The position numbers and the translations under genes were made by a program. DNA of 49,064 nt, from positions 1 through 49,064 of the forward strand of contig JALVXC010000065.1 in assembly GCA_027038275.1 (NCBI GenBank), in the 5' to 3' direction. Positions 1-49,064 of this stretch are shown here, piece by piece. Source of the stretch: Campylobacteraceae bacterium (GTDB lineage Bacteria; Campylobacterota; Campylobacteria; Campylobacterales; Sulfurovaceae). Numbering within the stretch: position 1 is the stretch's first letter; each line of letters starts with the position of its first letter. The notes below the pieces were generated by a model. That model was not told the DNA's origin and ran no database searches. It was given only the letters and a program-made list of their open reading frames with translations.

Positions 1-111
1 ATTAGGAGTATCATAAAAGTCATCAGGTAAAAGGGGGTCAATAGCAATCCCATCAACAATATTCTCTTGATTCTCAAAATAGTATTTTTTATCATATAAC
101 GTATATTCCAT
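1..111 (-). CDS. Hypothetical protein, N-terminal 37 codons only (cut by window edge)
   Basis: A minus-strand reading frame opens with ATG at 109-111 and stays open to the window edge. The visible start reads MEYTLYDKKYYFENQEN, acidic and aromatic-rich, and continues to DPLLPDDFYDTPN. An AAAGG ribosome-binding sequence lies about 10 nt upstream. No family is recognised. It is the first gene downstream, in the minus direction, of the structured element at 225-478, the same arrangement seen for the DUF2958 gene and the 119-residue gene near the other two elements. The length is unknown because the gene leaves the window. Confidence 0.55.
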   Translation of the reverse strand, partial: MEYTLYDKKYYFENQENIVDGIAIDPLLPDDFYDTPN

Positions 112-224
112 AACTATCAAGCCTTTAATTTTTTCATATTATATAATCTTTTTAGAAAAAGTACCCTCCCTACCCACTCTCTATAAAATAAAAAAATAAT
201 CTCCTAAAGATTATTTATACCTAT

Positions 225-478
225 CCATTGGCTTCGGGTGTGGCGAATTGAAGCTAAGTAGTGAAGAGAAAACTTAAAAAATATTTAGCTTACTTGATTA
301 CAAGCTTGTAAGAAGTGGGTATGTAGCAAACTGCGAAATACTCTCTTCTCTTGTAATCATATGAGGTCAATATTTTATAAGTTAATAAAGTATGGGTTTG
401 AAATTTTGGACGAAACAACGTGGAGGAAAAATTACAAACTCTTGCTGAATGGTTTTCTTCACTACTTAGCTGCAATGG
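225..478. other. Structured element C (solitary hairpin domain related to part of element B)
   Basis: This non-coding stretch is closed by CCATTG (225-230) with CAATGG (473-478). Inside that is a perfect 16-bp stem, AGCTAAGTAGTGAAGA (252-267) with TCTTCACTACTTAGCT (456-471). A further 10-bp stem pairs TGATTACAAG (295-304) with CTTGTAATCA (350-359), and a shorter imperfect helix lies inside it. Blocks such as AAAATATTT, GAGGTCAATATTTTA and an ACAACGTGGAG-like segment match element B at about 34646-34873, where the stems have unrelated sequence but still pair. The 71-codon frame through it on the minus strand is an artefact of the pairing. It may be a folded DNA promoter or a structured RNA; the strand is not decided. 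Confidence 0.6.
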
Positions 479-709
479 GAATGGCAAGAGAGTAAAACAA
501 TACACCCTCCCAAACCCCTCATTAATATACCATTAACCACACATTATCCAACCATTTACAAAATACTCCTATAATAACACAGTGAAAGAGATGGAAATCA
601 AATACTCCTTTTAATATTTCCAATAAAATATGCAAATTAAAAATACTCCCCCCACTTAAACCGAAACCTCCTTTTCCTTGCTCTCTTTCAAAAACTTTTA
701 AACCAAAAT
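479..709. other. Gap with no recognised feature
   Basis: AT-rich non-coding sequence between structured element C and the terminator of the 64-residue gene. A 70-codon minus-strand frame crosses it but has no ribosome-binding site and no recognisable family. Nothing else was seen. Confidence 0.4.
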
Positions 710-731
710 AGGAGTAGTATCTTCTACTCCT
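710..731 (-). terminator. Hairpin terminator after the DUF2958 operon
   Basis: AGGAGTAG (710-717) pairs with CTACTCCT (724-731) around the loop TATCTT. Read on the minus strand the hairpin overlaps the stop codon of the 64-residue gene and is followed by a T-rich run (ATTTTGGTTT), so it fits an intrinsic terminator for that operon. Confidence 0.6.
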
Positions 732-918
732 CAAAATCAGTAATTTCTACTTGAATTAAACACTCTCCCTTAACAACAATAAAAGAGAGCTTCATATCTA
801 AGATATTTAACATAGGAAACTTTTGAGCTACAACATCATAAAATGCTTCTTTTGAGATACGCAATAAATCAAAAGGTTCATACCCCTCAATAGTAGTTAC
901 AAAATTATTAGTAGACAT
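724..918 (-). CDS. Small hypothetical protein (64 aa), translationally coupled to DUF2958 gene
   Basis: The protein begins MSTNNFVTTIEGYEPFDLL and ends in an acidic tail. I chose the ATG at 916-918 because it overlaps the end of the DUF2958 gene by 11 nt, a normal arrangement for translational coupling. The longer upstream alternative would overlap that gene much further. There is no signal peptide, membrane segment or recognised domain. It is the last gene of a two-gene minus-strand operon ending in the hairpin at 710-731. The function is unknown. Confidence 0.6.
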   Translation of the reverse strand: MSTNNFVTTIEGYEPFDLLRISKEAFYDVVAQKFPMLNILDMKLSFIVVKGECLIQVEITDFEE

Positions 919-1258
919 TCTCAATCTCCGATACAATACCACTTTTGTCAATGACCGTATCACTTAAAAATAAATCCATCTCAAATCCACTCTCAATTAA
1001 CTCATCAATAGAAGAGTAACCCCACTCACTCAAAGTAGGGTCTGCATCATTTTGCATATATCCAAAAGCTATTCTCTCTTTACTATCATACTCCACTACA
1101 TAAAGAACCTTAGAGGAGCAAAACAACTTAACAACCACCTCTCTAATCTCTAACCCATCAGTAGCATATAGTTCTGGAGCTTCACTCAATTTTGAGTAAA
1201 TAATATTTACCTGACTCTCAACCAATAAAGGAGACTTAATATCACATATATTTTTCAC
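908..1258 (-). CDS. DUF2958-family protein (116 aa)
   Basis: The central part (about residues 26-100) matches what I know of DUF2958: a LYAT segment, a hydrophobic strand with VKLF, a VEYD block, an FGY segment, then NDADPTLSEWGYSSIDEL and a late FEMDLFLSD. DUF2958 proteins are small and common on conjugative plasmids and ICEs, and their biochemical role is not established. The start is GTG at 1256-1258, supported by AAGGA at 1266-1270 with a 7-nt spacer; no ATG lies nearby in frame. The start is only 22 nt from structured element A (1281-1699), so that element could be its promoter or leader. If the plasmid transfers as inferred from oriT, the transferred strand is the template for this gene, as in leading-region genes. 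It overlaps the next gene by 11 nt. Confidence 0.75.
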   Translation of the reverse strand: MKNICDIKSPLLVESQVNIIYSKLSEAPELYATDGLEIREVVVKLFCSSKVLYVVEYDSKERIAFGYMQNDADPTLSEWGYSSIDELIESGFEMDLFLSDTVIDKSGIVSEIENVY

Positions 1259-1280
1259 AATAAAATCCTTAAAAAGTAAA

Positions 1281-1699
1281 TTTTCTTGTTTATGAACAAT
1301 GTTTGAATCCCCTAGCCTTTTTTATTTTTAAAGCTAGAGAGATTTACTGCTCATAACAAGATTTTCTCGTCCAATCACAAAGTTCGTTATCCCTGTTCGA
1401 CAAACGTATCAATGAAAAAAAATAGTTGGTTTCAAATTAAAAACTTTTAAATTGAAAGTCACTATTAGCAGAGCAATTTTTTCTAAGATTAAGAGAGGAG
1501 ATAAGGGATAACAACTTTGGGAGTGGATGAGATAAGCCCAATATGAATAGAGAATCTCTCTAGCTGATAAAAAATAAAAAGAGATAAAAACCGTAATCAC
1601 GTTTCCTTATTGCTCTTGGCTTAGTGATTAGAACAGGAACTGCGATGTACCATGTACTCGTCTCAAAGAGATTCAAGCACGACCCAAAGGGGAAGCCCC
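1281..1699. other. Structured element A (about 420 nt, homologous to element B)
   Basis: The stretch is non-coding and aligns with 34308-34969 over its whole length, except for an inserted domain in B. Shared blocks are TTTTCTTGTTTATGA at the left edge, TTGAATCCCC, GATTTTCTCGTCCAATCAC, GTTATCCC, GAGTGGATGAGA, GATTAGAACA, GTACCATGTACTCG and a right-edge GGGGAAGCCCC hairpin (1689-1699). Pairings kept with changed sequence include CTAGC with GCTAG near 1311-1337, GTTATCCC (1386-1393) with GGGATAAC (1505-1512), and a TTTCAA/TTGAAA hairpin near 1432-1460. Wobble-pair evidence is split between the strands: some stems favour plus, others minus. It sits 22 nt from the start of the minus-strand DUF2958 gene and 20 nt before a ParB-type site. 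Confidence 0.65.
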
Positions 1700-1719
1700 A
1701 AAATAGAACTAACAACATT

Positions 1720-1741
1720 TTAATAACGCTAGAGTTATTAA
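1720..1741 (-). promoter_or_regulatory. 22-bp dispersed palindrome, copy 1 (candidate ParB/KorB operator)
   Basis: Half-sites TTAATAAC and GTTATTAA flank the core; the core orientation is reversed relative to most copies. The site lies between structured element A and the traL promoter, about 70 bp upstream of its -10. Confidence 0.75.
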
Positions 1742-1784
1742 TCCAATAACCACCACAAAGAGGATAAAAATAGAGATATAATAG

Positions 1785-1813
1785 TTAAAAATTGTTATAA
1801 AATATGATATAAT
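1785..1813 (+). promoter_or_regulatory. Likely promoter of traL-traM-traF
   Basis: A TATAAT hexamer at 1808-1813, preceded by GA, has an AT-rich TTAAAA-like -35 about 17 bp upstream. The predicted start near 1820 leaves a short leader with the ribosome-binding site at 1826-1832. A second TATAAT at 1777-1782 could also serve. Confidence 0.5.
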
Positions 1814-1841
1814 TATTTTTTTAATAAAAGGACAACGATTG

Positions 1842-2588
1842 ATGAAAACTCTATACTTTACACTTCAAGGAAAAGGAGGAGTTGGTAAAACATTAATAAG
1901 TTCATACCTACAACAATACCTAAAGAACAGAAGTGACAAAAAAAGTAAAATAATGGGGATAGATACAGACCCAAACAATAGCTCATTTACAGGAATAAAA
2001 AAACTAGACGTAACATTCCTACCACTCTTCGATGAGAACCAACAAATCAATGAACGAAACTTCGATAATATGATAGAGCTACTCTACAATAACCAAGACA
2101 CCACCTTTATTATAGACAATGGTGCAACCTCATTTCTACCATTAGTAAACTACCTAAAAGAGAACAACATAATGGAGATGCTAGAGGATAAATTTAAAAT
2201 TGTCATACAAATACCCATAACAGGAGGACAAGCACAAGAGGACACCCTAAACGGAATGGACTATTTAATAGAGATATTCAAAGGAGATAAAATCAACTTC
2301 AATATTTGGAAAAATGAGTACTTTGGAAAGATACAAACAAAAGAGACAAAACACTTTGAAAAGTTTGAACAGTACCTCAAACATAAAGAGCATATAAGAG
2401 GACTCCTAACCCTACCACAGGTAAACGAACAGACCTACGGAGTAGATTTAGAGAAGATGCACAAAGCAAAACTCACATTTGAAGAGATAGACCAAAATGA
2501 AAACTTTACACTAATGGAGAAACAGAGACTTAAAACCTACCAAAATAAGATATATAGCATGATGGACACTGTAATAGAGATAGCCTAA
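1842..2588 (+). CDS. traL: TraL-like ParA/MinD-family ATPase of conjugation
   Basis: A deviant Walker A, QGKGGVGKT, sits at about residues 8-16, followed by GIDTDPNNSSF, a long TTFIIDNGATSF segment and ITGGQAQEDT. The order and spacing match RP4 TraL as I know it (QGKGGVGKS, CIDTDPVNATF, VIDNGASSFVPL, VTGGQALLDT, EETYGRDF). TraL is an ATP-binding protein of the RP4 leader operon with no settled biochemical role; proteins of this kind are thought to help position or regulate the transfer machinery. The start is the ATG at 1842 with AAAGGA at 1827-1832; a TTG one codon earlier is less likely. The stop overlaps the traM start (TAATG). Genes traL-traM-traF form one plus-strand operon separate from traK, unlike RP4, where traK precedes traL directly. 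Confidence 0.85.
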   Translation: MKTLYFTLQGKGGVGKTLISSYLQQYLKNRSDKKSKIMGIDTDPNNSSFTGIKKLDVTFLPLFDENQQINERNFDNMIELLYNNQDTTFIIDNGATSFLPLVNYLKENNIMEMLEDKFKIVIQIPITGGQAQEDTLNGMDYLIEIFKGDKINFNIWKNEYFGKIQTKETKHFEKFEQYLKHKEHIRGLLTLPQVNEQTYGVDLEKMHKAKLTFEEIDQNENFTLMEKQRLKTYQNKIYSMMDTVIEIA

Positions 2589-2962
2589 TGAGAGATAAGA
2601 TAAAAGAGAAAATCATAGAAGAGGTACGAAGAGACCATAACATAACTATAAGAAAAGATGACCCACTATTTGCAATAGTTACAGCAAACCAAATAGCAAT
2701 GGAAGAGTACCTAACAAGACTCAATAAAATAACAGAAGAGCAACAACTAGAAATACAAATTACAACAGAGAACTACCTCAATAAAGCAAAAGAGATACTA
2801 GAGGAGAGACTATCCTATATCTTAAAAGAGTTACACAATAAACTAAAAACTAACACACAACAAGAGCAAATAACCCCAAAAAAGAGTTACCTAAAAAACC
2901 CTATTCTAATACTCATAGAAGGTATGATAATAGGGTATACCCTCGCCCTACTCCTCCTATAA
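2588..2962 (+). CDS. traM: TraM-like membrane-anchored coiled-coil protein
   Basis: The 124-residue protein starts MRDKIKEKIIEEV, has an IRKDDPLFAI segment near residue 22 and a central helical, charged region. It ends in one hydrophobic segment (about residues 103-124, LILIEGMIIGYTLALLLL). This is the layout of RP4 TraM: the N-terminal RDDPI-like motif, a long amphipathic helix and a C-terminal anchor. The start codon overlaps the traL stop by one base, so the two are translationally coupled. It probably sits in the inner membrane with the helical part in the cytoplasm. RP4 TraM has no proven enzymatic role. Confidence 0.75.
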   Translation: MRDKIKEKIIEEVRRDHNITIRKDDPLFAIVTANQIAMEEYLTRLNKITEEQQLEIQITTENYLNKAKEILEERLSYILKELHNKLKTNTQQEQITPKKSYLKNPILILIEGMIIGYTLALLLL

Positions 2963-2972
2963 GAAGTAAAGC

Positions 2973-3521
2973 ATGATAAACAATATTCCAAAAGAGAACA
3001 GAAAAATAATCAAAATAACCACACTAATTACACTAATACTCACACTACTCTTCACCATAATCTATAAACTTGGCTACAGAGTAAATGTCTCAGAGAGCTA
3101 TCCAAGAGGTATCTATAAAACCATCACAAAAAAAGATATAGAACATGGAGATTTTGTAATGTTCTGTCCACCTAATAGTAGACTAATGCAAGAGGCACTA
3201 AAAAGAGGTTACATTTTAAAAGGAGTATGTGATGGAGGATTCTATCCACTACTCAAAAAAGTAGCAGCACTACAAGGAGATAGAGTAGAAGTAGCTAAAT
3301 ATGTCTACATAAATGGGAAAAAACAACCAAACAGTAGACTATATGCACATGACCCAAAAGGAAGACCTCTACCAAAAACCAAAGATAACAATATAACCGT
3401 TCCAAAAGGTTATATGTTCCTATTGAGTGATTACCATGAGTTGAGTTTTGATAGTCGATATTTAGGACTTATAGAGAAGAATGCAACTATAAGCCTAATG
3501 AAGCCTGTCTATATCTTTTAG
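2973..3521 (+). CDS. traF: TraF-type S26 signal peptidase / pilin maturation protease
   Basis: An N-terminal membrane segment (about residues 15-33) is followed by VSESYPRGIY, which carries the nucleophilic serine of the S26 family. LLKKVAALQGDRV carries the catalytic lysine, and a late YMFLLSDYHELSFDSRY block is typical of the conjugative subfamily. In RP4, TraF cleaves the C-terminal end of the TrbC prepilin and cyclises it in the periplasm. A TrbC homologue is present at 9984-10307, so the same role is likely. The start is ATG at 2973, 10 nt after the traM stop. The stop overlaps the parB stop by 4 nt (3518-3521): the two operons converge with no space for a separate terminator. Confidence 0.88.
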   Translation: MINNIPKENRKIIKITTLITLILTLLFTIIYKLGYRVNVSESYPRGIYKTITKKDIEHGDFVMFCPPNSRLMQEALKRGYILKGVCDGGFYPLLKKVAALQGDRVEVAKYVYINGKKQPNSRLYAHDPKGRPLPKTKDNNITVPKGYMFLLSDYHELSFDSRYLGLIEKNATISLMKPVYIF

Positions 3522-4450
3522 AGTTGAGCTAAAAATTTCTCTAACTTCTTTAGTTGAGCATTGTTGAGTTTTTCATTAATAGAGAGAGTAACCCCATCAT
3601 CACGTCTCTCAACCTTGTAGTTAATCACCTTGTGAGCAGGTCTATTTCTCTTTTTCTCCTCTCTTAAATAGCTTTTAATATCTTTAATAGAGCATTGACC
3701 AGAGGATAATGCACCAATAAAGTTTTTCAACTTCTGCATATCACTAATTTTATTTAACTCAACAGCAGCAGTATAAGAGACCTTACCCTCTTTAAGAGCA
3801 TCTAAAATAACATCTTTAAGAGAGAAGACCTTTAATCGATTGATTAAAGAGGCAACAGAAATATTTCCAAGCTTTTGAGTAATAGCCTCCATCTTTTCAC
3901 GCTGCATTTCAGACTTTTCAGGGTCAGAAGTGATAGTTTTACTATCAACATTTCTAAAGTGATAAAGAAGCTTTTTAACCTCCTCAAAACTTAAATCAAA
4001 AGCTAGACCAATATACTCCAAAATTCCAACAGTCTGGTCATAGACATTCAAATTCTCACGCTGAATATTCTCAGAGAGCATAATCAACATTGCCTCTTCA
4101 TCTGAAATGTCTTTTAAGATAATTGCAGGAATCTCTTTCCAACCCAACTCTTTAACGGCTTCAATTCGTCTAAATCCAATAATACGCTCATACTTATTAC
4201 CAATTTTACGAACTACGATTGGTTGAAGTAACATTTTAGTGGCTTTAATATTCTTTGCTAAAGAAGATATCTCCTCTTTACTATAAGATTTTCTATCATG
4301 TACTTTAGGTTCAGCGATATCTTTTATAGGTATCTTTTGAATTAACTCTTTTTTCTCCATAACCTCAGAAGAGGTCATCACCTTAAGCCCACCAATCTCA
4401 TTTTTTAATGAATTAGCTCTAGTTAATTTTTTTTTCTTGTTTTGTCCCAT
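3518..4450 (-). CDS. parB: ParB/KorB-family partition and regulatory DNA-binding protein
   Basis: The protein has a basic N-terminus (MGQNKKKKLTR) and then a ParB/Srx domain, with ERIIGFRRIEA around residue 90 (the GxRR nucleotide-binding arm) and LSENIQRENLNVYD around residue 126. A KorB-type helix-turn-helix region follows (about 190-240) and then a charged C-terminal dimerisation part. ParB proteins load on parS as a CTP-dependent clamp; KorB of IncP also represses plasmid operons from dispersed operators. The nine 22-bp near-palindromes in this window suit such a dual role. I chose the ATG at 4448-4450, with AGAGG eight nt upstream, over a GTG three codons earlier. The gene follows parA after an 11-nt gap, its ribosome-binding site overlapping the parA stop. 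Confidence 0.9.
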   Translation of the reverse strand: MGQNKKKKLTRANSLKNEIGGLKVMTSSEVMEKKELIQKIPIKDIAEPKVHDRKSYSKEEISSLAKNIKATKMLLQPIVVRKIGNKYERIIGFRRIEAVKELGWKEIPAIILKDISDEEAMLIMLSENIQRENLNVYDQTVGILEYIGLAFDLSFEEVKKLLYHFRNVDSKTITSDPEKSEMQREKMEAITQKLGNISVASLINRLKVFSLKDVILDALKEGKVSYTAAVELNKISDMQKLKNFIGALSSGQCSIKDIKSYLREEKKRNRPAHKVINYKVERRDDGVTLSINEKLNNAQLKKLEKFLAQL

Positions 4451-4461
4451 ATCAATCACCT

Positions 4462-5301
4462 CTATTTAATTACACTATTAACAATCTCTTCTAAAAGAGA
4501 GACTAATTTTTCTCGTTTATCTTTTTTCATAGATGATTCTGAGCTATACATAGTCAGATATTTATAAACAGAAAGATTATAACTAGAGGCATCAGGGAAA
4601 GCAACTTTCTCTGGAACAGGAGAAGTAACAAGCATTTCAGCCTCAGAAATAGTAGGACACTCCTCTTTTAGAAAAGGAATAGTATCTTCTTGAATAATAC
4701 TTAAATACTCTTTACTTACTTTAGTAGATTTATTATAACGAGAAGGAATGATAACCATCTTTTTTATAGAGTGGTCAAAGGTTGATAGAGTCTCTTCTGT
4801 ATTTTTAAAAAAACCATGCAACCCCTCTTGTTCATCTTTTGAAGTGACAACAGGAGTCACAATAATATTAGAAGCAAGAATTGTATTAATGGTCATAGTA
4901 TCAAACTTTGGATTATTATCAATAATAATTACATCATACACATCCGAAAGTCTATTTTTTTTCATAAATTTTCTAAGCATTAAATCTTTACCAATAATAT
5001 TTCCTTGACCAACAATCCCTAATTCTCTATTACTTGGCATTAGATGTAAAACTTCATCTTCATCACCAACATTTATAACACTTACACTCTCTTGTTTAAA
5101 GATATTACAAATATTTCCCTCATTAACTCCCTCAAACAGTTCAGGATTTAAACCAAATCCTTTAGTTAATGATGCTTGTGGGTCAAAATCTATTAAAAGT
5201 ACCTTTTTACCCATAGAAACACAAATATCAGCAAAATATCGACAAGTAGCAGTCTTCGCTACACCACCCTTTTGATTCGCTACAGTTATAACATTTCCCA
5301 T
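4462..5301 (-). CDS. parA: ParA/IncC-family partition ATPase
   Basis: Starting at the ATG at 5299-5301, the protein opens MGNVITVANQKGGVAKTATC, placing the deviant Walker A at residues 11-17. VLLIDFDPQASLTKGFG (Walker A') and DVIIIDNNPKFD (Walker B) follow. ParA binds DNA non-specifically with ATP and moves ParB-parS complexes. A longer frame opens further upstream, but the ATG chosen here has GAGGAA at the right distance; the longer form would read through the operator at 5324-5345. A copy of the 22-bp near-palindrome in the leader suggests ParB-mediated autoregulation of the parA-parB operon. The closing residues (EEIVNSVIK) are ordinary for the family. Confidence 0.92.
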   Translation of the reverse strand: MGNVITVANQKGGVAKTATCRYFADICVSMGKKVLLIDFDPQASLTKGFGLNPELFEGVNEGNICNIFKQESVSVINVGDEDEVLHLMPSNRELGIVGQGNIIGKDLMLRKFMKKNRLSDVYDVIIIDNNPKFDTMTINTILASNIIVTPVVTSKDEQEGLHGFFKNTEETLSTFDHSIKKMVIIPSRYNKSTKVSKEYLSIIQEDTIPFLKEECPTISEAEMLVTSPVPEKVAFPDASSYNLSVYKYLTMYSSESSMKKDKREKLVSLLEEIVNSVIK

Positions 5302-5323
5302 AAAAAATTCCTCATATAATAAT

Positions 5324-5345
5324 TTAATAACTCTAGCGTTATTAA
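5324..5345 (+). promoter_or_regulatory. 22-bp dispersed palindrome, copy 2, in the parA leader
   Basis: This is a full-length match, centred about 34 bp upstream of the parA ATG and just downstream of a TATAAT on the minus strand. A protein bound here would block the promoter or roadblock transcription, the expected position for an autoregulatory ParB operator. Confidence 0.8.
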
Positions 5346-5358
5346 AAATAGTAAATGG

Positions 5359-5364
5359 ATTATA
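5359..5364 (-). promoter_or_regulatory. Putative -10 of the parA-parB operon
   Basis: The minus strand reads TATAAT here. The predicted start (about 5352) would put the palindrome at 5324-5345 inside the leader. A weak inverted repeat (CACTAA with TTAGTG, 5374-5397) lies upstream. No good -35 is visible. Confidence 0.45.
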
Positions 5365-5407
5365 AGGAACTATCACTAAATTATTACTTAATTAGTGAAG
5401 CATAATC

Positions 5408-6328
5408 TTACTGTCTCCCCTCCCCCAAAGCTTCAAAAACCTGAACCTTACCAATCAACTGATGATAACGAGAAGATAAATCAGCCAACTGCTCAGATAA
5501 GGAAGCAATTTTTTCCTCTAATAAAGAGTTACTCTGCTTAAAATTTTCAATCTCACCCAAAGAGTTCTCCTTGACTACAACTAAATCTTCCCTACAACGC
5601 TCCAACTCATGAGAAGTAATAAAATGCCTCTTCTCCTCATCCCTTAACTTCCTATCTAAATCATCACAGACCCTAACTAACTCCTCCTTCTCACCTCTTA
5701 ACTTCTCTAACATATCCCTATGTAAAGCCTCAACCTCCAATAACTCCTCCTTGTACTTCTGCTCATTAGAAGAGAGTAGAGTACGTAACCCCTTGTTCTC
5801 CTCAATAACCAAAGAGGTCTGCTCTGCAATAGCAGATAGAGAACGAATCTCCTCCCTAGCCTTAACTAACTCTTCACGCTCTAACTCCAAAGAGCTCTCT
5901 AATGACTTTTTCTCCTTTAAAACTTCATCTAACCTCTCTTTAAACTCAAACTCTAAAAGCCTCTTCTCCTCAATAAACTCTAACTTAAGCTTGTCAACCA
6001 AAGAGTTAACCTCCTTAGCTCTCCTATCTAACTCACCCCTCTCCTCCTCAATACGATGTTGCTCCTGAGCAACAATAGAGAAATTATAATCAATAGTAGA
6101 GAGAAGATGAGTAAATAACCTCTCTAACCCCTCCTTGGTAGAATCATTAATATGAGCATAAGAAGAAATCTTCTCACTAATGGAATCAACCCTGTTGGCT
6201 AAATGAGCACTATAAACAGAGACCATGTCAGCCAAAAAAGCACTCTTCCCCTCATGCCCACTATCCTCTAAAGCCTTCTTGACCTTAGCCTCTAACTCCT
6301 CATCAACCTTAAAATTATACTGCGGCAT
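5408..6328 (-). CDS. KfrA-like plasmid coiled-coil DNA-binding protein
   Basis: A short N-terminal DNA-binding-type module (MPQYNFKVDEELEAKVKKAL..., residues 1-45, ribbon-helix-helix or HTH in appearance) is followed by about 200 residues of almost unbroken charged heptad sequence rich in E, K, L and R. This is the architecture of IncP KfrA and related plasmid proteins that autorepress and support segregation. I use ATG at 6326-6328, with AAAGG nine nt upstream, rather than the TTG three codons earlier. It lies directly upstream of parA on the same strand, as partition accessory genes do. Repeated ATATAACC / GGTTATAT motifs before its promoter are candidate binding sites. The exact family is not certain because coiled coils match many proteins. 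Confidence 0.65.
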   Translation of the reverse strand: MPQYNFKVDEELEAKVKKALEDSGHEGKSAFLADMVSVYSAHLANRVDSISEKISSYAHINDSTKEGLERLFTHLLSTIDYNFSIVAQEQHRIEEERGELDRRAKEVNSLVDKLKLEFIEEKRLLEFEFKERLDEVLKEKKSLESSLELEREELVKAREEIRSLSAIAEQTSLVIEENKGLRTLLSSNEQKYKEELLEVEALHRDMLEKLRGEKEELVRVCDDLDRKLRDEEKRHFITSHELERCREDLVVVKENSLGEIENFKQSNSLLEEKIASLSEQLADLSSRYHQLIGKVQVFEALGEGRQ

Positions 6329-6359
6329 ACCAACCAACCTTTCAAAATAAAAAATAAAT

Positions 6360-6434
6360 ATATAACCATATTATACCAAGAATAGATAAAATACATATCA
6401 TATAACCAATATATATAATATAAATAGGTTATAT
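6360..6434 (-). promoter_or_regulatory. Promoter and candidate operator of the KfrA-like gene
   Basis: The minus strand carries TTGGTATAAT with the -10 at 6370-6375. Around and upstream are two direct ATATAACC copies (6360-6367 and 6400-6407) and an inverted GGTTATAT (6427-6434). Spacing of 40 and 27 bp suits a cooperative dimeric repressor. That the KfrA-like protein binds here is inferred from autoregulation in its family. Confidence 0.5.
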
Positions 6435-6439
6435 ATAAT

Positions 6440-6840
6440 ATACCCAAAACCCATAAAAAAAATAGTAACCACCAAAAAAAATCACCCAAATACCCCATAC
6501 ACCCCCAACCAAACTCAAAAAAATATAAAAATAAGCCTAAAATCGCCAATAAACACATTTAAAGGGCCAAATAGACCCAACCCCCTTAAAAAAAGAAAAA
6601 AACGCAAAAAAAGCCCTATAGAGAGAAAATAAACCATAAAAACAAAACCAAAAAAACTCAAACCACAAAAAAAATAACAAAAATAAAACCAAACCCAAAC
6701 CAAAGAGCGCAGCTAAACAGCAGAACAACAAAAGAGATAACAAAAACAAAATAAAAACCAATAAAACAAAAAAAATAACAATCAACGATGCACAGAGCAA
6801 AAAAAGTAGCCACCCCTCAAAAAATCGACCTCTGTCTATA
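6440..6840. other. A+C-rich, G/T-poor tract next to the origin
   Basis: For roughly 400 bp the plus strand is built almost only of A and C, with runs such as ACCAAACCC and AAAACAAAACC and very few G or T. The hydrophobic F/L/W-rich frames on the minus strand are by-products of this composition. The position between the KfrA-like promoter and the iterons suggests an origin-associated strand-asymmetric region (unwinding, primer or single-strand initiation), but no specific element was identified. Confidence 0.55.
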
Positions 6841-6993
6841 AGCAAACCGAATAGAGCCGAAAGGCGATAGGTAAAACCGAATGATTAGGGCGAAGCCCCT
6901 CGACTTTTGAAAAGAAAGGCTGTATAAAGCTAATAAGGCTGTATAAGCTGTAGGGCTTTTTTGAAGCCCATAAAATAGGGCTTTCAAAAGACT
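6841..6993. other. Origin-left segment with short repeats and hairpin
   Basis: This holds three CCGAA motifs, a GGGC-GAA-GCCC mini-hairpin, a direct repeat GGCTGTATAA (6918-6927 and 6937-6946), and a hairpin GGGCTT (6953-6958) with AAGCCC (6964-6969). It is GC-richer than its surroundings. There is no T-run that would make the hairpin a convincing terminator. It is probably part of the replication origin. Confidence 0.45.
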
Positions 6994-7531
6994 AAAAACA
7001 CCTTTTTATCCGTGAAAAACACCTTTTTATCCGTGAAAAACACCTTTTTATCCATATACGACACCTTTTTATCCATTAAAATTCTATATTTCTATAGACA
7101 TCAATATACTCATTAAAAACACCTTTTTATCCGTGAAAAACACCCTTTTATAAATTCACTTTTCTTAACTGTTAAATCTTCCTAATCTTTTGAAAAAATG
7201 CAATATTCAGTTAATTTTTCTTTTTAAAATGTAAAAAAAATCTATTTTTGTAATATTTTTAAACATTTTCAAATAATTTTTTCTAAAAAACCCAAAATTG
7301 TGGGGTTTAAATATTTAAAAAACACCTTTTTATCCGTGAAAAACACCCTTTTATAATTATAAAAAAATGTGAATGTTTTAAATAGAGAATCCCGATATAT
7401 GGACTTTTAAAGACTTTAAAAACACCTTTTTATCCGTTTAAAGTCTTTTTTTGAATAAAAATTTATATATTTTTTTTGCTATTTGCCGATATTTAGGATT
7501 TGAAAATCATTAAAAACACCTTTTTATCCGT
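6994..7531 (+). repeat. Iteron array of the replication origin (oriV)
   Basis: Direct repeats with core ACACCTTTTTATCCGT, usually preceded by a run of A, occur at about 6994-7013, 7015-7034, 7036-7054 (ending CCAT), 7061-7075 (ending CCAT), 7115-7134, 7318-7337, 7418-7437 and 7512-7531. Two degenerate copies (AACACCCTTTTATAA) follow at 7136-7153 and 7339-7354. The first three are about 21 bp apart, one helical turn pair, as for Rep-bound iterons. Very AT-rich segments between the groups (7141-7320, 7440-7500) could be the unwinding region. The TTATCCG part resembles half a DnaA box. Confidence 0.92.
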
Positions 7532-7606
7532 TTGAATCAACCTCCCCTAATTTCGGACTACAAGGACAAATAAATACTATTTTCTGTAAAATACACTATA
7601 TAATTT

Positions 7607-7620
7607 AAAGGGTGTTTTTA
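7607..7620 (-). promoter_or_regulatory. Inverted half-iteron overlapping the rep start
   Basis: The sequence GGGTGTTTTTA just before the ATG is the reverse complement of the left half of the iteron (TAAAAACACCC). A Rep dimer bound here would cover the ribosome-binding site and promoter (TATAAT at 7599-7604), the usual way Rep_3 initiators repress themselves. Confidence 0.6.
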
Positions 7621-8568
7621 ATGAGTAAAACAACTGATTTAACAAAAAGAAACTTTACACGGCAATCTCATGTAATAGTAAATGCTCGTTATGCACTAAC
7701 TCGTGCAGAGATAGATATTGTACTCACACTACTTACTGCAATTAAACAAGAAGATGAAGATTTTAAAGATTATCAATTTACTATAAAAGAGTTGGAACAA
7801 AAAACAAACCGTAAATGGAATTCTAAACAGCTTAAAGATACAATAAAAAGTCTTATGGGTAAACCTTTAGATATCCCTAAAGAAAATGGCAAAGGTTGGA
7901 CCATAGTTAATTGGTTTAGTTATTTTGATTATTCAGATGGAGGTATTATTACCTGTCGTTTTGATAAAGTATTAAAACCCTACTTGTTGCAGATAAAAGG
8001 TACACGTATTATTAGTGATTTTAGACATCTACTCCCTATGCAATCTAGCTACTCAAAAAGAATGTACCTACTCCTTAAAGAGTATGATAAAATAGGTAGC
8101 AGAAAGTTTAATATAGAAGAGCTACAAGATATTTTAAAAGTTCCAAATAGCCATAAGACTAGATATAATAAATTTAAGCAAGATGTACTACAACGTTCAG
8201 AAAAAGATATTAATAAATTTACAGATTTAGAGGTAAATTTTGTAGAAAAAAAACAGGGAAGAAAGATTCATGAAGTTGTCTTTTTTATACGTAAGAATAA
8301 TAATAAACTAAAAGATTTTATATCAAATATACGAGAACTTTATCCTAATAAAGTTTTATTACATACAAAAGATGGGAGACCAATTAAATGTAGCAAGAAG
8401 GGTCTACTATACTATGCAGATAGTAGCAATCTAACACTAGATAAAAAGACTGCACAAAAAACATGGGAATGGCTACATGAAAATAGAGCTAATTTAGAGT
8501 GCTATGAAAGTGTAATTGATGAAGAAAGACTTAAAAGAGTGGGAATAGACTCCTCAAAATTGACTTAA
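7621..8568 (+). CDS. rep: Rep_3-family plasmid replication initiator
   Basis: The protein has the Rep_3 (RepB/RepE) layout of two winged-helix domains: SHVIVNARYALTRAEIDIVLTLLTAI near the start, FTIKELEQKTNRKW, a central SSYSKRMYLLLKEYDKIG helix and FNIEELQDILKVP typical of the second domain, then a C-terminal basic tail. Initiators of this family bind iterons as monomers and an inverted half-site at their own promoter as dimers. Both kinds of site are upstream. I chose ATG at 7621 with AAAGG at 7607-7611; a GTG three codons earlier (7612) is the alternative and would be nearly leaderless if the TATAAT at 7599-7604 is the -10. It stands alone, followed by 390 bp without genes. Confidence 0.93.
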   Translation: MSKTTDLTKRNFTRQSHVIVNARYALTRAEIDIVLTLLTAIKQEDEDFKDYQFTIKELEQKTNRKWNSKQLKDTIKSLMGKPLDIPKENGKGWTIVNWFSYFDYSDGGIITCRFDKVLKPYLLQIKGTRIISDFRHLLPMQSSYSKRMYLLLKEYDKIGSRKFNIEELQDILKVPNSHKTRYNKFKQDVLQRSEKDINKFTDLEVNFVEKKQGRKIHEVVFFIRKNNNKLKDFISNIRELYPNKVLLHTKDGRPIKCSKKGLLYYADSSNLTLDKKTAQKTWEWLHENRANLECYESVIDEERLKRVGIDSSKLT

Positions 8569-8955
8569 AATAGAACTCTTAATTTTATAATGAGTGTTGA
8601 TATTCGATTTAATAACTCTAGCGTTATTAAGTCATAAACTATCCTAATAAAAGGCTATACTATTTTTTATTTAAAGTTCTATATTAAATAAAAAATAAAT
8701 CAAAATATAGATATAAAATCGACACCCCCCTACTCTATTCCAACCAAAGAAAATATAACTTAATAATAATCTCCCTCATTAAAATCAAAAAAATAGCATA
8801 AAATAATCAAAAAATATTATAGTAAACACAAAGACAATAAATGATGAAAGCCTAATATCAAGGGATATAGAAGAAAAATATATTTTTTATTGTTAAAAGT
8901 TATTATTAAATATTATTAGTGTAAAATTGCAAATAAAAAAAGTGAGACTAAAAAT
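8569..8955. other. Intergenic region between rep and the trb operon
   Basis: The stretch is AT-rich and contains one full 22-bp palindrome (8609-8630) about 40 bp after rep. It must also carry the trb operon promoter, but several AT-rich -10-like hexamers occur and none stands out. A short C-run (about 8724-8731) is present. No gene was found. Confidence 0.5.
8609..8630 (+). promoter_or_regulatory. 22-bp dispersed palindrome, copy 3
   Basis: A full match between rep and trbB. It could regulate the trb operon from about 330 bp upstream or serve as a partition site near the origin. Confidence 0.75.
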
Positions 8956-9927
8956 TTGTCTATAAATCCCAAAACAGATGCCCAAATAAGATTAATTGAA
9001 AAGTTAAAGAGAGAAATGGGACCAATCTGTTTAAGTGCTCTACAGAACCAAAATGTCATCGAAATAATGCTTAACAGTGATGGAACATTATGGGTAGAGG
9101 AGATGGGAAAATCGATACAACAAGTAGGTGTATTGGAAGAGACCAAAGCAAAAGCACTACTAGGAACAATAGCAAGTTACCTCAATACAACTATAACAGC
9201 AAAAAATCCTATAATAGAGTGTGAATTACCTATAGATGGAAGTCGGTTTGAAGGACTTCTTCCACCTATTGTAAGTAAACCTACTTTTAGTATCAGAAAA
9301 AAAGCCTCAAAAATTTTTACTCTTGAAGATTATTGTCTCCAAAAAATACTAACAAAAGAACAATACCAACTTATAAAACAAGCTATCTATAATCCTAATG
9401 ATGAGAAATCATCAAAAAAAAATATTCTCATTGTTGGAGGAACAGGCTCAGGTAAGACTACATTAGCCAATGCCATTATAGATGGCATTGTAAAACAGAC
9501 TCCCAAAGATAGGGTAGTCATTATAGAAGATACAGCAGAGATACAATGTGCTGCAAAAAATAACGTCATACTAAGAACAAGTAATGAAATCTCAATGTTA
9601 ACTCTATTAAGAGCTACAATGAGATTACGACCTGACAGAATCTTAGTAGGGGAGGTGCGAGGAGCAGAAGCATTAGACTTACTAAAATCATGGAATACAG
9701 GGCATAGTGGAGGTGTAGCAACTGTACACGCAAACTCTGCAAGAGCAGGGCTTACACGTTTAGAACAACTCATAGCAGAAGCTACCCAAGCACCTATGCA
9801 AACTTTAATCTCAGAAGCCATTGACATTATCATATTTATAACAAAAACTTCAAAAGGTCGTATGGTAAAAGAGATTATTGAAGTCATAGGTTATGATAAA
9901 TCAAAAGATGATTACATCATTAAATAA
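8956..9927 (+). CDS. trbB: TrbB/VirB11 traffic ATPase
   Basis: The sequence contains LIVGGTGSGKTTLANAI (Walker A, residues 159-175), an acidic IIEDTAEIQC (Asp box), MRLRPDRILVGEVRGAEALDLL (Walker B) and GHSGGVATVHANS (His box), all diagnostic of VirB11-type hexameric secretion ATPases. It powers pilus assembly and DNA transfer at the cytoplasmic face with TrbE and TraG. The length of 323 aa is normal. The only workable start is TTG at 8956-8958, with AGTGAG nine nt upstream; an in-frame stop at 8917-8919 and no ATG/GTG between make this near certain. It is the first gene of the trb operon, and a 22-bp palindrome follows its stop. Confidence 0.95.
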   Translation: MSINPKTDAQIRLIEKLKREMGPICLSALQNQNVIEIMLNSDGTLWVEEMGKSIQQVGVLEETKAKALLGTIASYLNTTITAKNPIIECELPIDGSRFEGLLPPIVSKPTFSIRKKASKIFTLEDYCLQKILTKEQYQLIKQAIYNPNDEKSSKKNILIVGGTGSGKTTLANAIIDGIVKQTPKDRVVIIEDTAEIQCAAKNNVILRTSNEISMLTLLRATMRLRPDRILVGEVRGAEALDLLKSWNTGHSGGVATVHANSARAGLTRLEQLIAEATQAPMQTLISEAIDIIIFITKTSKGRMVKEIIEVIGYDKSKDDYIIK

Positions 9928-9941
9928 GTTAGAAAATATAG

Positions 9942-9963
9942 TTAATAACTCTAGCGTTATTAA
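9942..9963 (+). promoter_or_regulatory. 22-bp dispersed palindrome, copy 4
   Basis: A full match in the 56-bp gap between trbB and trbC, 20 bp before the trbC start codon. It could tune expression of the pilin genes independently of trbB. Confidence 0.75.
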
Positions 9964-9983
9964 TTTCAAAAAAAGGACATTTT

Positions 9984-10307
9984 ATGAAAAGAAATAATAT
10001 AAAATATATACTAATTGCTCTCTTTACAATGGTACTGTTATCTCCAGAACTAATGGCAGCAGGAGCTGGTGGTGCTATGCCATGGGAAGGGCCTTTAACA
10101 ATAATAGTAACATCAATTACAGGTCCAGTTGCATTTGGAATATCTGTAATCGGAATTGTAGGAGCAGGTGCAATGCTAATATTTGGTGGAGAGATAGGGC
10201 AGTTTTTAAAGACCTCTATCATTTTAGTACTTGTAGTTGCCCTTATCGTACTAGCAACACAGTTTTTATCAAGTGCTTTTGGTATTGGTGGTGCACTTAT
10301 TGGTTAA
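9984..10307 (+). CDS. trbC: TrbC/VirB2 conjugative prepilin
   Basis: The 107-residue protein has a signal peptide (MKRNNIKYILIALFTMVLL, cleavage near ELMAA), a short loop rich in Gly/Ala and two long hydrophobic segments (about 42-64 and 71-95) typical of VirB2/TrbC pilins. The TraF protease at 2973-3521 is the RP4 enzyme that trims and cyclises this pilin, so a circular pilin is likely. The start is ATG at 9984 with AAAGGA upstream. It is followed five nt later by trbD. Confidence 0.9.
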   Translation: MKRNNIKYILIALFTMVLLSPELMAAGAGGAMPWEGPLTIIVTSITGPVAFGISVIGIVGAGAMLIFGGEIGQFLKTSIILVLVVALIVLATQFLSSAFGIGGALIG

Positions 10308-10312
10308 TAAAA

Positions 10313-10612
10313 ATGGAAAATGAAAATCAGTTAAAATCGATAAAAATCCATTCATCTCTCAACAAGCCTAATCTCTTGTTGGGAGGAGAAAGAGAGCTCA
10401 TGTTAATAGTAGGACTCTTCTCATCTGTAATGATTTTTATTGCAATGACATGGCAAACATTTATTTTAGGTGTAACTATGTGGATAGTTCTCTCTATGCT
10501 TCTTCGCATGATGGCAAAAGCTGACCCAATGATGTCAAAAATATATTTTAGACAGTTGAAATACAAAGATTTCTATAGAGCATACTCTACACCATTTTAT
10601 AGGGAAAAGTAG
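10313..10612 (+). CDS. trbD: TrbD/VirB3 inner-membrane protein
   Basis: The 99-residue protein has a short N-terminus with HSSLNKPNLLLGGERE, one long or two close hydrophobic segments (about 37-70) and a basic tail ending in FYREK. This is the VirB3/TrbD pattern, in which the protein docks with the VirB4 ATPase encoded next. An open frame extends upstream within trbC, but the ATG at 10313 directly after the trbC stop is the right start. The stop overlaps the trbE GTG (TAGTG), so trbD and trbE are coupled. Confidence 0.88.
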   Translation: MENENQLKSIKIHSSLNKPNLLLGGERELMLIVGLFSSVMIFIAMTWQTFILGVTMWIVLSMLLRMMAKADPMMSKIYFRQLKYKDFYRAYSTPFYREK

Positions 10613-13071
10613 TGTTATCATTAAAAGATTACAGAACAACAATAATGGGCTTACCAGACCTATTAAACTATGGTTTTATTATAGATGAGGGTATCTACCT
10701 TAATAAAGATGGTTCTATTTCAGCAGGATTTTACTATAGAAGCCCTGATATTAATTCAGCAACACCACAAGAGAGAAATCATATTGCATCAAAGATGAAT
10801 GCTCTACTATCTAAATTTCAAAGTGGTTGGGTTATTCATGTAGATGCAATAAGAAAACCCATTAGTGACTATCCATTAAAACAAGAAAACTACTTTAACA
10901 ATCCCATTAGTAAACTTATAGACAACGAAAGAAGAGCATTTTTTCAAACTAAAGGAACTCACTATGAGTCAATTTTTTCTATAGTTTTAACCTATTTACC
11001 ACCCAATAAAGCAAAAGGTAAAATAGCTGACATTATGTTTGAAGATAGTACAGGTGAATATAAAACTGATTTCTCTGAAAAGATGTTAACAACCTTTAAA
11101 GCTAAACTCAACGAATTTCAATTGTTAGCTTCAAATATTGTAAAAATTCATCGTATGATGCCACATAAATATGAGGATGAATACCATCAAATACATATAA
11201 GAGATGACTTTTTAGAATTTTTGAACTTTGCATTAACAGGAGATTTTCACCCTATAAACATACCACCATTAGGTGCATATCTTGATACATATATTGGAAC
11301 TTATCAACTTTGGGGAGGAGTTACTCCTAAATTAGAAGATAAATATATTGGGCTTGTTGCTATTGATGGATTTCCACAAGAGAGTGTTCCTAATATGCTA
11401 GAACAACTTAGCAATTTAGAGACTTCTTACCGATGGAATACACGTTTTATATTTATGGACCAACATGAAGCATTAAAAGATTTGGAAAAATATAGACGTA
11501 AGTGGTTACAAAAAGTTAAAGGGTGGAAAGAGCAAATTTTTGGACTACCTATAACAAAAATAGATGAACACGCAAATATGATGGTTCAAGATATAGATAG
11601 TGCAATTGCAGAGACAAACTCTGGGTTATTAGCTTATGGGTATTACACAGGAAATATTATTTTAATGGAGGAGAGTAGGGAAGTCTTAGAATTTAACCTA
11701 AAAGAGGTAGTGCGTATCATTAATAATCTTGGATTTAATGCTCGTATAGAAAATATTAATGCTATGGAAGCATGGATTGGAACACTTCCATCTCACTCAA
11801 TCCAAAATATAAGAAGACCTCTTATAAGTACTTATAATTTAACCCATTTTATACCTCTATCAAGTGTTTGGGCAGGGGATAAATATAATCCATCGAACAA
11901 GTTTCTACCTAAATCACCAGCTCTACTTTATACTGTAACACAAGGTTCTACACCATTTAGATTAAATCTTCATATAGACGATATAGGACATACACTTATT
12001 TTTGGTCCAACAGGCTCTGGAAAATCAACACTTTTAGCTCTACTAGCAAGTCAAGCACAAAAGTATAAAAATGCACAAATATTTGCATTTGATAAAGGAA
12101 ACTCGCTCTATCCACTTACTGTTGCTACAGGAGGTATTCATTATGATATTGGAGGAAAAGATGAAACAACTCTCTCTTTTGCTCCTCTTGCTGAAATCAA
12201 CACAGACTATGAGCAATCTTGGGCTGAAACATGGATAGAATCACTCCTTGTGTTACAGGGGATAGAGATAACTCCAGAAAATAGAAAAAGTATTCATTAT
12301 GCAATGACAATTCACCGAAAATCTGAATCAAAATCATTAACAGACTTTGTATCAAATATTCAAGATGATAGATTATCTAATGCTTTAGAACACTATACTA
12401 TTTCAGGACCAATGGGTTATCTACTAGATGCAGAGGAAGATAAGTTATCACTTAGTAACTTTTCATGCTTTGAAGTAGAAGAGTTAATGAATTTAGGAGA
12501 TAAAAATCTAATTCCTGTTCTACTCTATCTTTTTCATAAGATTGAAAACAATCTTGATGGTCGTCCATCATTTCTTTTCCTGGATGAAGCGTGGATTATG
12601 CTTGGACACAAAGTTTTTAAAGAGAAGATTAGAGAGTGGTTAAAAGTATTAAGAAAAGCAAACTGTGCAGTCATCTTAGCTACACAATCACTATCAGATG
12701 CAGCCCATTCTGGTATATTAGATGTACTACAAGAGTCTTGCCCTACAAAAATATTCTTACCAAATCCAAACGCATACAATAAAGGTTCTGAACATCAATT
12801 AGGACCTTATGACTACTATAAACAGTTTGGACTTAATGATACACAAATTAGGATTATTGTTAATGCTACACCTAAAAAAGAGTACTACTATCAAAGTCCT
12901 ATGGGAACTAGACTATTTAACCTTGCATTAGGTCCTATAGCTCTATCTTTTGTAGGAGTAAGTGGGAAAGATGATATAAAAAAAATAAAGCAACTCTATA
13001 AAAAATATGGCAAAAGTTGGGTTACTTATTGGCTTCATTATAGGGGTGTTAAGTATAAACATCTACTTTAA
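10612..13071 (+). CDS. trbE: TrbE/VirB4 secretion ATPase
   Basis: At 819 aa it is a full-length VirB4/TrbE. The N-terminal half matches the CagE/TrbE region. The C-terminal ATPase has GPTGSGKST (residues 465-473), FAFDKGNSLYPL, FLFLDEAWIML (Walker B, about 653-663) and LATQSLSD. The protein energises assembly of the secretion channel and pilus at the inner membrane. It starts with GTG at 10612-10614, overlapping the trbD stop, with AGGG upstream. The stop codon lies inside a 22-bp palindrome. Confidence 0.96.
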   Translation: MLSLKDYRTTIMGLPDLLNYGFIIDEGIYLNKDGSISAGFYYRSPDINSATPQERNHIASKMNALLSKFQSGWVIHVDAIRKPISDYPLKQENYFNNPISKLIDNERRAFFQTKGTHYESIFSIVLTYLPPNKAKGKIADIMFEDSTGEYKTDFSEKMLTTFKAKLNEFQLLASNIVKIHRMMPHKYEDEYHQIHIRDDFLEFLNFALTGDFHPINIPPLGAYLDTYIGTYQLWGGVTPKLEDKYIGLVAIDGFPQESVPNMLEQLSNLETSYRWNTRFIFMDQHEALKDLEKYRRKWLQKVKGWKEQIFGLPITKIDEHANMMVQDIDSAIAETNSGLLAYGYYTGNIILMEESREVLEFNLKEVVRIINNLGFNARIENINAMEAWIGTLPSHSIQNIRRPLISTYNLTHFIPLSSVWAGDKYNPSNKFLPKSPALLYTVTQGSTPFRLNLHIDDIGHTLIFGPTGSGKSTLLALLASQAQKYKNAQIFAFDKGNSLYPLTVATGGIHYDIGGKDETTLSFAPLAEINTDYEQSWAETWIESLLVLQGIEITPENRKSIHYAMTIHRKSESKSLTDFVSNIQDDRLSNALEHYTISGPMGYLLDAEEDKLSLSNFSCFEVEELMNLGDKNLIPVLLYLFHKIENNLDGRPSFLFLDEAWIMLGHKVFKEKIREWLKVLRKANCAVILATQSLSDAAHSGILDVLQESCPTKIFLPNPNAYNKGSEHQLGPYDYYKQFGLNDTQIRIIVNATPKKEYYYQSPMGTRLFNLALGPIALSFVGVSGKDDIKKIKQLYKKYGKSWVTYWLHYRGVKYKHLL

Positions 13072-13089
13072 TAACGCTAGAGTTATTAA
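13068..13089 (-). promoter_or_regulatory. 22-bp dispersed palindrome, copy 5
   Basis: Full match in the reversed core orientation, overlapping the trbE stop codon and ending 20 bp before trbJ. Confidence 0.75.
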
Positions 13090-13109
13090 AATCAAAAAAA
13101 AGGAAAAGC

Positions 13110-13886
13110 ATGAAAAGAACACTAATAAAACTATTACTTATTATCTCTTTCTCCCAACAAGCTAATTCAGGGAGTGTAGGAAATATTTATACAGGAATTT
13201 CATCAGAAGTAACACAACTAGCACAGTTTGCAGCAGATGGAGTTGCTTATGGACTAGACTATGCAGAACAAGTCGCACAATATGCAAAGTTAGTAGAGAC
13301 ATATAATAATCAATTCCAAAGTTATAAACTAATGCTCCAGAACATTAGTCAATTATCTCCTAGACAATGGAATGAGTTTCGTCAAAGTGTTATTGGTTTA
13401 AAACATGCTCTTGAGTTTGGAGATGGAGTTAGCTATACCATGGCAAACTACAATCAACAGTTTAGTAAATTGTTTAAAGGGTATAACCACTATCTTAGTA
13501 AAGCTCAAAATGGGACTATTGATTTTACAACAATATATAAACAGTTCAATACAAGTACACGAGATACAATAAATGGTGCATTAAAATCACTCAAATTACA
13601 AGCGTCTGATATGATGTCAGATGAAGCAACAATGCAATATCTACAACAAAAAAGTCTATCAGCTGCAGGACAGAAATCTGCTATACAGGCTGCTTCACAA
13701 ATTGCTCTTCATCAAACCCACCAACTAAAAGAGTTACGAAATACTATTATGACTCAAATCAATTTACAGAGTGAATTTATGCTAACTCAAAATGAAAAAA
13801 AGGCATTTCAAGAGGCAATTAGTAAAGCAAAAACAACAAAAGGTATTAAACCAATAATTGGTGATGAGACACCAATAGGATATTAA
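13110..13886 (+). CDS. trbJ: TrbJ/VirB5-like minor pilin or pilus-tip protein
   Basis: The 258-residue secreted protein has a signal peptide (MKRTLIKLLLIISFSQQANS) and a largely helical mature part with repeated Q-rich helices (AQYAKLVETYNNQFQSYKLMLQNI), as expected for TrbJ/VirB5. TrbJ lies between TrbE and TrbK in Ti-type operons, exactly as here. The start is ATG with AAAGGA upstream. The protein ends in KPIIGDETPIGY, and the last 12 residues recur at the C-terminus of the next protein; the encoding 36-nt DNA is nearly identical. That is not a known feature of TrbJ. Confidence 0.85.
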   Translation: MKRTLIKLLLIISFSQQANSGSVGNIYTGISSEVTQLAQFAADGVAYGLDYAEQVAQYAKLVETYNNQFQSYKLMLQNISQLSPRQWNEFRQSVIGLKHALEFGDGVSYTMANYNQQFSKLFKGYNHYLSKAQNGTIDFTTIYKQFNTSTRDTINGALKSLKLQASDMMSDEATMQYLQQKSLSAAGQKSAIQAASQIALHQTHQLKELRNTIMTQINLQSEFMLTQNEKKAFQEAISKAKTTKGIKPIIGDETPIGY

Positions 13887-13894
13887 GGAATAAG

Positions 13895-14281
13895 ATGAAA
13901 TTTTTTATTTTAATCACTCTAGCTATTTATATTATAACAATGAATGGCTGTGACACTAAAACTGTAGAGGGTAGCTATATTGTACTCAAAGAGGATAAAC
14001 CTTTTAAATTAGATTCAAAATATGTTATTGCCACATTTGGCAAAAAGAATATCTCATTTAACTCAGGAGCAAGTGGTACATATGAAGTTACAAACAATAA
14101 AGTTATTGTACAAGGACAAGTATCACAAGTTTTTACTATAAAAGGAGAGGATTTAGTAAATGATAAGTGGTATCTAAAGAAGAGTACTGATAAAGAGATT
14201 AATCTTCTACAAAAGAGAGCAAAGGAAGAGCAGAAAGCTAATAAGCCAATTATAGGTGATGAGACACCAATAGGATATTAA
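13895..14281 (+). CDS. TrbK-position lipoprotein, candidate entry-exclusion protein
   Basis: A short signal peptide ends in NGC at residue 19 (MNGCDTK), a lipobox-like site, so a lipoprotein is likely. The 110-residue mature part is beta-rich in appearance (SYIVLKEDKPFKLDSKYVIATF, FNSGASGTYEV) and ends with a charged helix. Its place between trbJ and trbL is that of trbK, which encodes the small entry-exclusion lipoprotein of IncP and Ti plasmids. Sequence similarity to TrbK cannot be claimed by eye and the protein is longer than RP4 TrbK. It shares its last 12 residues with TrbJ. The start is ATG with AAGGA, 8 nt after the trbJ stop. Confidence 0.65.
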   Translation: MKFFILITLAIYIITMNGCDTKTVEGSYIVLKEDKPFKLDSKYVIATFGKKNISFNSGASGTYEVTNNKVIVQGQVSQVFTIKGEDLVNDKWYLKKSTDKEINLLQKRAKEEQKANKPIIGDETPIGY

Positions 14282-14287
14282 AGAGTA

Positions 14288-15604
14288 ATGAAAATATTAC
14301 TACTTCTGATTTTCCCTCTGTTGCTATTGGCAGATGTCTCTACCAATAACCAAGCACAAGGACTATTAACCATTTTTGACACAGCTAAGAGTGCATGGAT
14401 TGCAGCCGTTGTACCTTTTGCAATTCGTCTATTTTGGTTATTAGTAACAATAGATTGGGTATGGACTTTTGGAGTGTTACTCCTAAAAGGAACAGAGATT
14501 TCAGAGATATTAGCCACAGTAATACAAAAAATCCTTATCATTGGATTTTTTTTAGCACTATTTCAGTACACCACATGGCTCGATACAATTCCTCAATCTT
14601 TTGGTCAACTTGCTGATACTATTAATGCTTTACCTAAAAAAATAACACCTGATACAATACTTGAACAGGGATTTAATATTGTAGATACTGTATGGGGAAG
14701 TACCTCATGGTTTTCAAACCCAGGAGATTCTATTGGATTAATGATAGCAGGATTAGTTATTCTTTTTGCATTTATTATTATGACAGCTATGTTTTTCACT
14801 GTAATAGTAAAACTTTATCTTCTGATAGTCGGTGCATATTTTATACTTGCCCTAGGAGGACTCTCTTACACTAGAACTATTGGAATCAATGCACTTGTTG
14901 CAGTATTTAAAGCAGGAGTTGAACTCTTCTTTATAAAGCTTCTACTTGGTTTTTCACTCAATACAATTACAACAATGGCAGCAAATGTAGCCACAGACAA
15001 TAGCTCCATTATGGCAATGATTGGTATCTCTATTCTTATTGCAGCACTAGTAAGTATGGTCTCTGGACTTGCAGACTCTCTAGTAAGTGGAACACTTGGT
15101 ACTAATGGCTCTCTTGCTTCAAATACTAAAGCAACAATGATGGGAGCAGGTGCAGGGGCAATAGGTGGAGCAATGGCAAGTGTAGTACAGGTTCAAAATG
15201 CAAACAGCACCTCAAGAAATCCAAATTTAGAAAATAGTAATAATTCTGATTCTGGAAATTTTATGAAATCAGGTAAACAAGCTGTCCAAACAACAACAGC
15301 AACTATAGCAGGAGCTAGTGCAGGAGCGATAAGTGGAGCTATTAAAGGAGCTATAGGGTTTTCTCCTCTTTACTCTGGCAACAAAAGTGGAACTGCTATG
15401 GGAAAACTATTTTCTACAAATTATCAAAAAAATAATTTATCTACTCCACTAAATCAAAGCACCAATAGTCATAACTCCAATGATGATTTAATATCAGGTT
15501 CTATAAGTGGTGGAGAGACTCTAAATAATAAACAAAACAGTAATGAGACAAAAGAGGATAGTACTTATATATCAGGTATTCCAAGGAGTGATACAAATGA
15601 ATAA
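14288..15604 (+). CDS. trbL: TrbL/VirB6 polytopic inner-membrane channel protein
   Basis: A signal peptide (MKILLLLIFPLLLLA) is followed by at least five hydrophobic segments between about residues 35 and 260, including IGLMIAGLVILFAFIIMTAMFF and a helix with LYLLIVGAYFILALGG typical of TrbL. A Gly/Ala-rich segment (GAGAGAIGGAMASV) and a polar Ser/Asn-rich C-terminal tail follow. TrbL/VirB6 forms the inner-membrane part of the translocation channel. The length of 438 aa is normal. The start is ATG 14288, with AAAGAG close by, 6 nt after the previous stop. Confidence 0.9.
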   Translation: MKILLLLIFPLLLLADVSTNNQAQGLLTIFDTAKSAWIAAVVPFAIRLFWLLVTIDWVWTFGVLLLKGTEISEILATVIQKILIIGFFLALFQYTTWLDTIPQSFGQLADTINALPKKITPDTILEQGFNIVDTVWGSTSWFSNPGDSIGLMIAGLVILFAFIIMTAMFFTVIVKLYLLIVGAYFILALGGLSYTRTIGINALVAVFKAGVELFFIKLLLGFSLNTITTMAANVATDNSSIMAMIGISILIAALVSMVSGLADSLVSGTLGTNGSLASNTKATMMGAGAGAIGGAMASVVQVQNANSTSRNPNLENSNNSDSGNFMKSGKQAVQTTTATIAGASAGAISGAIKGAIGFSPLYSGNKSGTAMGKLFSTNYQKNNLSTPLNQSTNSHNSNDDLISGSISGGETLNNKQNSNETKEDSTYISGIPRSDTNE

Positions 15605-15615
15605 AAGGATTTTAA

Positions 15616-16287
15616 TTGCCAAATGAAAATAAAGACCAAAATATAAATCCATATTTAGATGGACGTAGAGAGTGGAATGAAAGATACGGAAATTATATTA
15701 AACAAGTCAAAACATGGAAAACAGTTACATTTATCTCTCTATTCATAACATTAGTTTCTATTCTAGGATTAATCTATATAGGCTCAAAAAATAAATTAGT
15801 TCCTTATGTAGTAGAGGTGGATAAGTTAGGTGCTATACAAGCTATTAATTATGCAAAACAGAGCAATATCAATAATCAGAGTGTCATAAAATATAGTCTA
15901 GCAGACTTCATACAAAACTTTAAAACAATTTATGGTGATGCAAAGGTTCAAAAAGAGATGATATTTAAAATATATCGTTATCTATCACCATCATATTCTG
16001 CCTACAATGTAGTAAATAACTACTATCAAGACCATTCTCCTTTTGAAAGGTTAACAAAAGAGAGGGTAAGAGTACAAATCAATTCAGTTGTAAAAATAAA
16101 TGAAGATACATATCAAGTTGATTGGGAAGAGATTGTATCAGACCCAAGAGGAATAAAAATACGAACTGATAATTTCAAAGCATCACTTACAATTCTAACT
16201 GTTCCACCTACAACAGAATCAGAGATAATAAAAAATCCTATAGGACTTTTCATTAAAGAATTTAACTTTACAAAAATTATAAAATAA
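15616..16287 (+). CDS. trbF: TrbF/VirB8 assembly factor
   Basis: The 223-residue protein has a cytoplasmic N-terminus with PYLDGRREWNERYG, one membrane segment (about residues 38-57) and a periplasmic NTF2-like domain with VPYVVEVDKLG, LADFIQNF, YRYLSPS and a late YQVDWEEI. This is the VirB8/TrbF signature. It nucleates the periplasmic part of the secretion channel. The start is TTG at 15616-15618, preceded by AAAAGGAT with a good spacer; no ATG suits the conserved N-terminus. Confidence 0.92.
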   Translation: MPNENKDQNINPYLDGRREWNERYGNYIKQVKTWKTVTFISLFITLVSILGLIYIGSKNKLVPYVVEVDKLGAIQAINYAKQSNINNQSVIKYSLADFIQNFKTIYGDAKVQKEMIFKIYRYLSPSYSAYNVVNNYYQDHSPFERLTKERVRVQINSVVKINEDTYQVDWEEIVSDPRGIKIRTDNFKASLTILTVPPTTESEIIKNPIGLFIKEFNFTKIIK

Positions 16288-16297
16288 GGAGTTAAAA

Positions 16298-17203
16298 GTG
16301 ACAAGATATATATCTAGCTTATTACTATTGAGTAGTTTATCTATGGCTAATGACGATTTATTATCAGATAATAGTCGAACTCTTACACAAAGAGAGTGGC
16401 ACTCGATTGCTTTAGCTAAAGAGTGGCTCAATAATGGTAATAAATCTTTTAGAGGTGAAGATGGTTCTATCTCTTTCCTCTATGGTGCAACTATGCCAAG
16501 AATTATTGTAGCTCCTCTAAAAATTACAGATATTCAATTTGAAGTTGGAGAAAAGATTAAAGATGTACAACTAGGAGATACAACTAGATGGATAGTTTCA
16601 CCCTCAATATCAGGTGAGGGTGAAAAACAGACATCTCATTTACTTATTAAAACTACTGATGTAGGCTTAGAGACAACACTTTTTGTATCAACAAATAAAC
16701 GTACTTATCATATGAACCTTTTTTCAAGAAAATATGAATATATGCCTATTGTAAACTTTAAATACAAAGATGAAATTAATAAAAAGTGGGAAGCTTATAA
16801 TAAGCATTTTCAAGAAGAGAAAGAGAATCAGAAGAATAGTAAAAAATTAAAAGTAACCTCCTCAATTTCAAAAAATATTGATAATTTAGATTTTCAATAC
16901 ACAATCACAGGAGATGCTTCTTGGAAACCTATTCGTGTCTATAATGATGGAGTAAAAACATATATACAGATGCCAAATAGTATGAAGTATCAAGAAGCAC
17001 CTATTTTTATGGTTTTAGACAAAGGTAACAATAATCAGTTAGTAAACTATCGACTCAAAGGGAACAACTATATTGTTGATAAACTATTTAAAAAAGGTAT
17101 TTTGATTATAGGAGTAGGGCAAAATCAAGAGAAAGTAACAATTATAAAAAAAGGAGTAGAACAATCTAATAGTTTATGGGGAGATGACAATGAAGATTAT
17201 TAA
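16298..17203 (+). CDS. trbG: TrbG/VirB9 periplasmic core protein
   Basis: A signal peptide (MTRYISSLLLLSSLSMA) is followed by a first domain with FLYGATMPRIIVAPLKITDIQFEVGE, the VirB9 N-terminal pattern, a middle linker, and a C-terminal beta domain (YTITGDASWKPIRVYNDGVKTYIQMPN). It forms the outer-membrane core complex with TrbI and the TrbH lipoprotein. The start is GTG at 16298, supported by AAGGAG. The C-terminus is acidic (WGDDNEDY) and overlaps the trbH start by 14 nt. Confidence 0.93.
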   Translation: MTRYISSLLLLSSLSMANDDLLSDNSRTLTQREWHSIALAKEWLNNGNKSFRGEDGSISFLYGATMPRIIVAPLKITDIQFEVGEKIKDVQLGDTTRWIVSPSISGEGEKQTSHLLIKTTDVGLETTLFVSTNKRTYHMNLFSRKYEYMPIVNFKYKDEINKKWEAYNKHFQEEKENQKNSKKLKVTSSISKNIDNLDFQYTITGDASWKPIRVYNDGVKTYIQMPNSMKYQEAPIFMVLDKGNNNQLVNYRLKGNNYIVDKLFKKGILIIGVGQNQEKVTIIKKGVEQSNSLWGDDNEDY

Positions 17204-17909
17204 AAAAAATCTATTAATAACTCTAGCGTTATTAATGATAAATGGATGCAGTGAACTACTAAATAACAAAGAGCATAAACACTTTATTTCACAAGTTAGT
17301 TTAAAACATTTCAAACTTGATAAAACAATTACACAAGATATGATACATTTCATAAAAAACTACTATCTTATCCCCAAAACTACTTTTTATTTTCAACTTG
17401 GTTCATCAGTCTATGCTCATGATGCTATTATTGAAGAGGGACTACGTAGTGTAGGATATGGAGTTAGCTATATAAGAAAGAGGGGGACTATCCCATTTGC
17501 TTATAAAATAGATTTTATTGATAACAATATTATGAGAACAACTTATAATATTGGTTCAGCTACACTAAGTCGCCTCTATAGCATAGAGGGGAATCAAGCT
17601 ACTCCAATATCTGCTTTTACTGCTAGGGGTTTTAAAAAACGTATTTACCAAAACTATCCCAACAGCTCATATAGTCTAAAAAAAGCCATTGTCTCTATTC
17701 CTGTTCTAAATGTACGAAACTCTCCATCATTAAAGGGAAAAATCATAGGAAAATTTTATAAAGATTCACTAATCTATGTAGAAGAGCCTATCATCAATTC
17801 AGGTAAAAAGTGGAGTAGAGTAATCCTAACAAATTTACATAACAAAGATATATCATCAAACATAGAAGATAGATATGTTGCTACACGATATATCCAATAC
17901 ATCAAATAG
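17190..17909 (+). CDS. trbH: TrbH/VirB7-position lipoprotein with C-terminal SH3-like domain
   Basis: The signal peptide MKIIKKNLLITLALLMINGC ends at a lipobox cysteine (ING-C). I use ATG at 17190, with GGGGAG six nt upstream, rather than the ATG two codons earlier that touches the same ribosome-binding site. The middle (GSSVYAHDAIIEEGLRSVGYGV) recalls TrbH of IncP. The last 70 residues (SIPVLNVRNSPSLKGKIIGKF, then KKWSRVILT and YVATRYIQYI) look like a bacterial SH3 domain, which often binds peptidoglycan. It should anchor the TrbG-TrbI core in the outer membrane. The 22-bp palindrome (17214-17235) is encoded inside the signal peptide. Confidence 0.8.
   Translation: MKIIKKNLLITLALLMINGCSELLNNKEHKHFISQVSLKHFKLDKTITQDMIHFIKNYYLIPKTTFYFQLGSSVYAHDAIIEEGLRSVGYGVSYIRKRGTIPFAYKIDFIDNNIMRTTYNIGSATLSRLYSIEGNQATPISAFTARGFKKRIYQNYPNSSYSLKKAIVSIPVLNVRNSPSLKGKIIGKFYKDSLIYVEEPIINSGKKWSRVILTNLHNKDISSNIEDRYVATRYIQYIK
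17214..17235 (+). promoter_or_regulatory. 22-bp dispersed palindrome, copy 6, inside the trbH signal-peptide codons
   Basis: An exact match that also encodes part of the hydrophobic core (LLITLALL) of the trbH signal peptide. Exact retention of all 22 bases within a coding stretch argues for selection on the DNA site. Confidence 0.75.
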
Positions 17910-17918
17910 AGTAGTTTT

Positions 17919-19175
17919 ATGAATAGAAATTTAAGTACAAATATCTCACCAACAGGACAAAATAGTAGTGTAAATGTAAAAAAATTAAGTAAAATGCCTA
18001 TTATTATAATATCCATCATACTCTTAATTATCTTCTTAGGACTTGGTTATGCAACTGTTAAACGTACAGAAAAATCAAAAATTGAGGAAAATAAACAAGA
18101 CAAAATCAGAAATGATGGAGAGACTCTAGCTAGTAATTTTATCTCAAAACTTTATCAATCAAGAAAAATACCAGAAGAAAAAAAAGAGAGAGTAGAGATA
18201 AATAATACATTAGCACCAATAGAAAAAAAAACTTTAACATTGACAAAAGAGCCAAACCCTTTAAACTCACCAAGCTCAGATACAGAACTAGAAAAGAGGT
18301 TGTTAGAGGAGAAATTAGCCTTAATTAAGTATAAAAAAGAACTCTATAAAACTGCTCTATCTGCACCTACAAAAGTGCGATTAAAAGGTTTTAATAATAA
18401 CTCAATGGAAAATATAAGTTTAACTCAACCACATAGTACTATTCCACCTAGTCCATCTGATATATATACCCAAATAGCAAAAGCTTATAAAAGTGCTAAT
18501 CAAACAAAAGAAAAAAAATATTTAAATCAAAATGAAAGATTTTTAAATGAACAACACTCATCATATAACTATCTCAATGCAAAGAAAACAAAACCTATAT
18601 CACCTTATGAGATGAAAGCAGGAACACTTATTCCATCAATACTTATTACAGAGATAAACTCTGACCTCCCAGGACCAATAAAAGCACAGGTAAGTGAAAA
18701 TGTTTTTGATACTGCAACAGGTAATCATCTACTGATTCCACAAGGTTCAATACTCTTAGGAGTATACTCTTCAAATATACAATATGGTCAAAATAGAGTA
18801 TTAATCGCTTTTAATCGAATTGTCTTTCCAGATGGGCAAACTCTAAATATAGGAGCAATGAATGGAGTTAACCAACAAGGAGTGGCAGGATTTAATGACC
18901 AAGTGAATAATCACTATCTAAAAATATTTGGTTCAGCTATTTTAATGGGGGCTATTACAGGTGGTATTGCCTCAGCTGATACAACTCAACAAAATCAGTA
19001 TATCGAAAGCAATAGGCAAAAAATGATAGGAGCATTAATTTCTGAATTAGGACAAGTAGCACGACAGATGATACAAAAAAATATGAATATAGCTCCTACT
19101 CTTGAAATAAGAGCAGGATATAAATTTAATATCTTTACAACCAAAGATATTATACTTGAACCATTAGAGTATTAA
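17919..19175 (+). CDS. trbI: TrbI/VirB10 energy-sensing core protein
   Basis: A cytoplasmic N-terminus and a single membrane segment (about residues 26-47, MPIIIISIILLIIFLGLGYA) are followed by a charged, proline-containing periplasmic linker and the conserved C-terminal TrbI domain: AGTLIPSILITEINSDLPGPIKAQVSENVFDTATGNHLLIPQGS and an IAFNRIVFPDGQTLNIG block. VirB10 spans both membranes and links ATP hydrolysis to channel opening. The start is ATG at 17919, nine nt after the trbH stop. The length of 418 aa is normal. Confidence 0.95.
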   Translation: MNRNLSTNISPTGQNSSVNVKKLSKMPIIIISIILLIIFLGLGYATVKRTEKSKIEENKQDKIRNDGETLASNFISKLYQSRKIPEEKKERVEINNTLAPIEKKTLTLTKEPNPLNSPSSDTELEKRLLEEKLALIKYKKELYKTALSAPTKVRLKGFNNNSMENISLTQPHSTIPPSPSDIYTQIAKAYKSANQTKEKKYLNQNERFLNEQHSSYNYLNAKKTKPISPYEMKAGTLIPSILITEINSDLPGPIKAQVSENVFDTATGNHLLIPQGSILLGVYSSNIQYGQNRVLIAFNRIVFPDGQTLNIGAMNGVNQQGVAGFNDQVNNHYLKIFGSAILMGAITGGIASADTTQQNQYIESNRQKMIGALISELGQVARQMIQKNMNIAPTLEIRAGYKFNIFTTKDIILEPLEY

Positions 19176-19179
19176 CAAA

Positions 19180-19965
19180 ATGAAAAAAATATTTCTTGTT
19201 TTACCTCTTATCTATACACTCCTTTTAGCAGATGTTTCACTAGAGTTAACTACTTTAGCAAAAAAATATCTTGGAGGTAAATATATTTGGGGAGGAGAGA
19301 CCCCTAAAGGATTTGACTGTTCAGGATATACGCAATATATCTTTAAAAAAATAGGTATTGAGCTACCACGTACTGCCTATGAACAATCAAAAATAGGAGA
19401 ACCTGTTACAGGAAGTCTACAAAAAGGAGACCTACTTTTTTTCAATACAGACCCATCAAGAGGAGTACCTGTTACTCATGTTGGTGTCTACTTAGAAAAT
19501 GGGAAATTTATTCATGCAGCAAGTCAAAAAAAAGGAATTATAATATCGGCACTTAGTAAAAATTATCAACGTACTTACCTTGGAGCAAGAAGAGTATTAC
19601 CAAAAGAAACAAATAAAACTAAACCAATTGAGTTACCTAAAAACTTTTTTAATGTTTCTAAAAAAGCTATGGTAGCCCCTACAAAAGTAACATTAAACTA
19701 TGACCTATATAGAATCTACAAAGGTCAATATATGAGAGAATCAGAAATAAAGGAACTTAAAAAAATGGAAAAAGATAGTAAAACAAAAATAATTGAAAAA
19801 ATAGATTTAAAACAACAACAAGAACTACAAAAAGAGATTAATCAAATAAGAATACCATCTATTCCAATAACCTACTCTGCAAAAGAGGCAGAGGAGTTGG
19901 GTGCATTTGAAGAGAGAGCATTAAGTGAAGAAGATGCAAAAGAAGCAATTGAAGAGAGTAGATAA
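19180..19965 (+). CDS. NlpC/P60 cell-wall peptidase (VirB1/TrbN stand-in)
   Basis: A signal peptide (MKKIFLVLPLIYTLLLA) precedes an NlpC/P60 domain: YIWGGETPKGFDCSGYTQYIF with Cys47, LQKGDLLFF, THVGVYL with His100 and KFIHAASQ with His112. The C-terminal 120 residues are charged and helical. NlpC/P60 enzymes cut stem peptides of peptidoglycan. At this place in secretion operons one normally finds a lytic transglycosylase (VirB1/TrbN), so this enzyme probably opens the wall for channel assembly by a different chemistry. It follows trbI by 4 nt and precedes the primase gene by 3 nt, so it belongs to the trb operon. Confidence 0.88.
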   Translation: MKKIFLVLPLIYTLLLADVSLELTTLAKKYLGGKYIWGGETPKGFDCSGYTQYIFKKIGIELPRTAYEQSKIGEPVTGSLQKGDLLFFNTDPSRGVPVTHVGVYLENGKFIHAASQKKGIIISALSKNYQRTYLGARRVLPKETNKTKPIELPKNFFNVSKKAMVAPTKVTLNYDLYRIYKGQYMRESEIKELKKMEKDSKTKIIEKIDLKQQQELQKEINQIRIPSIPITYSAKEAEELGAFEERALSEEDAKEAIEESR

Positions 19966-19968
19966 GTC

Positions 19969-22491
19969 ATGAAGAAAAAAGAAGATAAAACACTCTCCTA
20001 TATCGAAAGGGTCTCTAATGAAATTATAGAAGCATTAGAGCAGGGTACTGCTCCTTGGATTAGACCATGGAGTGGGTCAGAGATTAGAGATAATGCTCCT
20101 TTTAATCCAATTACAGGAAAACAGTATGAAGGAATCAACTTTATTAATTTGAGTATTACAGGAATGGCAATGGGTGGAGACCCTCGTTGGATGACATTTA
20201 AACAAGCACAGTCTATTAATGCACAAGTAAGAAAAGGTGAAAAGGGGACAGCCATTCAATATTGGAAATTTACAAAACAGATAGATAAGCTTGATGAAGA
20301 TGGAAATAAAATTTTAGACAAAAATGGTGAACCTATTAAAGAGACTATACGATTAGCCAATCCACAAGTATTCTATGCAACTGTCTTTAATGCCTCTCAA
20401 ATAGATGGACTAAAACCATTAAAAGAGGATTTGGGAATAAAAGAGGTTATTACAAAATTTACTCCAATAGAAGCAGCTGAAAAAATTTTAAATAACTCTA
20501 AAGCCAACATAATCCATATTGGAGGGAATAGAGCATTCTATTCATCATCAAAAGACCAAATACAACTCCCTTTAAGAGAACAGTTTAATAGCGAAATAGA
20601 TTACTACTCAACAGCTCTACATGAATTAGGACATTGGACAGGTCATGAGAGTAGATTAAATAGGGATATGTCTCACCCTTTTGGTTCTGAGGGATATGCA
20701 AAAGAGGAGCTACGAGCAGAGATAGGCTCATATATGTTATCTTCAAAAATAGGAATAGATTTTGACCCCTCACAACATCATGCCTATATTGAGAGTTGGG
20801 TCTCTATTTTAGAGGACAAGCCAAGTGAGATATTTAAAGCCTGTAGCGATGCCTCAAAAATTGTAAATTTTGTAACTAGCCTCCAAGAAGAGCATAAACT
20901 AGAAACTATGCAAGAGGAGACCATCGACGATAACTTAACTCCAAAAGAGGAGTTCTCTAATATTATAGAAGGAGCAGTAACACAAATGATAGATAAAGAA
21001 CTAAAGTTAACCCAAGTAGAAACAGCTCTTCCTAATCTGACAAAAAATATAGAATTAGAACAGTTAGAAACTTCTATTACAAAAGCAAAAGATATTCTTA
21101 TTCATAATCAAATAGACGAGCCTGTTCAAGAAGAGATAAAAGAGCTTATTTCTCTTCTTTCAGACATTAAAGATTCATTAGAAAAAGAGCATTACAAAAA
21201 AATAGAAGATAGTGATTTGAGTCAAAATAGAATAAATAATGAAAAAATTTATGAGAGAGATACCTATTTGCTTGTTCCATATAGCGAAAAAGACCAAGCA
21301 AAACAAGCAGGTGCAAAGTGGGATAAATTCAAAAAATCTTGGTATGCACCAAAAGGTTCATCTATCGACAAATTTATAAATTGGAGTATAACAACTCAAG
21401 AGCAAAAAATAACAACCACAACCTCTTTATCATCTCAAAAAGCAATTAATTTATTTAAAAAAGCTTTAGAATCTCATGGCTTAATAGTCAATGAAGAGCC
21501 TATTATGGATGGAAAAATACATAGAGTACCTGTCATTGGAGATAAACGAGGAAAAAAATCAGGTGCATATGTAGGATATAGTGACGGTGTTCCTGCAGGA
21601 TTTATACAGAACCATAAAACAGGAGTAAAAGAGAATTGGAAAGCGATAGGTTATGAGTTTTCCAATGGACTAACAAAAGAGGATGTTGAACGTCAAAAGC
21701 TCATCAATAAAACTAAAAGATTAGAGAGAGAACAAGAACAACTACAAGAACAAGAGACTGCATCAATGGAGGCACAAGAGACATTTAAAAATGCTCGTGA
21801 AGCATCAAATGACCACCCTTATCTAAAATTAAAAGGTGTTAAAAATTATAATTTGAGAATGGATGAAAGAGGAAATCTTCTAATGCCATTAAGAGATATT
21901 GATGGAAAACATTGGTCTAATCAAAAGATAAATGTAAACTTTAAAGGATTTGATAAATATGGGAAAAAAGAGGGAAACTTTTTTATTATAGGGAATCAAA
22001 ATCTACATCAAGTCCAAGAGTTTATCATAGTAGAGGGGTATGCTACAGGAGCTACAATACATGAAGCTACACAAAAGACTGTTATTGTCGCTATAGATTC
22101 AGGGAATCTCATACCTGTAACAGAACAATTAGATAAAAAATTTCCAAACAGTACCATTCTGATAGCTGCAGACAATGATATTCAACAAGAGTTAAAGGGA
22201 AAGGAGAATGTAGGGTATAAAAAAGCTCTTGAAGCTGCAATAAGAACACATCGAAATATTATTTACCCCTCATTTTCTAATGAAGAGATAAAAGCTAACT
22301 ATTCAGACTTTAATGATTTAGCAAAATCAAAAGGATTAAAAGAGGTTAAGACAATTATTGAAGCATCTTTAGAAAAGTCTAAAAGATTACAACAAAAGGC
22401 AAAAGCTACACAAAAAGAGTTAAATATATCTAATCAAAAAAGGCTGAAACGAGAAGTTATTAGAAAAGATACACAAGGAATAAGACGATAA
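19969..22491 (+). CDS. ArdC-type antirestriction / TraC-type Toprim primase fusion
   Basis: The 840-residue multidomain protein begins with an ArdC-like ssDNA-binding domain (residues 1-150: WIRPWSG, NPITGKQYEGINFINL, DPRWMTFKQA, VRKGEKGT). A zincin metallopeptidase domain follows with the HELGH motif (TALHELGHWTGHESRL, about residue 215). After a helical linker comes a DUF5710-like module (YLLVPYSEKDQAKQAGAKWD). Next is a TraC-type segment (DGKIHRVPVIGDKRGKKSGAYVGY) and a Toprim domain (EFIIVEGYATGATIHEA, IAADNDI). ArdC protects incoming DNA; TraC primase is sent to the recipient to prime the complementary strand. This protein may do both early in transfer. It is the last gene of the trb operon and a degenerate palindrome follows it. 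Confidence 0.9.
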   Translation: MKKKEDKTLSYIERVSNEIIEALEQGTAPWIRPWSGSEIRDNAPFNPITGKQYEGINFINLSITGMAMGGDPRWMTFKQAQSINAQVRKGEKGTAIQYWKFTKQIDKLDEDGNKILDKNGEPIKETIRLANPQVFYATVFNASQIDGLKPLKEDLGIKEVITKFTPIEAAEKILNNSKANIIHIGGNRAFYSSSKDQIQLPLREQFNSEIDYYSTALHELGHWTGHESRLNRDMSHPFGSEGYAKEELRAEIGSYMLSSKIGIDFDPSQHHAYIESWVSILEDKPSEIFKACSDASKIVNFVTSLQEEHKLETMQEETIDDNLTPKEEFSNIIEGAVTQMIDKELKLTQVETALPNLTKNIELEQLETSITKAKDILIHNQIDEPVQEEIKELISLLSDIKDSLEKEHYKKIEDSDLSQNRINNEKIYERDTYLLVPYSEKDQAKQAGAKWDKFKKSWYAPKGSSIDKFINWSITTQEQKITTTTSLSSQKAINLFKKALESHGLIVNEEPIMDGKIHRVPVIGDKRGKKSGAYVGYSDGVPAGFIQNHKTGVKENWKAIGYEFSNGLTKEDVERQKLINKTKRLEREQEQLQEQETASMEAQETFKNAREASNDHPYLKLKGVKNYNLRMDERGNLLMPLRDIDGKHWSNQKINVNFKGFDKYGKKEGNFFIIGNQNLHQVQEFIIVEGYATGATIHEATQKTVIVAIDSGNLIPVTEQLDKKFPNSTILIAADNDIQQELKGKENVGYKKALEAAIRTHRNIIYPSFSNEEIKANYSDFNDLAKSKGLKEVKTIIEASLEKSKRLQQKAKATQKELNISNQKRLKREVIRKDTQGIRR

Positions 22492-22500
22492 ATATCTATT

Positions 22501-22522
22501 TTAATAACTCTAGCATTATTAT
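22501..22522 (+). promoter_or_regulatory. 22-bp dispersed palindrome, copy 7 (two mismatches)
   Basis: It reads like the other copies but carries A for G in the right half-site and T for the final A. It lies between the primase gene and rloA, about 110 bp upstream of the rloA start. Confidence 0.6.
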
Positions 22523-22631
22523 AACAAATGCTTGTTTAATGTGATTTTTTCACTTTAAATAGATAAAAAAGCTCTTTTTTAAGATAAATTAACTACTATT
22601 GTAAGAAATAATGTGAAAAAGGTCTAATAAT

Positions 22632-23993
22632 ATGTTAATTAGATTAATAGTAAACAATATTCTATCTTTTGGTAAAGAGCAAGAGTTTAATATGTTGCCT
22701 ATGCCAAGACTTAGAACTTTAAAAGAGCATAAATACAATATTGATGGTTTTGATATTTTAAAAATGGCTTCAATCTATGGTGCAAATGGAGCAGGTAAAT
22801 CAAATTTAGTAAAATCTATGATAATACTTGAAGATTTAATTGTAGATGAGATGCCTCTAATTAACTTTTCAAAAAATAAAAGATTTAAATTTTCAGATGA
22901 AAATGAACCTCAAACTTTTATTATTGAATTTGTTCAAGAGGGAAAAGCTTTTTTATATGGTTTAGAGATTTTGAACAATATTGTTACAACGGAAGAGCTT
23001 TATCTCTCTGGATTAGGAAAAAAAGATAATAAGTTACTGTTTGAACGAACAACAGATAAAGATAGCAAAAAAATTATATTTAAAACACCTCTATTAGAAG
23101 ATGAAGAGGGGAAAATTTTAATAAAAGTTATAGAGAAAAACCTTGCAAAACCCAACAAAACAATTTTTAAACTCTTAACTACACTTGATAAACCTGAACT
23201 AAAAGAGATTGAAACTGCACTAAATTGGTTTAAAAATAGTTTAGTCATTGTAACACCTGATGCAAAACCATCTGCTTTAGTTCATAAGATAGATACCAAT
23301 AGTAATTTTAAAATTTTTACCGAAGACTTAATGAAATCTTTTCATATCGGTATCAATAGAGTTGAAGTAGAGAAAAAAACTTTAAAAGAGTTTTTTGGAG
23401 AAAATGATTTAAAAAAATTAGACAAAATAATAGAAGAGTTAGATAGCTCTAAAAATAAAATGATTGGACTTCAAATCAATGGAAATCAAGAGGTCATTAT
23501 TGCTAGAGAGCATGATGATATATATGTTAAAAAACTTCAAGTTTCTCATATAGGAAAAGATAATAAAGAGGTAATGTTTGATTTAGATGAAGAGTCTGAT
23601 GGAACAATTAGACTGTTAGATTTTGCTCCTGCTTTTCAAGATATTGCTATGAATAGAAAAGTCTATATAATTGATGAGATTGAGAGAAGTATTCATCCAC
23701 TTCTTATCAAAGAACTCATTAGTAAATTTTCAAAAGATAATCAATCAAATGGACAACTTATCTTTACAACACATGAATCCAACCTATTAGACCAATCTAT
23801 CTTTAGACAAGATGAAATTTGGTTTGCCGAAAAAGATAAAAGTGGTTCTACAGATTTATACTCTCTTAGTGACTACAAGGAACACAATACCATTGATATT
23901 AGAAAAGGGTATCTTTTAGGAAGATATGGCTCTATCCCTTTTCTTGGTAATTTAAAAGATTTAAATTGGCATGATTATGAGATTGAAAAATAG
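22632..23993 (+). CDS. rloA: RloA-like AAA (OLD/SMC-type) ATPase
   Basis: The protein starts MLIRLIVNNILSFGKEQEF and has an ABC/SMC-type P-loop, YGANGAGKSNLVKS (residues 49-62). Late motifs include SDGTIRLLDFAP and VYIIDEIERSIHPLL (Walker B, about 342-356), then LIFTTHESNLLDQ (H-loop). This is the AAA_15/AAA_21 fold of abortive-infection ATPases. It overlaps the next gene, an RloB homologue; rloA and rloB are known beside restriction loci in Campylobacter. By analogy to PARIS and OLD/Gabija-type pairs, the ATPase may control a Toprim effector in phage defence. The start is ATG 22632 with AAAAAGG upstream. It has its own promoter region (22523-22631). Confidence 0.88.
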   Translation: MLIRLIVNNILSFGKEQEFNMLPMPRLRTLKEHKYNIDGFDILKMASIYGANGAGKSNLVKSMIILEDLIVDEMPLINFSKNKRFKFSDENEPQTFIIEFVQEGKAFLYGLEILNNIVTTEELYLSGLGKKDNKLLFERTTDKDSKKIIFKTPLLEDEEGKILIKVIEKNLAKPNKTIFKLLTTLDKPELKEIETALNWFKNSLVIVTPDAKPSALVHKIDTNSNFKIFTEDLMKSFHIGINRVEVEKKTLKEFFGENDLKKLDKIIEELDSSKNKMIGLQINGNQEVIIAREHDDIYVKKLQVSHIGKDNKEVMFDLDEESDGTIRLLDFAPAFQDIAMNRKVYIIDEIERSIHPLLIKELISKFSKDNQSNGQLIFTTHESNLLDQSIFRQDEIWFAEKDKSGSTDLYSLSDYKEHNTIDIRKGYLLGRYGSIPFLGNLKDLNWHDYEIEK

Positions 23994-24642
23994 AAATCTT
24001 TTATATACAAGAGAAGAACCCACAAAAGATGCTAAACTTATTATTATCTATTGTGAGGGCAAAAAGAGAGAGAAAGATTACTTTAACTACTTTTCAGAGA
24101 TAAGCTCCAAGATAAGATTAGAAGTAGAAGCACCATCTCAACACGATAATAACTCTCCTAGTGGATTATTTCAAAAAGTTATTAGTCACACTATCAAATC
24201 CAAAGAGAATCCAAATCCAAAATATAATATTGATGATGAGATTTGGATAGTTTTTGATACAGATAAGTGGGGAGAACAGATTAATACAGTAAGAGAAGAG
24301 TCTAAAGAGTATAGTTGGAATATAGCTCAAAGTAATCCATGCTTTGAAGTTTGGTTGTTTTATCATCTCTTTGAATTTGAAGAGTTTGAAGGAATGGAGA
24401 ATCCAAATAGATGGAAAACATTTCTAAATAAAAAAATATCAGGTGGCTTTAGCAGTAAAAAACACCCAATTTTTGTTAAAACAGCAATAGAAAATGCAAA
24501 AAAAGTGTTTAATGAAAGTATAACTATTGGCTCAACAGAAGTATATAAGTTAGCAGAGAGTTTTTATCCTTACGTGTCTGATAAGATTGAAGAGGCACTA
24601 AAAAATCATATTAATAACTCTAGCGTTATTAAAGAAGAGTAA
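23971..24642 (+). CDS. rloB: RloB-like Toprim-fold protein
   Basis: After a short N-terminus the protein shows LIIIYCEGKKREKDYFNYF (Toprim-like acidic CEGK, about residues 23-41), DEIWIVFDTDKW (acidic DxD strand, about 87-98) and NPCFEVWLFYHL, the arrangement of RloB proteins. These are believed to be nuclease-type partners of RloA ATPases; the substrate is not known. ATG 23971 overlaps rloA by 23 nt; a second ATG at 23977 is equally possible. The last codons (HINNSSVIKEE) are written over an exact copy of the 22-bp plasmid palindrome, so the module is embedded in the backbone control system rather than freshly inserted. Confidence 0.85.
   Translation: MIMRLKNRNLLYTREEPTKDAKLIIIYCEGKKREKDYFNYFSEISSKIRLEVEAPSQHDNNSPSGLFQKVISHTIKSKENPNPKYNIDDEIWIVFDTDKWGEQINTVREESKEYSWNIAQSNPCFEVWLFYHLFEFEEFEGMENPNRWKTFLNKKISGGFSSKKHPIFVKTAIENAKKVFNESITIGSTEVYKLAESFYPYVSDKIEEALKNHINNSSVIKEE
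24611..24632 (+). promoter_or_regulatory. 22-bp dispersed palindrome, copy 8, inside the rloB C-terminus
   Basis: An exact 22-bp match that encodes INNSSVI near the C-terminal end of rloB, ending 10 nt before the end of the stop codon. Confidence 0.75.
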
Positions 24643-24762
24643 AGAGTTAAAACAAAAAGCATTTTTTTTATAACTTACAAAAAAACAGTTTTAATAAATA
24701 ATAATTTTTAATATTAATTTAGTTATAATTTTTAATAAAAAATTAATATTAGGATAAAAATA

Positions 24763-25503
24763 GTGTTAAAACCTATTCAAAAAAAACTAAATCAACTCTA
24801 CAAAGAAGAGTTAAAAGAGAGAGTGATTACCACTCTAAAAGATAAAGATAAAATATCTGCTCCTCTACTTCTTAATCTATATCCAAGTTACCTTACTTCT
24901 GACATAAAGATTATGTATGTGGGAAAGGAGACGAACCATTGGCTTACTCATCACTCAATCCCCGATGATGAAAAAGGGCTTGAAGGTATTTATAATTGTG
25001 GGAAACTAGATTTAACGCGACTCTTAGAGCGATATAAAGAACAGATGGATACTCCTTCAAAATGGAAATCTAATTCTTTTTTTAAGCAATATACCAATAT
25101 ACAAAAACAGCTTTTAGGAGAAGAGGTAGGAAATATTGTTTGGAATAACCTCTTTAAGATGTCTTACGATAGAGGAAAAGGTTACTCTAAAACTTCATTG
25201 GGACACTCAGAACTACAAAAGATTTCAAAAAAGATATTTTTAAAAGAGCTAGAGATACTCTCTCCTGATATTATTATTTTTGTAACAGGTGCAAGTTATG
25301 ACAAGGTTATAAAAGAGTATTTTAAAAATGAGTATGAGACTATAGAGATTATTATTCCTAGAAAACTCTGGAAGTTTAAATATAAAGGGATTACTTGCTA
25401 TAGAACAGTTCACCCAGACAGTATTAGGTTTACAAAAAAAGAGGCTAGAGTTGACTACTATCAGATGATAATTGATGATATTAAAAAAGATAAAGGGTTA
25501 TAA
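24763..25503 (+). CDS. Uncharacterised protein, uracil-DNA-glycosylase-like in appearance
   Basis: The 246-residue soluble protein has IKIMYVGKETNHWL in the first third (compare the VGxE strand-loop of UDG-fold proteins), IVWNNLFKMSYDRGKGYS in the middle, LEILSPDIIIFVTGASYDKVI and a late TCYRTVHPDSIRF with a conserved-looking His. This order resembles small UDG-superfamily-like proteins of phages and plasmids; I cannot assign catalysis. The start is GTG at 24763 with AGGAT upstream, following an AT-rich region with likely promoters. It is directly followed (ATG after TAA, no gap) by the zinc-ribbon-like gene, so the two are an operon. Confidence 0.55.
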   Translation: MLKPIQKKLNQLYKEELKERVITTLKDKDKISAPLLLNLYPSYLTSDIKIMYVGKETNHWLTHHSIPDDEKGLEGIYNCGKLDLTRLLERYKEQMDTPSKWKSNSFFKQYTNIQKQLLGEEVGNIVWNNLFKMSYDRGKGYSKTSLGHSELQKISKKIFLKELEILSPDIIIFVTGASYDKVIKEYFKNEYETIEIIIPRKLWKFKYKGITCYRTVHPDSIRFTKKEARVDYYQMIIDDIKKDKGL

Positions 25504-26127
25504 ATGACTATTAAAAGAAGTAACCTTAAGTGTCCTATATGTGAAGAGACTATATTTGGTTCAGAGATGTCATCAGGTTTTGTTATGGGACTAAAAACAG
25601 ATTTAGCTAGGATAGGACTCTGTATTGCTTATCCTAATGCAAATATCTGCAAACATTGCAACTATGTATATATAGATAAAAGATTAAAGGTTAACAAAAC
25701 CAAAGTTAAAAAACTATTAGCTACTCCCTCCTATAAAGAGCTTTTTCTAAAATATTCAAATATAGAAAAAGGCTACAATCCTTTCAAAATTATTTATAAG
25801 ATATATCAATACCTAGAGATTGACATCTATAAACAGCATCTTATGCTACTCTATAGCTACTACAAAGATAACTCTCTAAAAAATTTTAAACAGTTGATTG
25901 ATGAGATAGAAAAAGATTTAACACTCTATCAAAATCATCTTTTAAAGGGCTATCCAATAGATTTCTATAGAGGAGAATACTACCGACGTATTGGTGAGTT
26001 TACCCAAGCCAAAGAGATTTTTGAACAGATTGTAAAAGAGAATAGAGAGGAGAAGTATCTTAAAATAGCAAACTTTCAACTTCAACTTATTGCTCAAAAA
26101 GATAGAGAGTGTAGAACTGTTGAATAA
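25504..26127 (+). CDS. DUF2225-like zinc-ribbon / TPR-like protein
   Basis: Two CxxC pairs (KCPICEE at residues 9-12 and ICKHCNY near residue 49) suggest a zinc ribbon like that of DUF2225 proteins. The remaining 150 residues are helical, with a tetratricopeptide-like end (YRRIGEFTQAKEIFEQIVKEN). DUF2225 has no established function. The ATG follows the stop of the preceding gene without a gap. The gene converges on the hydrolase gene across a shared hairpin terminator. Confidence 0.55.
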   Translation: MTIKRSNLKCPICEETIFGSEMSSGFVMGLKTDLARIGLCIAYPNANICKHCNYVYIDKRLKVNKTKVKKLLATPSYKELFLKYSNIEKGYNPFKIIYKIYQYLEIDIYKQHLMLLYSYYKDNSLKNFKQLIDEIEKDLTLYQNHLLKGYPIDFYRGEYYRRIGEFTQAKEIFEQIVKENREEKYLKIANFQLQLIAQKDRECRTVE

Positions 26128-26128
26128 T

Positions 26129-26145
26129 AAGGAGCTATGCTCCTT
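26129..26145. terminator. Bidirectional hairpin terminator between convergent genes
   Basis: AAGGAGC (26129-26135) pairs with GCTCCTT (26139-26145) around TAT, directly between two converging stop codons. T-rich sequence follows on the plus strand (TTATGTTTT); the minus side is A/T-mixed. Confidence 0.6.
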
Positions 26146-26704
26146 TATGTTTTAAAAAACTATTTAATACATCTTCTATATAATCTCTATCTAACTGATG
26201 AGAGCCTCCCTTAACAAGAGTTAATTTACTATCTTTTAGCCCTAAAAAAATCTTTTGAGCTAATTTTGGGTCACAAATCTCATCATCAATACCTGTATGT
26301 ACCTCTATATCTATTTGTGGAAATCTATTATTTATACGATACTCCAACAGCTTTTTAGCTCTTGGAGGAGAGATAATTGGTCTATTTGGTAAAGCTCGTG
26401 ACTTGCCTAATACAGGAGAGAAGAGAAGAACCTTAATAGGAATCTTTTCAAAATCCATTATAGAGTGCAAAAAAAGATACGCTCCATAGGAACTTCCAAT
26501 AACTATAGATTTTTCATTCCAAAAATTATCTTTTAAGTCATTTTGAATTAGCTCTATCTGTTTAGAGATTTTTAACTTCTCAAATGCTCCATCTATCTCA
26601 CGACCATAGACATCATACCCCCTATTTAAAAGTAGAGTCCCAATAAATCCATCTAATTTACCTTTTCTTCCTGGTAATAAGTATACTTTTTTATTTTCTA
26701 TCAT
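26135..26704 (-). CDS. Small alpha/beta hydrolase (YqiA/RBBP9-like)
   Basis: The 189-residue protein begins VYLLPGRKGKLDGF and has the nucleophile elbow IGSSYGAYLF (Ser about residue 70), an acidic GIDDEICDP segment and a final GGSHQLD histidine, giving a full Ser-Asp-His triad. Proteins of this size act as esterases, but the substrate cannot be read from sequence. Nothing links it to conjugation. The gene stands alone on the minus strand, converging on the zinc-ribbon gene, with AAAGAG before the ATG. It may be cargo. Confidence 0.7.
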   Translation of the reverse strand: MIENKKVYLLPGRKGKLDGFIGTLLLNRGYDVYGREIDGAFEKLKISKQIELIQNDLKDNFWNEKSIVIGSSYGAYLFLHSIMDFEKIPIKVLLFSPVLGKSRALPNRPIISPPRAKKLLEYRINNRFPQIDIEVHTGIDDEICDPKLAQKIFLGLKDSKLTLVKGGSHQLDRDYIEDVLNSFLKHKGA

Positions 26705-26878
26705 TATTTTTACTCTTTCTGTATCTACTTAATATAATCTAAAAAATAAATTATACATTTAAATAATAAATTGTAAAAGTACAAGAACTAAATATTTACT
26801 ATTTGCTTATCAACTTACTATCATTCCTTTCTTTTTTTTGAAATAATAGTGCTTCTCTTATTTATATAGCTTTTCATT

Positions 26879-26900
26879 TTAATAACTCTAGCGTTATTAA
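26879..26900 (+). promoter_or_regulatory. 22-bp dispersed palindrome, copy 9
   Basis: A full match 11 bp beyond the traB-like stop codon, the last copy seen going rightwards. None was noticed between 27 and 49 kb. Confidence 0.75.
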
Positions 26901-26911
26901 CTACCAATATC

Positions 26912-28063
26912 TTACCAATTCACAGAAAACTTCAAAGGTACATTAAAAAGAAGAGACCATAAAGTCATAGTCTCTTTTTGAATCTCTCTAATATTAGTAT
27001 CTTTAGCCCAATATAGATTTGAAACACCAACTATCATATCTGGTTGATAAAAGAAAGTTTGAAGATAAGTATATGTTAGGAGCTGTTCATAACATATAAA
27101 CACTCCAGATTTTATACCATCAATAAAAACTATTGGCTGTTTATATATTGTGGCTTCTGTTCCACTATTTGTAAAAGGTTTCCACATCTCAATAGGTACA
27201 GGAACTCTCTGTTTATAAACTATTTTACTACTGTTGTAATCCAAACGCATAAGCACATTAATATTTTTTGTATATCTAAAATTATAAATATTTGCTCCTG
27301 CAAAAATGGTTTTATTTTTATCTAAATAACTCCATATCACAGATTGTAAATCACTATAATTCCCTAAAGCATTTTCAGGTAAAAGAAGTTTACTTTTATT
27401 GTTTTCTTGAACTAAATAAAAGAATTTTTTAATACGTCTATACTCTTCTGACTTATCAAAAGTTATAGGTGAATACTCAATACTGCTATTGATAGCTTCA
27501 AGATTGTTATCCAGTAATGTATTTTTAGATACAAACAATCTAATCGAAAATAAAGAGAGCAGAGAGAACAAAATAATAACAATATCTCTATACCTCTTTA
27601 ACTGATAACCTTTCCATGCAAATACTAAAAGATAAACAAGAACCAACTCAACTATTAATCCCAAAAAACCAAATTTTGGAAATAGTATAGCAATAGTAGG
27701 AAGAGGATTAAGCCAAGAGATAAAACCTATCGGTGGCAAAGTAACTATTAAAATAACTATAGGTAAACGATAAACTCTTTTTTGAAAATATTTACTCCAA
27801 ATTAAAATCCAAGATAAAGAAGAGAGAAGAGCTACACCTACCCAACTCAAAAAAGCATAAAGTGGGTCGTTGTAATAGTGTTCAACACCAAAAAATAATC
27901 CTCTGCTTCCAATAAGATAATATCCTAAAACAAACAAAAAAAGATACCATCGTTTCTCTAAAAGAAGATATGCAAAAAATAGAGATAAAGATAATATTGT
28001 CATCTCTAAATTTAATCCCCAAGAGAGATAACCTATTGTCATTCCTAAAAAAAGAAATATCAT
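26912..28063 (-). CDS. TraB-like membrane protein with nitrilase/Lnt-type domain
   Basis: The N-terminal half has about six hydrophobic segments (residues 1-180). The C-terminal half is a carbon-nitrogen hydrolase domain: LLLPENALGN (catalytic Glu), KIVYKQRVPVPIEMW (Lys) and GVFICYEQLL (Cys), the Glu-Lys-Cys triad found in apolipoprotein N-acyltransferase and in TraB of Ti plasmids. It is shorter than a typical Lnt. It could modify a lipoprotein of the transfer apparatus such as TrbH or the TrbK-like protein; that is inference. Its ATG overlaps the traG stop (ATGA), so it is the last gene of that minus-strand unit. Confidence 0.75.
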   Translation of the reverse strand: MIFLFLGMTIGYLSWGLNLEMTILSLSLFFAYLLLEKRWYLFLFVLGYYLIGSRGLFFGVEHYYNDPLYAFLSWVGVALLSSLSWILIWSKYFQKRVYRLPIVILIVTLPPIGFISWLNPLPTIAILFPKFGFLGLIVELVLVYLLVFAWKGYQLKRYRDIVIILFSLLSLFSIRLFVSKNTLLDNNLEAINSSIEYSPITFDKSEEYRRIKKFFYLVQENNKSKLLLPENALGNYSDLQSVIWSYLDKNKTIFAGANIYNFRYTKNINVLMRLDYNSSKIVYKQRVPVPIEMWKPFTNSGTEATIYKQPIVFIDGIKSGVFICYEQLLTYTYLQTFFYQPDMIVGVSNLYWAKDTNIREIQKETMTLWSLLFNVPLKFSVNW

Positions 28064-29871
28064 AAATTCACTTCATGTATAAAAGAGCTATCTTTTTGCA
28101 TGAATTTTGATACTGCAACTTTAGACCTATCTAAAAAAATCTTATCCTTAAAAAAAAGTATCTGTTTGCCATATATAGGTGCTTGACCTGCAATAAAAAT
28201 TAGCATATCACCTCCCTCTAATACTTGACCATTATTTGATTTTTTTGCACCTTTTAATCGCATACATTCATCAACAGTTAAGAGTGGTCGAGAAATCTCT
28301 TGCAGACTCTCTGTTACTTGCCCTAACATGACAGAAATTCTATCTCCTGATGTAGTAGTATAGCTTTTAACTACAGTAGTAGTTCCTGTCATCTTAGAGA
28401 GTAGTTCGGCTGTCTCAACCTTGTTGGGTGCAAATGCAACACGAATATGACAGTTTGACATAATAGACTCATCTTTACCGTATGCCTCGTATAGTTGAGA
28501 AACATCTTGAACAATAATATATGCTTTTATTCCATACCCTGCCATAAATGCCAAACTCTCTTGGAAAATAGATAATTTACCAAGACTAGTAAACTCATCA
28601 AGCATTAAAAGCATTCTATGATTATAGTTTTGAATACTTTTACCATTTTCAAACTCTAAATCTTCCAATAAACGTCTAAGAAGTTGATTCATAATAAGTC
28701 TAATAAGAGGCATGATTCTACTCTTATCATTAGGCTTTAGAACCAAATAAAGACTTACAGGTTTCTCTCCATTCATTAAGTCATTAATTTTAAATTCACT
28801 TTTAGAAGTATTATTAGAGATAATAGGGTCAACATACAGGTTTAAAGAAGATGAAGCAGACCCAACAACTCCTGATAACTCTTCTGGAGCTTTATTAAGC
28901 ATCTCTCTTCCTACAATAGAAATAAGTCTATGATGACTGTTAATCATCTCATCTAATAAATCTTGTATATCACTTTGGTTTAATAGCTCATATACATCAG
29001 AAAGATTTGGATAACGTTTATTCTCCTTTTTTGATTTATAAATAGTATAAAGTATCAAACCACTAATAAAAGAGAAGCTTGATTTCTCCCAATAGTCTCT
29101 TAACCCTTTCCCCTCTGTATCAACAATCATCATAGCAATATTTTGTACATCACCAATCTCATAATCAGTCTCCATACGAATCTCATCAAGAGGATTGAAT
29201 TTAACACTCATACCATTAGGTGCTGTAGGGTCAAATTTTAGGACTCGATTATTAGCATACTGTTCTCTCCAACCTGCTGTTAATGCCCAATTTTCACCTT
29301 TTATATCAAGAACAATAACCGATTCTCTCCAATCTAGCAAAGTAGGAATAACTAGCCCTATACCTTTACCTGAACGTGTTGGTGCAAAAGCTAATATGTG
29401 TTCAGGACCATTATGTTTAAGGTATTCTAATTTTGAACCATCTTCAAAACCTCCAATATAGACACCCTCTTTTTGTCTATATAGTCCTGTTTTCTTTATA
29501 TAAGAAGTACTCATCCAATGAGCTGTTCCATGCACATCATCATGAGTTTTACTTCTTCTAAGTGCAAGAAGTCGAACCAAAATAAATACTATAAAAACAG
29601 AAACAAAGACAAAAATCATTGTAATATTTAGTGTTTTAAAAAAGATACTATATTGATTAAAGTAATCAAACTGCCAAAGAATCCAGTCAAAAGGATTATA
29701 AAATGACTGAAAAAGTGAGTCTCCTAAATTTTTATGATAGTTAAAATGATATGCTACATATTGAGTAGCAAGAATATTAACTATAAAAAATAATGAAATT
29801 ACTACAATAAAACTAACAATATAATTTCCTACTTGATTATTGCTTCTAGCTCCATAACTTTGATTGTTCAA
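28060..29871 (-). CDS. traG: TraG/VirD4 type IV coupling protein
   Basis: Two N-terminal membrane segments (about residues 17-38 and 73-98) precede HGTAHWMS, FAPTRSGKGIGLVIPTLL (Walker A, about 161-178), VLDIKGEN, a late LLMLDEFTSLGKLSIFQESLAFMAGYGI (Walker B, about residue 420) and IVQDVSQL. These are the motifs of VirD4/TraG coupling ATPases, which bring the relaxase-DNA complex to the secretion channel. The length of 603 aa is normal. The start is TTG at 29869-29871 with AGGA upstream; an ATG just before it is in another frame and stops at once. It precedes the TraB-like gene in the same operon. Confidence 0.94.
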   Translation of the reverse strand: MNNQSYGARSNNQVGNYIVSFIVVISLFFIVNILATQYVAYHFNYHKNLGDSLFQSFYNPFDWILWQFDYFNQYSIFFKTLNITMIFVFVSVFIVFILVRLLALRRSKTHDDVHGTAHWMSTSYIKKTGLYRQKEGVYIGGFEDGSKLEYLKHNGPEHILAFAPTRSGKGIGLVIPTLLDWRESVIVLDIKGENWALTAGWREQYANNRVLKFDPTAPNGMSVKFNPLDEIRMETDYEIGDVQNIAMMIVDTEGKGLRDYWEKSSFSFISGLILYTIYKSKKENKRYPNLSDVYELLNQSDIQDLLDEMINSHHRLISIVGREMLNKAPEELSGVVGSASSSLNLYVDPIISNNTSKSEFKINDLMNGEKPVSLYLVLKPNDKSRIMPLIRLIMNQLLRRLLEDLEFENGKSIQNYNHRMLLMLDEFTSLGKLSIFQESLAFMAGYGIKAYIIVQDVSQLYEAYGKDESIMSNCHIRVAFAPNKVETAELLSKMTGTTTVVKSYTTTSGDRISVMLGQVTESLQEISRPLLTVDECMRLKGAKKSNNGQVLEGGDMLIFIAGQAPIYGKQILFFKDKIFLDRSKVAVSKFMQKDSSFIHEVNL

Positions 29872-29979
29872 TCCATTGTCCTAAAATGAAATTTTGCTCT
29901 AAGAACATTTGCAAAAGTATAACAAAATTAATTATATTAAAACATATTTTCGATATAACAAATATTACTTAAAAGTGAA

Positions 29980-31575
29980 CTAAATCCCCATTCCCTTTTT
30001 ACGCTCTTGGTCCTGAATCCTCTTCATTCTCCTGTCCACAAACTCAATCTTAAGGTCATAACGCTCATTAACCATCATCAGACGCTTTTTAAACTCTAAG
30101 CTCCCTTGAACATCTAAACGCTTACCAAACTTCTCTGTAGCCATCTCTAAAGAGGTAAGTATGGCTCTATCACTATCTTCAATGGTCACTTTTAGGTAAG
30201 AGCCTGTATCAACTATCTTTCCATGCTCTTCAATCTCATAGACTGCTTTTCCCTCTTTGGTTATCTGTAGCTTTAGACTCTCCCAAATCTTATGATTGAT
30301 TTTACCTTGTGGGTGTCGTAAGATATTCTCATTGGGTTTAAATACCATTTTAGTTCTTCTAAGAGCTTCAAGAGCCAACTCATCTCCAGCTAATGCTCTC
30401 TCAAGTAGAAACTCTTTATAGGAGAAGAGTCTATTTGCTTTATGAATAGCGTTTCTCTTTTTTGCAAACCGTTCACTAAGCTCTTTTAACTCTGCTCGTC
30501 TATGAGCAAATATATTTTGTCTTTGTTGATACTTTTGAGAAGAGGAGAGGGTAGGGTGATGGTTAATCTTCTCTAGTTGCTCCTTATATTTTAACCCTAT
30601 ACTCTCACGTAGTGCTAACCTACTCTTTTTCTCTAAACTAAGCTCCTCTTTTTTAGTGACTCTTCTTCTTTTGATAAGCTCTTGATACTCCTCCCATAGA
30701 GAGGATTTAGGCATACCAAAGCTCTTTTTAACCCTAGAGCTTGTCTTATAGCTTTTAAACGCTCCAAATCGCTTCTCTAAGCTCTTTTTAGACAATATCC
30801 TATGAACATCACTCGCTTTTACAAAGAGCTTTCTCTTCTTATCTCCAATCACTAAACCATTGGCTCTTGGTTTTATCTCTAAATTGTATTGGGCTAAGAG
30901 TTCCTGTAACTCTTTTAAATCACTTTGAGGATTTGCTATAAGCTCTTTTATCTCCTCTAAAACCTCCTCTTTAATCCATGTTAAGAGGTTCTTCATACCT
31001 GAGTGTATCTCTTGGTCTCTGTATCTATGCTCTTTGGTTTTAGAGTTACTATTTTCACTCTCTTTTAACGACACCTTTTTATCCGTAAATAGCTCGGTAG
31101 GGTGGTTATCTCTCTTTAATTTATACCTCTCTTCTAGCTCTTGAGCCTTTTTTTGTAACTTCATTTTTGACTTCCAAGGGTCTACTAAAAGGTTTGTATG
31201 TGGATTTAATCGATTAACAGCTATATGAATATGAAAGTTATTGGTATTGTTGTGAGTTACAGAGAGTCTATGGTGTTCTTGCATTCCTAAAACCTTTAAT
31301 AGCTCCTCCTCAATAACCTCTAAAACTTCCCTAGAGGGCTTCTCCTCCTCTTGAAAAGATACTACAAGATGCAGACTCTTATCACTCTTTACCATCTGAT
31401 TTAACTCTTGCATCTGTTTAATATAGGAGATATTCTCCTCTATCTTCTCAAATGGACAATTAGAAAAAGCGTAATGCTCTAACTTCTCACCTCTATTTTT
31501 AACATCAAGTAGATAGTTTGCTAAACCTCTAAATGAACCTTTACCCTTTGAAGCAACCTGTTTTACTATCACCAT
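29980..31575 (-). CDS. traI: TraI-type MOBP relaxase
   Basis: Tyr21 (LANYLLD) fits the catalytic tyrosine position of RP4 TraI. SVTHNNTNNFHIHIAVNRL (about residues 105-123) is the metal-binding three-His motif, and the rest of the N-terminal 170 residues matches the relaxase domain. The C-terminal part is long, basic and helical. The enzyme nicks oriT at 32259/32260 and pilots the strand. The ATG directly follows the traJ stop (TAGATG), its AAGGAG ribosome-binding site lying in the last traJ codons. Codons for FTDKKVS contain an exact Rep iteron core (31069-31087). Confidence 0.93.
   Translation of the reverse strand: MVIVKQVASKGKGSFRGLANYLLDVKNRGEKLEHYAFSNCPFEKIEENISYIKQMQELNQMVKSDKSLHLVVSFQEEEKPSREVLEVIEEELLKVLGMQEHHRLSVTHNNTNNFHIHIAVNRLNPHTNLLVDPWKSKMKLQKKAQELEERYKLKRDNHPTELFTDKKVSLKESENSNSKTKEHRYRDQEIHSGMKNLLTWIKEEVLEEIKELIANPQSDLKELQELLAQYNLEIKPRANGLVIGDKKRKLFVKASDVHRILSKKSLEKRFGAFKSYKTSSRVKKSFGMPKSSLWEEYQELIKRRRVTKKEELSLEKKSRLALRESIGLKYKEQLEKINHHPTLSSSQKYQQRQNIFAHRRAELKELSERFAKKRNAIHKANRLFSYKEFLLERALAGDELALEALRRTKMVFKPNENILRHPQGKINHKIWESLKLQITKEGKAVYEIEEHGKIVDTGSYLKVTIEDSDRAILTSLEMATEKFGKRLDVQGSLEFKKRLMMVNERYDLKIEFVDRRMKRIQDQERKKGMGI
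31069..31087 (+). repeat. Stray Rep iteron inside traI
   Basis: ACACCTTTTTATCCGT, identical in its 16-base core to the oriV iterons, lies within the traI coding sequence. Confidence 0.7.
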
Positions 31576-31965
31576 CTACTCCTTAGATGGCTCTAAGAGC
31601 TGACGAGCTATCTCTAGCAGTTCACTCTCTTTATCGATTAAATCATCTACTAAATCTGATATATCCTCATAACGTCTATCTCCTAAATTACCCCATCTAC
31701 CATTTTCACTCTCTAGCCATAGTTTAAAGAGTCCTCCTAAGCGTCCTAAATCTGCTCTGCACTTTACAAGTTCTGATAAGGCTCTTTGGTCTACTACGGA
31801 TTTAATAGGGTAGTTCAATCCAAGATTTCTAAGATAGGCACTAGAGCTAAGTCCTGTATTGACTGCTTTCTCTTTTATCTCTTCATACTCTCTATCTGTA
31901 CATCTTGTATTGATATATCTATTTTTTAACTTTTTACTCTCTTTTTTTACTTTGGAACTTTTCAT
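31576..31965 (-). CDS. traJ: TraJ-type oriT-binding relaxosome protein
   Basis: The 129-residue basic protein has a ribbon-helix-helix-like N-terminal part (INTRCTDREYEEIKEKAVNTGLSSSAYLRNLGL) and CRADLGRLGGLFKLWLESENG, which matches the DLGRLGGLLKLWL segment of RP4 TraJ. TraJ binds the inverted repeat beside nic and recruits the relaxase. An imperfect inverted repeat of the right kind (32213-32249) lies upstream of the nick. The start is ATG at 31963-31965 with GAGGAG. It is coupled to traI and divergent from traK across oriT, as in RP4. Confidence 0.92.
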   Translation of the reverse strand: MKSSKVKKESKKLKNRYINTRCTDREYEEIKEKAVNTGLSSSAYLRNLGLNYPIKSVVDQRALSELVKCRADLGRLGGLFKLWLESENGRWGNLGDRRYEDISDLVDDLIDKESELLEIARQLLEPSKE

Positions 31966-32029
31966 CTTCTCCTCTTTATTTATTACTTAAAAGTGAAATG
32001 TTTTAACTAATTTGTCATATTACCGTTTA

Positions 32030-32049
32030 TGGATAAAAAGGTGTTTTTT
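32030..32049 (-). repeat. Stray Rep iteron in the oriT region
   Basis: The minus strand reads AACACCTTTTTATCCAT here, matching the CCAT-ending variants of the oriV array. It sits about 65 bp upstream of the traJ start, where it could let Rep repress relaxosome genes or link oriV and oriT. Confidence 0.65.
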
Positions 32050-32212
32050 GTTTTGGTTCTCTTTTTTTATTCTTTCTGTTTTTTGTTTCTTTTAAAAAAC
32101 TATTTTTTATAAAGAACTTCTTTTTCTTTTATCTCTTTTTTTAATAGCTCTTTTTTTCAAAAAGCTTCTTTTTTCTGTTGAGCCATCTTTTGGCGAATAA
32201 GGTTCAGGACTA

Positions 32213-32262
32213 GAATGTGTCGTAAAAATTTATTTTTTGTGTCACGTTCTCCCATCCTGCCC
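32213..32262 (+). other. oriT: Origin of transfer (oriT) with RP4-type nic
   Basis: CCATCCTGCCC at 32252-32262 matches the RP4 nick core ATCCTG/C, placing the cut between 32259 and 32260 on the plus strand. Ten bp to its left ends an imperfect inverted repeat, GAATGTGTC (32213-32221) and GTCACGTTC (32241-32249), the expected TraJ-binding repeat. TraJ and TraI genes lie to the left and traK to the right, the same geometry as RP4. By that model the relaxase stays on the 5' C and the strand enters reading rightwards, so traK and 32.4-35 kb form the leading region. The rest of 31966-32422 is T-rich and otherwise featureless. Confidence 0.85.
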
Positions 32263-32422
32263 TTTTTTCTTTTATTTTTTCTTTACAATAGTACTCTATT
32301 TTTATTTAAATTTACTATTTTTTAGTTTTTTTTGTTAAAATATCAAAAATAGAAAACTATTGGAAACTTTTGTAAACTATCGAATAGATTTTGGGGTTTA
32401 CTCCAAAAAGAGAGGTGATTTT

Positions 32423-32773
32423 ATGGCTAGTGGTAAAATGGCTGTTGGTGAAGCTGTTATTGAGTTTTATGCTTCACTTGATACTATTAAAGATTATTAT
32501 GAGAATAGGGGTTATAGAAAAATCTCACTTCTTCACAAGGCTCTCAAAGAGAAGCTTGGTTGGAAGATGGGCTATGATACTTTTCGGTATCACTTTAATA
32601 AAGAGTTTAAGAAGAGTAAAAACTCTTCTAAGGAGCAGAGTAATAAAAATAGTGAGGCTTCCTCTTCAAAGAAGAAAGCTCATGAGCCTATTATTGCTAC
32701 TTTTTCTATGAGTGATATTAAGCCTTATAATCCTCATACTTCTCCTATTGATGAGAGTAGGATTTTGAGGTGA
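32423..32773 (+). CDS. traK: TraK-like oriT-binding accessory protein
   Basis: From the ATG at 32423, preceded by GAGAGGTGA, the 116-residue protein begins MASGKMAVGEAVIEFYASLDTI. KISLLHKALKEKLGWKMGYDTFRYHFNKEFKKSK follows, the pattern of RP4 TraK and related small relaxosome proteins (a conserved domain ending in YETFxRHVKR-like sequence). A Ser/Lys-rich linker and a short tail complete it. TraK bends and wraps oriT DNA beside nic. An upstream extension of the frame (from 32360) has no ribosome-binding site. It is followed by a strong terminator and stands alone, whereas RP4 has traK-traL-traM together. Confidence 0.82.
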   Translation: MASGKMAVGEAVIEFYASLDTIKDYYENRGYRKISLLHKALKEKLGWKMGYDTFRYHFNKEFKKSKNSSKEQSNKNSEASSSKKKAHEPIIATFSMSDIKPYNPHTSPIDESRILR

Positions 32774-32788
32774 GGGTGGTTTTTTATT

Positions 32789-32821
32789 ATCTCTCTATTT
32801 TTTAGAGAGATAGTTTTTTTT
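32789..32821 (+). terminator. Intrinsic terminator after traK
   Basis: ATCTCTCTA (32789-32797) pairs with TAGAGAGAT (32803-32811), followed by AG and eight T. It is a clear rho-independent terminator in the plus direction. Confidence 0.85.
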
Positions 32822-32842
32822 AGGTATTGAGTTTCTCTTTTT

Positions 32843-33667
32843 TTAGAATAGTCTTCCTGTTGCGAATATCTCTAGTTCTTTGTTAGTGTAGAGTAGTTTA
32901 TTCTCTATGGTATCGCAGGGTAGGGTGATTTTTTTTGGTTGGGGGTGTTGTTCTATTTGCAAATCATTAGTGGCTCTATTTTGTTTCTCGTTTTTCTCTT
33001 CTTCTTTTTTTATTTGGTTATGGTTTTGGGTTTGTCTATTTGAGGCGTTCATAATATATTTTGGGGTGTACCATATTGAGAATTTTTCATTGGATAGGGC
33101 GTTACCGTGGATTACCTCTGCTGATATTCCCAATAGGGATAGTTGGATAAAGCTCATGTGTACGCAGAGTATATCTACATCTATTGCTTGTACTTCCATT
33201 ATATTTTGGTATTCAAATCCATACTCTCGTTTTATTATATCTGCTCTTGCTATTATCATTACTCCAGAGCCACAGCATGGCTCTACTATTGACTCTTTGT
33301 TTTTGATTGGCTCTCCTAGAATGGAAGCCATAAAGTTTGATATGTGGTATGGGGTGAAGAATTGACCTTTATATTTTGAGCCTAGATTTAGGTTCATAAA
33401 GCATTCACCTAGAAAGTCACCCATTTTATCCTCTAAGCCCATTGCTAGGTAGCTTAGGAGTTTTGGGAATATTTCGGCTATATTTTTTTTATATTTTGAG
33501 ATGGTTTGCAGGTACTCTTTTTCAAGCTCTTCACTTCTTAGGAAGGGTTGGTATAGGCTTATAGCTGTCATTTTACAGAAGTCTGTGAAGAGTTCCCATG
33601 CTTGGAACTCATAGCAGTTTGACTCTATTAGTTTTATAAACTCATTTTGTGCTTTTTTATAGTTCAT
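32843..33667 (-). CDS. N6-adenine methyltransferase-like protein, catalytic motif not visible
   Basis: The 274-residue protein has an N-terminal helical part, GQFFTPYHISNFMASIL (about 100-116) and VEPCCGSGVMIIA (SAM-binding motif I, about 127-139), then AIDVDILCVHMSFIQLSLLGI, as in HsdM-type enzymes. The expected NPPY/NPPF motif is absent: the strand after HGNALS reads FSIWYTPKYIM. Plasmid and ICE relatives show the same change, so methylation activity is doubtful. The C-terminal third is polar and Gln/Asn-rich. It is the third gene of a minus-strand operon below structured element B and would enter a recipient early, where DNA modification or antirestriction genes are common. Confidence 0.8.
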   Translation of the reverse strand: MNYKKAQNEFIKLIESNCYEFQAWELFTDFCKMTAISLYQPFLRSEELEKEYLQTISKYKKNIAEIFPKLLSYLAMGLEDKMGDFLGECFMNLNLGSKYKGQFFTPYHISNFMASILGEPIKNKESIVEPCCGSGVMIIARADIIKREYGFEYQNIMEVQAIDVDILCVHMSFIQLSLLGISAEVIHGNALSNEKFSIWYTPKYIMNASNRQTQNHNQIKKEEEKNEKQNRATNDLQIEQHPQPKKITLPCDTIENKLLYTNKELEIFATGRLF

Positions 33668-33690
33668 TTTTTTATACCTTTTCTCTTTTT

Positions 33691-33882
33691 TTAGTAGATT
33701 ATTTCGATAGAGTCATCATCAAGGGTATCTGTTTGCAAGAAGCGTTTTATCTCCTCTTTTGCCTCATCTATATCACTACATTTTAGGTAGAGGACATCTT
33801 CGCTTCCATCTATCACTACAAAGAAGCTTTTTTTACTCTTTTTGTGGTTATTGTTTTGTGGGTTTAGTACGGTTTGGCTCAT
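33691..33882 (-). CDS. Small acidic hypothetical protein (63 aa)
   Basis: The protein has a polar N-terminus (MSQTVLNPQNNNHKKSKK) and then a compact block, SFFVVIDGSEDVLYLKCSDIDEAKEEIKRFL, of beta-beta-alpha appearance. GGAGAAG lies before the ATG. It sits nine nt after the previous gene and 23 nt before the methylase-like gene, so the three form one operon. No family is recognised. Confidence 0.6.
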   Translation of the reverse strand: MSQTVLNPQNNNHKKSKKSFFVVIDGSEDVLYLKCSDIDEAKEEIKRFLQTDTLDDDSIEIIY

Positions 33883-33891
33883 GCTCTTCTC

Positions 33892-34251
33892 CTACATCTC
33901 AAATAGGTTTAATTGGATAGGTTTAGTTGATACTTTTTCTAAATCTATCTTTTCACCAATTTTTTTAAAGAGGTATCTTTTTATCTCTCCATAAGAGGCA
34001 ACACCTTTAGCACTATTTACAAAGATTGAGTGGTAGCCTGTAGAGGTAAATGCTTCAAATCCTCTACTTAGGGCATGAAAAGCAAAGTGAGATAGGTTTG
34101 TGCTTTTAGAGTAGAGGGGTTGGTAGATTACGGCAAAGCTTAGGTGATTTATCTCAAAGAAGAGGGTATAGATTAGCTCTTTACCTCTTTTATTGATTGA
34201 CCCATTTAGTAGGCTCTTTTTTTCATATACTTTATAGGGTATGCTACACAT
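33892..34251 (-). CDS. Hypothetical protein (119 aa), first gene of the leading-region operon
   Basis: The start is ATG at 34249-34251, with AAAGGA about ten nt upstream. A longer frame to 34356 would run into structured element B and lacks a ribosome-binding site. The protein has no membrane segment; it contains LIYTLFFEINHLSFAVIYQPLYSKS and FHALSRGFEAFTSTGYHSIFVN, and ends PIQLNLFEM. No known family is recognised. It starts 57 nt from the edge of structured element B, comparable to the DUF2958 gene beside element A, suggesting both are driven or controlled by the elements. Confidence 0.65.
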   Translation of the reverse strand: MCSIPYKVYEKKSLLNGSINKRGKELIYTLFFEINHLSFAVIYQPLYSKSTNLSHFAFHALSRGFEAFTSTGYHSIFVNSAKGVASYGEIKRYLFKKIGEKIDLEKVSTKPIQLNLFEM

Positions 34252-34307
34252 AATTTTTAAATCCTTTCTATTCTTTTTTATAGAGATACAAACTCTTTTA
34301 TGATTGA

Positions 34308-34969
34308 TTTTCTTGTTTATGAGCGTTTTGAATCCCCTCCTTTTTTTATTTTCCAAGGTGGAGAGGGTTTTAGCTCATATTCAAGATTTTCTCGTCCAAT
34401 CACTCTTCGTTATCCCTATTGACGAATGAGGAAGAGATAAAAAATACTTAGTTTGGAATAAAACACTTTTTATTCCAAAGTCAGTATTAACGTAGTGGTT
34501 TTAGCTAGAGTGTAGTGAGGAGTATGGGGTAACTAAGTGTGAGTGGATGAGAAGAGCCAGAGTAACAAAACGCTCTTTACCTTGAGAAGAAAATAAAAAG
34601 ATATGAAAGAATCGGAACGATAGTGTAGATTTTCCGATTGAATTGAATAAGTGATTAAAAAGGAACTTAGAAAATATTTGGCTCCTCTTTAGCTATGACC
34701 TTTTATAAGTGTCTGTGCAACGAACAGCGAAACAGTTGCTTATAAAAATTGGGGCATAGATGAAGAGGAGGTCAATATTTTATCAGTAGTGGAATGGGGG
34801 TTTCATTTTTTTAGGAACAGCGTGGAGAAAAAAAGGAAAGTCTTGTTCTACGGTCTCTTTTTAATGGCTTGTTCAATAGCTTAGGGATTAGAACACGAAG
34901 TGCGACGTACCATGTACTCGCCTTGGAACGGAGTGGAAAGGTTCAAGCCCGACCCGTAGGGGAAGCCCC
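34308..34969. other. Structured element B (about 660 nt), leading-region candidate ssDNA promoter or large structured RNA
   Basis: It aligns with element A at both ends and contains an additional domain related to element C. Stems visible: ATGAGC (34318-34323) with GCTCAT near 34373; CCCCTCC with GGAGAGGG; GTTATCCC (34409-34416) with GGGGTAAC (34526-34533); TTTGGAATAAAA with a matching arm near 34474-34485; AATCGGAA with TTCCGATT near 34610-34640; AATAAGTGATTAAAAAG (34646-34662) with 34857-34873; CTCCTCTTTAGCTATG (34682-34697) with 34755-34770; and the terminal GGGG-AAG-CCCC hairpin (34959-34969). Several differ in sequence from A or C while keeping pairing. No coding frame is credible. It lies about 2 kb into the predicted leading region, upstream of minus-strand genes. 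Confidence 0.68.
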
Positions 34970-35036
34970 CCTATATGATACTTAAATGAGTATATAAACT
35001 TCACAGAATGAAACATTATGTTAAGCAAACTCAAAT

Positions 35037-35936
35037 TCATAACTTTTCAAGGATATTATCAAACTTAACAAAATATTCTTTATAATCCTTGACATTAACC
35101 CCACGCCTTTCAATATATTTTGTATTAAATCTTTGTACAGCATAAAATAATGAAGCAAACAACATATACTCTTTCATATGTTTTATTTCAATTTTACTTG
35201 AATTAGCATTACTATAAGCATTGAGTAAAGTAGTTAAGTAGTCAATGTTTAGGGTACTATCATTATTGAAACACCAACTATTAGCAACAACACTTAAATC
35301 AAAAATTGAATCACCAGTACATGACTCAATAAAATCAAAAACACCTGTTAATTTATCATTCACAAACTTAGCATTATCAGGAAATAAATCTCCATGAATA
35401 ACACAATTATTATTTACCTTCAAATTTTGAATCAACTTATATCTTTTCATAAAATTATCTTTAGTAGATTTATCAAAAGATGAAATTTGAATATTATTCA
35501 GCATATTTTTTAATTGACTTTGTGTGTATAAATTAGGGTTTATCGAGTTCAATCCAGTTGTCTGTTTATGAAATTTACCCAAAAAATCTCCTATTTGATT
35601 AATCTGTTTTAATGAAGGATAACAAATAGACTCTCCTTCAAGATAACTAAATAAGCCAATTGGCTTATCATTAAAAAACTCTATTTGTTCTTTCGATAAT
35701 AAAAATTTTGGAATAGGTAAATTCTCTAATACATTAAGCAGTTCTATCTCATTTCTCAAAATTTCTTCATCTGCAAATTCATAAATTTTAAATATATATT
35801 TTTTACTTTCATCCTCTCCTATATATGTAGTATCAGAAATTCCATCTATAGTTTGTTTTAAACTTAGAAAAGTAAAATTATACTTTTTAAGTAATTTGTT
35901 AACCTGTTCTATATCAATTAATGTTCTTACACCCAT
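35037..35936 (-). CDS. Homoserine kinase (ThrB type II)-like APH-fold kinase
   Basis: The 299-residue APH-fold kinase has NCVIHGDLFPDNAKFVNDKLTGVFDFIESCTGDSIFDLSVVANSWCF, with catalytic HGD at 181-183, Asn188 and metal-binding Asp201. This block is close to the homoserine kinase II family (VIHADLFPDN..., GLIDFYFACTD, AWCF), which makes O-phosphohomoserine for threonine. The N-terminus (IDGISDTTYIGE) also fits. A biosynthetic kinase is odd on a plasmid, and here the gene directly follows (9 nt) the TIR-STAND receptor in an operon, with GAGGATAAG before the ATG. It could be a recruited paralogue acting in immunity, a resistance-type kinase, or a hitch-hiking metabolic gene. Confidence 0.75.
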   Translation of the reverse strand: MGVRTLIDIEQVNKLLKKYNFTFLSLKQTIDGISDTTYIGEDESKKYIFKIYEFADEEILRNEIELLNVLENLPIPKFLLSKEQIEFFNDKPIGLFSYLEGESICYPSLKQINQIGDFLGKFHKQTTGLNSINPNLYTQSQLKNMLNNIQISSFDKSTKDNFMKRYKLIQNLKVNNNCVIHGDLFPDNAKFVNDKLTGVFDFIESCTGDSIFDLSVVANSWCFNNDSTLNIDYLTTLLNAYSNANSSKIEIKHMKEYMLFASLFYAVQRFNTKYIERRGVNVKDYKEYFVKFDNILEKL

Positions 35937-35945
35937 TTCTTATCC

Positions 35946-38435
35946 TCAAATTAATAAATCAATATTTTTAATACATATCCAATAATTTTTTTTATTTATC
36001 TTAAATGTATTTAATATATGCTCAGGGGAATCAAAATTATCTAAAATATAGCTACCAATACTATATTGATTACTATCTACAATATTTCTAGCTTCATAAA
36101 ATAATTCTTGATTATTAAAAAGTAAGCTTTTATTATAGAGAATTGCTGCTTTCGCATAATATTTTTGATATTTATCTGCTGTATATAATGCTATTTCAAA
36201 AAGTCTCTTCGCATTATCTATATTTCCCCTAGAAACTTCCATTATGGCTTGATTATTAAAATAATAACATTTCACTTCCATATTTATGAAATTTACTCTC
36301 TCTTCAATCTCTTCATTTTCTACAGATACTTTATGATAAACCATATAATTACTATGAATAACTTCAATCATACTTTCATCAAAGATTGACTGCTCATTTC
36401 TTAATACCTTTTCATATATGGGTGCTAAGATATTTTTTGCTTTTTTATAATCTCCTTTAGAGAAATAATAAATAGAAAGAGTATTACTCACTATGTAAAT
36501 TTTCACCTGATTAGGATAACCTTGGTATATTTCTATAGAACTATTTAAATACTGTTCTGCCTTTTCAAAGTTTTTTAAATCATCCACATAAACTCTACCT
36601 ATTGTATAGTAAAAATAAGCTGTTTGCATCTCATTAAAATCATTATTTTCCAGATACTTATTAATTACTTCTATAGCCTGATTCCATTTTGAATCACCTT
36701 TACTCATAGATATATAATTTAAAATATCATCAAATTCTGCATAATTTTCATTTATTAAAAATTCAATTATTTCAAACGAAACTTCCCTACTATTAAAATA
36801 GTAGAAATTTTTATACAACTCTTGAATGAAAATATGATGAGTTGTATTGTATTTAGAAAATATCCAATTTAATATTTGTTCTATTCCCTCTTCATCATCC
36901 ACAAAGTAATCTTCACTACATTGTTCTTCATCGATAAGCCAATCATAAAGTGTTTTATGAAAAAACTCTACTTTCTCATTATTTATATAAATTAATGAAC
37001 CTATAGAATCTTTTACTCTCTTCATCTTTTTTTTATTCCAACCCAATATCTCTCTTAAATATTTTAAAGGTAAAGAGGTCCTAGTTGCAACCATGAGTTG
37101 AAAAACTTTTTCTTGATTCTCTTCATACTCTTTAATATCTGGGAATTGTCTTAGAAAATACTGTTCATAAACCCCACTTAACTCATTTGGAAAAGTATCA
37201 ATCTCTTCAACAGATACACTACCATTCTTGATTGCAGAAAGTACCTCATTAATATAAAGCATATTATTTTGACTTTTCTTCACAAGCACTCTCAGCATAT
37301 TACTTTCAATATCCCCTAACTCTTTAGTAATTATTTTTTCTATATCTTTACTATTTGCATCCGTATCTCTTGTATCAAGTACCATAGGAGAAAACTTTGA
37401 TAATGCTATTTTTAAATTAGGTTCAGGTCTACTGACAATAAGTAGTCTCAACCATTTAGGTAGTTTTTCAAACTCATTAGCTATTAAATGGATAATTCCA
37501 AATTTTTCATCTTCAATCTCATCTAAACCATCAATTATATAAATATGATTATTTGGGGGAACTTCAATTTTATTCATAGGTTCAAGAATTATTTTTTGAA
37601 AAAAATCTTTAAGATTCTTAGAATACTTTTGATATTCATCATTACTTATTTTTTCAATTTCTCTTTTATAATTTGGTAATTGTGTTGACATATGATATGC
37701 AAATGTTTTTATAAGTTCTAGTGGACTTCTTCTTAAGACACTATCATATTGACAGAAAAAAACACCTGCAATATTTGGTAATATATGAATAGCATTCGCA
37801 ACTATAGCTGTCTTTCCATACCCTGCTTTAGCTGTAATCCATAATACTGATGAAGCTTTAGAATCGTTTAACCAAGTTAAAATTTTACTATATATCCATT
37901 CTCTTCCTATAAATTTTTTAGTTTGTTTTACAATATCCAAATCAAAGTTTTGAGGTTCTAATAACTTAACTAAAGAATGATTTGAACTCGTTTCAATTAA
38001 CTTATTATTTTCCTCTAAAATAGCTATCAACTTTTGTAAATAAATTTGATATAACTCCTCATTAAACTCATCAGCATCTTTATCCCAAATATTTATCATA
38101 TCTATCCATTGTAAACGACAAATTGATAATGGAGGGGTAACCATTTCTAACATAACAGGAATAATTGGCTTATTTTCTAAAATTGCATAAGAAATTTCAT
38201 TAAGACAAAATCCATTAGGTCTTCTAACAGCATGTTCTGTCATGAAAAATACAACTTCATCATTTGATGATAAAGCATCTTCTAACATATGCTCCCAATC
38301 AGATTTTATTCTTATATTCTCTGTATCTAACCAAACTTGAAAACCTTTGCTTTCTAAATCATCTTTAATTCGCATAATAAAATCAACATACTTTTGAGGT
38401 TTTCTTCCATATGATATAAAAATTTTTTTCTTCAT
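35946..38435 (-). CDS. TIR-STAND NTPase-TPR protein (bacterial NLR-like immune receptor)
   Basis: The TIR domain (residues 1-140) begins KIFISYGRKPQKYVDF and has LSSNDEVVFFMTEH and CLNEISYAI, with Glu80 at the NADase position. A NACHT/STAND NTPase follows: GREWIYSKILTWL, WITAKAGYGKTAIVANA (P-loop about 200-215), HIYIIDGLDEIEDE (Walker B near residue 315) and LLIVSRPEPNL (sensor). A winged-helix-like segment (LPLKYLREILGW) and a TPR-type repeat region (about 590-830) complete it. Such proteins detect a phage component through the repeats and then use TIR to destroy NAD+ or make a signal. The start is ATG 38433-38435 with AGGAG. It is followed by the homoserine-kinase-like gene. Confidence 0.9.
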   Translation of the reverse strand: MKKKIFISYGRKPQKYVDFIMRIKDDLESKGFQVWLDTENIRIKSDWEHMLEDALSSNDEVVFFMTEHAVRRPNGFCLNEISYAILENKPIIPVMLEMVTPPLSICRLQWIDMINIWDKDADEFNEELYQIYLQKLIAILEENNKLIETSSNHSLVKLLEPQNFDLDIVKQTKKFIGREWIYSKILTWLNDSKASSVLWITAKAGYGKTAIVANAIHILPNIAGVFFCQYDSVLRRSPLELIKTFAYHMSTQLPNYKREIEKISNDEYQKYSKNLKDFFQKIILEPMNKIEVPPNNHIYIIDGLDEIEDEKFGIIHLIANEFEKLPKWLRLLIVSRPEPNLKIALSKFSPMVLDTRDTDANSKDIEKIITKELGDIESNMLRVLVKKSQNNMLYINEVLSAIKNGSVSVEEIDTFPNELSGVYEQYFLRQFPDIKEYEENQEKVFQLMVATRTSLPLKYLREILGWNKKKMKRVKDSIGSLIYINNEKVEFFHKTLYDWLIDEEQCSEDYFVDDEEGIEQILNWIFSKYNTTHHIFIQELYKNFYYFNSREVSFEIIEFLINENYAEFDDILNYISMSKGDSKWNQAIEVINKYLENNDFNEMQTAYFYYTIGRVYVDDLKNFEKAEQYLNSSIEIYQGYPNQVKIYIVSNTLSIYYFSKGDYKKAKNILAPIYEKVLRNEQSIFDESMIEVIHSNYMVYHKVSVENEEIEERVNFINMEVKCYYFNNQAIMEVSRGNIDNAKRLFEIALYTADKYQKYYAKAAILYNKSLLFNNQELFYEARNIVDSNQYSIGSYILDNFDSPEHILNTFKINKKNYWICIKNIDLLI

Positions 38436-38485
38436 TTCTAAAACTCCTAATTAGATTTTTTTAAGTGGTCTTGACAATGGGGTAC

Positions 38486-38515
38486 ATTATACATCTCTAT
38501 GAGAATAGCTAATAA
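38486..38515 (-). promoter_or_regulatory. Likely promoter of the TIR-STAND operon
   Basis: On the minus strand TTATTA (38510-38515) and TATAAT (38486-38491) are separated by 18 bp, about 50 bp upstream of the ATG, in the gap after the RyR-domain gene. Confidence 0.55.
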
Positions 38516-38540
38516 ACGCTTTATAGTTTCTCTCTTTCAT

Positions 38541-40367
38541 CTACCCCTCCACAATCTCAAACCCACCCCGAGCCAAATATTCAGGGATATAATAGACCGA
38601 ATCCATGTCATACTTATAGGTTTTTTTAATAGTATCATTATCAAAATTCTCTAAAGGCAGTAAACAATAATGCTCTTTAGCATCTTTATTCTTTTGACTA
38701 CTATAATCCCAACCATTTAGATATTGGAAAGCACACCAACGATTGTGTTCTGACCTTGCTACTTTGTCAAAAAGTGTCTCAAATGAAGTTGGAAAATCAT
38801 CAACCTTATAGTTTTTAAATCTTGCTTCTATTGTGTTAATATCTTCTAGTTTACTATTAAATCGCTCTCTATTTAGCTTTAAAAGCTCTTCTAGTCTTTT
38901 TTCTGCTTTTACTCTTTTGAGACCAAAAGCCAAAAGTTTAATATCCATATGTATCGCTTGGGTTTTGTTAGTATCTTGTTCATGTGGCGTAATATCTAAC
39001 CAATGTTCATTTAATTTTTTTTGAACAACATCTTTCTCTCCCTGATAATCATTATGAATCAACTTAGCTATCAAATCGAGCTTTTCATCAATCAAAATCT
39101 CTTTAGTCGAAGTCGTTCTAATATTTCCAAAGGAGTAAAAGTTCTTAAAAGCTTGATTATCTTTGTCTATCTCTTCACCTAATCCTAAATTGTGTTCTAA
39201 TGCAAAAAGAACTTTGGTATTAAACCTATTATGACCAATATCTTTGATATAGGTGGTATCTTGCAGATTGATTGCAATATCAAGATTTTTCTCCTCATTA
39301 GTTGTGGCAATTAGAACATTAGTCAAATTATCACTGTGCCAAATAGGGTCTTCATAAAACTCCAAAGTCTCACTATCAATATCTTTAGCACTGATAGTTA
39401 GATGAGGAATCTTGTCTATCTTAGGAAAGAGTTTTCTGATTCTATCTCGAAATTTTGTAGAGTTTTCACCTATAAAATGTAGATTTAGCCTATTTTGATT
39501 GGGAAGTGTAGAGAGAAATGAGATATGATAAACAAGTTCAACAGCCAAATCAGAATCACCAACTAAGATTATATTAAAGTCTTCATCCGTCTTAATAATA
39601 TTGGTCATATTTCCTAAAATAGTATGTTCTAAAAAGAGTTTTTTTACCATATTTTCATATAGAGAGTAGGTTACAATATTTACATGCTTATCTTTCTCTT
39701 TTCCAATTACATCTTGCTTAAAAAGCACATTCAAATCTCGATTTTGAATACAGACATGAACCGTTTGATTTTTATCTTCACTATTTTCAATTTTACTCAT
39801 AAGAAACTTACCTAAAGCAATGTTTTTTCTATCATTTCCTGTAGAGATAATACACCTCTCCATCTTATCTAAATCAAGACTTTCAATAGCACCTTTAGTA
39901 TTGTACTCACTTATCGTAGCAAAATCTTTCTCTTGAAAATACTCTAAATAGGTGTTGTTTCTATCTTTTTCTATAATAATTGTAGATTCTTTGTCCTGTT
40001 CATTTTTTAAGAAACTAACATTCTGTTCACTCAATCCTACTATCAAGGTATAGCTATCTCTCTGTATAGCCTTTATATGCCACTTATTAAAATATTTTGA
40101 GAAAAACATAATAAAAAAACCAAATGAAAAAGTTGCAATACCTAAAAATCTAGCAATATCTAAAAGCCAATAAGTATCATCATTCCACTCTGCTACAAAA
40201 AGTCCTAAAGTATTATTGATACTACCTAAAAATGAAGAAGTACCAACATTAAGGAAACCAATTAGACCAAAAAAAATGGTTGCAGATATTAGATATTTTA
40301 GTATCTTTTCTCTGTTCTTTTTTAAATTATATGGTTGGATTTTTTTGTAACTTAGTAGGCTTATCAT
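38541..40367 (-). CDS. Membrane TrkA-N-like protein with C-terminal RyR domain
   Basis: Two or more N-terminal membrane segments (about residues 24-47 and 66-90) are followed by two Rossmann-like regions, YTLIVGLSEQNVSFLKN (about 106) and FNIILVGDSDLAVELVYH (about 263), resembling the regulatory nucleotide-binding part of K+ transport proteins. The last 75 residues (SEHNRWCAFQYLNGWDY, then CLLPLENF and YIPEYLARGGFEIV) fit the bacterial RyR domain, thought to sense nucleotides. Proteins with this combination appear in predicted conflict systems. It lacks a P-loop or nuclease. The start is ATG with AAGGGA. It reads toward the TIR-STAND operon, which has its own promoter, so it may or may not be part of the same system. 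Confidence 0.78.
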   Translation of the reverse strand: MISLLSYKKIQPYNLKKNREKILKYLISATIFFGLIGFLNVGTSSFLGSINNTLGLFVAEWNDDTYWLLDIARFLGIATFSFGFFIMFFSKYFNKWHIKAIQRDSYTLIVGLSEQNVSFLKNEQDKESTIIIEKDRNNTYLEYFQEKDFATISEYNTKGAIESLDLDKMERCIISTGNDRKNIALGKFLMSKIENSEDKNQTVHVCIQNRDLNVLFKQDVIGKEKDKHVNIVTYSLYENMVKKLFLEHTILGNMTNIIKTDEDFNIILVGDSDLAVELVYHISFLSTLPNQNRLNLHFIGENSTKFRDRIRKLFPKIDKIPHLTISAKDIDSETLEFYEDPIWHSDNLTNVLIATTNEEKNLDIAINLQDTTYIKDIGHNRFNTKVLFALEHNLGLGEEIDKDNQAFKNFYSFGNIRTTSTKEILIDEKLDLIAKLIHNDYQGEKDVVQKKLNEHWLDITPHEQDTNKTQAIHMDIKLLAFGLKRVKAEKRLEELLKLNRERFNSKLEDINTIEARFKNYKVDDFPTSFETLFDKVARSEHNRWCAFQYLNGWDYSSQKNKDAKEHYCLLPLENFDNDTIKKTYKYDMDSVYYIPEYLARGGFEIVEG

Positions 40368-40437
40368 GATTTTCCCTTATTAAATTAATATAACAAGTAT
40401 AATATATTTATTATTCAGATAAGATATAGAAATTTGC

Positions 40438-40460
40438 TTCTCCAAAAAATCTAAAAAAGA
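40438..40460 (+). repeat. Promoter-region repeat, copy 1
   Basis: TTCTCCAAAAAATC followed by an A-rich end also occurs at 40841-40863, each about 40 bp upstream of a plus-strand gene start. It could be a shared operator or an ancestral duplication. Confidence 0.45.
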
Positions 40461-40496
40461 CCCCTTAAAATCATCTAAAAATCATAAGGATTGAAG

Positions 40497-40802
40497 ATGA
40501 ACAGATACACTACAAGACATGGAAGAAAACGGCTAAGACAACGTTTAGGCTTAAAGAAAAAAGCTCATGCTCGACATATACAAAAAGTTTTAAGAGATGG
40601 GCTTGTTGAGTATAGAGATATGGAGAAAAAGATTCTTTATGTTTGGTATGACTGCCACAAATATATCTTTTCTAACTACAAAAACTTGGAAGCTCGTTTA
40701 ATTACAGTTTTTCCAAGAGACAAGAAACAGTCTCTCTCTAATCATAGAAATCATCTAACACCTTTCTCATTGATGAAGCTAGATGAGTCTCGAAGTGCAT
40801 AG
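40497..40802 (+). CDS. Small basic hypothetical protein (101 aa)
   Basis: The ATG at 40497-40499 is preceded by AAGGA with a six-nt spacer; a TTG two codons earlier is weaker. The protein begins MNRYTTRHGRKRLRQRLGLKKKAHARH, very basic, and then has KILYVWYDCHKYIFSNYKNLEARLITVFP, a beta-rich half. This resembles a widespread family of about 100-residue proteins of unknown function with RHARKRxxxRLG near the start, which look like compact ribonuclease-toxin (RelE/BECR-type) folds; that is a guess from pattern. It stands alone, divergent from the RyR gene, and is followed by a palindromic AT-rich hairpin. Confidence 0.55.
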   Translation: MNRYTTRHGRKRLRQRLGLKKKAHARHIQKVLRDGLVEYRDMEKKILYVWYDCHKYIFSNYKNLEARLITVFPRDKKQSLSNHRNHLTPFSLMKLDESRSA

Positions 40803-40815
40803 GCATTTTAAATTC

Positions 40816-40855
40816 TATTTTTTTGGAAGAAAATATATTTTTCTCCAAAAAATCC
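40816..40855. terminator. AT-rich palindrome, terminator or operator
   Basis: TTTTTTGG and CCAAAAAA arms enclose GAAAA/TTTTTC arms around TATA, spanning most of the gap between two plus-strand genes. It could terminate the first or control the second; its right arm overlaps the repeat at 40841-40863. Confidence 0.45.
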
Positions 40856-40863
40856 AAAAAGAG
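40841..40863 (+). repeat. Promoter-region repeat, copy 2
   Basis: A near-identical partner of 40438-40460, ahead of the first gene of the envelope operon. Confidence 0.45.
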
Positions 40864-40905
40864 TAGATTAAACTACGATTATCTTAAAAGACGAAAGGAT
40901 AAACG

Positions 40906-41334
40906 ATGAAGAGAAAAATTCTGATGAGTTTAGTTATGTTTGGGTGTTTAAACCCTTTGTTTGCAAATGATACTGTAGATTGGGATAAAGAAGAACAGCT
41001 TGAAACTCAATTAAAACAGAAAGAAGAGATGTTGAAAAAGCAACAGATAAAAAGCAAAATGTTATTAACTGAAGCTATTGTAATAGCTCAGGATACTATT
41101 GATAGTTTAGAGAAAAACCTTGAATTTTTTCAAAAAATTCAATCTAGCAAAGAGTATCGAGAGTGTACGATAATCAAAACATATATTGAAAACATCAATA
41201 AAGATAGAAATATTGCTGACGAATTGTATCAAGAGAAAGAGGTAACAAAAAAGCAATATACCATTTATATATCAAAATTGAATGCAACTCAACAATCTCT
41301 ACAAAACAAAATAGACCAAAAAAAATGTAAATAA
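40906..41334 (+). CDS. Secreted coiled-coil protein, first gene of envelope operon
   Basis: A signal peptide (MKRKILMSLVMFGCLNPLFA) is followed by a charged helical mature protein of about 122 residues (EEQLETQLKQKEEMLKKQQIKSK) with two cysteines (REC and KKC at the end) that could form a disulphide. No family is recognised. ACGAAAGG precedes the ATG. Ten nt separate it from the next gene; six plus-strand genes to 44542 are packed this way and are read here as one operon. Confidence 0.65.
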   Translation: MKRKILMSLVMFGCLNPLFANDTVDWDKEEQLETQLKQKEEMLKKQQIKSKMLLTEAIVIAQDTIDSLEKNLEFFQKIQSSKEYRECTIIKTYIENINKDRNIADELYQEKEVTKKQYTIYISKLNATQQSLQNKIDQKKCK

Positions 41335-41344
41335 GGAGCAAAAG

Positions 41345-41845
41345 ATGAAAAGAGTAATTTTAGTAACAGCAATAACATTAATAGGAAGTTCAAGTCTCTA
41401 TGCTAAAGAGATTCCAACTAACCCAAAAACACCATCTACTAATCAATCTAAAAGAGCAAAGATAGAAGTTATAGAAGCCAAAATTAAAAAATATGAAGAG
41501 TATTTAAAAAATTTACCAATTAAAACAAAACAGGCAATTGCAGAGCTTTCTGGTTATAAAGACAAAGGAAATGAAGCTGAACGCATGACAAAAGACCTTC
41601 TTGTAACCTTAGATATGTGTGCTACAAATGAACTTAACGAAATGGCTGCTTCTGCTTGTAATGATATAAATGAGGAAGATGTTTCTGTAACAATTAAAAC
41701 TTATCAAGCAGAAATAGAAGATATGATTGCAATGGCAACAAAAAAATTAGAAGATTTGAAAATAGATAAAAAAAATGCACCTATTATTGAACGGGCAAAA
41801 AAAGCATTAGAAAATGCTAGAGATATTTTGAAAGGAGTAAAATAG
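41345..41845 (+). CDS. Secreted helical protein
   Basis: A signal peptide (MKRVILVTAITLIGSSSLYA) is followed by a helical, Lys/Glu-rich mature part (VIEAKIKKYEEYLKNL) with a pair of cysteines (MCATNE and SACND) about 17 residues apart. AAGGAG lies before the ATG. Size, signal peptide and helical character match the preceding protein, so the two may be distant paralogues or partners in the periplasm. The function is unknown. Confidence 0.65.
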   Translation: MKRVILVTAITLIGSSSLYAKEIPTNPKTPSTNQSKRAKIEVIEAKIKKYEEYLKNLPIKTKQAIAELSGYKDKGNEAERMTKDLLVTLDMCATNELNEMAASACNDINEEDVSVTIKTYQAEIEDMIAMATKKLEDLKIDKKNAPIIERAKKALENARDILKGVK

Positions 41846-41847
41846 TC

Positions 41848-42747
41848 ATGAAAAAAATAATTTTAACATTAGGACTAATCGGCTCTCTCTATGCAAATAA
41901 CTCTCTCTCTTGTGAGAGTATGAGTGAAAAGGAGTTTCATCAAAAACTATTAGAATATAAAAAGAGTATTGATATAAGTAAATTTCAAAATCCTAAAAAT
42001 ATCAATGATACCAACAGAGAACAGATGCAACAGCATGTAAAACAAGTCTCCTTTAATGGAAACACATTAAAGCAGTGTCAATTAATTTTAGATATACGAA
42101 GATACCCTGCAAATGATGGAAGACGCTATAAAGCACTATTGTCATTAAATTATGACTCTTTAAGCAAAGCAGAAAAGAAATTATATAATACTGTTTTACA
42201 AGAATCAAAAGGAAACTTTTTCAATTATAGTAGAGCTTCTGTTATATCTAAAGATATGGTAAACTACCCTCTTGTCTATTTAACAATGACTAACTCTACT
42301 ATTTATGAGTTTAGAGAGATAAATCATAAAGTTAAGCGTTATAAAGTAGCTACAGATATGGTTAATATTCCTTTTAAAGCAGGAGGTATACAGGCAAAAC
42401 AAGCATATATTTCCTATTTAAATAATAATCATAATAGTAACTTTACATTACCAAGAGTAAAAAATAATATTGATGAATTACAAAATAAAGTAAGAGCAAA
42501 TACTAGGAAATTTCATCATAATCATGATATACAACTAAGTCCATTCAGAATAGTAACAAAAGATTTAAAAAATGTAAAATCTTTTAAGAAATATAATAAA
42601 AAGGTCCTTAAAAGAACTATTCCTAGAGGTGCTCAAATCAAATATTTACATCAACGTGGAAACACTAGTGATTGTGTTATTTCATATGACAATAAACAAT
42701 GGACCATTTCAGAAAAGCAGTGGCATGATAGCATAGGAGGTTTATAA
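41848..42747 (+). CDS. Secreted protein of unknown function (299 aa)
   Basis: A signal peptide (MKKIILTLGLIGSLYA) is followed by a mature part with several cysteines (LSCESM, LKQCQLI, SDCVIS). An N-terminal helical region leads to a long basic central part (NINTT-free, rich in N/K/H) and a final beta-like stretch (RTIPRGAQIKYLH, NKQWTISEKQWH) that may be a small SH3-like fold. It is separated by 2 nt from the previous gene and 2 nt from the next. No family is recognised. Confidence 0.6.
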   Translation: MKKIILTLGLIGSLYANNSLSCESMSEKEFHQKLLEYKKSIDISKFQNPKNINDTNREQMQQHVKQVSFNGNTLKQCQLILDIRRYPANDGRRYKALLSLNYDSLSKAEKKLYNTVLQESKGNFFNYSRASVISKDMVNYPLVYLTMTNSTIYEFREINHKVKRYKVATDMVNIPFKAGGIQAKQAYISYLNNNHNSNFTLPRVKNNIDELQNKVRANTRKFHHNHDIQLSPFRIVTKDLKNVKSFKKYNKKVLKRTIPRGAQIKYLHQRGNTSDCVISYDNKQWTISEKQWHDSIGGL

Positions 42748-42749
42748 TT

Positions 42750-43406
42750 ATGAAAAAAATAGTACTATTGAGCTTATTAGCTCTATCTTTAGAGGCAAAA
42801 ATACTAACTAGTGAAGAGAATTTTCATCATGCACAAAAAGATTTATATGCTAAACAAAAAATTATTAATCAGGGAGTAAAGAGGAATGTTTATGAGATTT
42901 TAGATAGTTATAAAAATAATCCAAAAGCAAGACTTTTAAAAAAATGGTTCAAGATTGCTTCACAAGTGACCTACAATAGTTCACTTGGAGCTTTTATAGA
43001 AAAAACAACTATTAAAGCAAAATCAATAACCACACAACTAATATTTTTAGAAAAAGGAGCAATGAGTAATAATGACAAAAATGTTTTATTGAGTAAATAT
43101 AATTTCTTAAGCAAATTTAAAACATATAATAGACCTTTAAATAAAAAACTTTTTGTTTACGCAAAAGATGACAAAGGTAAAAGTGGTAATCTTTTTTTAA
43201 GAACTATGCCAATTCTTGATAAATCTACAATCAAGAGAGATAGTAATGGAAATTTTATAACATTAAGAGATAAAAGTATGGTAATATTGTTACATGAAAT
43301 TTCATTTGAAATTGGTAGTTATACGACACATTGGGGATATATTGAATCTCCTGCTGATGGTAGAATTGGTTGGATTAATCTAAAAAATACAAAGGAGAAG
43401 AGATGA
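42750..43406 (+). CDS. Secreted protein with C-terminal SH3-like domain
   Basis: A short signal peptide (MKKIVLLSLLALSLEA) is followed by a helical N-terminal half (HAQKDLYAKQKIINQGVKRN). The last 85 residues (LFLRTMPILDKSTIKRD, VILLHEISFEIG, HWGYIESPADGRIGWINLKN) look like a bacterial SH3 domain, with the typical GWI ending. Such domains bind peptidoglycan or protein partners in the periplasm. It overlaps the TolQ-like gene by 4 nt (ATGA), so the two are translationally coupled. Confidence 0.65.
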   Translation: MKKIVLLSLLALSLEAKILTSEENFHHAQKDLYAKQKIINQGVKRNVYEILDSYKNNPKARLLKKWFKIASQVTYNSSLGAFIEKTTIKAKSITTQLIFLEKGAMSNNDKNVLLSKYNFLSKFKTYNRPLNKKLFVYAKDDKGKSGNLFLRTMPILDKSTIKRDSNGNFITLRDKSMVILLHEISFEIGSYTTHWGYIESPADGRIGWINLKNTKEKR

Positions 43407-44047
43407 AGTTAAATATATTAGGCAGAGTGGTATTATATCTCTCTGTTGCTACAATATTTTTTCTTAGTTTTGTTAACTTAGTTCAATTCCCTAGCCATAA
43501 AAAAGATGAAGTTTCAACAACAAATATTACTATAAGTACTGTTCAGAAGATTGAAAAGAACCGTAAAGAAAATGTTCGTAATAGTATGCAGAATAAAAAG
43601 AAAGAGATAAAAGAAATAAACTTTTTAGAGAAACTACCTAAAATAGTATTTTTTGACTATATCTCTTCTAAAAATAGTCGTATTATAGTCTTAATTTACC
43701 TCTCTATAGCCTTTACTTTTTTATTGCAAACGACACTTCTTGCTTTGAGTAACTATTATGATGATTTATTGATATTTGGAGAAAAAAGAGTTGATAATAT
43801 GTTCATATATATCTCTGAGTGGACGGTCAATGTACCACCTGTGCTTGGTGTTGTTGGAACAATATTCTCTTTTGGTATAGTAGTTAGTCATAGCGATATA
43901 GGTAATCTTAGTATTGTTTTTAAAGAGAATTTTGCAAATGCTGCATTAACTACCATCTTAGGTGGAGTTGTCTATATTTTAAATCTATTACTAAATATTT
44001 TTATTGTAAAAAATCTTTCTACTAGTAGAGTCATCAAGGGGGAATAG
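43403..44047 (+). CDS. MotA/TolQ/ExbB-like proton-channel protein
   Basis: The 214-residue membrane protein has a first hydrophobic segment (about 8-29), a second (about 96-118) and two late ones around VPPVLGVVGTIFSFGIVVS and FANAALTTILGGVVYILNLLLNIFIV. The GTIFSFG and ALTTILGG patterns match the pore helices of TolQ/ExbB/MotA proteins, which conduct protons with a TolR/ExbD/MotB partner to drive work across the envelope. The partner is encoded immediately downstream. The stop and the next ATG touch (TAGATG). What the motor drives is unknown; the four secreted proteins upstream are candidates. Confidence 0.75.
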   Translation: MKLNILGRVVLYLSVATIFFLSFVNLVQFPSHKKDEVSTTNITISTVQKIEKNRKENVRNSMQNKKKEIKEINFLEKLPKIVFFDYISSKNSRIIVLIYLSIAFTFLLQTTLLALSNYYDDLLIFGEKRVDNMFIYISEWTVNVPPVLGVVGTIFSFGIVVSHSDIGNLSIVFKENFANAALTTILGGVVYILNLLLNIFIVKNLSTSRVIKGE

Positions 44048-44542
44048 ATGAAAAAATTTTCTGCTCCTCCTATGATTATTATTTTAGATGTTCTATTTGT
44101 AGTACTCTTTATACTTGTTTTAGAGCAGTCTCCAAATATTAAAGTAGAACTACCTCAAAAAGTTTGGTTAAAAGATACAATTGTAGTTGATGATAAAATA
44201 GAATATTTTTTTAATGATTCAAAACAAAAATGGGAAAATCTTAATAAACTTCCAAAAAGAACTCGTATCTATGATAATATAATCGTTTTAAATACTCTTT
44301 GCGAAAAGAATCAATTTTGTAAGAAGGTAACACCGTATAAAGGTAAAATTAAAAAAATTGCAATTAAAGGAGATTTATATGATGAAATATCTTCATTAAT
44401 GACCGATTCTTGCTTTACATTTCCAAAAGAGTGTTCCAATGTAACATATCATATAAAAGATAATGGAAGAGTTGATAGAGAGAGACTCAAAAATGAATTT
44501 CCTATTTTTAAAGATATATTATTAGAAGATAATAAACACTAA
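44048..44542 (+). CDS. TolR/ExbD-like single-pass stator protein
   Basis: The protein begins MKKFSAPPMIIILDVLFVVLFILVLEQSPNIKVELP, a membrane helix with Asp14 at the place of the proton-carrying Asp of TolR/ExbD/MotB. A periplasmic domain of about 125 residues follows with three or four cysteines (LCEKNQFCKK, DSCF, KECSN). It is directly coupled to the TolQ-like gene. The C-terminal domain is not clearly an OmpA-type peptidoglycan binder, which separates it from MotB and from ZorB of Zorya. It is the last gene of the operon. Confidence 0.75.
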   Translation: MKKFSAPPMIIILDVLFVVLFILVLEQSPNIKVELPQKVWLKDTIVVDDKIEYFFNDSKQKWENLNKLPKRTRIYDNIIVLNTLCEKNQFCKKVTPYKGKIKKIAIKGDLYDEISSLMTDSCFTFPKECSNVTYHIKDNGRVDRERLKNEFPIFKDILLEDNKH

Positions 44543-44585
44543 ATATTATATAGTCCCTCCAATTAACAACAAATAATCAAATATC

Positions 44586-44594
44586 TGCTATACT
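44586..44594 (+). promoter_or_regulatory. Extended -10 promoter of the second TIR gene
   Basis: TGCTATACT is an extended -10 element 28 bp upstream of the ATG, after a 43-bp gap from the envelope operon, so the TIR gene is probably transcribed on its own as well. Confidence 0.5.
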
Positions 44595-44622
44595 AAATCC
44601 ACCTAAAAGAGGGGATTTAGTA

Positions 44623-45828
44623 ATGGGAAGTAAACTAAATATATTCATTAGCTACCGAAGAGCAGACAGTGAAGATTTTGCAGGTCGTCTCTATGACCAT
44701 CTTTCACAAGAGTATGCAAGTGCTTTTTTAGATACCGAAGATGGTATTGGTGCTGGAGAGAGGTTTTTAAAGGTCATTGTCAAAGAGATAGAAAAAGCCG
44801 ATGTTTTTTTAATGCTTATAGGCAAAGAGAGCGAAAAAGAGTTTAAAAAGAGAGAAAACGAAGATGATTATGTCTTAAAAGAGATACTTCATGCACACAA
44901 GTCAAACTGTACGATTATACCTCTACTTCTTAATGGGGTAACAGAGATTGAGTATCTACCAGATGATTTAGATTTTATAAGAGAGTTGAGCTATTATGAG
45001 TTTTCTCATAAAAAATTTTCTCTTAACCTAGAGGGGTTAAAAGATGAGATTAACAAACATAGACCAAAACAAAAAGAGCCTAATGGTGTCAATAGAGCTT
45101 TTATTCAAGAGGTCATAACCGAAGTTCTAAATCAAAAACTAATTGTCCTCTTTTACCAAGACTCTACCAATATCTCCATACATCTTAAAGCAATTGAAGC
45201 CGAAGTTCAGTCTCGATTTTTAGATGAGTTTTATATGGTATCTATTCCCCCTTATGTAGATGAGGAAGAGGAGTATTTTGCTTGTGTGGCTAAAGATTGT
45301 GGTTTAGATGGTGAGGTCAAAAAAGTAAGTGAGTGGGCTAAAGCAATGCACAAGAAGCTTATGAGTAGTAGTAAACCTCTTCTACTTTTTGTAAATGATT
45401 TAGAAGAGGGAAACAAAACTTTTAACCGACAGTTTGCAACCATACTGCGAAAATTAAAAGATAGATTTTCTCATTTTCATGCCATCTTTATAGGGAGAAA
45501 AGCTTTGGCTACTTTGGTTTATGGAGAGGGAGTACTCTCTCCTCTAAACAATGTCAAAGAGATTTTTTTCCCTGAACAAGAGATGAAGTTAGGAGAGCGT
45601 AAAATAGTTCAAGAGTTGAACAGCTTGGGCAGATACAAAAAACAGATTTGTAAGCTTCTCAAAAAAGAGAAAATAGCTCGATTTGCAACGTGGTATCACA
45701 ATGAGACGATTAACACGCTTTTTTGGAAAAATCTTTTAGTCAAAGAGGGTTCACACTTGGTTTGGCGAGGAGAGCTAACCAAAGAGATAGCAAGGGAGGT
45801 TTTGGAGTGTGATGGGGATGTGGTATAA
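44623..45828 (+). CDS. TIR-domain protein with degenerate STAND-like C-terminal part
   Basis: The TIR domain (residues 1-150) begins LNIFISYRRADSEDFAGRLYDHL and has AFLDTEDGIGAGERF, ADVFLMLIGKE and DDYVLKEILHA, with Glu87 as the probable NADase residue. The remaining 250 residues read like an NTPase core in which the P-loop is missing (KLIVLFYQDSTNIS at the expected place) but a Walker-B-like strand, LLLFVNDLEEGN, remains. ATP binding is therefore doubtful. GAGGGG precedes the ATG with good spacing. Whether it works with the TolQR-like operon upstream or the VapBC pair downstream is not known. Confidence 0.82.
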   Translation: MGSKLNIFISYRRADSEDFAGRLYDHLSQEYASAFLDTEDGIGAGERFLKVIVKEIEKADVFLMLIGKESEKEFKKRENEDDYVLKEILHAHKSNCTIIPLLLNGVTEIEYLPDDLDFIRELSYYEFSHKKFSLNLEGLKDEINKHRPKQKEPNGVNRAFIQEVITEVLNQKLIVLFYQDSTNISIHLKAIEAEVQSRFLDEFYMVSIPPYVDEEEEYFACVAKDCGLDGEVKKVSEWAKAMHKKLMSSSKPLLLFVNDLEEGNKTFNRQFATILRKLKDRFSHFHAIFIGRKALATLVYGEGVLSPLNNVKEIFFPEQEMKLGERKIVQELNSLGRYKKQICKLLKKEKIARFATWYHNETINTLFWKNLLVKEGSHLVWRGELTKEIAREVLECDGDVV

Positions 45829-45853
45829 TAGTAAAAAAAGTAAAGGACAATAG

Positions 45854-46099
45854 ATGTATTCCGTTAAATTAGATATAAACCCTTTAATCTATGAGCATAT
45901 TATGTTTTTTTTAAGAAATCTTCCAAAAAATATGGTTACGGTTCATACCAATAAAATTAATAAAGAGTTAAAAACTAAAATTGATATTGATAATTTGCCC
46001 TCTTCGGTTGATAAATATGTGGGTATTGTCAATGAAAATGAGGTTGATTTGGACTATAAAAATAGCAGAGCAGACTATTTAGCAGAGAAGTATCTATGA
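45854..46099 (+). CDS. VapB-like antitoxin
   Basis: The 81-residue protein precedes and overlaps a PIN-domain toxin gene by 4 nt (ATGA), the usual antitoxin-toxin arrangement. AAAGGA lies upstream. The N-terminus (MYSVKLDINPLIYEHIMFFLRNL) has the look of a small dimerising or ribbon-helix-helix segment, and the acidic C-terminal half (VNENEVDLDYKNSRADYLAEKYL) should wrap the toxin. The assignment rests mainly on context. Confidence 0.65.
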   Translation: MYSVKLDINPLIYEHIMFFLRNLPKNMVTVHTNKINKELKTKIDIDNLPSSVDKYVGIVNENEVDLDYKNSRADYLAEKYL

Positions 46100-46509
46100 A
46101 AGTTTTTGTAGATACCAATATTTTTATAGATATTTTGCTCAATCGAAAAGAGTTTATAAAAGAGTCAAAACAGGTTTATAAGCTTTGTGAAAACCATATT
46201 GTCAAAGGTTATGTTGCTCCTATTAGTATTAATAATATCTATTATATCTGCCGAAAAGCAGTTAACCAAGAGGCTTTAACCTCTTTTTTATGTGATGTAT
46301 CTCATATTTTCACCATATCGCCAATGAACAATGAGAGTGTGGTATTTGCAAAAAATCTAAATATTAAAGATTTTGAAGATGCTTTACAATCTGCTATGGC
46401 GATTCAGAGTGGTTGTGATTGTATTGTCACAAGAAATGTAGATGATTTTAAAAAAGTAGCAGGTATAGAAGTGTTTAGTCCTAAAGAATTTTTATTGAAA
46501 TTTCAATAA
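46096..46509 (+). CDS. PIN-domain toxin (VapC-like ribonuclease)
   Basis: The protein begins MKVFVDTNIFIDILLNR with the first PIN aspartate at residue 6. It continues with ISINNIYYICRKA, IKDFEDALQSAMA (central acidic residues) and CIVTRNVDDFKK (final Asp), the complete PIN acidic pocket. VapC toxins cut tRNA or rRNA when not bound by VapB. The length of 137 aa is typical. It is coupled to the antitoxin gene by a 4-nt overlap. Confidence 0.85.
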   Translation: MKVFVDTNIFIDILLNRKEFIKESKQVYKLCENHIVKGYVAPISINNIYYICRKAVNQEALTSFLCDVSHIFTISPMNNESVVFAKNLNIKDFEDALQSAMAIQSGCDCIVTRNVDDFKKVAGIEVFSPKEFLLKFQ

Positions 46510-46564
46510 TGGTAGTCAAAACCAAATCCAAAAAATCCAAACCAAACAAGTTAAAATAACAAAT

Positions 46565-46594
46565 GGTAGGGTGTTTTCCCCAGAAAACACCGTC
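46565..46594 (+). repeat. REP-like hairpin, left member of an inverted pair
   Basis: GTAGGG flanks a hairpin GTGTTTTC (46571-46578) with GAAAACAC (46583-46590), then CGTC. The flanks recur in reverse around the hairpin at 46661-46689. Confidence 0.65.
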
Positions 46595-46633
46595 AAAACC
46601 AAACCCAAAAACCCCAACAAAAAAGGGATTAAG

Positions 46634-49064
46634 ATGCACAAAAAAACCAAATTTTCATTAGACGGTGTAGTCAGTGACTACACCCTACGAATGTTATTTA
46701 TCTTCTTCACACTCTTCACTCTTCACTCTTCACTTCTCGCTAAAGATGCTTTGCCCACTTTAGTTGAGAATGGAGAATTTTTTAAAAATGGGAATGATTT
46801 CTATATAACAAGAGAGTATGATTTAAGATTAGCCATTATGAGTTCAAATGGTAAATATATCGTATCAGCATCAGGTTCTATTATAAAAGTATGGGATATA
46901 GAAAGTAGAAAACTTATTAATATTTTTACAGGAAATCAAGGCTTTATAACTGCTCTAGCTTTAAGTATAGATAATAAATATATTATATCAGGTTCTGATG
47001 ATGGAGAGTTAAATTTATGGGATATAGAAAAGAAGAAGAATATAAAAAAAATTGTAAAACAAGAAAATACAATTAACTCTATAGTCTTAAGTAAAAATGG
47101 AAAATATATTATTTTTTCAAGTGGGAAAAATATTAAATTATGTGATAAAATAAGTGGAAAGATTCTTCAAGTATTTGATATGAATCAATATATAGATAGT
47201 ATTGCAATAAGTAAGGATAGTAAATATATAATAAGTATTTCATTTGACTACGTTAATATAATTGATATAGAAGAAGGAAGGATTTTAAAAGTTTTTAAAG
47301 ATAATATCATTGATAATGAATTTTTTAGTATAAGTGCTATTACATTATCTCAAAATAGCAACGATATATTTCTCGGCTTTACTAATGGTGAAATTGGATT
47401 ATTTAATATTAAAACTAAGAAATATAAAAAACTTTTTCAAGGACATAGAAAAGAAATACTTTCTTTATCACTTAGTTCAAATAATAAGTATCTTGTATCA
47501 GCTTCAAATGATAATACTGTTAAATTATGGAATATTCAAAATAAAAAACTTATTCAAACTTTTATAGGACACTCAAGCTATGTTCATTCTGTTAATATTA
47601 ATAAAAATTATATCATGTCAGCTTCAAATGATAATACTATTAAATTATGGAACACAAATAATGGGCAACTTTTAAAAACATTTATAGGTCAACAAGAGTG
47701 GTTATATGCAATAGCAATTGATAGTACAAATAGATATGTTATTACAAGCTCTTATGATAAAAGAATAAGAATTTGGGATATTGTTAAGAAAAAGCTGATT
47801 TATATATCAGAAAAATATAAAAATGCTATTACAAGTATTGCTTTTAGTCCAAATAATAAATATGTTGTATTAGCATCAAATAAAAACATAGAATTATGGG
47901 ATTTTATAAATAAAAAAATAATTTCTAAATTAAAAAATCAAAAATCAAATATCTATGCAAATTATATATTTGTAAGTAACAACAATAAATATCTTATAGT
48001 TGCATCAAGATTTGGTAAAATGCAACTTTGGAATATTGTACAAAAAAAGTTACTTAAGACCTTTGCAGTAGATAAAGATTTATTAAAATCAATTTATATA
48101 AGTAATAATAATAAATATATTATTACAGGTTCAAAAAATACAAAGATATGGGATATTTCTAATTATAATTTAATATATTCTTCTAAGGAGAACAATGAAA
48201 CAATCATAAATTCTGTTTCCATGACTAATGATAATAAATATATTATTTCTGCCTATTCAGGTAATTTAAAAATATGGAATTTAAAACAAAAAAAACTATT
48301 TTTTGAAATTAAAAATGATAATCTAAAACTAAACAATCATATTAATTCAATAGCAATTAGTAAAGATAATAACTATTTAGTGTTAGGACAAGGAACAAAT
48401 TCTTTTTTGACGAATAATAAAGATAGAAATATTCAACTATGGGATATTAGAAAAGAAAAATTGCTTTATACATTCTATGGACATCATGAAGATATTATTT
48501 CTATAAAAATAAGTGATGATAATAAATATATTACTTCTATATCTATAGATGGTAATATTATAATATGGGATATTATAAAGAAAAAAGCTATAAAAAACTA
48601 TATGCTTATTTCAGGCAAAAATAGAAATTGGATTGTTATTGATAATCTTAAAAATAAGTTGTGGAGAGGAGATGATGGAACATTTCTACTAAAGATAAGA
48701 GAGCGATATAAAGAAGGAAACAACACATCTTACGCTCTTAAACCTGCCTACCCATCAGACTACAATCTATCAAAAAAAGATAATCTAAAAATCACACCAT
48801 TAAAAAGCAAAACCATACTAAATGGAAAAAGTATAGAACTAAATATAACCCTAGAAAACCAAGGACAAACAAGCTATTTCATTCAAGCCTATACCGATAG
48901 CAATATCTTTACCATAGAAAAAAATATACTGAGCGTAATCAAAAAAGGAGAACAAAAAACACTAAATCTTAAAGTCCACGCCAACTTACCAAGAGAAAAC
49001 CCAAAACCTTTAAAACAAGAGCTTAAACTACGCATTGTAACAGGAAATGGAAGTGAATTTAATA
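46634..49064 (+). CDS. Secreted WD40-repeat protein, 3' end outside window
   Basis: The frame is open from ATG 46634 (AAGGGA upstream) to the window end, about 810 codons. A signal peptide (MLFIFFTLFTLHSSLLA-KDAL) follows a 19-residue N-terminal extension that contains a REP-like hairpin; the ATG at 46691 would give a normal signal peptide but lacks a ribosome-binding site. At least a dozen WD40-type repeats follow (SASNDNTVKLWNIQNKKLIQTFIGH is typical), spanning about residues 55-670. An Ig/CARDB-like segment (LNGKSIELNITLENQGQTSYFI) then begins. Related WD40 proteins of Campylobacterota can continue into a caspase-like protease domain; that cannot be seen here. Confidence 0.85.
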   Translation, partial: MHKKTKFSLDGVVSDYTLRMLFIFFTLFTLHSSLLAKDALPTLVENGEFFKNGNDFYITREYDLRLAIMSSNGKYIVSASGSIIKVWDIESRKLINIFTGNQGFITALALSIDNKYIISGSDDGELNLWDIEKKKNIKKIVKQENTINSIVLSKNGKYIIFSSGKNIKLCDKISGKILQVFDMNQYIDSIAISKDSKYIISISFDYVNIIDIEEGRILKVFKDNIIDNEFFSISAITLSQNSNDIFLGFTNGEIGLFNIKTKKYKKLFQGHRKEILSLSLSSNNKYLVSASNDNTVKLWNIQNKKLIQTFIGHSSYVHSVNINKNYIMSASNDNTIKLWNTNNGQLLKTFIGQQEWLYAIAIDSTNRYVITSSYDKRIRIWDIVKKKLIYISEKYKNAITSIAFSPNNKYVVLASNKNIELWDFINKKIISKLKNQKSNIYANYIFVSNNNKYLIVASRFGKMQLWNIVQKKLLKTFAVDKDLLKSIYISNNNKYIITGSKNTKIWDISNYNLIYSSKENNETIINSVSMTNDNKYIISAYSGNLKIWNLKQKKLFFEIKNDNLKLNNHINSIAISKDNNYLVLGQGTNSFLTNNKDRNIQLWDIRKEKLLYTFYGHHEDIISIKISDDNKYITSISIDGNIIIWDIIKKKAIKNYMLISGKNRNWIVIDNLKNKLWRGDDGTFLLKIRERYKEGNNTSYALKPAYPSDYNLSKKDNLKITPLKSKTILNGKSIELNITLENQGQTSYFIQAYTDSNIFTIEKNILSVIKKGEQKTLNLKVHANLPRENPKPLKQELKLRIVTGNGSEFN
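46661..46689 (-). repeat. REP-like hairpin, right member of an inverted pair
   Basis: GGTGTAGTCA (46664-46673) pairs with TGACTACACC (46675-46684), flanked by GAC and CTACG. It is the reverse-oriented partner of the hairpin at 46565-46594 and lies inside the start of the WD40 gene. Confidence 0.65.

Follow-up and report, generated by a model that had tools for sequence, protein, structure and literature searches.

Modular folded elements on the transferred strand of Sulfurovaceae conjugative plasmids

Introduction

Most of what is known about gene expression and the start of second-strand synthesis in incoming single-stranded plasmids comes from F-like and IncI plasmids, and the papers found describe no ssDNA promoters in the bacterial group considered here. 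In a Campylobacteraceae bacterium of the family Sulfurovaceae (GCA_027038275.1), the initial annotation pointed to a small segment of contig JALVXC010000065.1, called C here, as the free-standing form of a folded domain that is also inserted in a larger element, B. The question is what kind of molecule this domain folds in, and what it may do there.

The window, that is, the whole stretch of 49,064 nt analysed here, is the entire contig (C65 of genome G000) and belongs to a MOBP-type conjugative plasmid. It encodes a Rep_3 initiator, ParA/ParB, VirB4/VirB11/VirD4-like proteins, a TraI-type relaxase and a NikA-like protein, and a pattern search found its nearest named relatives among Sulfurovum and Nitratifractor genomes. 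Iteron-like direct repeats (AAAACACCTTTTTATCCGTG) are present at 6964-7548, upstream of the Rep_3 gene (7612).

Results and Discussion

Fold of element C

Element C was found exactly where it had been placed, at 225-478 on the + strand, and is a three-way-junction domain. Its outer stem joins 252-267 with 456-471 in a perfect 16-bp helix and is closed further by CCATTG (225-230) pairing with CAATGG (473-478). Within it, the MFE fold contains the inner helix GATTACAAG/CTTGTAATC, a long AT-rich helix that carries an inner apical hairpin, and a second hairpin with the conserved loop GACGAAACAACGTGGAG. C has an RNA MFE of -90.1 kcal/mol, whereas 200 dinucleotide shuffles give -53.2 (sd 4.3; z = -8.6), and the longest perfect stem in 30 shuffles did not exceed 9 bp. 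Three blocks had been described as conserved on the loop side, AAAATATTT, GAGGTCAATATTTTA and one containing CGTGGAG. All three are present and CGTGGAG does lie in the loop of the second hairpin, but AAAATATTT is paired with GAGGTCAATATTTTA in the long helix, and neither is a loop sequence.

The whole contig was also scanned with DNA parameters in sliding windows of 220 nt. Of the 445 windows on the + strand, those of B (34651, z = -8.4), of a further element, A (1321, z = -7.3), and of C (221, z = -6.7) had the lowest z, and in each of them the + fold was more stable than the - fold. The next-best + windows, 9461-9680 and 17381-17600 (z about -5.6 and -5.2), lie within the transfer gene region and show no relation to C or to the tail module described below, according to the respective covariance models, R1 and R2.

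Copies of the C domain and covariation

A search of 175 family genomes with R1, together with blastn inside the genus, gave nine copies of C, all in Sulfurovaceae: three in G000 (C itself, the domain within B and one on contig C48), two in G029, and one each in G022, G147, G061 and G130. Weak R1 matches in G045 and G096 were left out of this count. The C48 copy, from the same genome, is 93% identical to the window copy. The resemblance to the inserted domain of B, which had been delimited at 34646-34873, was confirmed, and the covariance model sets its bounds at 34635-34894 (+). The initial annotation had made its claim depend on finding the conserved blocks in a paired context in some other genome. 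They are paired in G022, G029, G147, G061 and G130, and thus the finding stands.

Across the nine copies, whose alignment leans to the model, 93.8% of cells are paired under the model structure; sliding this structure by 1-3 columns lowers the value to 44-53%. Double compensatory changes affect 37 of the 61 pairs, a number reached by none of 500 shuffles, and a MAFFT alignment of the first six copies has 22 pairs with double changes. As had been noticed for C and B, the outer stems pair although their sequences are unrelated: they are perfect over 16, 20, 13 and 10 bp in the window, G029:C82, G147 and G130, respectively, with no sequence in common among the four. In G130 a GC-rich sequence replaces the AT-rich helix with the fold preserved, so that a fixed -10 box at this place is unlikely. 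C is a real, conserved module, reused alone and inside larger elements.

Among the paired cells of C, G.T occurs in 44 of 359 and A.C in only 5, and therefore + must be the folded strand. However, G.T pairs are common in structured RNA as well, and it should be considered that these elements could be non-coding RNAs transcribed from the + strand, forming a new plasmid RNA family whose strand relative to the nic site would be an inherited accident. The strong covariation, the many G.T (G.U) pairs of C and the multi-helix junction architecture would suit such an RNA, as would the A/T-rich TATATAATC, which precedes C by about 60-90 nt in the window as well as in G029:C82. On the other hand, the elements match no Rfam family at gathering or even at lax thresholds, and A, B and C have no terminator-like site after them on the + strand. 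Together with the observations on tail loops, strand and start codons given below, this leads us to regard an RNA as rather unlikely. Outside the genomes searched with the models, blastn of C and B against PLSDB gave no match; in viral contigs, four loci fitted the C pattern without matching the model, and the N and T patterns had no hits.

Tail module and modular combinations

Element A (1280..1700, +) consists of a 5' domain, N, and a tail module, T (1616..1700, +), without a C domain, whereas in element B (34307..34970, +) the N domain is followed by the inserted C domain and by a tail (34876..34970, +) with C[GNA]G triloop hairpins. T is an 85-nt module. Its model, R2, found 18 places, including A, B, one in G029:C82, two in G029:C26, one in G029:C80, one in G147, three in G130, two in G013, one in G142 and a degenerate tail on C48; weak matches in G103 and G043 were not counted, and the search of 398 genomes of the order gave nothing outside the family.

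T covaries independently of C, with 16 double-changed pairs (0 of 500 shuffles), and its helix at columns 9-18/67-75, which was never used for model building, is 92% paired and has six double-changed pairs. The hairpins of T are often capped by GAA, GTA or GCA triloops, which are usually closed by C-G while the middle base varies. Mini-hairpins of the C(GNA)G type, d(GCGNAGC), are hyperstable in DNA, and loops of this kind fit DNA better than RNA, which argues against the RNA explanation.

The modular reuse that had been proposed is seen in several combinations. C occurs alone in the window and in G029:C82, and with T in G147, G130 and C48; N, C and T together form B, in three plasmids, and N with T forms A, in two; several copies of T have neither C nor N. 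Another conserved 5' block (CATAGC..., GGCAAGTTATTCATNTGAT) precedes T in G130, G013 and G142 as an alternative to N and C (L054:4000-4680, L090:18600-19400, L091:5000-5800 and L094:11000-11750). The idea that C exists on its own holds for the G029:C82 copy, which has no detectable tail, but less clearly for the window copy. On C48 the C copy is followed by a degenerate tail (G000:C48:1070-1154), and by comparison with it positions 479..500 (+) of the window are a probable remnant of the tail start. As this start seems to be retained, the window copy may be a C plus tail that has since lost the tail.

To the right of C, a stretch of about 130 nt (516-646) has a 99% identical counterpart at one end of contig C48. 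Portions of about 80-180 nt are found again directly after B in G022:C135 and also in G029:C26 and G029:C82. This stretch seems to be a conserved right-hand flank, used as an insertion place by cargo genes.

Nic site and transferred strand

A sequence match to the IncP/MOBP nic site, CATCCTG|C(C), is present at 32253-32260 on the + strand, near the genes for a TraI/MobA(P)-type relaxase (29980..31575, -) and a NikA/TraJ-like relaxosome protein (31576..31965, -). The published MOBP nic consensus is (C/T)ATCCTG(C/T), and the relaxase remains on the 5' cleaved end (PMC3772185). Thus, + is the transferred strand (T-strand) and the leading region is to the right of 32260. CATCCTG|C is kept on the + strand in the window, in G029:C1 and in G022:C135. 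The leading region includes an N-6 DNA methylase gene (32843..33667, -), with a possible anti-restriction role, and element B, which lies 2.0 kb from nic and is likewise leading in G029:C1 and G022:C135; as the contig is not closed, placement relative to nic applies to B only, and not to C or A.

A, B and C are all on +, the same strand as nic, and B is on + also in both other nic-bearing plasmids. On all five contigs with several copies, the copies share one strand (three in the window, two in G029:C82, two in G029:C26, three in G130:C153 and two in G013:C42), although orientations at orthologous loci are not independent and many of these counts come from such loci. A single strand per contig for all copies, which is the nicked strand in three plasmids, is one more point against RNAs made from the + strand. 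The strand evidence favours single-stranded DNA of the transferred strand over RNA as the folded form, without proving it.

Neighbouring genes

A, B and C each stand immediately upstream of an opposite-strand gene, and the same occurs with the copies in G029:C82, G029:C1, G022, G147 and G130. Among the copies that bear N or C, only two have no adjoining minus-strand gene: that of C48, where cargo genes stand between C and the minus gene, and that of G061, where the contig ends. From one plasmid to another, A, B and C keep their places next to the same genes. A distance of about 20-60 nt separates the beginning of A and B from the start codon of a divergent gene, which also speaks against an RNA transcribed from +.

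The gene to the left of C, which the initial annotation had left to be identified, has its 5' end at 1..111 (-), is divergent from C, and continues on contig C48 of the same genome, from which it was completed as a 165-aa gene. Its family is represented in 446 plasmid records, including Vibrio, Aliarcobacter, Sedimenticola and enterobacterial plasmids. Homologues are near ArdC and toxin-antitoxin genes in pYJ016, near an N-6 methylase in a Sedimenticola plasmid, and near HicA/HicB in an Aliarcobacter plasmid; R1 and R2 detected neither C nor T with the homologues in three plasmid records. The gene read away from A (908..1258, -) encodes 116 aa and is conserved beside A in G029:C82, and the one read from B towards oriT (33892..34251, -) encodes 119 aa, with homologues that adjoin B or C/T elements in G029:C1, G022, G013 and G130.

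This arrangement could suggest that the divergent minus-strand genes use the elements as leader or attenuator RNAs, with the reverse complement acting as a 5' UTR, or as operator DNA. In addition to the minus gene that adjoins nearly every copy with N or C, the interval separating C from its gene holds a conserved hairpin with T's after it on the minus strand (AATAATCT..AGATTATT). However, the minus strand folds much worse and the G.T pairs are on the + strand (44 against 5 A.C), indicating that the complement is not the selected fold. Moreover, there are copies of T with no minus gene on that side: those of G029:C26, G029:C80, G142 and G130 (4417) come after plus-strand genes, and not before minus-strand ones. 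We therefore consider a leader or operator very unlikely.

The cargo genes raise the possibility of non-autonomous mobile elements or recombination sites, either IS200/IS605 ends with a guide-RNA-like tail or folded sites resembling integron attC, with gene cassettes. The second allele of the C locus (G000:C48:1-3877, L027) differs from the window by cargo inserted on both sides of C. The cargo genes are one with a NERD domain, a small one and two for nucleases (Endonuclease_NS/Excalibur, one confirmed as Endonuclease_NS). The terminus of the tail is GGGGAAGCCCC-like, one tail overlaps the stop codon of a nuclease gene, and integrase genes are beside the copies in G147 and G061. Nevertheless, these integrases match generic phage-integrase profiles and none was seen near A, B or C, which in turn keep their positions by the same genes across plasmids, and a mobile element or recombination site is in our opinion highly improbable. 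The more specific idea of an IS605/TnpB guide RNA (omega RNA), suggested by the GGGGAAGCCCC end, was rejected, since G000 and G029 have no TnpB (PF07282) and the TnpB loci of relatives have no tail.

Comparison with known systems

The Frpo1 and Frpo2 sites of the plasmid F leading region are experimentally known, as are their positions (PMC9849209). When plasmid F was scanned in the same way as the window, as a positive control, the T-strand z was -7.1 in the interval adjoining ssb on its upstream side (Frpo2) and -6.6 upstream of a second leading operon, which was taken as Frpo1; both intervals were more stable on the T-strand, as are A, B and C, and the leading genes of F are read towards oriT. 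Plasmids with Frpo or ssi sites have several of them, as hairpins of the T-strand placed upstream of those leading genes (SSB, methylases, anti-restriction) that are read towards oriT (PMC9849209, PMC11541004). The elements described here share several of these traits: B is in the leading region, nic and the folded strand are both on +, and the T-strand is the template for the minus genes at A, B, C and their relatives, with variation among the tail-only copies. In contrast, the Sulfurovaceae elements exceed those sites in size (250-680 nt), have a modular make-up that includes junctions and a tail with GNA triloops, and come from a host in Campylobacterota. The hairpin arms showed no convincing -35/-10 pair, as promoter-like matches there were at chance level in a scan that covered Campylobacterota promoters in part, and R1 and R2 had no match in the 48-67 kb region of F. 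With neither homology nor promoter boxes, the elements are not assigned to the Frpo/ssi sites and are regarded only as working like them.

A second possible parallel is EGeRS1 of the pLS20-family Bacillus plasmids, a region of 400-600 bp with many inverted repeats that is repeated upstream of establishment genes (PMC8708921). The size of A, B, C and the G013 and G130 copies (250-680 nt or more), their position and the presence of several repeat-rich copies agree with it. However, the establishment genes of pLS20 have the transferred strand as their non-template strand (PMC8708921), while in the Sulfurovaceae plasmids the T-strand (+) is the template, and the first 50 kb of pLS20 gave no significant R1 or R2 match.

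Single-strand origins of rolling-circle plasmids and G4-type or n'-pas sites of phages are stretches of folded ssDNA where RNA polymerase or primase is recruited and the complementary strand is started. By analogy, such a role would suit the tail module T, although here the host element is a conjugative plasmid.

Proposed role on plasmid entry

We favour, with some reservation, the view that A, B, C and their relatives are a new family of modular ssDNA elements that act in the T-strand of Sulfurovaceae conjugative plasmids, and probably also of integrative elements, working like the Frpo/ssi sites without being homologous to them. The family is new; it occupies a known kind of place and probably has a known kind of job. 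During mating, the + strand would enter the recipient as single-stranded DNA with its 5' end first, and the N, C and T modules would fold at once into duplex-like helices left exposed by SSB. The folded N or C domain would probably serve RNA polymerase or a primase as the starting point for RNA made on the T-strand template. This RNA would extend towards the 5' end, by then within the recipient, and could express the adjoining minus-strand establishment genes, prime the complementary strand, or both. Thus, C itself most likely acts as ssDNA that starts transcription or priming on plasmid entry. The modules may divide the work: because T also occurs away from minus-strand establishment genes, it is probably a separate single-strand initiation site, for priming or loading.

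A more tentative reading, possible but doubtful, is that of a distinct class of functional ssDNA with an RNA-like architecture, not of the Frpo type, which would serve as a combined platform for promoter, priming and protein loading on the transferred strand. Its RNA-like traits would be the multi-helix junctions with compensatory changes, the interchangeable modules and the GNA-triloop tails. Under our preferred explanation of Frpo/ssi-like elements, the clear covariation and the separate occurrence of the parts would make it possible to test promoter, priming and structural roles one at a time. The family would also demonstrate that covariance models of the RNA style can detect functional folded ssDNA, an approach that could be extended to leading regions generally.

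Cargo region and a second system

Beyond B, the window carries a cargo block (35037-49063) with genes for TIR-NACHT/STAND-like, RyR-domain, APH-like kinase, second TIR and WD40 repeat proteins, the WD40 repeat gene at the right end running off the contig. This block is possibly a defence island.

A good second system for study is contig C42 of G013 (L090/L091), which has a TrwC-type relaxase at the contig end and a leading block composed of SSB and two DNA methylases. Both T copies of this contig are on the strand opposite to the TrwC, SSB and methylase genes, which repeats the geometry of the window. Gene-poor stretches of roughly 1.1 kb surround each of the two tails.

Follow-up and report, generated by a model that had tools for sequence, protein, structure and literature searches.

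The window, by which we mean the whole stretch of 49,064 nucleotides analysed here, is an open-ended contig encoding a relaxase, a T4SS, TraG, ArdC, Rep3 and ParA/ParB, a gene content that gives good support to the first-pass annotation's placing of two homologous structured elements, A and B, on the same plasmid. The features on which the following account draws are:

about 226-485, + strand: third element, upA, corresponding to the internal domain of B standing alone, with no 3′ block
724-963, − strand: 79-aa ORF, second gene behind A, no family
908-1258, − strand: 116-aa gene behind A, in no Pfam or NCBIfam family; its GTG start is 22 nt from A
1281-1699, + strand: element A, comprising a 5′ fold-back domain (1281-1581) and a 3′ block (1618-1697)
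1284-1361, + strand: hairpin I of A, on the side towards the start codon of the 908-1258 gene
1362-1535, + strand: hairpin II of A, including GTTATCCC/GGGATAAC; helices 4-7 of the 5′ domain alignment
1618-1697, + strand: 3′ block of A, a multi-branched folded domain with a Flavo-1-like outer motif
29980-31575, − strand: MobA/VirD2-TraI-type relaxase
31576-31965, − strand: NikA-like relaxosome protein
32200-32265, + strand: oriT, made up of an imperfect inverted repeat and the nic site (CATCCTG^C; expected cut at 32259/32260)
32843-33667, − strand: N6 DNA methyltransferase, leading-region gene behind B
33691-33882, − strand: 63-aa ORF behind B
33892-34251, − strand: 119-aa gene directly behind B, ATG start (the ORF list extends it to 34356)
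34308-34969, + strand: element B, comprising a 5′ domain (34308-34618), an internal domain (about 34640-34878) and a 3′ block (34878-34967)
1716-1748, 5324-5347, 8601-8630, 9942-9963, 13067-13092, 17213-17235, 22501-22521, 24610-24633 and 26875-26909: copies of a palindrome-like repeat, about 22-33 bases long around AATAACGCTAGAGTTATT, about nine across the plasmid, mostly near gene ends

Elsewhere on the contig, the best PADLOC matches of 22632-24642 are to the AbiLi/AbiLii defence pair, TIR-domain proteins are encoded at 35946-38435 and 44623-45828, and 19969-22491 encodes an ArdC-type protein fused to a Toprim domain, possibly a transferred primase.

A and B align across their 5′ domains (A 1280-1532 against B 34307-34552; 75% identity, E 9e-25) and in both parts of the 3′ block (1619-1660 against 34879-34920, 90%, E 9e-10; 1669-1699 against 34939-34969, 87%); by genome search, the 5′ domains are 72% and the 3′ blocks 77% identical. 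These alignments confirm that A is homologous to B minus an internal domain, the extra part of B being about 34640-34878; this domain is indeed missing from A, but rather than belonging to B it is an independent module, found alone as upA (which a small hairpin at about 198-220 precedes) and at 3167-3435 of a contig from another genome of the genus (G022:C82), and joined to a 3′ block on a second contig of the window's own genome (G000:C48). The 3′ block likewise stands alone, on contigs C26 and C80 of G022. A search of other genomes of the genus for the conserved blocks returned copies of both types: B-type counterparts with 92% (G032:C135) and 86% (G022:C1) identity, and an A-type counterpart with 91% (G022:C82). 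Set against the 72% that separates A from B, these values of 86-92% show that the two are not very recent duplicates; since each type has counterparts elsewhere, A and B diverged before their host plasmids did. In genome G013, contig C42 carries two large structured regions (approximately 18644-19700 and 25010-26000) that end in the same 3′ block and are otherwise unalignable with A or B; the first of them contains a near-perfect sigma-70 promoter (TTGACT-17-TATAAT). Blastn of the elements against plasmid and phage collections gave no match, an Rfam search of the window at the gathering cut-off and at E up to 10 returned nothing relevant to A, B or upA, and IMG/VR scans for the conserved blocks found none except a generic Flavo-1-like core.

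Structure-aware comparison bears out the compensated stems that had been read from A and B by inspection, double-sided changes being far above chance in all three modules. Five aligned copies of the 5′ domain show changes on both sides in 14 of 94 pairs (25 cells, against a shuffled mean of 10.4; none of 500 shuffles reaches 25), and 92.8% of cells are paired, compared with 48-54% for slid partners. The 3′ block has seven doubly changed pairs (13 cells, against 5.3 in shuffles) and 88.9% of its cells paired (slid partners, 20-41%), while the internal domain keeps its pairing with both sides changed in 16 of 80 predicted pairs. Where that domain is free-standing, in a comparison of upA, its G022:C82 counterpart and the G000:C48 copy, one stem retains pairing despite double change in 10 of 21 pairs, and across three stems both sides have changed in 14 of 44 pairs, whereas sliding the partners yields no more than 3 of 44. 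The stem written CTAGC/GCTAG in A and CCTCC/GGAGG in B belongs to hairpin I, which is paired in 97.5% of cells over the five copies. This gene-facing part has two alternative pairings, either within hairpin I or to the distal end of the 5′ domain; in A, the right part of hairpin I can instead pair with about 1543-1581. Compensatory change above both shuffled and slid controls supports the earlier inference of selection on structure. By eye, the core sites lie in the wrong order for an integron attC, and no intron consensus that would indicate a self-splicing intron is visible.

The 3′ block recalls Flavo-1 RNA (RF01705), sharing its outer motif (UUAGGGAUU...AAGCCCGACCC...GGGUAA), its core GGGAUU/AAGCCC stem followed downstream by GACC, and a similarly laid-out junction; its inner hairpins differ, however, and Flavo-1 was reported from Bacteroidetes. 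Neither A nor B is scored as Flavo-1, even at E 10, and we treat the likeness as resemblance, not membership. A covariance model of the block identified two remote candidates (L022 and L023), which are marginal on that score alone over 397 genomes and whose similarity rests also on shared exact motifs; L023, a remote relative, passes the Flavo-1 gathering cut-off (44.9 against 42), and none of three further loci scanned for Flavo-1 (L194, L196 and L198) does so. The core pattern TTAGGGATT...AAGCCCGACC occurs in at least 117 contig stretches (L054-L170), several per genome and nearly all from Bacteroidota by record title, and 4 of the 15 core-pattern loci scanned pass the Flavo-1 cut-off; the motif family is much wider than the Rfam Flavo-1.

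We compared the two strands partly by means of energy models. For B, RNA energies give −220 kcal/mol on the + strand against −156 on the − strand, a difference of more than 60 kcal/mol, and ssDNA energies give −114 against −87; by the latter, the + strand is favoured in all eight copies. Single (1×1) mismatches within stems comprise 15 G·T and one A·C, although the copies are related and these are not 16 independent events; the strictest column count, with G-U forbidden in the fold, gives G·T against A·C as 9:4, weakly for the + strand. The + strand is thus the favoured working strand, more clearly for B and upA than for A. When 300-base windows were folded as ssDNA across the whole contig, the top windows were A, upA and both halves of B, each more stable on the + than on the − strand, with oriT among those ranked next. 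As a control, the leading region of the F plasmid was scanned in the same way. Its top windows included oriT and the sites of two single-strand promoters, Frpo1 and Frpo2, which lie upstream of ygeA and of ssb; at these two sites folding favoured the transferred strand. The elements were again top windows in G032, G022:C1 and G000:C48; on G022:C82 the upA counterpart ranked top and the A-type copy lower, and on G022:C26 and C80, which have the 3′ block only, the elements were not top windows.

The orientation of transfer can be read from the region upstream of nikA, where an inverted repeat is followed on the + strand by CATCCTGC, an IncP/IncI-type nic. The same nic motif occupies the same place beside nikA and the relaxase in G032:C135 and G022:C1, and the repeat arms, which differ between plasmids, look by eye to be complementary still, in the window and in G022:C1 at least. 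Relaxases of this type cut between G and C, and the part of that strand downstream of the cut is transferred first. Because nic lies on the + strand and its downstream side enters first, the + strand is the transferred strand and the leading region extends rightward of 32.3 kb. B is therefore a leading-region element on the transferred strand, as are its counterparts in the two other plasmids, with 2,048 nt from nic to the start of B in the window, 1,963 in G032 and 2,784 in G022:C1. A lies at least 18 kb from nic by contig order on this open-ended contig, and for A and upA it is the strand alone that agrees. Between nic and B the genes read back towards oriT, the one exception being a short ORF on the + strand (32360-32773); in G022:C1, unlike the window, a ParA/TraL-like gene (2248-2976, L200; 41% identity) stands between oriT and the methyltransferase.

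The elements lie directly upstream of genes whose template is the transferred strand, and the 5′ edge of each is turned towards the start of a minus-strand gene. The distances to the start codon originally noted, 22 nt in A and about 57 nt in B, hold, and in four of the five A- and B-type copies (A, its G022:C82 counterpart, and the B-type copies of G032 and G022) the gap is about 22-26 nt and is taken up by the ribosome-binding site. Such a gap has no room for an ordinary promoter, so that transcription has to begin within the element or farther out; the regulatory job proposed earlier for the elements, acting on the adjacent minus-strand gene, is supported. The DUF2958 operon said to adjoin A, by contrast, was not found, and the genes flanking A have no Pfam or NCBIfam family. 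On A's other side a + strand operon encodes ParA-like, TraM-like and signal peptidase proteins, which in Campylobacter coli plasmids are traL, traM and lepB; it has a promoter-like site of its own at 1785-1813 (10/12, extended −10). The 119-aa gene directly behind B occupies the same place in G032 and G022 and also occurs near the element of G013, where the order on C42 is an element with the same 3′ block, a 113-aa ORF, the homologue of the 119-aa gene, a second methyltransferase and then an SSB gene. A tblastn search with the gene behind B against plasmids gave no match. Leading-region methyltransferases have a precedent (PMC7736820), and a homologue of the one here lies in the leading region of the Yersinia ruckeri MOBP plasmid pYR4, adjoining ArdA and then mobA-traI.

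Taken together, these features suggest, at a probability we put at roughly 0.6, that A, B and upA are ssDNA promoter or single-strand-initiation elements of the Frpo/ssi kind, not homologous to Frpo, that probably switch on the adjacent genes in the first moments after transfer. B has the position, strand and structure of such an element, and A and upA have the strand and structure. Single-strand promoters have been demonstrated for the F plasmid (PMC9849209) and proposed widely for leading regions (PMC11541004). Like Frpo1 and Frpo2 (ssiD) of F and ssi2 and ssi3 of ColIb-P9, the elements form large fold-backs of the transferred strand, situated for B in the leading region, and stand immediately before genes reading towards oriT; they too come in several copies per plasmid, and they give the same signature as the F sites in the ssDNA folding scan. 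Unlike these, they are longer and modular, built of a 5′ domain, an optional internal domain and a 3′ block; they differ from F Frpo also in sequence (blastn of the Frpo1 and Frpo2 regions against A, B and upA found no similarity), in −35/−10 boxes that we do not recognise, and in their Campylobacterota hosts. As the plasmid entered the recipient single-stranded, the elements would fold into a duplex recognised by the host RNA polymerase, and RNA started there would read back towards oriT through the adjacent genes, namely the methyltransferase and putative establishment or anti-defence genes; this RNA may prime second-strand synthesis too, and the elements would fall silent once the plasmid was double-stranded. 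Where the promoter box lies, and what the internal domain and the 3′ block contribute, we can only infer.

The weakest point of this single-strand promoter reading is the lack of recognisable −35/−10 boxes: no convincing pair for minus-strand transcription was seen in the hairpin, and a consensus scan performed at chance level. Promoters of Campylobacterota often have no −35. Also against it, the stand-alone 3′ blocks and the C48 copy do not lie ahead of an opposite-strand gene, and at the 5′ edge of every copy there is a −10-like box that reads the other way (TATAAT in G022:C82, weaker in A and B), just as the production of a + strand RNA would require. The main rival reading takes A and B to encode a large structured noncoding RNA. 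It would be made from the + strand, from the 5′ edge to a point after the 3′ block, and would act in trans or regulate the plasmid. Folding and covariation would suit such an RNA equally well, and the outer motif of the 3′ block is common to an RNA family of Rfam. GOLLD, ROOL and ARRPOF are large ornate noncoding RNAs of several hundred nucleotides, with a complex fold, that are carried on mobile elements; A and B are like them in size, fold and carriage, but the window holds no Rfam match of any kind. Matches to consensus promoters nevertheless occur at chance frequency, neither region scanned contains a terminator-like site, the strictest count gives no clear G-U excess, and an RNA leaves unexplained why the elements sit within a few bases of the start codon of an oppositely oriented gene, why they occupy the transferred strand and why B is in the leading region; we regard it as possible, though on balance unlikely. 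The first-pass reading stands as to selection on structure and a regulatory job, and is changed in two respects: the internal domain is a module in its own right, and, because the fold is favoured on the + strand, the one that enters the recipient, the likelihood of an ssDNA element is no lower than that of an RNA.

Were the elements instead long 5′ leaders, acting as cis-regulatory RNA of the minus-strand genes, the short gap to the start codon would be accommodated, as the mRNA must begin in or beyond the element; yet it is the opposite strand that folds better in every copy by ssDNA energies, and in B by RNA energies also, which makes this most improbable. Recombination among the modules, with the 3′ block alone in two contigs and the internal domain alone or with a 3′ block, would fit a repeat of mobile or REP-like type that uses its hairpins for its own spread and lies near genes incidentally, and Flavo-1 matches in F. 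psychrophilum lie sense or antisense to transcripts indifferently (PMC9723704). A and B, however, occupy orthologous positions in several plasmids, and in every case open to judgement the element strand is the one transferred, so that we think a repeat of this kind very unlikely. A more far-reaching version of the single-strand promoter reading, which we hold to be distinctly doubtful, is that the elements form an undescribed modular family of single-strand promoters, unrelated to Frpo in sequence, with two alternative folds in the gene-facing part and a Flavo-1 fold as the 3′ module; if so, Flavo-1 itself would work as folded ssDNA, not as RNA.

With single-strand promoters, a plasmid can produce anti-defence proteins before it comes under attack by the host. 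A survey of such promoters relied on similarity to five known sequences or on E. coli −35/−10 boxes (PMC11541004), criteria by which unrelated ones would be missed. Our findings suggest that Campylobacterota have such a device in a form not homologous to the known ones, and that elements of this kind can be found by folding energy combined with strand and position relative to oriT. The genes behind them, of which the methyltransferase is the sole one with a known family, become candidates for roles in plasmid establishment or anti-defence.

Follow-up and report, generated by a model that had tools for sequence, protein, structure and literature searches.

A candidate single-strand promoter on a Sulfurovum-type conjugative plasmid and the 3' domain that it has in common with Frpo1 and Frpo2 of the F plasmid

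Frpo1 and Frpo2 of the F plasmid are single-strand promoters, the former characterised in vitro (PMC9849209; PMC7736820). Both are required in vivo for the early expression of leading genes (PMC9849209), and Frpo serves as a promoter and also as a source of primers (PMC7736820, PMC9849209). Single-strand promoters set which plasmid genes, including anti-restriction and anti-CRISPR genes, act first in a new host; outside the Enterobacteriaceae, they have so far been found only by loose resemblance. Here we analyse an element of this probable kind in a plasmid contig from a Campylobacterota genome (188 contigs, 2.54 Mb in all). Both ends of the contig are open, and its genes include those for NikA and a MOBP relaxase, for Rep3 and ParAB and for a VirD4-type coupling protein; the stretch analysed, 49,064 nt long, is referred to as the window.

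The element, denoted B, spans 34306-34970 (665 nt) and, according to the open reading frame list, contains no coding sequence. Folded as DNA, its plus strand reached -115.8 kcal/mol (z -14.0); folded as RNA, the plus strand reached -224.7 kcal/mol (z -7.9) and the minus strand -159.9 kcal/mol (z -5.1), none of the 20 shuffles being as stable in any of the three cases. An earlier note on this DNA had described a non-coding folded element at 34308-34969. The open reading frame list and the z-scores on both strands bear this out, and the limits are best redrawn as above, around an element that is modular and has relatives in the same window. Its anatomy was derived from homologues in two plasmid contigs (L015, 92% identity; L016, 86%) and from the copies in the window, and comprises three main modules, hairpin 1, hairpin 2 and a 3' domain of 92 nt (Table 1).

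Table 1. Features of the window discussed in the text, with coordinates counted from its first letter
Feature	Coordinates	Strand	Basis or remark
Copy C, hairpin 2 only	about 246..480	+	~135 nt from the minus-strand start codon at 111
116-aa gene facing copy A	908..1258	-	ORF; in L017, too, a gene faces the A copy
Copy A, hairpin 1 type and 3' domain (1618-1699), without hairpin 2	1280..1700	+	
RP4-type oriT core, ATCCTG^C	32191..32270	+	Sequence; same core in L015 (4417) and L016 (1670)
N6 DNA methylase-like gene, last of three putative early genes	32843..33667	-	Pfam N6_Mtase, 1.9e-13
63-aa gene, putative early gene	33691..33882	-	ORF; homologue in L015 (5808-5996)
119-aa gene, first to face B	33892..34251	-	ORF
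B, conserved unpaired 5' strand, TTTTCTTGTTTATGA...GAATCCCC	34306..34338	+	Near-invariant in A and B copies of three plasmids
B, hairpin 1, long and imperfect, with inner hairpin	34342..34600	+	Folds with RNA and DNA parameters; conserved
B, small hairpin separating the two large hairpins	34608..34633	+	Fold and alignment
B, hairpin 2, a module also found alone (copy C) and in other contigs	34642..34877	+	Compensatory changes in 18/52 pairs
B, 3' domain, Flavo-1-like, common to F Frpo1/Frpo2	34878..34969	+	Model R2 and family-wide covariation
Palindrome TAATAACGCTAGAGTTATTA	1719-1742, 5323-5347, 8601-8630, 9942-9964, 13067-13092		
Palindrome TAATAACGCTAGAGTTATTA, further sites	17213-17236, 22501, 24610-24633, 26875-26900		

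Rfam searches of the window and of B returned no family at either gathering or permissive levels, and there was no match of B to GOLLD, ROOL, OLE or group I and group II introns at any level. No match to B was found by blastn in PLSDB or in phage sequences; two Enterococcus matches to a 21-mer of hairpin 1 were judged to be due to chance. The best -35/-10 pair in the stems of B, with 9 of 12 matches, did not exceed the level of shuffles; the scan has no power, as it finds none in F Frpo either. Promoters of Campylobacterota seldom have a -35 box. A scan of B for terminator-like sites gave a result at chance level. Among known repeat classes, integron attC was rejected because the GTTRRRY/RYYYAAC pair is absent from the 3' domain (by eye), and IS200/605 ends, REP and MITE were rejected given the lack of a transposase and the conserved position.

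An RP4-type oriT lies to the left of B, with the nick region GCGAATAAGGTTCAGGA...CCCATCCTG^CCC (core 32254-32260; predicted nick ~32259/32260). The distance from the nick to B is 2,046 nt, with B on the right side, and the core is conserved in two relatives, in agreement with the nick site some 2 kb away that had been noted previously. The NikA-like and MOBP relaxase genes adjoin oriT on the minus strand, on the side away from B. In RP4, the relaxase remains on the 5' C; by the RP4 rules, the plus strand rightwards of the nick is predicted to be the first to enter the recipient, that is, plus would be the transferred strand, with its polarity taken from RP4 biology.

To the right of oriT, one plus-strand ORF is followed by minus-strand genes pointing to oriT, in the order methylase, 63-aa and 119-aa gene. 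These are the three genes that the earlier note had placed next to B, and an N6_Mtase domain was found in the one called methylase-like. The predicted transferred plus strand is the template of all three (32843-34251). The 119-aa protein has no match in Pfam or NCBIfam, and its AlphaFold model (mean pLDDT 64) is too weak for a fold search; homologues are encoded in five plasmid contigs (35-66% identity). Homologues of the methylase occur in L015, L016, L047 and L048, the last two of which also encode a 119-aa homologue. The gene order with the element ahead is kept in L015 and, for at least the methylase and the first gene, in L016. In L047, an ssb gene lies between two Flavo-1-like domains. 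The same contig contains, at 11005-11790, a second folded element of 0.7 kb with a 3' domain, directly ahead of the start of a candidate TrwC/MobF relaxase gene (by eye). To the right of B, the window encodes an APH-like kinase, a TIR-NACHT-TPR protein (829 aa) and a 608-aa RyR-domain protein (35037-40367), probably defence or accessory genes. Elsewhere in the window, a palindrome of 22-24 bp recurs between genes, in the manner of plasmid-wide repressor operators or parS sites (Table 1).

Two partial copies of the element, A and C, are present in the window (Table 1). Copy A lies 21 nt from the start of the 116-aa gene, and in copy C no 3' domain was detected by the covariance model. All three copies have one orientation, and each is near a minus-strand start codon. 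Relatives with the element are MAGs under the labels Sulfurovum and Campylobacteraceae. The contig L019 (C48) has hairpin 2 and the 3' domain between two co-oriented nuclease genes; L018, L049 and L050 have a lone 3' domain without a fold or a facing gene. L019 belongs to the window's own genome, and the nucleases on either side of its element (193-2172) are NucA-like paralogues; a third nuclease gene precedes the lone 3' domain in L018.

In the three-member alignment of B, two-sided changes occur in 13 of 236 predicted pairs. For hairpin 2, a set of six sequences with a mean column identity of 65% was available, in which 96.1% of the cells pair. Two-sided changes affect 18 pairs and 35 cells, compared to 9.0 and 13.4 in shuffles, and none of 500 shuffles reached the observed values; when the partners were slid, only 4-7 pairs and 5-15 cells remained two-sided. 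The stems of hairpin 2 thus covary among homologues, the absence of which the earlier note had named as evidence against its reading. In 53 copies of the 3' domain, there are 65 compensatory cells versus 9.0 in shuffles.

The earlier note had also taken wobble pairs split between the strands as evidence of folding DNA, and this argument did not survive calibration. Hairpin pairs of B include 47 G-T and 24 A-C combinations, a ratio of 1.96; with 1.31 for RNase P, 1.18 for tmRNA and 1.47 for the known ssDNA promoter Frpo, wobble in hairpins does not discriminate between RNA and DNA. For RNA selected on a given strand, G-U is expected well over A-C; among the 677 paired cells of the 53 copies of the 3' domain, G-T occurs 3 times and A-C 10 times. 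DNA is therefore favoured over RNA by the 3' domain, by the geometry and by the link to Frpo, and not by hairpin wobble.

The 3' domain was traced with two covariance models. Model R1, built from seven 3' tails of this plasmid group, was run against 397 genomes of the phylum. One match (G460) lies beside genes for secretin-like and Rep-like proteins, in an inovirus-like block (by eye); another (G311) reaches the Rfam gathering score of RF01705 (Flavo-1); a third (G148) was set aside as apparently lying inside a coding sequence. A pattern derived from the R1 matches led to 28 viral contigs, and several of the nine that were checked are Flavo-1 by Rfam. Model R2 was built from 18 viral copies and contains no Sulfurovum or enterobacterial plasmid sequence. 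It matches B with 41.0 bits (E 2.8e-8; after only a short calibration, R2 E-values are rough) and copy A similarly (E about 2e-8), along with L015, L016, L018, L049, L050 and, weakly, L017. Its specificity is supported by the fact that only 6 of the 397 phylum genomes match at E 0.01 or better. The chain from R1 through the pattern to R2 has a common selection history, but the pattern played no part in the choice of F, R100, Massilia and Bacteroides.

RF01705 itself does not match the domains of B, A or F even at permissive E-values. Reciprocally, R1 finds gathering-level Flavo-1 in G311 and R2 finds B; Flavo-1 and the 3' domain of B are related but divergent. An Rfam hit to a known RNA class, which the earlier note would have counted against a DNA element, was obtained only in part: no family scores B, and the family to which its 3' domain is related itself has the look of a DNA element.

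In F (L087), R2 matches 8092-8173 (E 1.1e-8) and 13480-13561 and, in R100 (L089), 7889-7970, with no further match across F, R100 and ColIb (133 kb together). The Frpo places of F are exactly two in number, and the R2 sites are located directly 3' of both folds, on the T-strand; this 3' domain of Frpo1 and Frpo2 is a feature found here, outside the published definition of Frpo. That a model of the 3' domain picks only the 3' ends of Frpo1 and Frpo2 in F, in agreement with the geometry, the copies and the synteny, strengthens the Frpo/ssi reading that the earlier note had offered.

By R2 or blastn, the 3' domain was also found in plasmids of Bacteroides/Phocaeicola/Parabacteroides, Massilia and Klebsiella. 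In all 20 plasmid loci laid out (a non-random sample with several close relatives, for which no p-value is given), a gene on the opposite strand starts 274-1129 nt 5' of the domain, and the interval between domain and gene folds (z -3.5 to -14.9; -8.7 for the 5' flank of the domain in B), the other flank usually being near 0. The facing genes are ssb (F, Massilia), ArdC (p5482, pBF9343), JAB-domain genes (two others) and, for B, the 119-aa type. Massilia has four copies 576-607 nt from start codons, one of which is that of ssb.

Among viral contigs and lone copies, likewise a non-random sample, roughly half have z below -3 on their 5' side and only two on their 3' side, and a divergent gene is the nearest 5' neighbour in some two thirds. 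In ssDNA phages, the domain is on the virion strand of Gokushovirus KT264808 and of L077 and opposite to the virion strand in L055, the latter two being microviruses by their capsid and pilot proteins (by eye). In several tailed-phage contigs (L070, L075, L067, L064, L056, L061 and similar ones), the domain lies directly behind the gene for the terminase large subunit, on the opposite strand (by eye). These tailed-phage copies are not explained by conjugation. L061 and L078, both filed as viral, encode a DUF932-like protein (by eye) near the domain; such proteins are typical of the leading regions of F and R100, and the two contigs could stem from plasmids or phage-plasmids. Rather than an sRNA, Flavo-1 probably represents a DNA domain of single-strand promoter or initiation elements. 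We lean, with some reserve, towards the broader view that, instead of being an RNA, it forms the 3' module in a class of ssDNA promoters or initiators that is widespread. It would mark the start sites of transcription or replication on ssDNA in conjugative plasmids, and in some ssDNA phages and tailed phages, from Campylobacterota, Bacteroidota and Pseudomonadota.

Taken together, the fold and its covariation, the oriT geometry, synteny, the copies, the R2 matches and the 20 plasmid loci support the assignment of B to the Frpo/ssi class. In our view, B is likely to act as a promoter/initiation element on single strands, within the leading region of this Sulfurovum-type conjugative plasmid. Against this count the lack of a convincing -35/-10 pair, hairpins that do not resemble F Frpo in sequence, the ColIb-P9 promoters without the 3' domain, the 3' domains that stand alone or, in L019, between nuclease genes, and the copies in tailed-phage contigs. 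Under the proposed mechanism, the plus strand would enter the recipient 5' end first, with B arriving ~2 kb behind the nick. In single-stranded B, pairing of the arms would create two long hairpins and, with them, duplex DNA; RNA polymerase, helped by SSB as for Frpo, could start on the hairpin duplex and run leftwards with plus as the template, producing an mRNA that covers the 119-aa, 63-aa and methylase establishment genes. The same RNA could prime the complementary strand, and once this complement is made, the hairpins would be gone and the promoter off. The 3' domain would form a module of its own, to which an ssDNA factor of the host or the plasmid binds, its role most likely being in strand initiation (priming, SSB or primosome); strand initiation or the loading of an ssDNA protein is the simplest guess.

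A narrower function, in which B is only a site of complementary-strand initiation (ssi/sso type) that recruits primase or a primosome after transfer and is no promoter for the leading genes, seems unlikely to us. It would suit the virion-strand location of the domain in KT264808 and L077, its place beside a Rep-like gene in the inovirus-like prophage and the lack of clear promoter boxes in B. Against it stand the domain of opposite strand in L055, the consistent placement 0.3-0.7 kb from the starts of genes templated by the folded strand and the dual role of F Frpo, which has the same 3' domain and is both promoter and primer source. We give still less credence to a large ornate non-coding RNA transcribed from the plus strand, with Flavo-1 as one of its domains, an alternative that the earlier note had kept and that is weakened by the link of the 3' domain to Frpo. 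The plus strand does fold better than the minus strand as RNA, G-T exceeds A-C in the hairpin pairs of B, and RF01705 is filed as an sRNA. The opposite excess of A-C in the 3' domain, with its compensatory cells, is nevertheless unlike an RNA selected on that strand, B has neither a terminator-like site nor an Rfam family, and the same domain ends a proven ssDNA promoter. Moreover, the published transcriptome of Flavobacterium psychrophilum shows Flavo-1 in sense or antisense orientation to transcripts and, in many cases, outside any transcript (PMC9723704).

A further reading, in which MITE- or REP-like mobile palindromes landed between genes and gave rise to B and its relatives, is highly improbable, even though the modules are shuffled, with hairpin 2 and the 3' domain found apart, the edges are sharp and there are several copies per plasmid. 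Orientation to start codons is conserved, synteny holds in three plasmids (86-92% identity), substitutions preserve the pairing across long divergence, no transposase was seen, and a copy is present in only 6 of 397 genomes of the phylum.

Compared to the known single-strand promoters, B as a candidate brings in a new phylum and new hairpins. In the literature searched, mainly open-access journal papers, no description of a link between Frpo and Flavo-1 was found. If the reading of Flavo-1 is true, single-strand promoters are not confined to enterobacteria and become accessible to covariance searches, the common 3' domain being a sequence-structure handle for them in at least three phyla. Early genes adjoining elements with the 3' domain would then be candidate anti-defence genes, and an orphan Rfam family would gain a testable function.

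Among the described systems, GOLLD, ROOL, OLE and the group I and II introns resemble B only in size and ornate fold. Flavo-1 (RF01705) shares with B the core TTAGGGATT...AAGCCCGACC and a closing stem with compensatory changes; B differs in scoring under the Rfam thresholds, in its other inner hairpins and in that the domain concludes, on the 3' side, an element of 665 nt. ssi2 and ssi3 of ColIb-P9 are, as proposed for B, single-strand promoters ahead of genes, in their case anti-restriction genes and ssb, but have a different conserved 3' sequence: the match to F ends exactly where the Flavo-1-like domain starts. The 3' domain is absent from the ColIb-P9 promoters by covariance search and is therefore not required for such promoters; with the ColIb-P9 promoter sequence running up to the domain start and then differing, the domain is, on sequence comparison, a separable module. 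The ColIb-P9 promoters (L143 7740-7952 and 14770-14985, minus strand) end in a conserved CATCGGACCGTAGCG.CAGCCCGAAACCGCG..., which may be another type of 3' module.

The closest counterparts of B are Frpo1 and Frpo2 of F and the corresponding element of R100. The hairpins of F Frpo have no sequence similarity to those of B, which has two large hairpins and is 665 nt long versus about 550 in F, lacks a recognisable -35/-10 and belongs to another phylum and to a plasmid with an RP4-type MOBP relaxase instead of MOBF. Like B, the F and R100 elements are non-coding, are located in the leading region, form long imperfect hairpins on the T-strand, face with their 5' end genes templated by that strand and occur in more than one copy per plasmid; methylase and ssb genes are found in the leading region, and the 3' domain is common to all of them by covariance model.

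Follow-up and report, generated by a model that had tools for sequence, protein, structure and literature searches.

Ion-driven motors of the 5:2 type, which use the proton motive force, drive flagella and gliding, keep the outer membrane stable, energise the uptake of nutrients and act in one defence system. The flagellar MotAB pair is characterized by an OmpA-type domain on the B subunit and a large cytoplasmic domain in MotA. According to a 2025 survey, more 5:2 systems remain to be discovered (PMC12204202). Zorya is described as having a cytoplasmic tail in ZorA, a peptidoglycan-binding domain in ZorB and the accompanying ZorC/D or ZorE (PMC11890865), and a further paper gives as essential Thr148/Thr181 of ExbB, Thr145/Thr178 of TolQ and Asp25/Asp23 of ExbD/TolR (PMC12905483).

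Here we analyse six genes from a stretch of DNA of 49,064 nucleotides (the window). A first-pass annotation had read them as four exported proteins followed by TolQ- and TolR-like subunits, in a set different from Tol-Pal, Ton, Mot and Zorya. All the ORFs are indeed present, their order recurs in eight further genomes, and searches with the six proteins returned none of those gene sets. Our preferred reading, with a probability of about 0.6, is that they form an accessory, horizontally moving operon encoding a small motor of the 5:2 type (TolQR/ExbBD/MotAB), driven by ions and seated in the inner membrane, together with four dedicated periplasmic partners. Gene order, export-type N-termini, predicted topologies, signature residues, patchiness and a conflict between gene tree and taxonomy support this reading. 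We found no paper describing this six-gene set, and it is solely on this literature search that we call the operon undescribed.

A conserved six-gene unit

The six ORFs lie on the forward strand between positions 40906 and 44542 (Table 1), tightly packed with intergenic distances of 10, 2, 2, -4 and 0 bp. A purine-rich ribosome-binding site stands immediately ahead of every start. A promoter scan was no better than shuffled sequences (28 vs 33.1), Rfam gave zero matches over the whole window, and the contig ends showed no exact terminal overlap.

Table 1. Genes of the operon in the window
Gene	Position	Strand	Length (aa)	Assigned product and features	Basis
1	40906..41334	+	142	Exported coiled-coil-like protein; signal-like N-terminus; mature region with Cys87 and Cys141	Homologues
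2	41345..41845	+	166	Exported coiled-coil-like protein; two Cys (92, 105)	Homologues
3	41848..42747	+	299	Exported protein; three Cys	Homologues
4	42750..43406	+	218	Exported protein; putative C-terminal SH3-type domain	Family alignment pattern, homologues
5	43403..44047	+	214	TolQ/ExbB/MotA-like membrane protein; four predicted helices; Thr153, Thr184	
6	44048..44542	+	164	TolR/ExbD-like protein; one predicted membrane helix with Asp14; periplasmic part	

The first-pass annotation had proposed a profile search and a neighbourhood comparison: none of the six proteins convincingly matched Pfam, NCBIfam, PADLOC or PHROGs, and the same cassette was found in eight further Campylobacterales genomes from two families (nine copies with the window). 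Because the exported proteins are always followed by the TolQ-like and then the TolR-like gene, the six genes are a conserved unit, and an independent copy in the same order in a genome of the same genus, followed by seven more genomes, indicates more than chance. The order is kept in all nine, with contig ends cutting or removing gene 1 or genes 1-2 in G479, G476 and G563. Searching with a profile of two TolQ-like proteins added four loci, and a profile of six rows added another three; in all seven a TolR-like gene lay directly downstream, with no TolR sequence in the query. Furthermore, a TolR profile run over the 175 genomes of the family returned exactly the same six carriers, whose rows had built that profile. 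Two candidate carriers, G013 (weak E 0.0011, three internal stops) and G010 (weak E 0.009), were dropped, both being absent from the TolR-profile matches.

The distribution is patchy (6/175 genomes of the family, three of five in the second family, and also 1/397), several carriers being draft and partly contaminated assemblies. In the gene tree, which disagrees with taxonomy, the window copy groups with another genus and not with its genus mate G009. Using tblastn, plasmids gave no match to the window TolQ-like protein (E up to 1) or to the TolR-like protein of G560 (E up to 0.01), and phages gave none to that of G563 (E up to 0.01). Pattern scans of viral_contigs confirmed 0 among 17, 181 and 29 stretches; in genome_contigs, among the matches listed, one of 588 stretches was confirmed, its contig, from the MAG of an uncultured Sulfurovum sp., being evidently that of G009.

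The putative motor subunits

The gene 5 product has no long C-terminal tail and an inner loop of ∼31 aa; across the TolQ-like proteins the predicted inner loops measure 15-31 aa (in copies with four helices called) and the first periplasmic loop 46-73 aa. In their alignment P-LGV--T and TT--G are invariant (7/7 rows), and the protein carries a Pro-Gly-Thr...Thr-Gly signature of the ExbB/TolQ type. The pattern P-x-LG-x-x-[GA]T...TT-x-x-G, written after the family had been inspected, was present in 11 of 401 ORFs, namely eight TolQ-like ORFs of the operon copies and three ORFs of a genuine ExbB-type locus. The gene 5 profile matched ExbB and TolQ weakly (P 0.0099), PF01618 did not match the window protein, and the sole PDB match of the TolQ-like profile was an unrelated receptor. 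AlphaFold monomer models reached a mean pLDDT of just 35.8 and 43.9, too low to be of use, and so lend the motor assignment no support from fold.

The membrane Asp that had been noted in the TolR-like protein does lie within the predicted helix, and an acid occupies this motor position in 9/9 copies (Asp in eight, Glu in one), a feature of 5:2 motors. The gene 6 profile matched ExbD/TolR (P 1.5e-4, probability 51%) over just 32 columns, comprising the helix and the following strand, with the Asp in register with ExbD. When the TolR-like protein was compared with PDB at E up to 10, three of the four matches were TolR, all weak (E 2.8-5.2).

The host genome carries a separate TolQR-like pair (L045), an ExbBD-TonB set (L044) and MotAB-like genes, so that the operon is none of these three systems of its host, and other ExbB/TolQ/MotA proteins were found in the six Sulfurovaceae carriers searched. 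With the TolQR of Tol-Pal the operon shares adjacent Q and R genes, a single-helix R with a membrane acid, the Pro-Gly-Thr and Thr-Gly signature in Q and periplasmic coiled-coil partners, but it has four predicted helices with a minimal cytoplasmic loop and no TolA, TolB or Pal, for which the six proteins gave no match in Pfam, NCBIfam or PHROGs. As in ExbBD-TonB, the Q-like subunit is small, and the R-like helix aligns to ExbD over the short profile match given above, whereas the operon has no TonB-like proline-rich anchored protein. ZorAB of Zorya is also a motor-type pair with a patchy distribution, and immune genes lie close in the window; however, the operon lacks the long cytoplasmic tail, the OmpA-type peptidoglycan-binding domain and ZorC/D/E, its partners are periplasmic, and none of its six proteins was matched by a PADLOC Zorya model, even with E up to 1 allowed. 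The features of flagellar MotAB are missing as well, since gene 6 has no Pfam match and the gene 5 inner loop is short. Finally, the vWA-type motor operons described in the survey (PMC12204202) similarly combine TolQR-like genes with unexpected periplasmic partners, but the present operon has no Pfam vWA match and has SH3 and coiled-coil partners instead.

Exported partners and a possible mechanism

The products of genes 1-4 have hydrophobic N-termini resembling signal peptides, by eye of the cleavable type, and none has a TonB-type anchored proline-rich transducer domain. BLASTP of the four window proteins against those of G479 gave E values of 8e-12, 1e-11, 1e-13 and 3e-23, and the G478 homologues G478_1 to G478_4 gave 2e-7, 4e-13, 6e-11 and 1e-19. 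In G556, genes 3, 2 and 1 are fused into one (E 7e-45, 1e-5 and 5e-12). One of the four proteins had been singled out as Cys-containing; gene 3 does encode Cys, but so does gene 2, with exactly two Cys in 9/9 copies, one of them partial. The SH3-like end proposed for gene 4 is assigned through the family and not through the window protein alone, which has no Pfam match, to SH3_3 or otherwise. The assignment comes from the family alignment, where an R-P...W...GW pattern is kept in 7/7 rows, and from SH3_3 matches below the Pfam cut-off in two proteins of G476 (E 1.4e-4 and 4.7e-4; 22.4 and 20.7 bits vs 27); the gene 4 profile found nothing relevant in PDB.

In the mechanism we favour, the TolQ-like protein would form a pentamer around a dimer of the TolR-like protein, protons would pass between Asp14 and Thr153/Thr184, and the resulting motion would be transmitted to the periplasm. 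The force or change of state could leave the motor by way of the TolR-like domain and of the first periplasmic loop on the TolQ-like side, and be received by the disulfide-bearing coiled-coil proteins and by the SH3 protein, the latter presumably holding peptidoglycan. We infer a periplasmic hand-over because hardly any cytoplasmic domain is left in the TolQ-like protein and because there is neither a TolA/TonB-like membrane-anchored transducer nor an OmpA-type wall-binding domain. If the motor reading is true, this would be a 5:2 motor with a new set of partners, in one case carried as conjugative cargo; its motor subunit would be unusually small, and its output necessarily periplasmic. The operon offers for direct testing a defined six-gene unit with nine natural variants and a single residue, Asp14, predicted to be essential.

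Genomic setting and candidate roles

The window encodes VirB4, a VirB11-type ATPase, TrbI/VirB10, a VirD4-type coupling protein and a relaxase, and the operon lies in the defence-rich cargo of this conjugative element, 80 bp upstream of a TIR gene (44623), in agreement with the immunity-type island proposed before. This TIR gene is probably outside the operon, given the gap, the short inverted repeat in front of it and its absence beside the other loci read, and as a seventh gene it is unsupported. The first-pass annotation had named a chromosomal variant of Tol-Pal or Exb with a known role as the finding that would overturn it; several copies are in chromosomal settings, that of G009 between aspS/adk-like and NAD kinase/recN-like housekeeping genes, but not as a known system. 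As no neighbour is common to all loci, any role rests on weak association. A convergent neighbour common to G009 and G547 (L004:12374-13180) was set aside as a part of the system, being present in 22/175 family genomes, often in several copies, with only three carriers among them.

We consider a conditional function in the envelope, transported as cargo, to be the likeliest role; anti-phage defence, by sensing or blocking passage through the envelope, is a leading candidate at below even odds. A non-phage function is quite plausible while short of an even chance: the operon might energise how a surface structure is assembled, exported or anchored, provide an additional tether to the outer membrane, or have a surface role in conjugation or cell contact. 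Such a function agrees with the four exported partners, with the lipobox-like N-terminus of one protein each in the G009, G547, G560 and G563 variants, with the chromosomal settings and with the surface processes that other 5:2 motors power according to the survey (PMC12204202). However, genes for a secretion channel, an adhesin, an outer-membrane barrel or glycans are not recurrent neighbours of the operon in the loci read, and a conjugative element was seen for 1/9 copies only. Also plausible, and likewise short of an even chance, is an anti-phage machine with Zorya-like logic, in which the motor or its SH3 and coiled-coil partners would sense phage damage to the envelope and signal to, or pair with, cell-death proteins encoded nearby (TIR, caspase, TPR). 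The window cargo fits such a role, including as it does an AbiL-like pair (PADLOC E 3e-78 and 2e-25) and two genes, one TIR-STAND-TPR and one RyR/TrkA channel-like, besides the TIR gene, as do the caspase (PF00656 E 9e-31) plus DUF4384 gene directly upstream on the same strand in G560, the TPR protein divergent from the operon in G547 and the Rha or KilA-N genes close to the G556 and G563 copies. Against it, no effector is common to the loci, neither a cytoplasmic tail nor an effector gene is present as in Zorya, and the G009 copy sits among housekeeping genes and that of G478 beside an aminotransferase. Moreover, G560 has 13 caspase matches in ∼2.2 Mb, which puts the probability of one such neighbour by chance at a few per cent, and many neighbours were inspected; caspases are common in carriers, and a fixed caspase partner is unsupported. 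The more specific proposal of a new immune machine that is mobile, a 5:2-type motor driven by protons that has lost its cytoplasmic domain and acts wholly on the periplasmic side, whose wall-binding SH3 subunit and disulfide-stapled coiled coils would detect or resist phage passage with cell-death partners differing per genome, we regard as rather unlikely.

It is improbable that genes 5 and 6 encode small membrane proteins that resemble motor subunits by chance, in an operon for a passive periplasmic scaffold; the weak profile statistics and poor AlphaFold models would suit this, yet the invariant positions include the motor signature residues, the helix acid is kept throughout, and the Q gene directly precedes the R gene just as it does in that genome's Tol and Exb operons. 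Strongly disfavoured is a diverged Tol-Pal or Exb system with an ordinary housekeeping job, as might be suggested by the TolQ/TolR-like pair, after which a coiled-coil protein comes next in two genomes, with a lipoprotein-like gene there: the operon is patchy, while each of the six Sulfurovaceae carriers has ExbB/TolQ/MotA proteins apart from it, and no relative of TolA, TolB, Pal or TonB was recognised in it. A point against the accessory motor operon that we prefer is that the TolQ-like frame is broken in 2/9 copies, with a T-rich break in G478 and G556, which could reflect assembly error, decay or switching.

Anatomy and distribution of the six-gene unit

The six-gene unit described in the first-pass annotation is present and compact, its ORFs lying head to tail at spacings of 10, 2, 2, -4, and 0 bp with a ribosome-binding site upstream of all six starts. 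None of the six proteins could be placed convincingly in a Pfam, NCBIfam, PADLOC, or PHROGs family, the best library E-values (∼0.001) being to unrelated or unnamed models. Script-based Kyte-Doolittle hydropathy gave signal-like N-termini on proteins 1–4, four predicted membrane helices in protein 5 (TolQ-like), and one in protein 6 (TolR-like); the coiled-coil labels were read from the sequences by eye.

Features of the window and of carrier genomes
Feature	Position	Strand	Remarks
Six-gene operon	40906-44542	+	
AAA_21 ATPase and RloB pair	22632-24642	+	PADLOC AbiLi E 3e-78, AbiLii E 2e-25
TIR-NPHP3/STAND-TPR protein; just upstream, membrane protein carrying a RyR domain and a weak TrkA_N-like one	35946-40367	-	resembles a TIR signalling pair in which the RyR protein would be a channel-like effector
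Small protein and PIN_3 protein (E 2.5e-21)	45854-46509	+	toxin-antitoxin-like pair
Perfect 9-bp inverted repeat	44592-44621 (arms 44592-44600, 44613-44621)		ends just 5' of TIR start 44623; possible operator or terminator
Similar A-rich stretches, CTCCAAAAAATC[CT]AAAAA	40440-40460; 40843-40863		one precedes a small basic ORF (40497-40802), the other the operon; possible shared control site
MotA-like and coiled-coil, OmpA-ended MotB-like pair, window genome	L046:4486-6796		adjoins mreB/mreC-like genes; names read from sequences
TolQR-like pair, window genome			adjoins ATP synthase genes; names read from sequences
ExbBD, window genome			followed by TonB-like protein; names read from sequences
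Operon order in G009			coiled coil, coiled coil, secreted SH3-like, lipoprotein-like, TolQ-like, TolR-like, coiled coil plus SH3-like

With the window TolQ-like protein as query, one clear locus was found among 60 related genomes, in the genus mate G009 (40% over 93 aa). At a cut-off of E 0.01, a two-row profile had hits in 7 of the 175 family genomes; G010 was dropped as weak (E 0.009), leaving the window genome, G009, G547, G479, G478, and G476. Among 398 genomes of the order, a six-row profile had four hits, namely the window genome and three of another family (G556, G560, and G563), and the two-row profile had one match among 397 phylum genomes, a draw weighted to high-quality genomes that leaves most carriers outside it. 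The nine-row TolR profile (6/175 family, 3/5 second-family, and 1/397 phylum genomes) was built from the same carrier sequences, so that its counts gauge absence elsewhere rather than discovery. In all loci read, the TolR-like gene adjoins the TolQ-like gene and exported genes precede the pair, the operon order recurring in two Campylobacterales families; contig ends truncate gene 1 of G479, remove it in G476, and take gene 1 and part of gene 2 in G563. The TolQ-like frame is broken near T-rich tracts in two of nine copies (L014:8792-9384 and L043:6858-7432), by error, decay, or switching.

The exported proteins are related by position: window proteins 1–4 matched those of G479 (BLASTP E 8e-12, 1e-11, 1e-13, and 3e-23) and G478 (2e-7, 4e-13, 6e-11, and 1e-19), and besides the membrane pair only gene 4 was detectable by BLASTP in the second family (E 0.002 and 0.004). 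In G556, a 607-aa protein following the TolR-like gene contains gene 3-like (E 7e-45), gene 2-like (1e-5), TPR-repeat, and gene 1-like (5e-12) regions, and partners joined in this way usually cooperate. The gene 2 product has exactly two cysteines in all nine copies (one partial), which suggests a periplasmic disulfide. According to the family alignment, the gene 4 product has a bacterial SH3-like stretch at its C-terminal end, and Pfam SH3_3 scored 22.4 and 20.7 bits in G476, below the cut-off of 27.

The putative motor pair

Several features support the proposed TolQ/TolR-like motor. An acid is present in the TolR-like helix of all nine copies (Asp in eight, Glu in G476), and the TolR-like profile aligned, over 32 columns and with the helix Asp in register, to 13 ExbD/TolR relatives (P 1.5e-4, probability 51%), other pairings giving 0.075 (MotB) and 0.53 (TolQ). 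The PDB sequence search (E up to 10) returned four matches, three of them TolR (E 2.8–5.2) and the fourth, the best of all, a protein labelled TMH4C4 (E 0.29). Seven TolQ-like rows share Q109, P145, L148, G149, V150, T153, T183, T184, G187, N194, and L197, and P-LG--GT and TT--G are spaced as in these genomes' own ExbB and TolQ proteins. This pattern, written with the TolQ-like family in view, occurs in 11 of 401 ORFs of at least 90 aa: eight operon ORFs, one of them a G478 fragment, and three from an ExbB-type locus of G009 (in part duplicates where two loci overlap). ExbD Asp25, ExbB Thr148/Thr181, TolR Asp23, and TolQ Thr145/Thr178 are given as essential in PMC12905483. However, PF01618 did not match the window TolQ-like protein in the Pfam search, its profile match was weak (P 0.0099, the control giving 0.23; with the MotA set, 0.0056 across different columns), its PDB search gave an irrelevant match only, and structure models were unusable.

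The predicted TolQ-like loops are 46–73 aa outside, 15–31 aa inside, and 20–25 aa outside in the four rows with four helices, three other rows having only three called by the simple method; if this topology is correct, the protein has almost no cytoplasmic domain. ExbB of these genomes is likewise small (144–153 aa). As there is neither a TolA/TonB-type anchored transducer nor an OmpA-type domain, the motor output would most simply be periplasmic, where the SH3 protein may contact the wall and the coiled-coil proteins may pass the motion on.

Relation to known systems

The operon is distinct from the host's housekeeping Tol, Ton, or Mot system: the host encodes separate TolQR-like, ExbBD-TonB-like, and MotAB-like sets, and PF01618 matched two to four other proteins in each of the six Sulfurovaceae carriers. 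Pairs like the MotA/MotB-like one, apparently non-flagellar, were also seen in four more carriers (L032, L033, L035, and L036). Zorya, according to PMC11890865, depends on its ZorA tail, on the flow of ions, and on ZorB binding to the wall; in the operon neither a tail nor an OmpA-type wall-binding domain was seen. The vWA-type partners of TolQR-like motors described in a force-transducer survey (PMC12204202) differ from those of the operon. A MotAB survey (PMC12505986) groups other homologs of unknown function, and the term SH3 is absent from its text. The operon is real, conserved, and, as far as the literature was searched, undescribed; most plausibly, it encodes a novel accessory form of the 5:2-type motor systems.

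Genomic setting and mobility

The suggested defence setting holds for the window, whose cargo also includes the AbiL-like pair, the TIR-STAND-TPR and RyR/TrkA genes, a TIR gene, and the PIN-type pair; a preprint (PMC13232231) is reported to tie RyR proteins to ADPR immune signals. Caspase and DUF4384 genes lie directly upstream of the G560 operon (gaps of 83 and 132 bp), a TPR protein, truncated where the contig stops, is divergent from that of G547, and D12 methyltransferase and Rha (G556) or KilA-N (G563) are found nearby. However, the G009 operon lies between aspS/adk-like and NAD kinase/recN-like genes, the operon adjoins an aminotransferase gene in G478 and sbcCD-like genes in G479, and caspase genes are common, G560 having 13 matches. 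Because of these housekeeping settings and common caspases, we consider defence a candidate role rather than a finding.

The window is the entire contig C65 (49,064 bases) of a 2.54-Mb assembly (188 contigs, 97% complete) and carries conjugation genes for VirB4, a VirB11-type ATPase, TrbI/VirB10, a VirD4-type coupling protein, and a MobA/VirD2-type relaxase; a search for circularity of the contig did not demonstrate it. In the TolR-like tree, the window copy groups with G479 and G478 of another genus (support 99/98), and G009 pairs (100/100) with G547, which belongs to a third genus. Both transfer and ancient subtypes fit this tree; spread by transfer is favoured because the operon is patchy and the window contig is conjugative.
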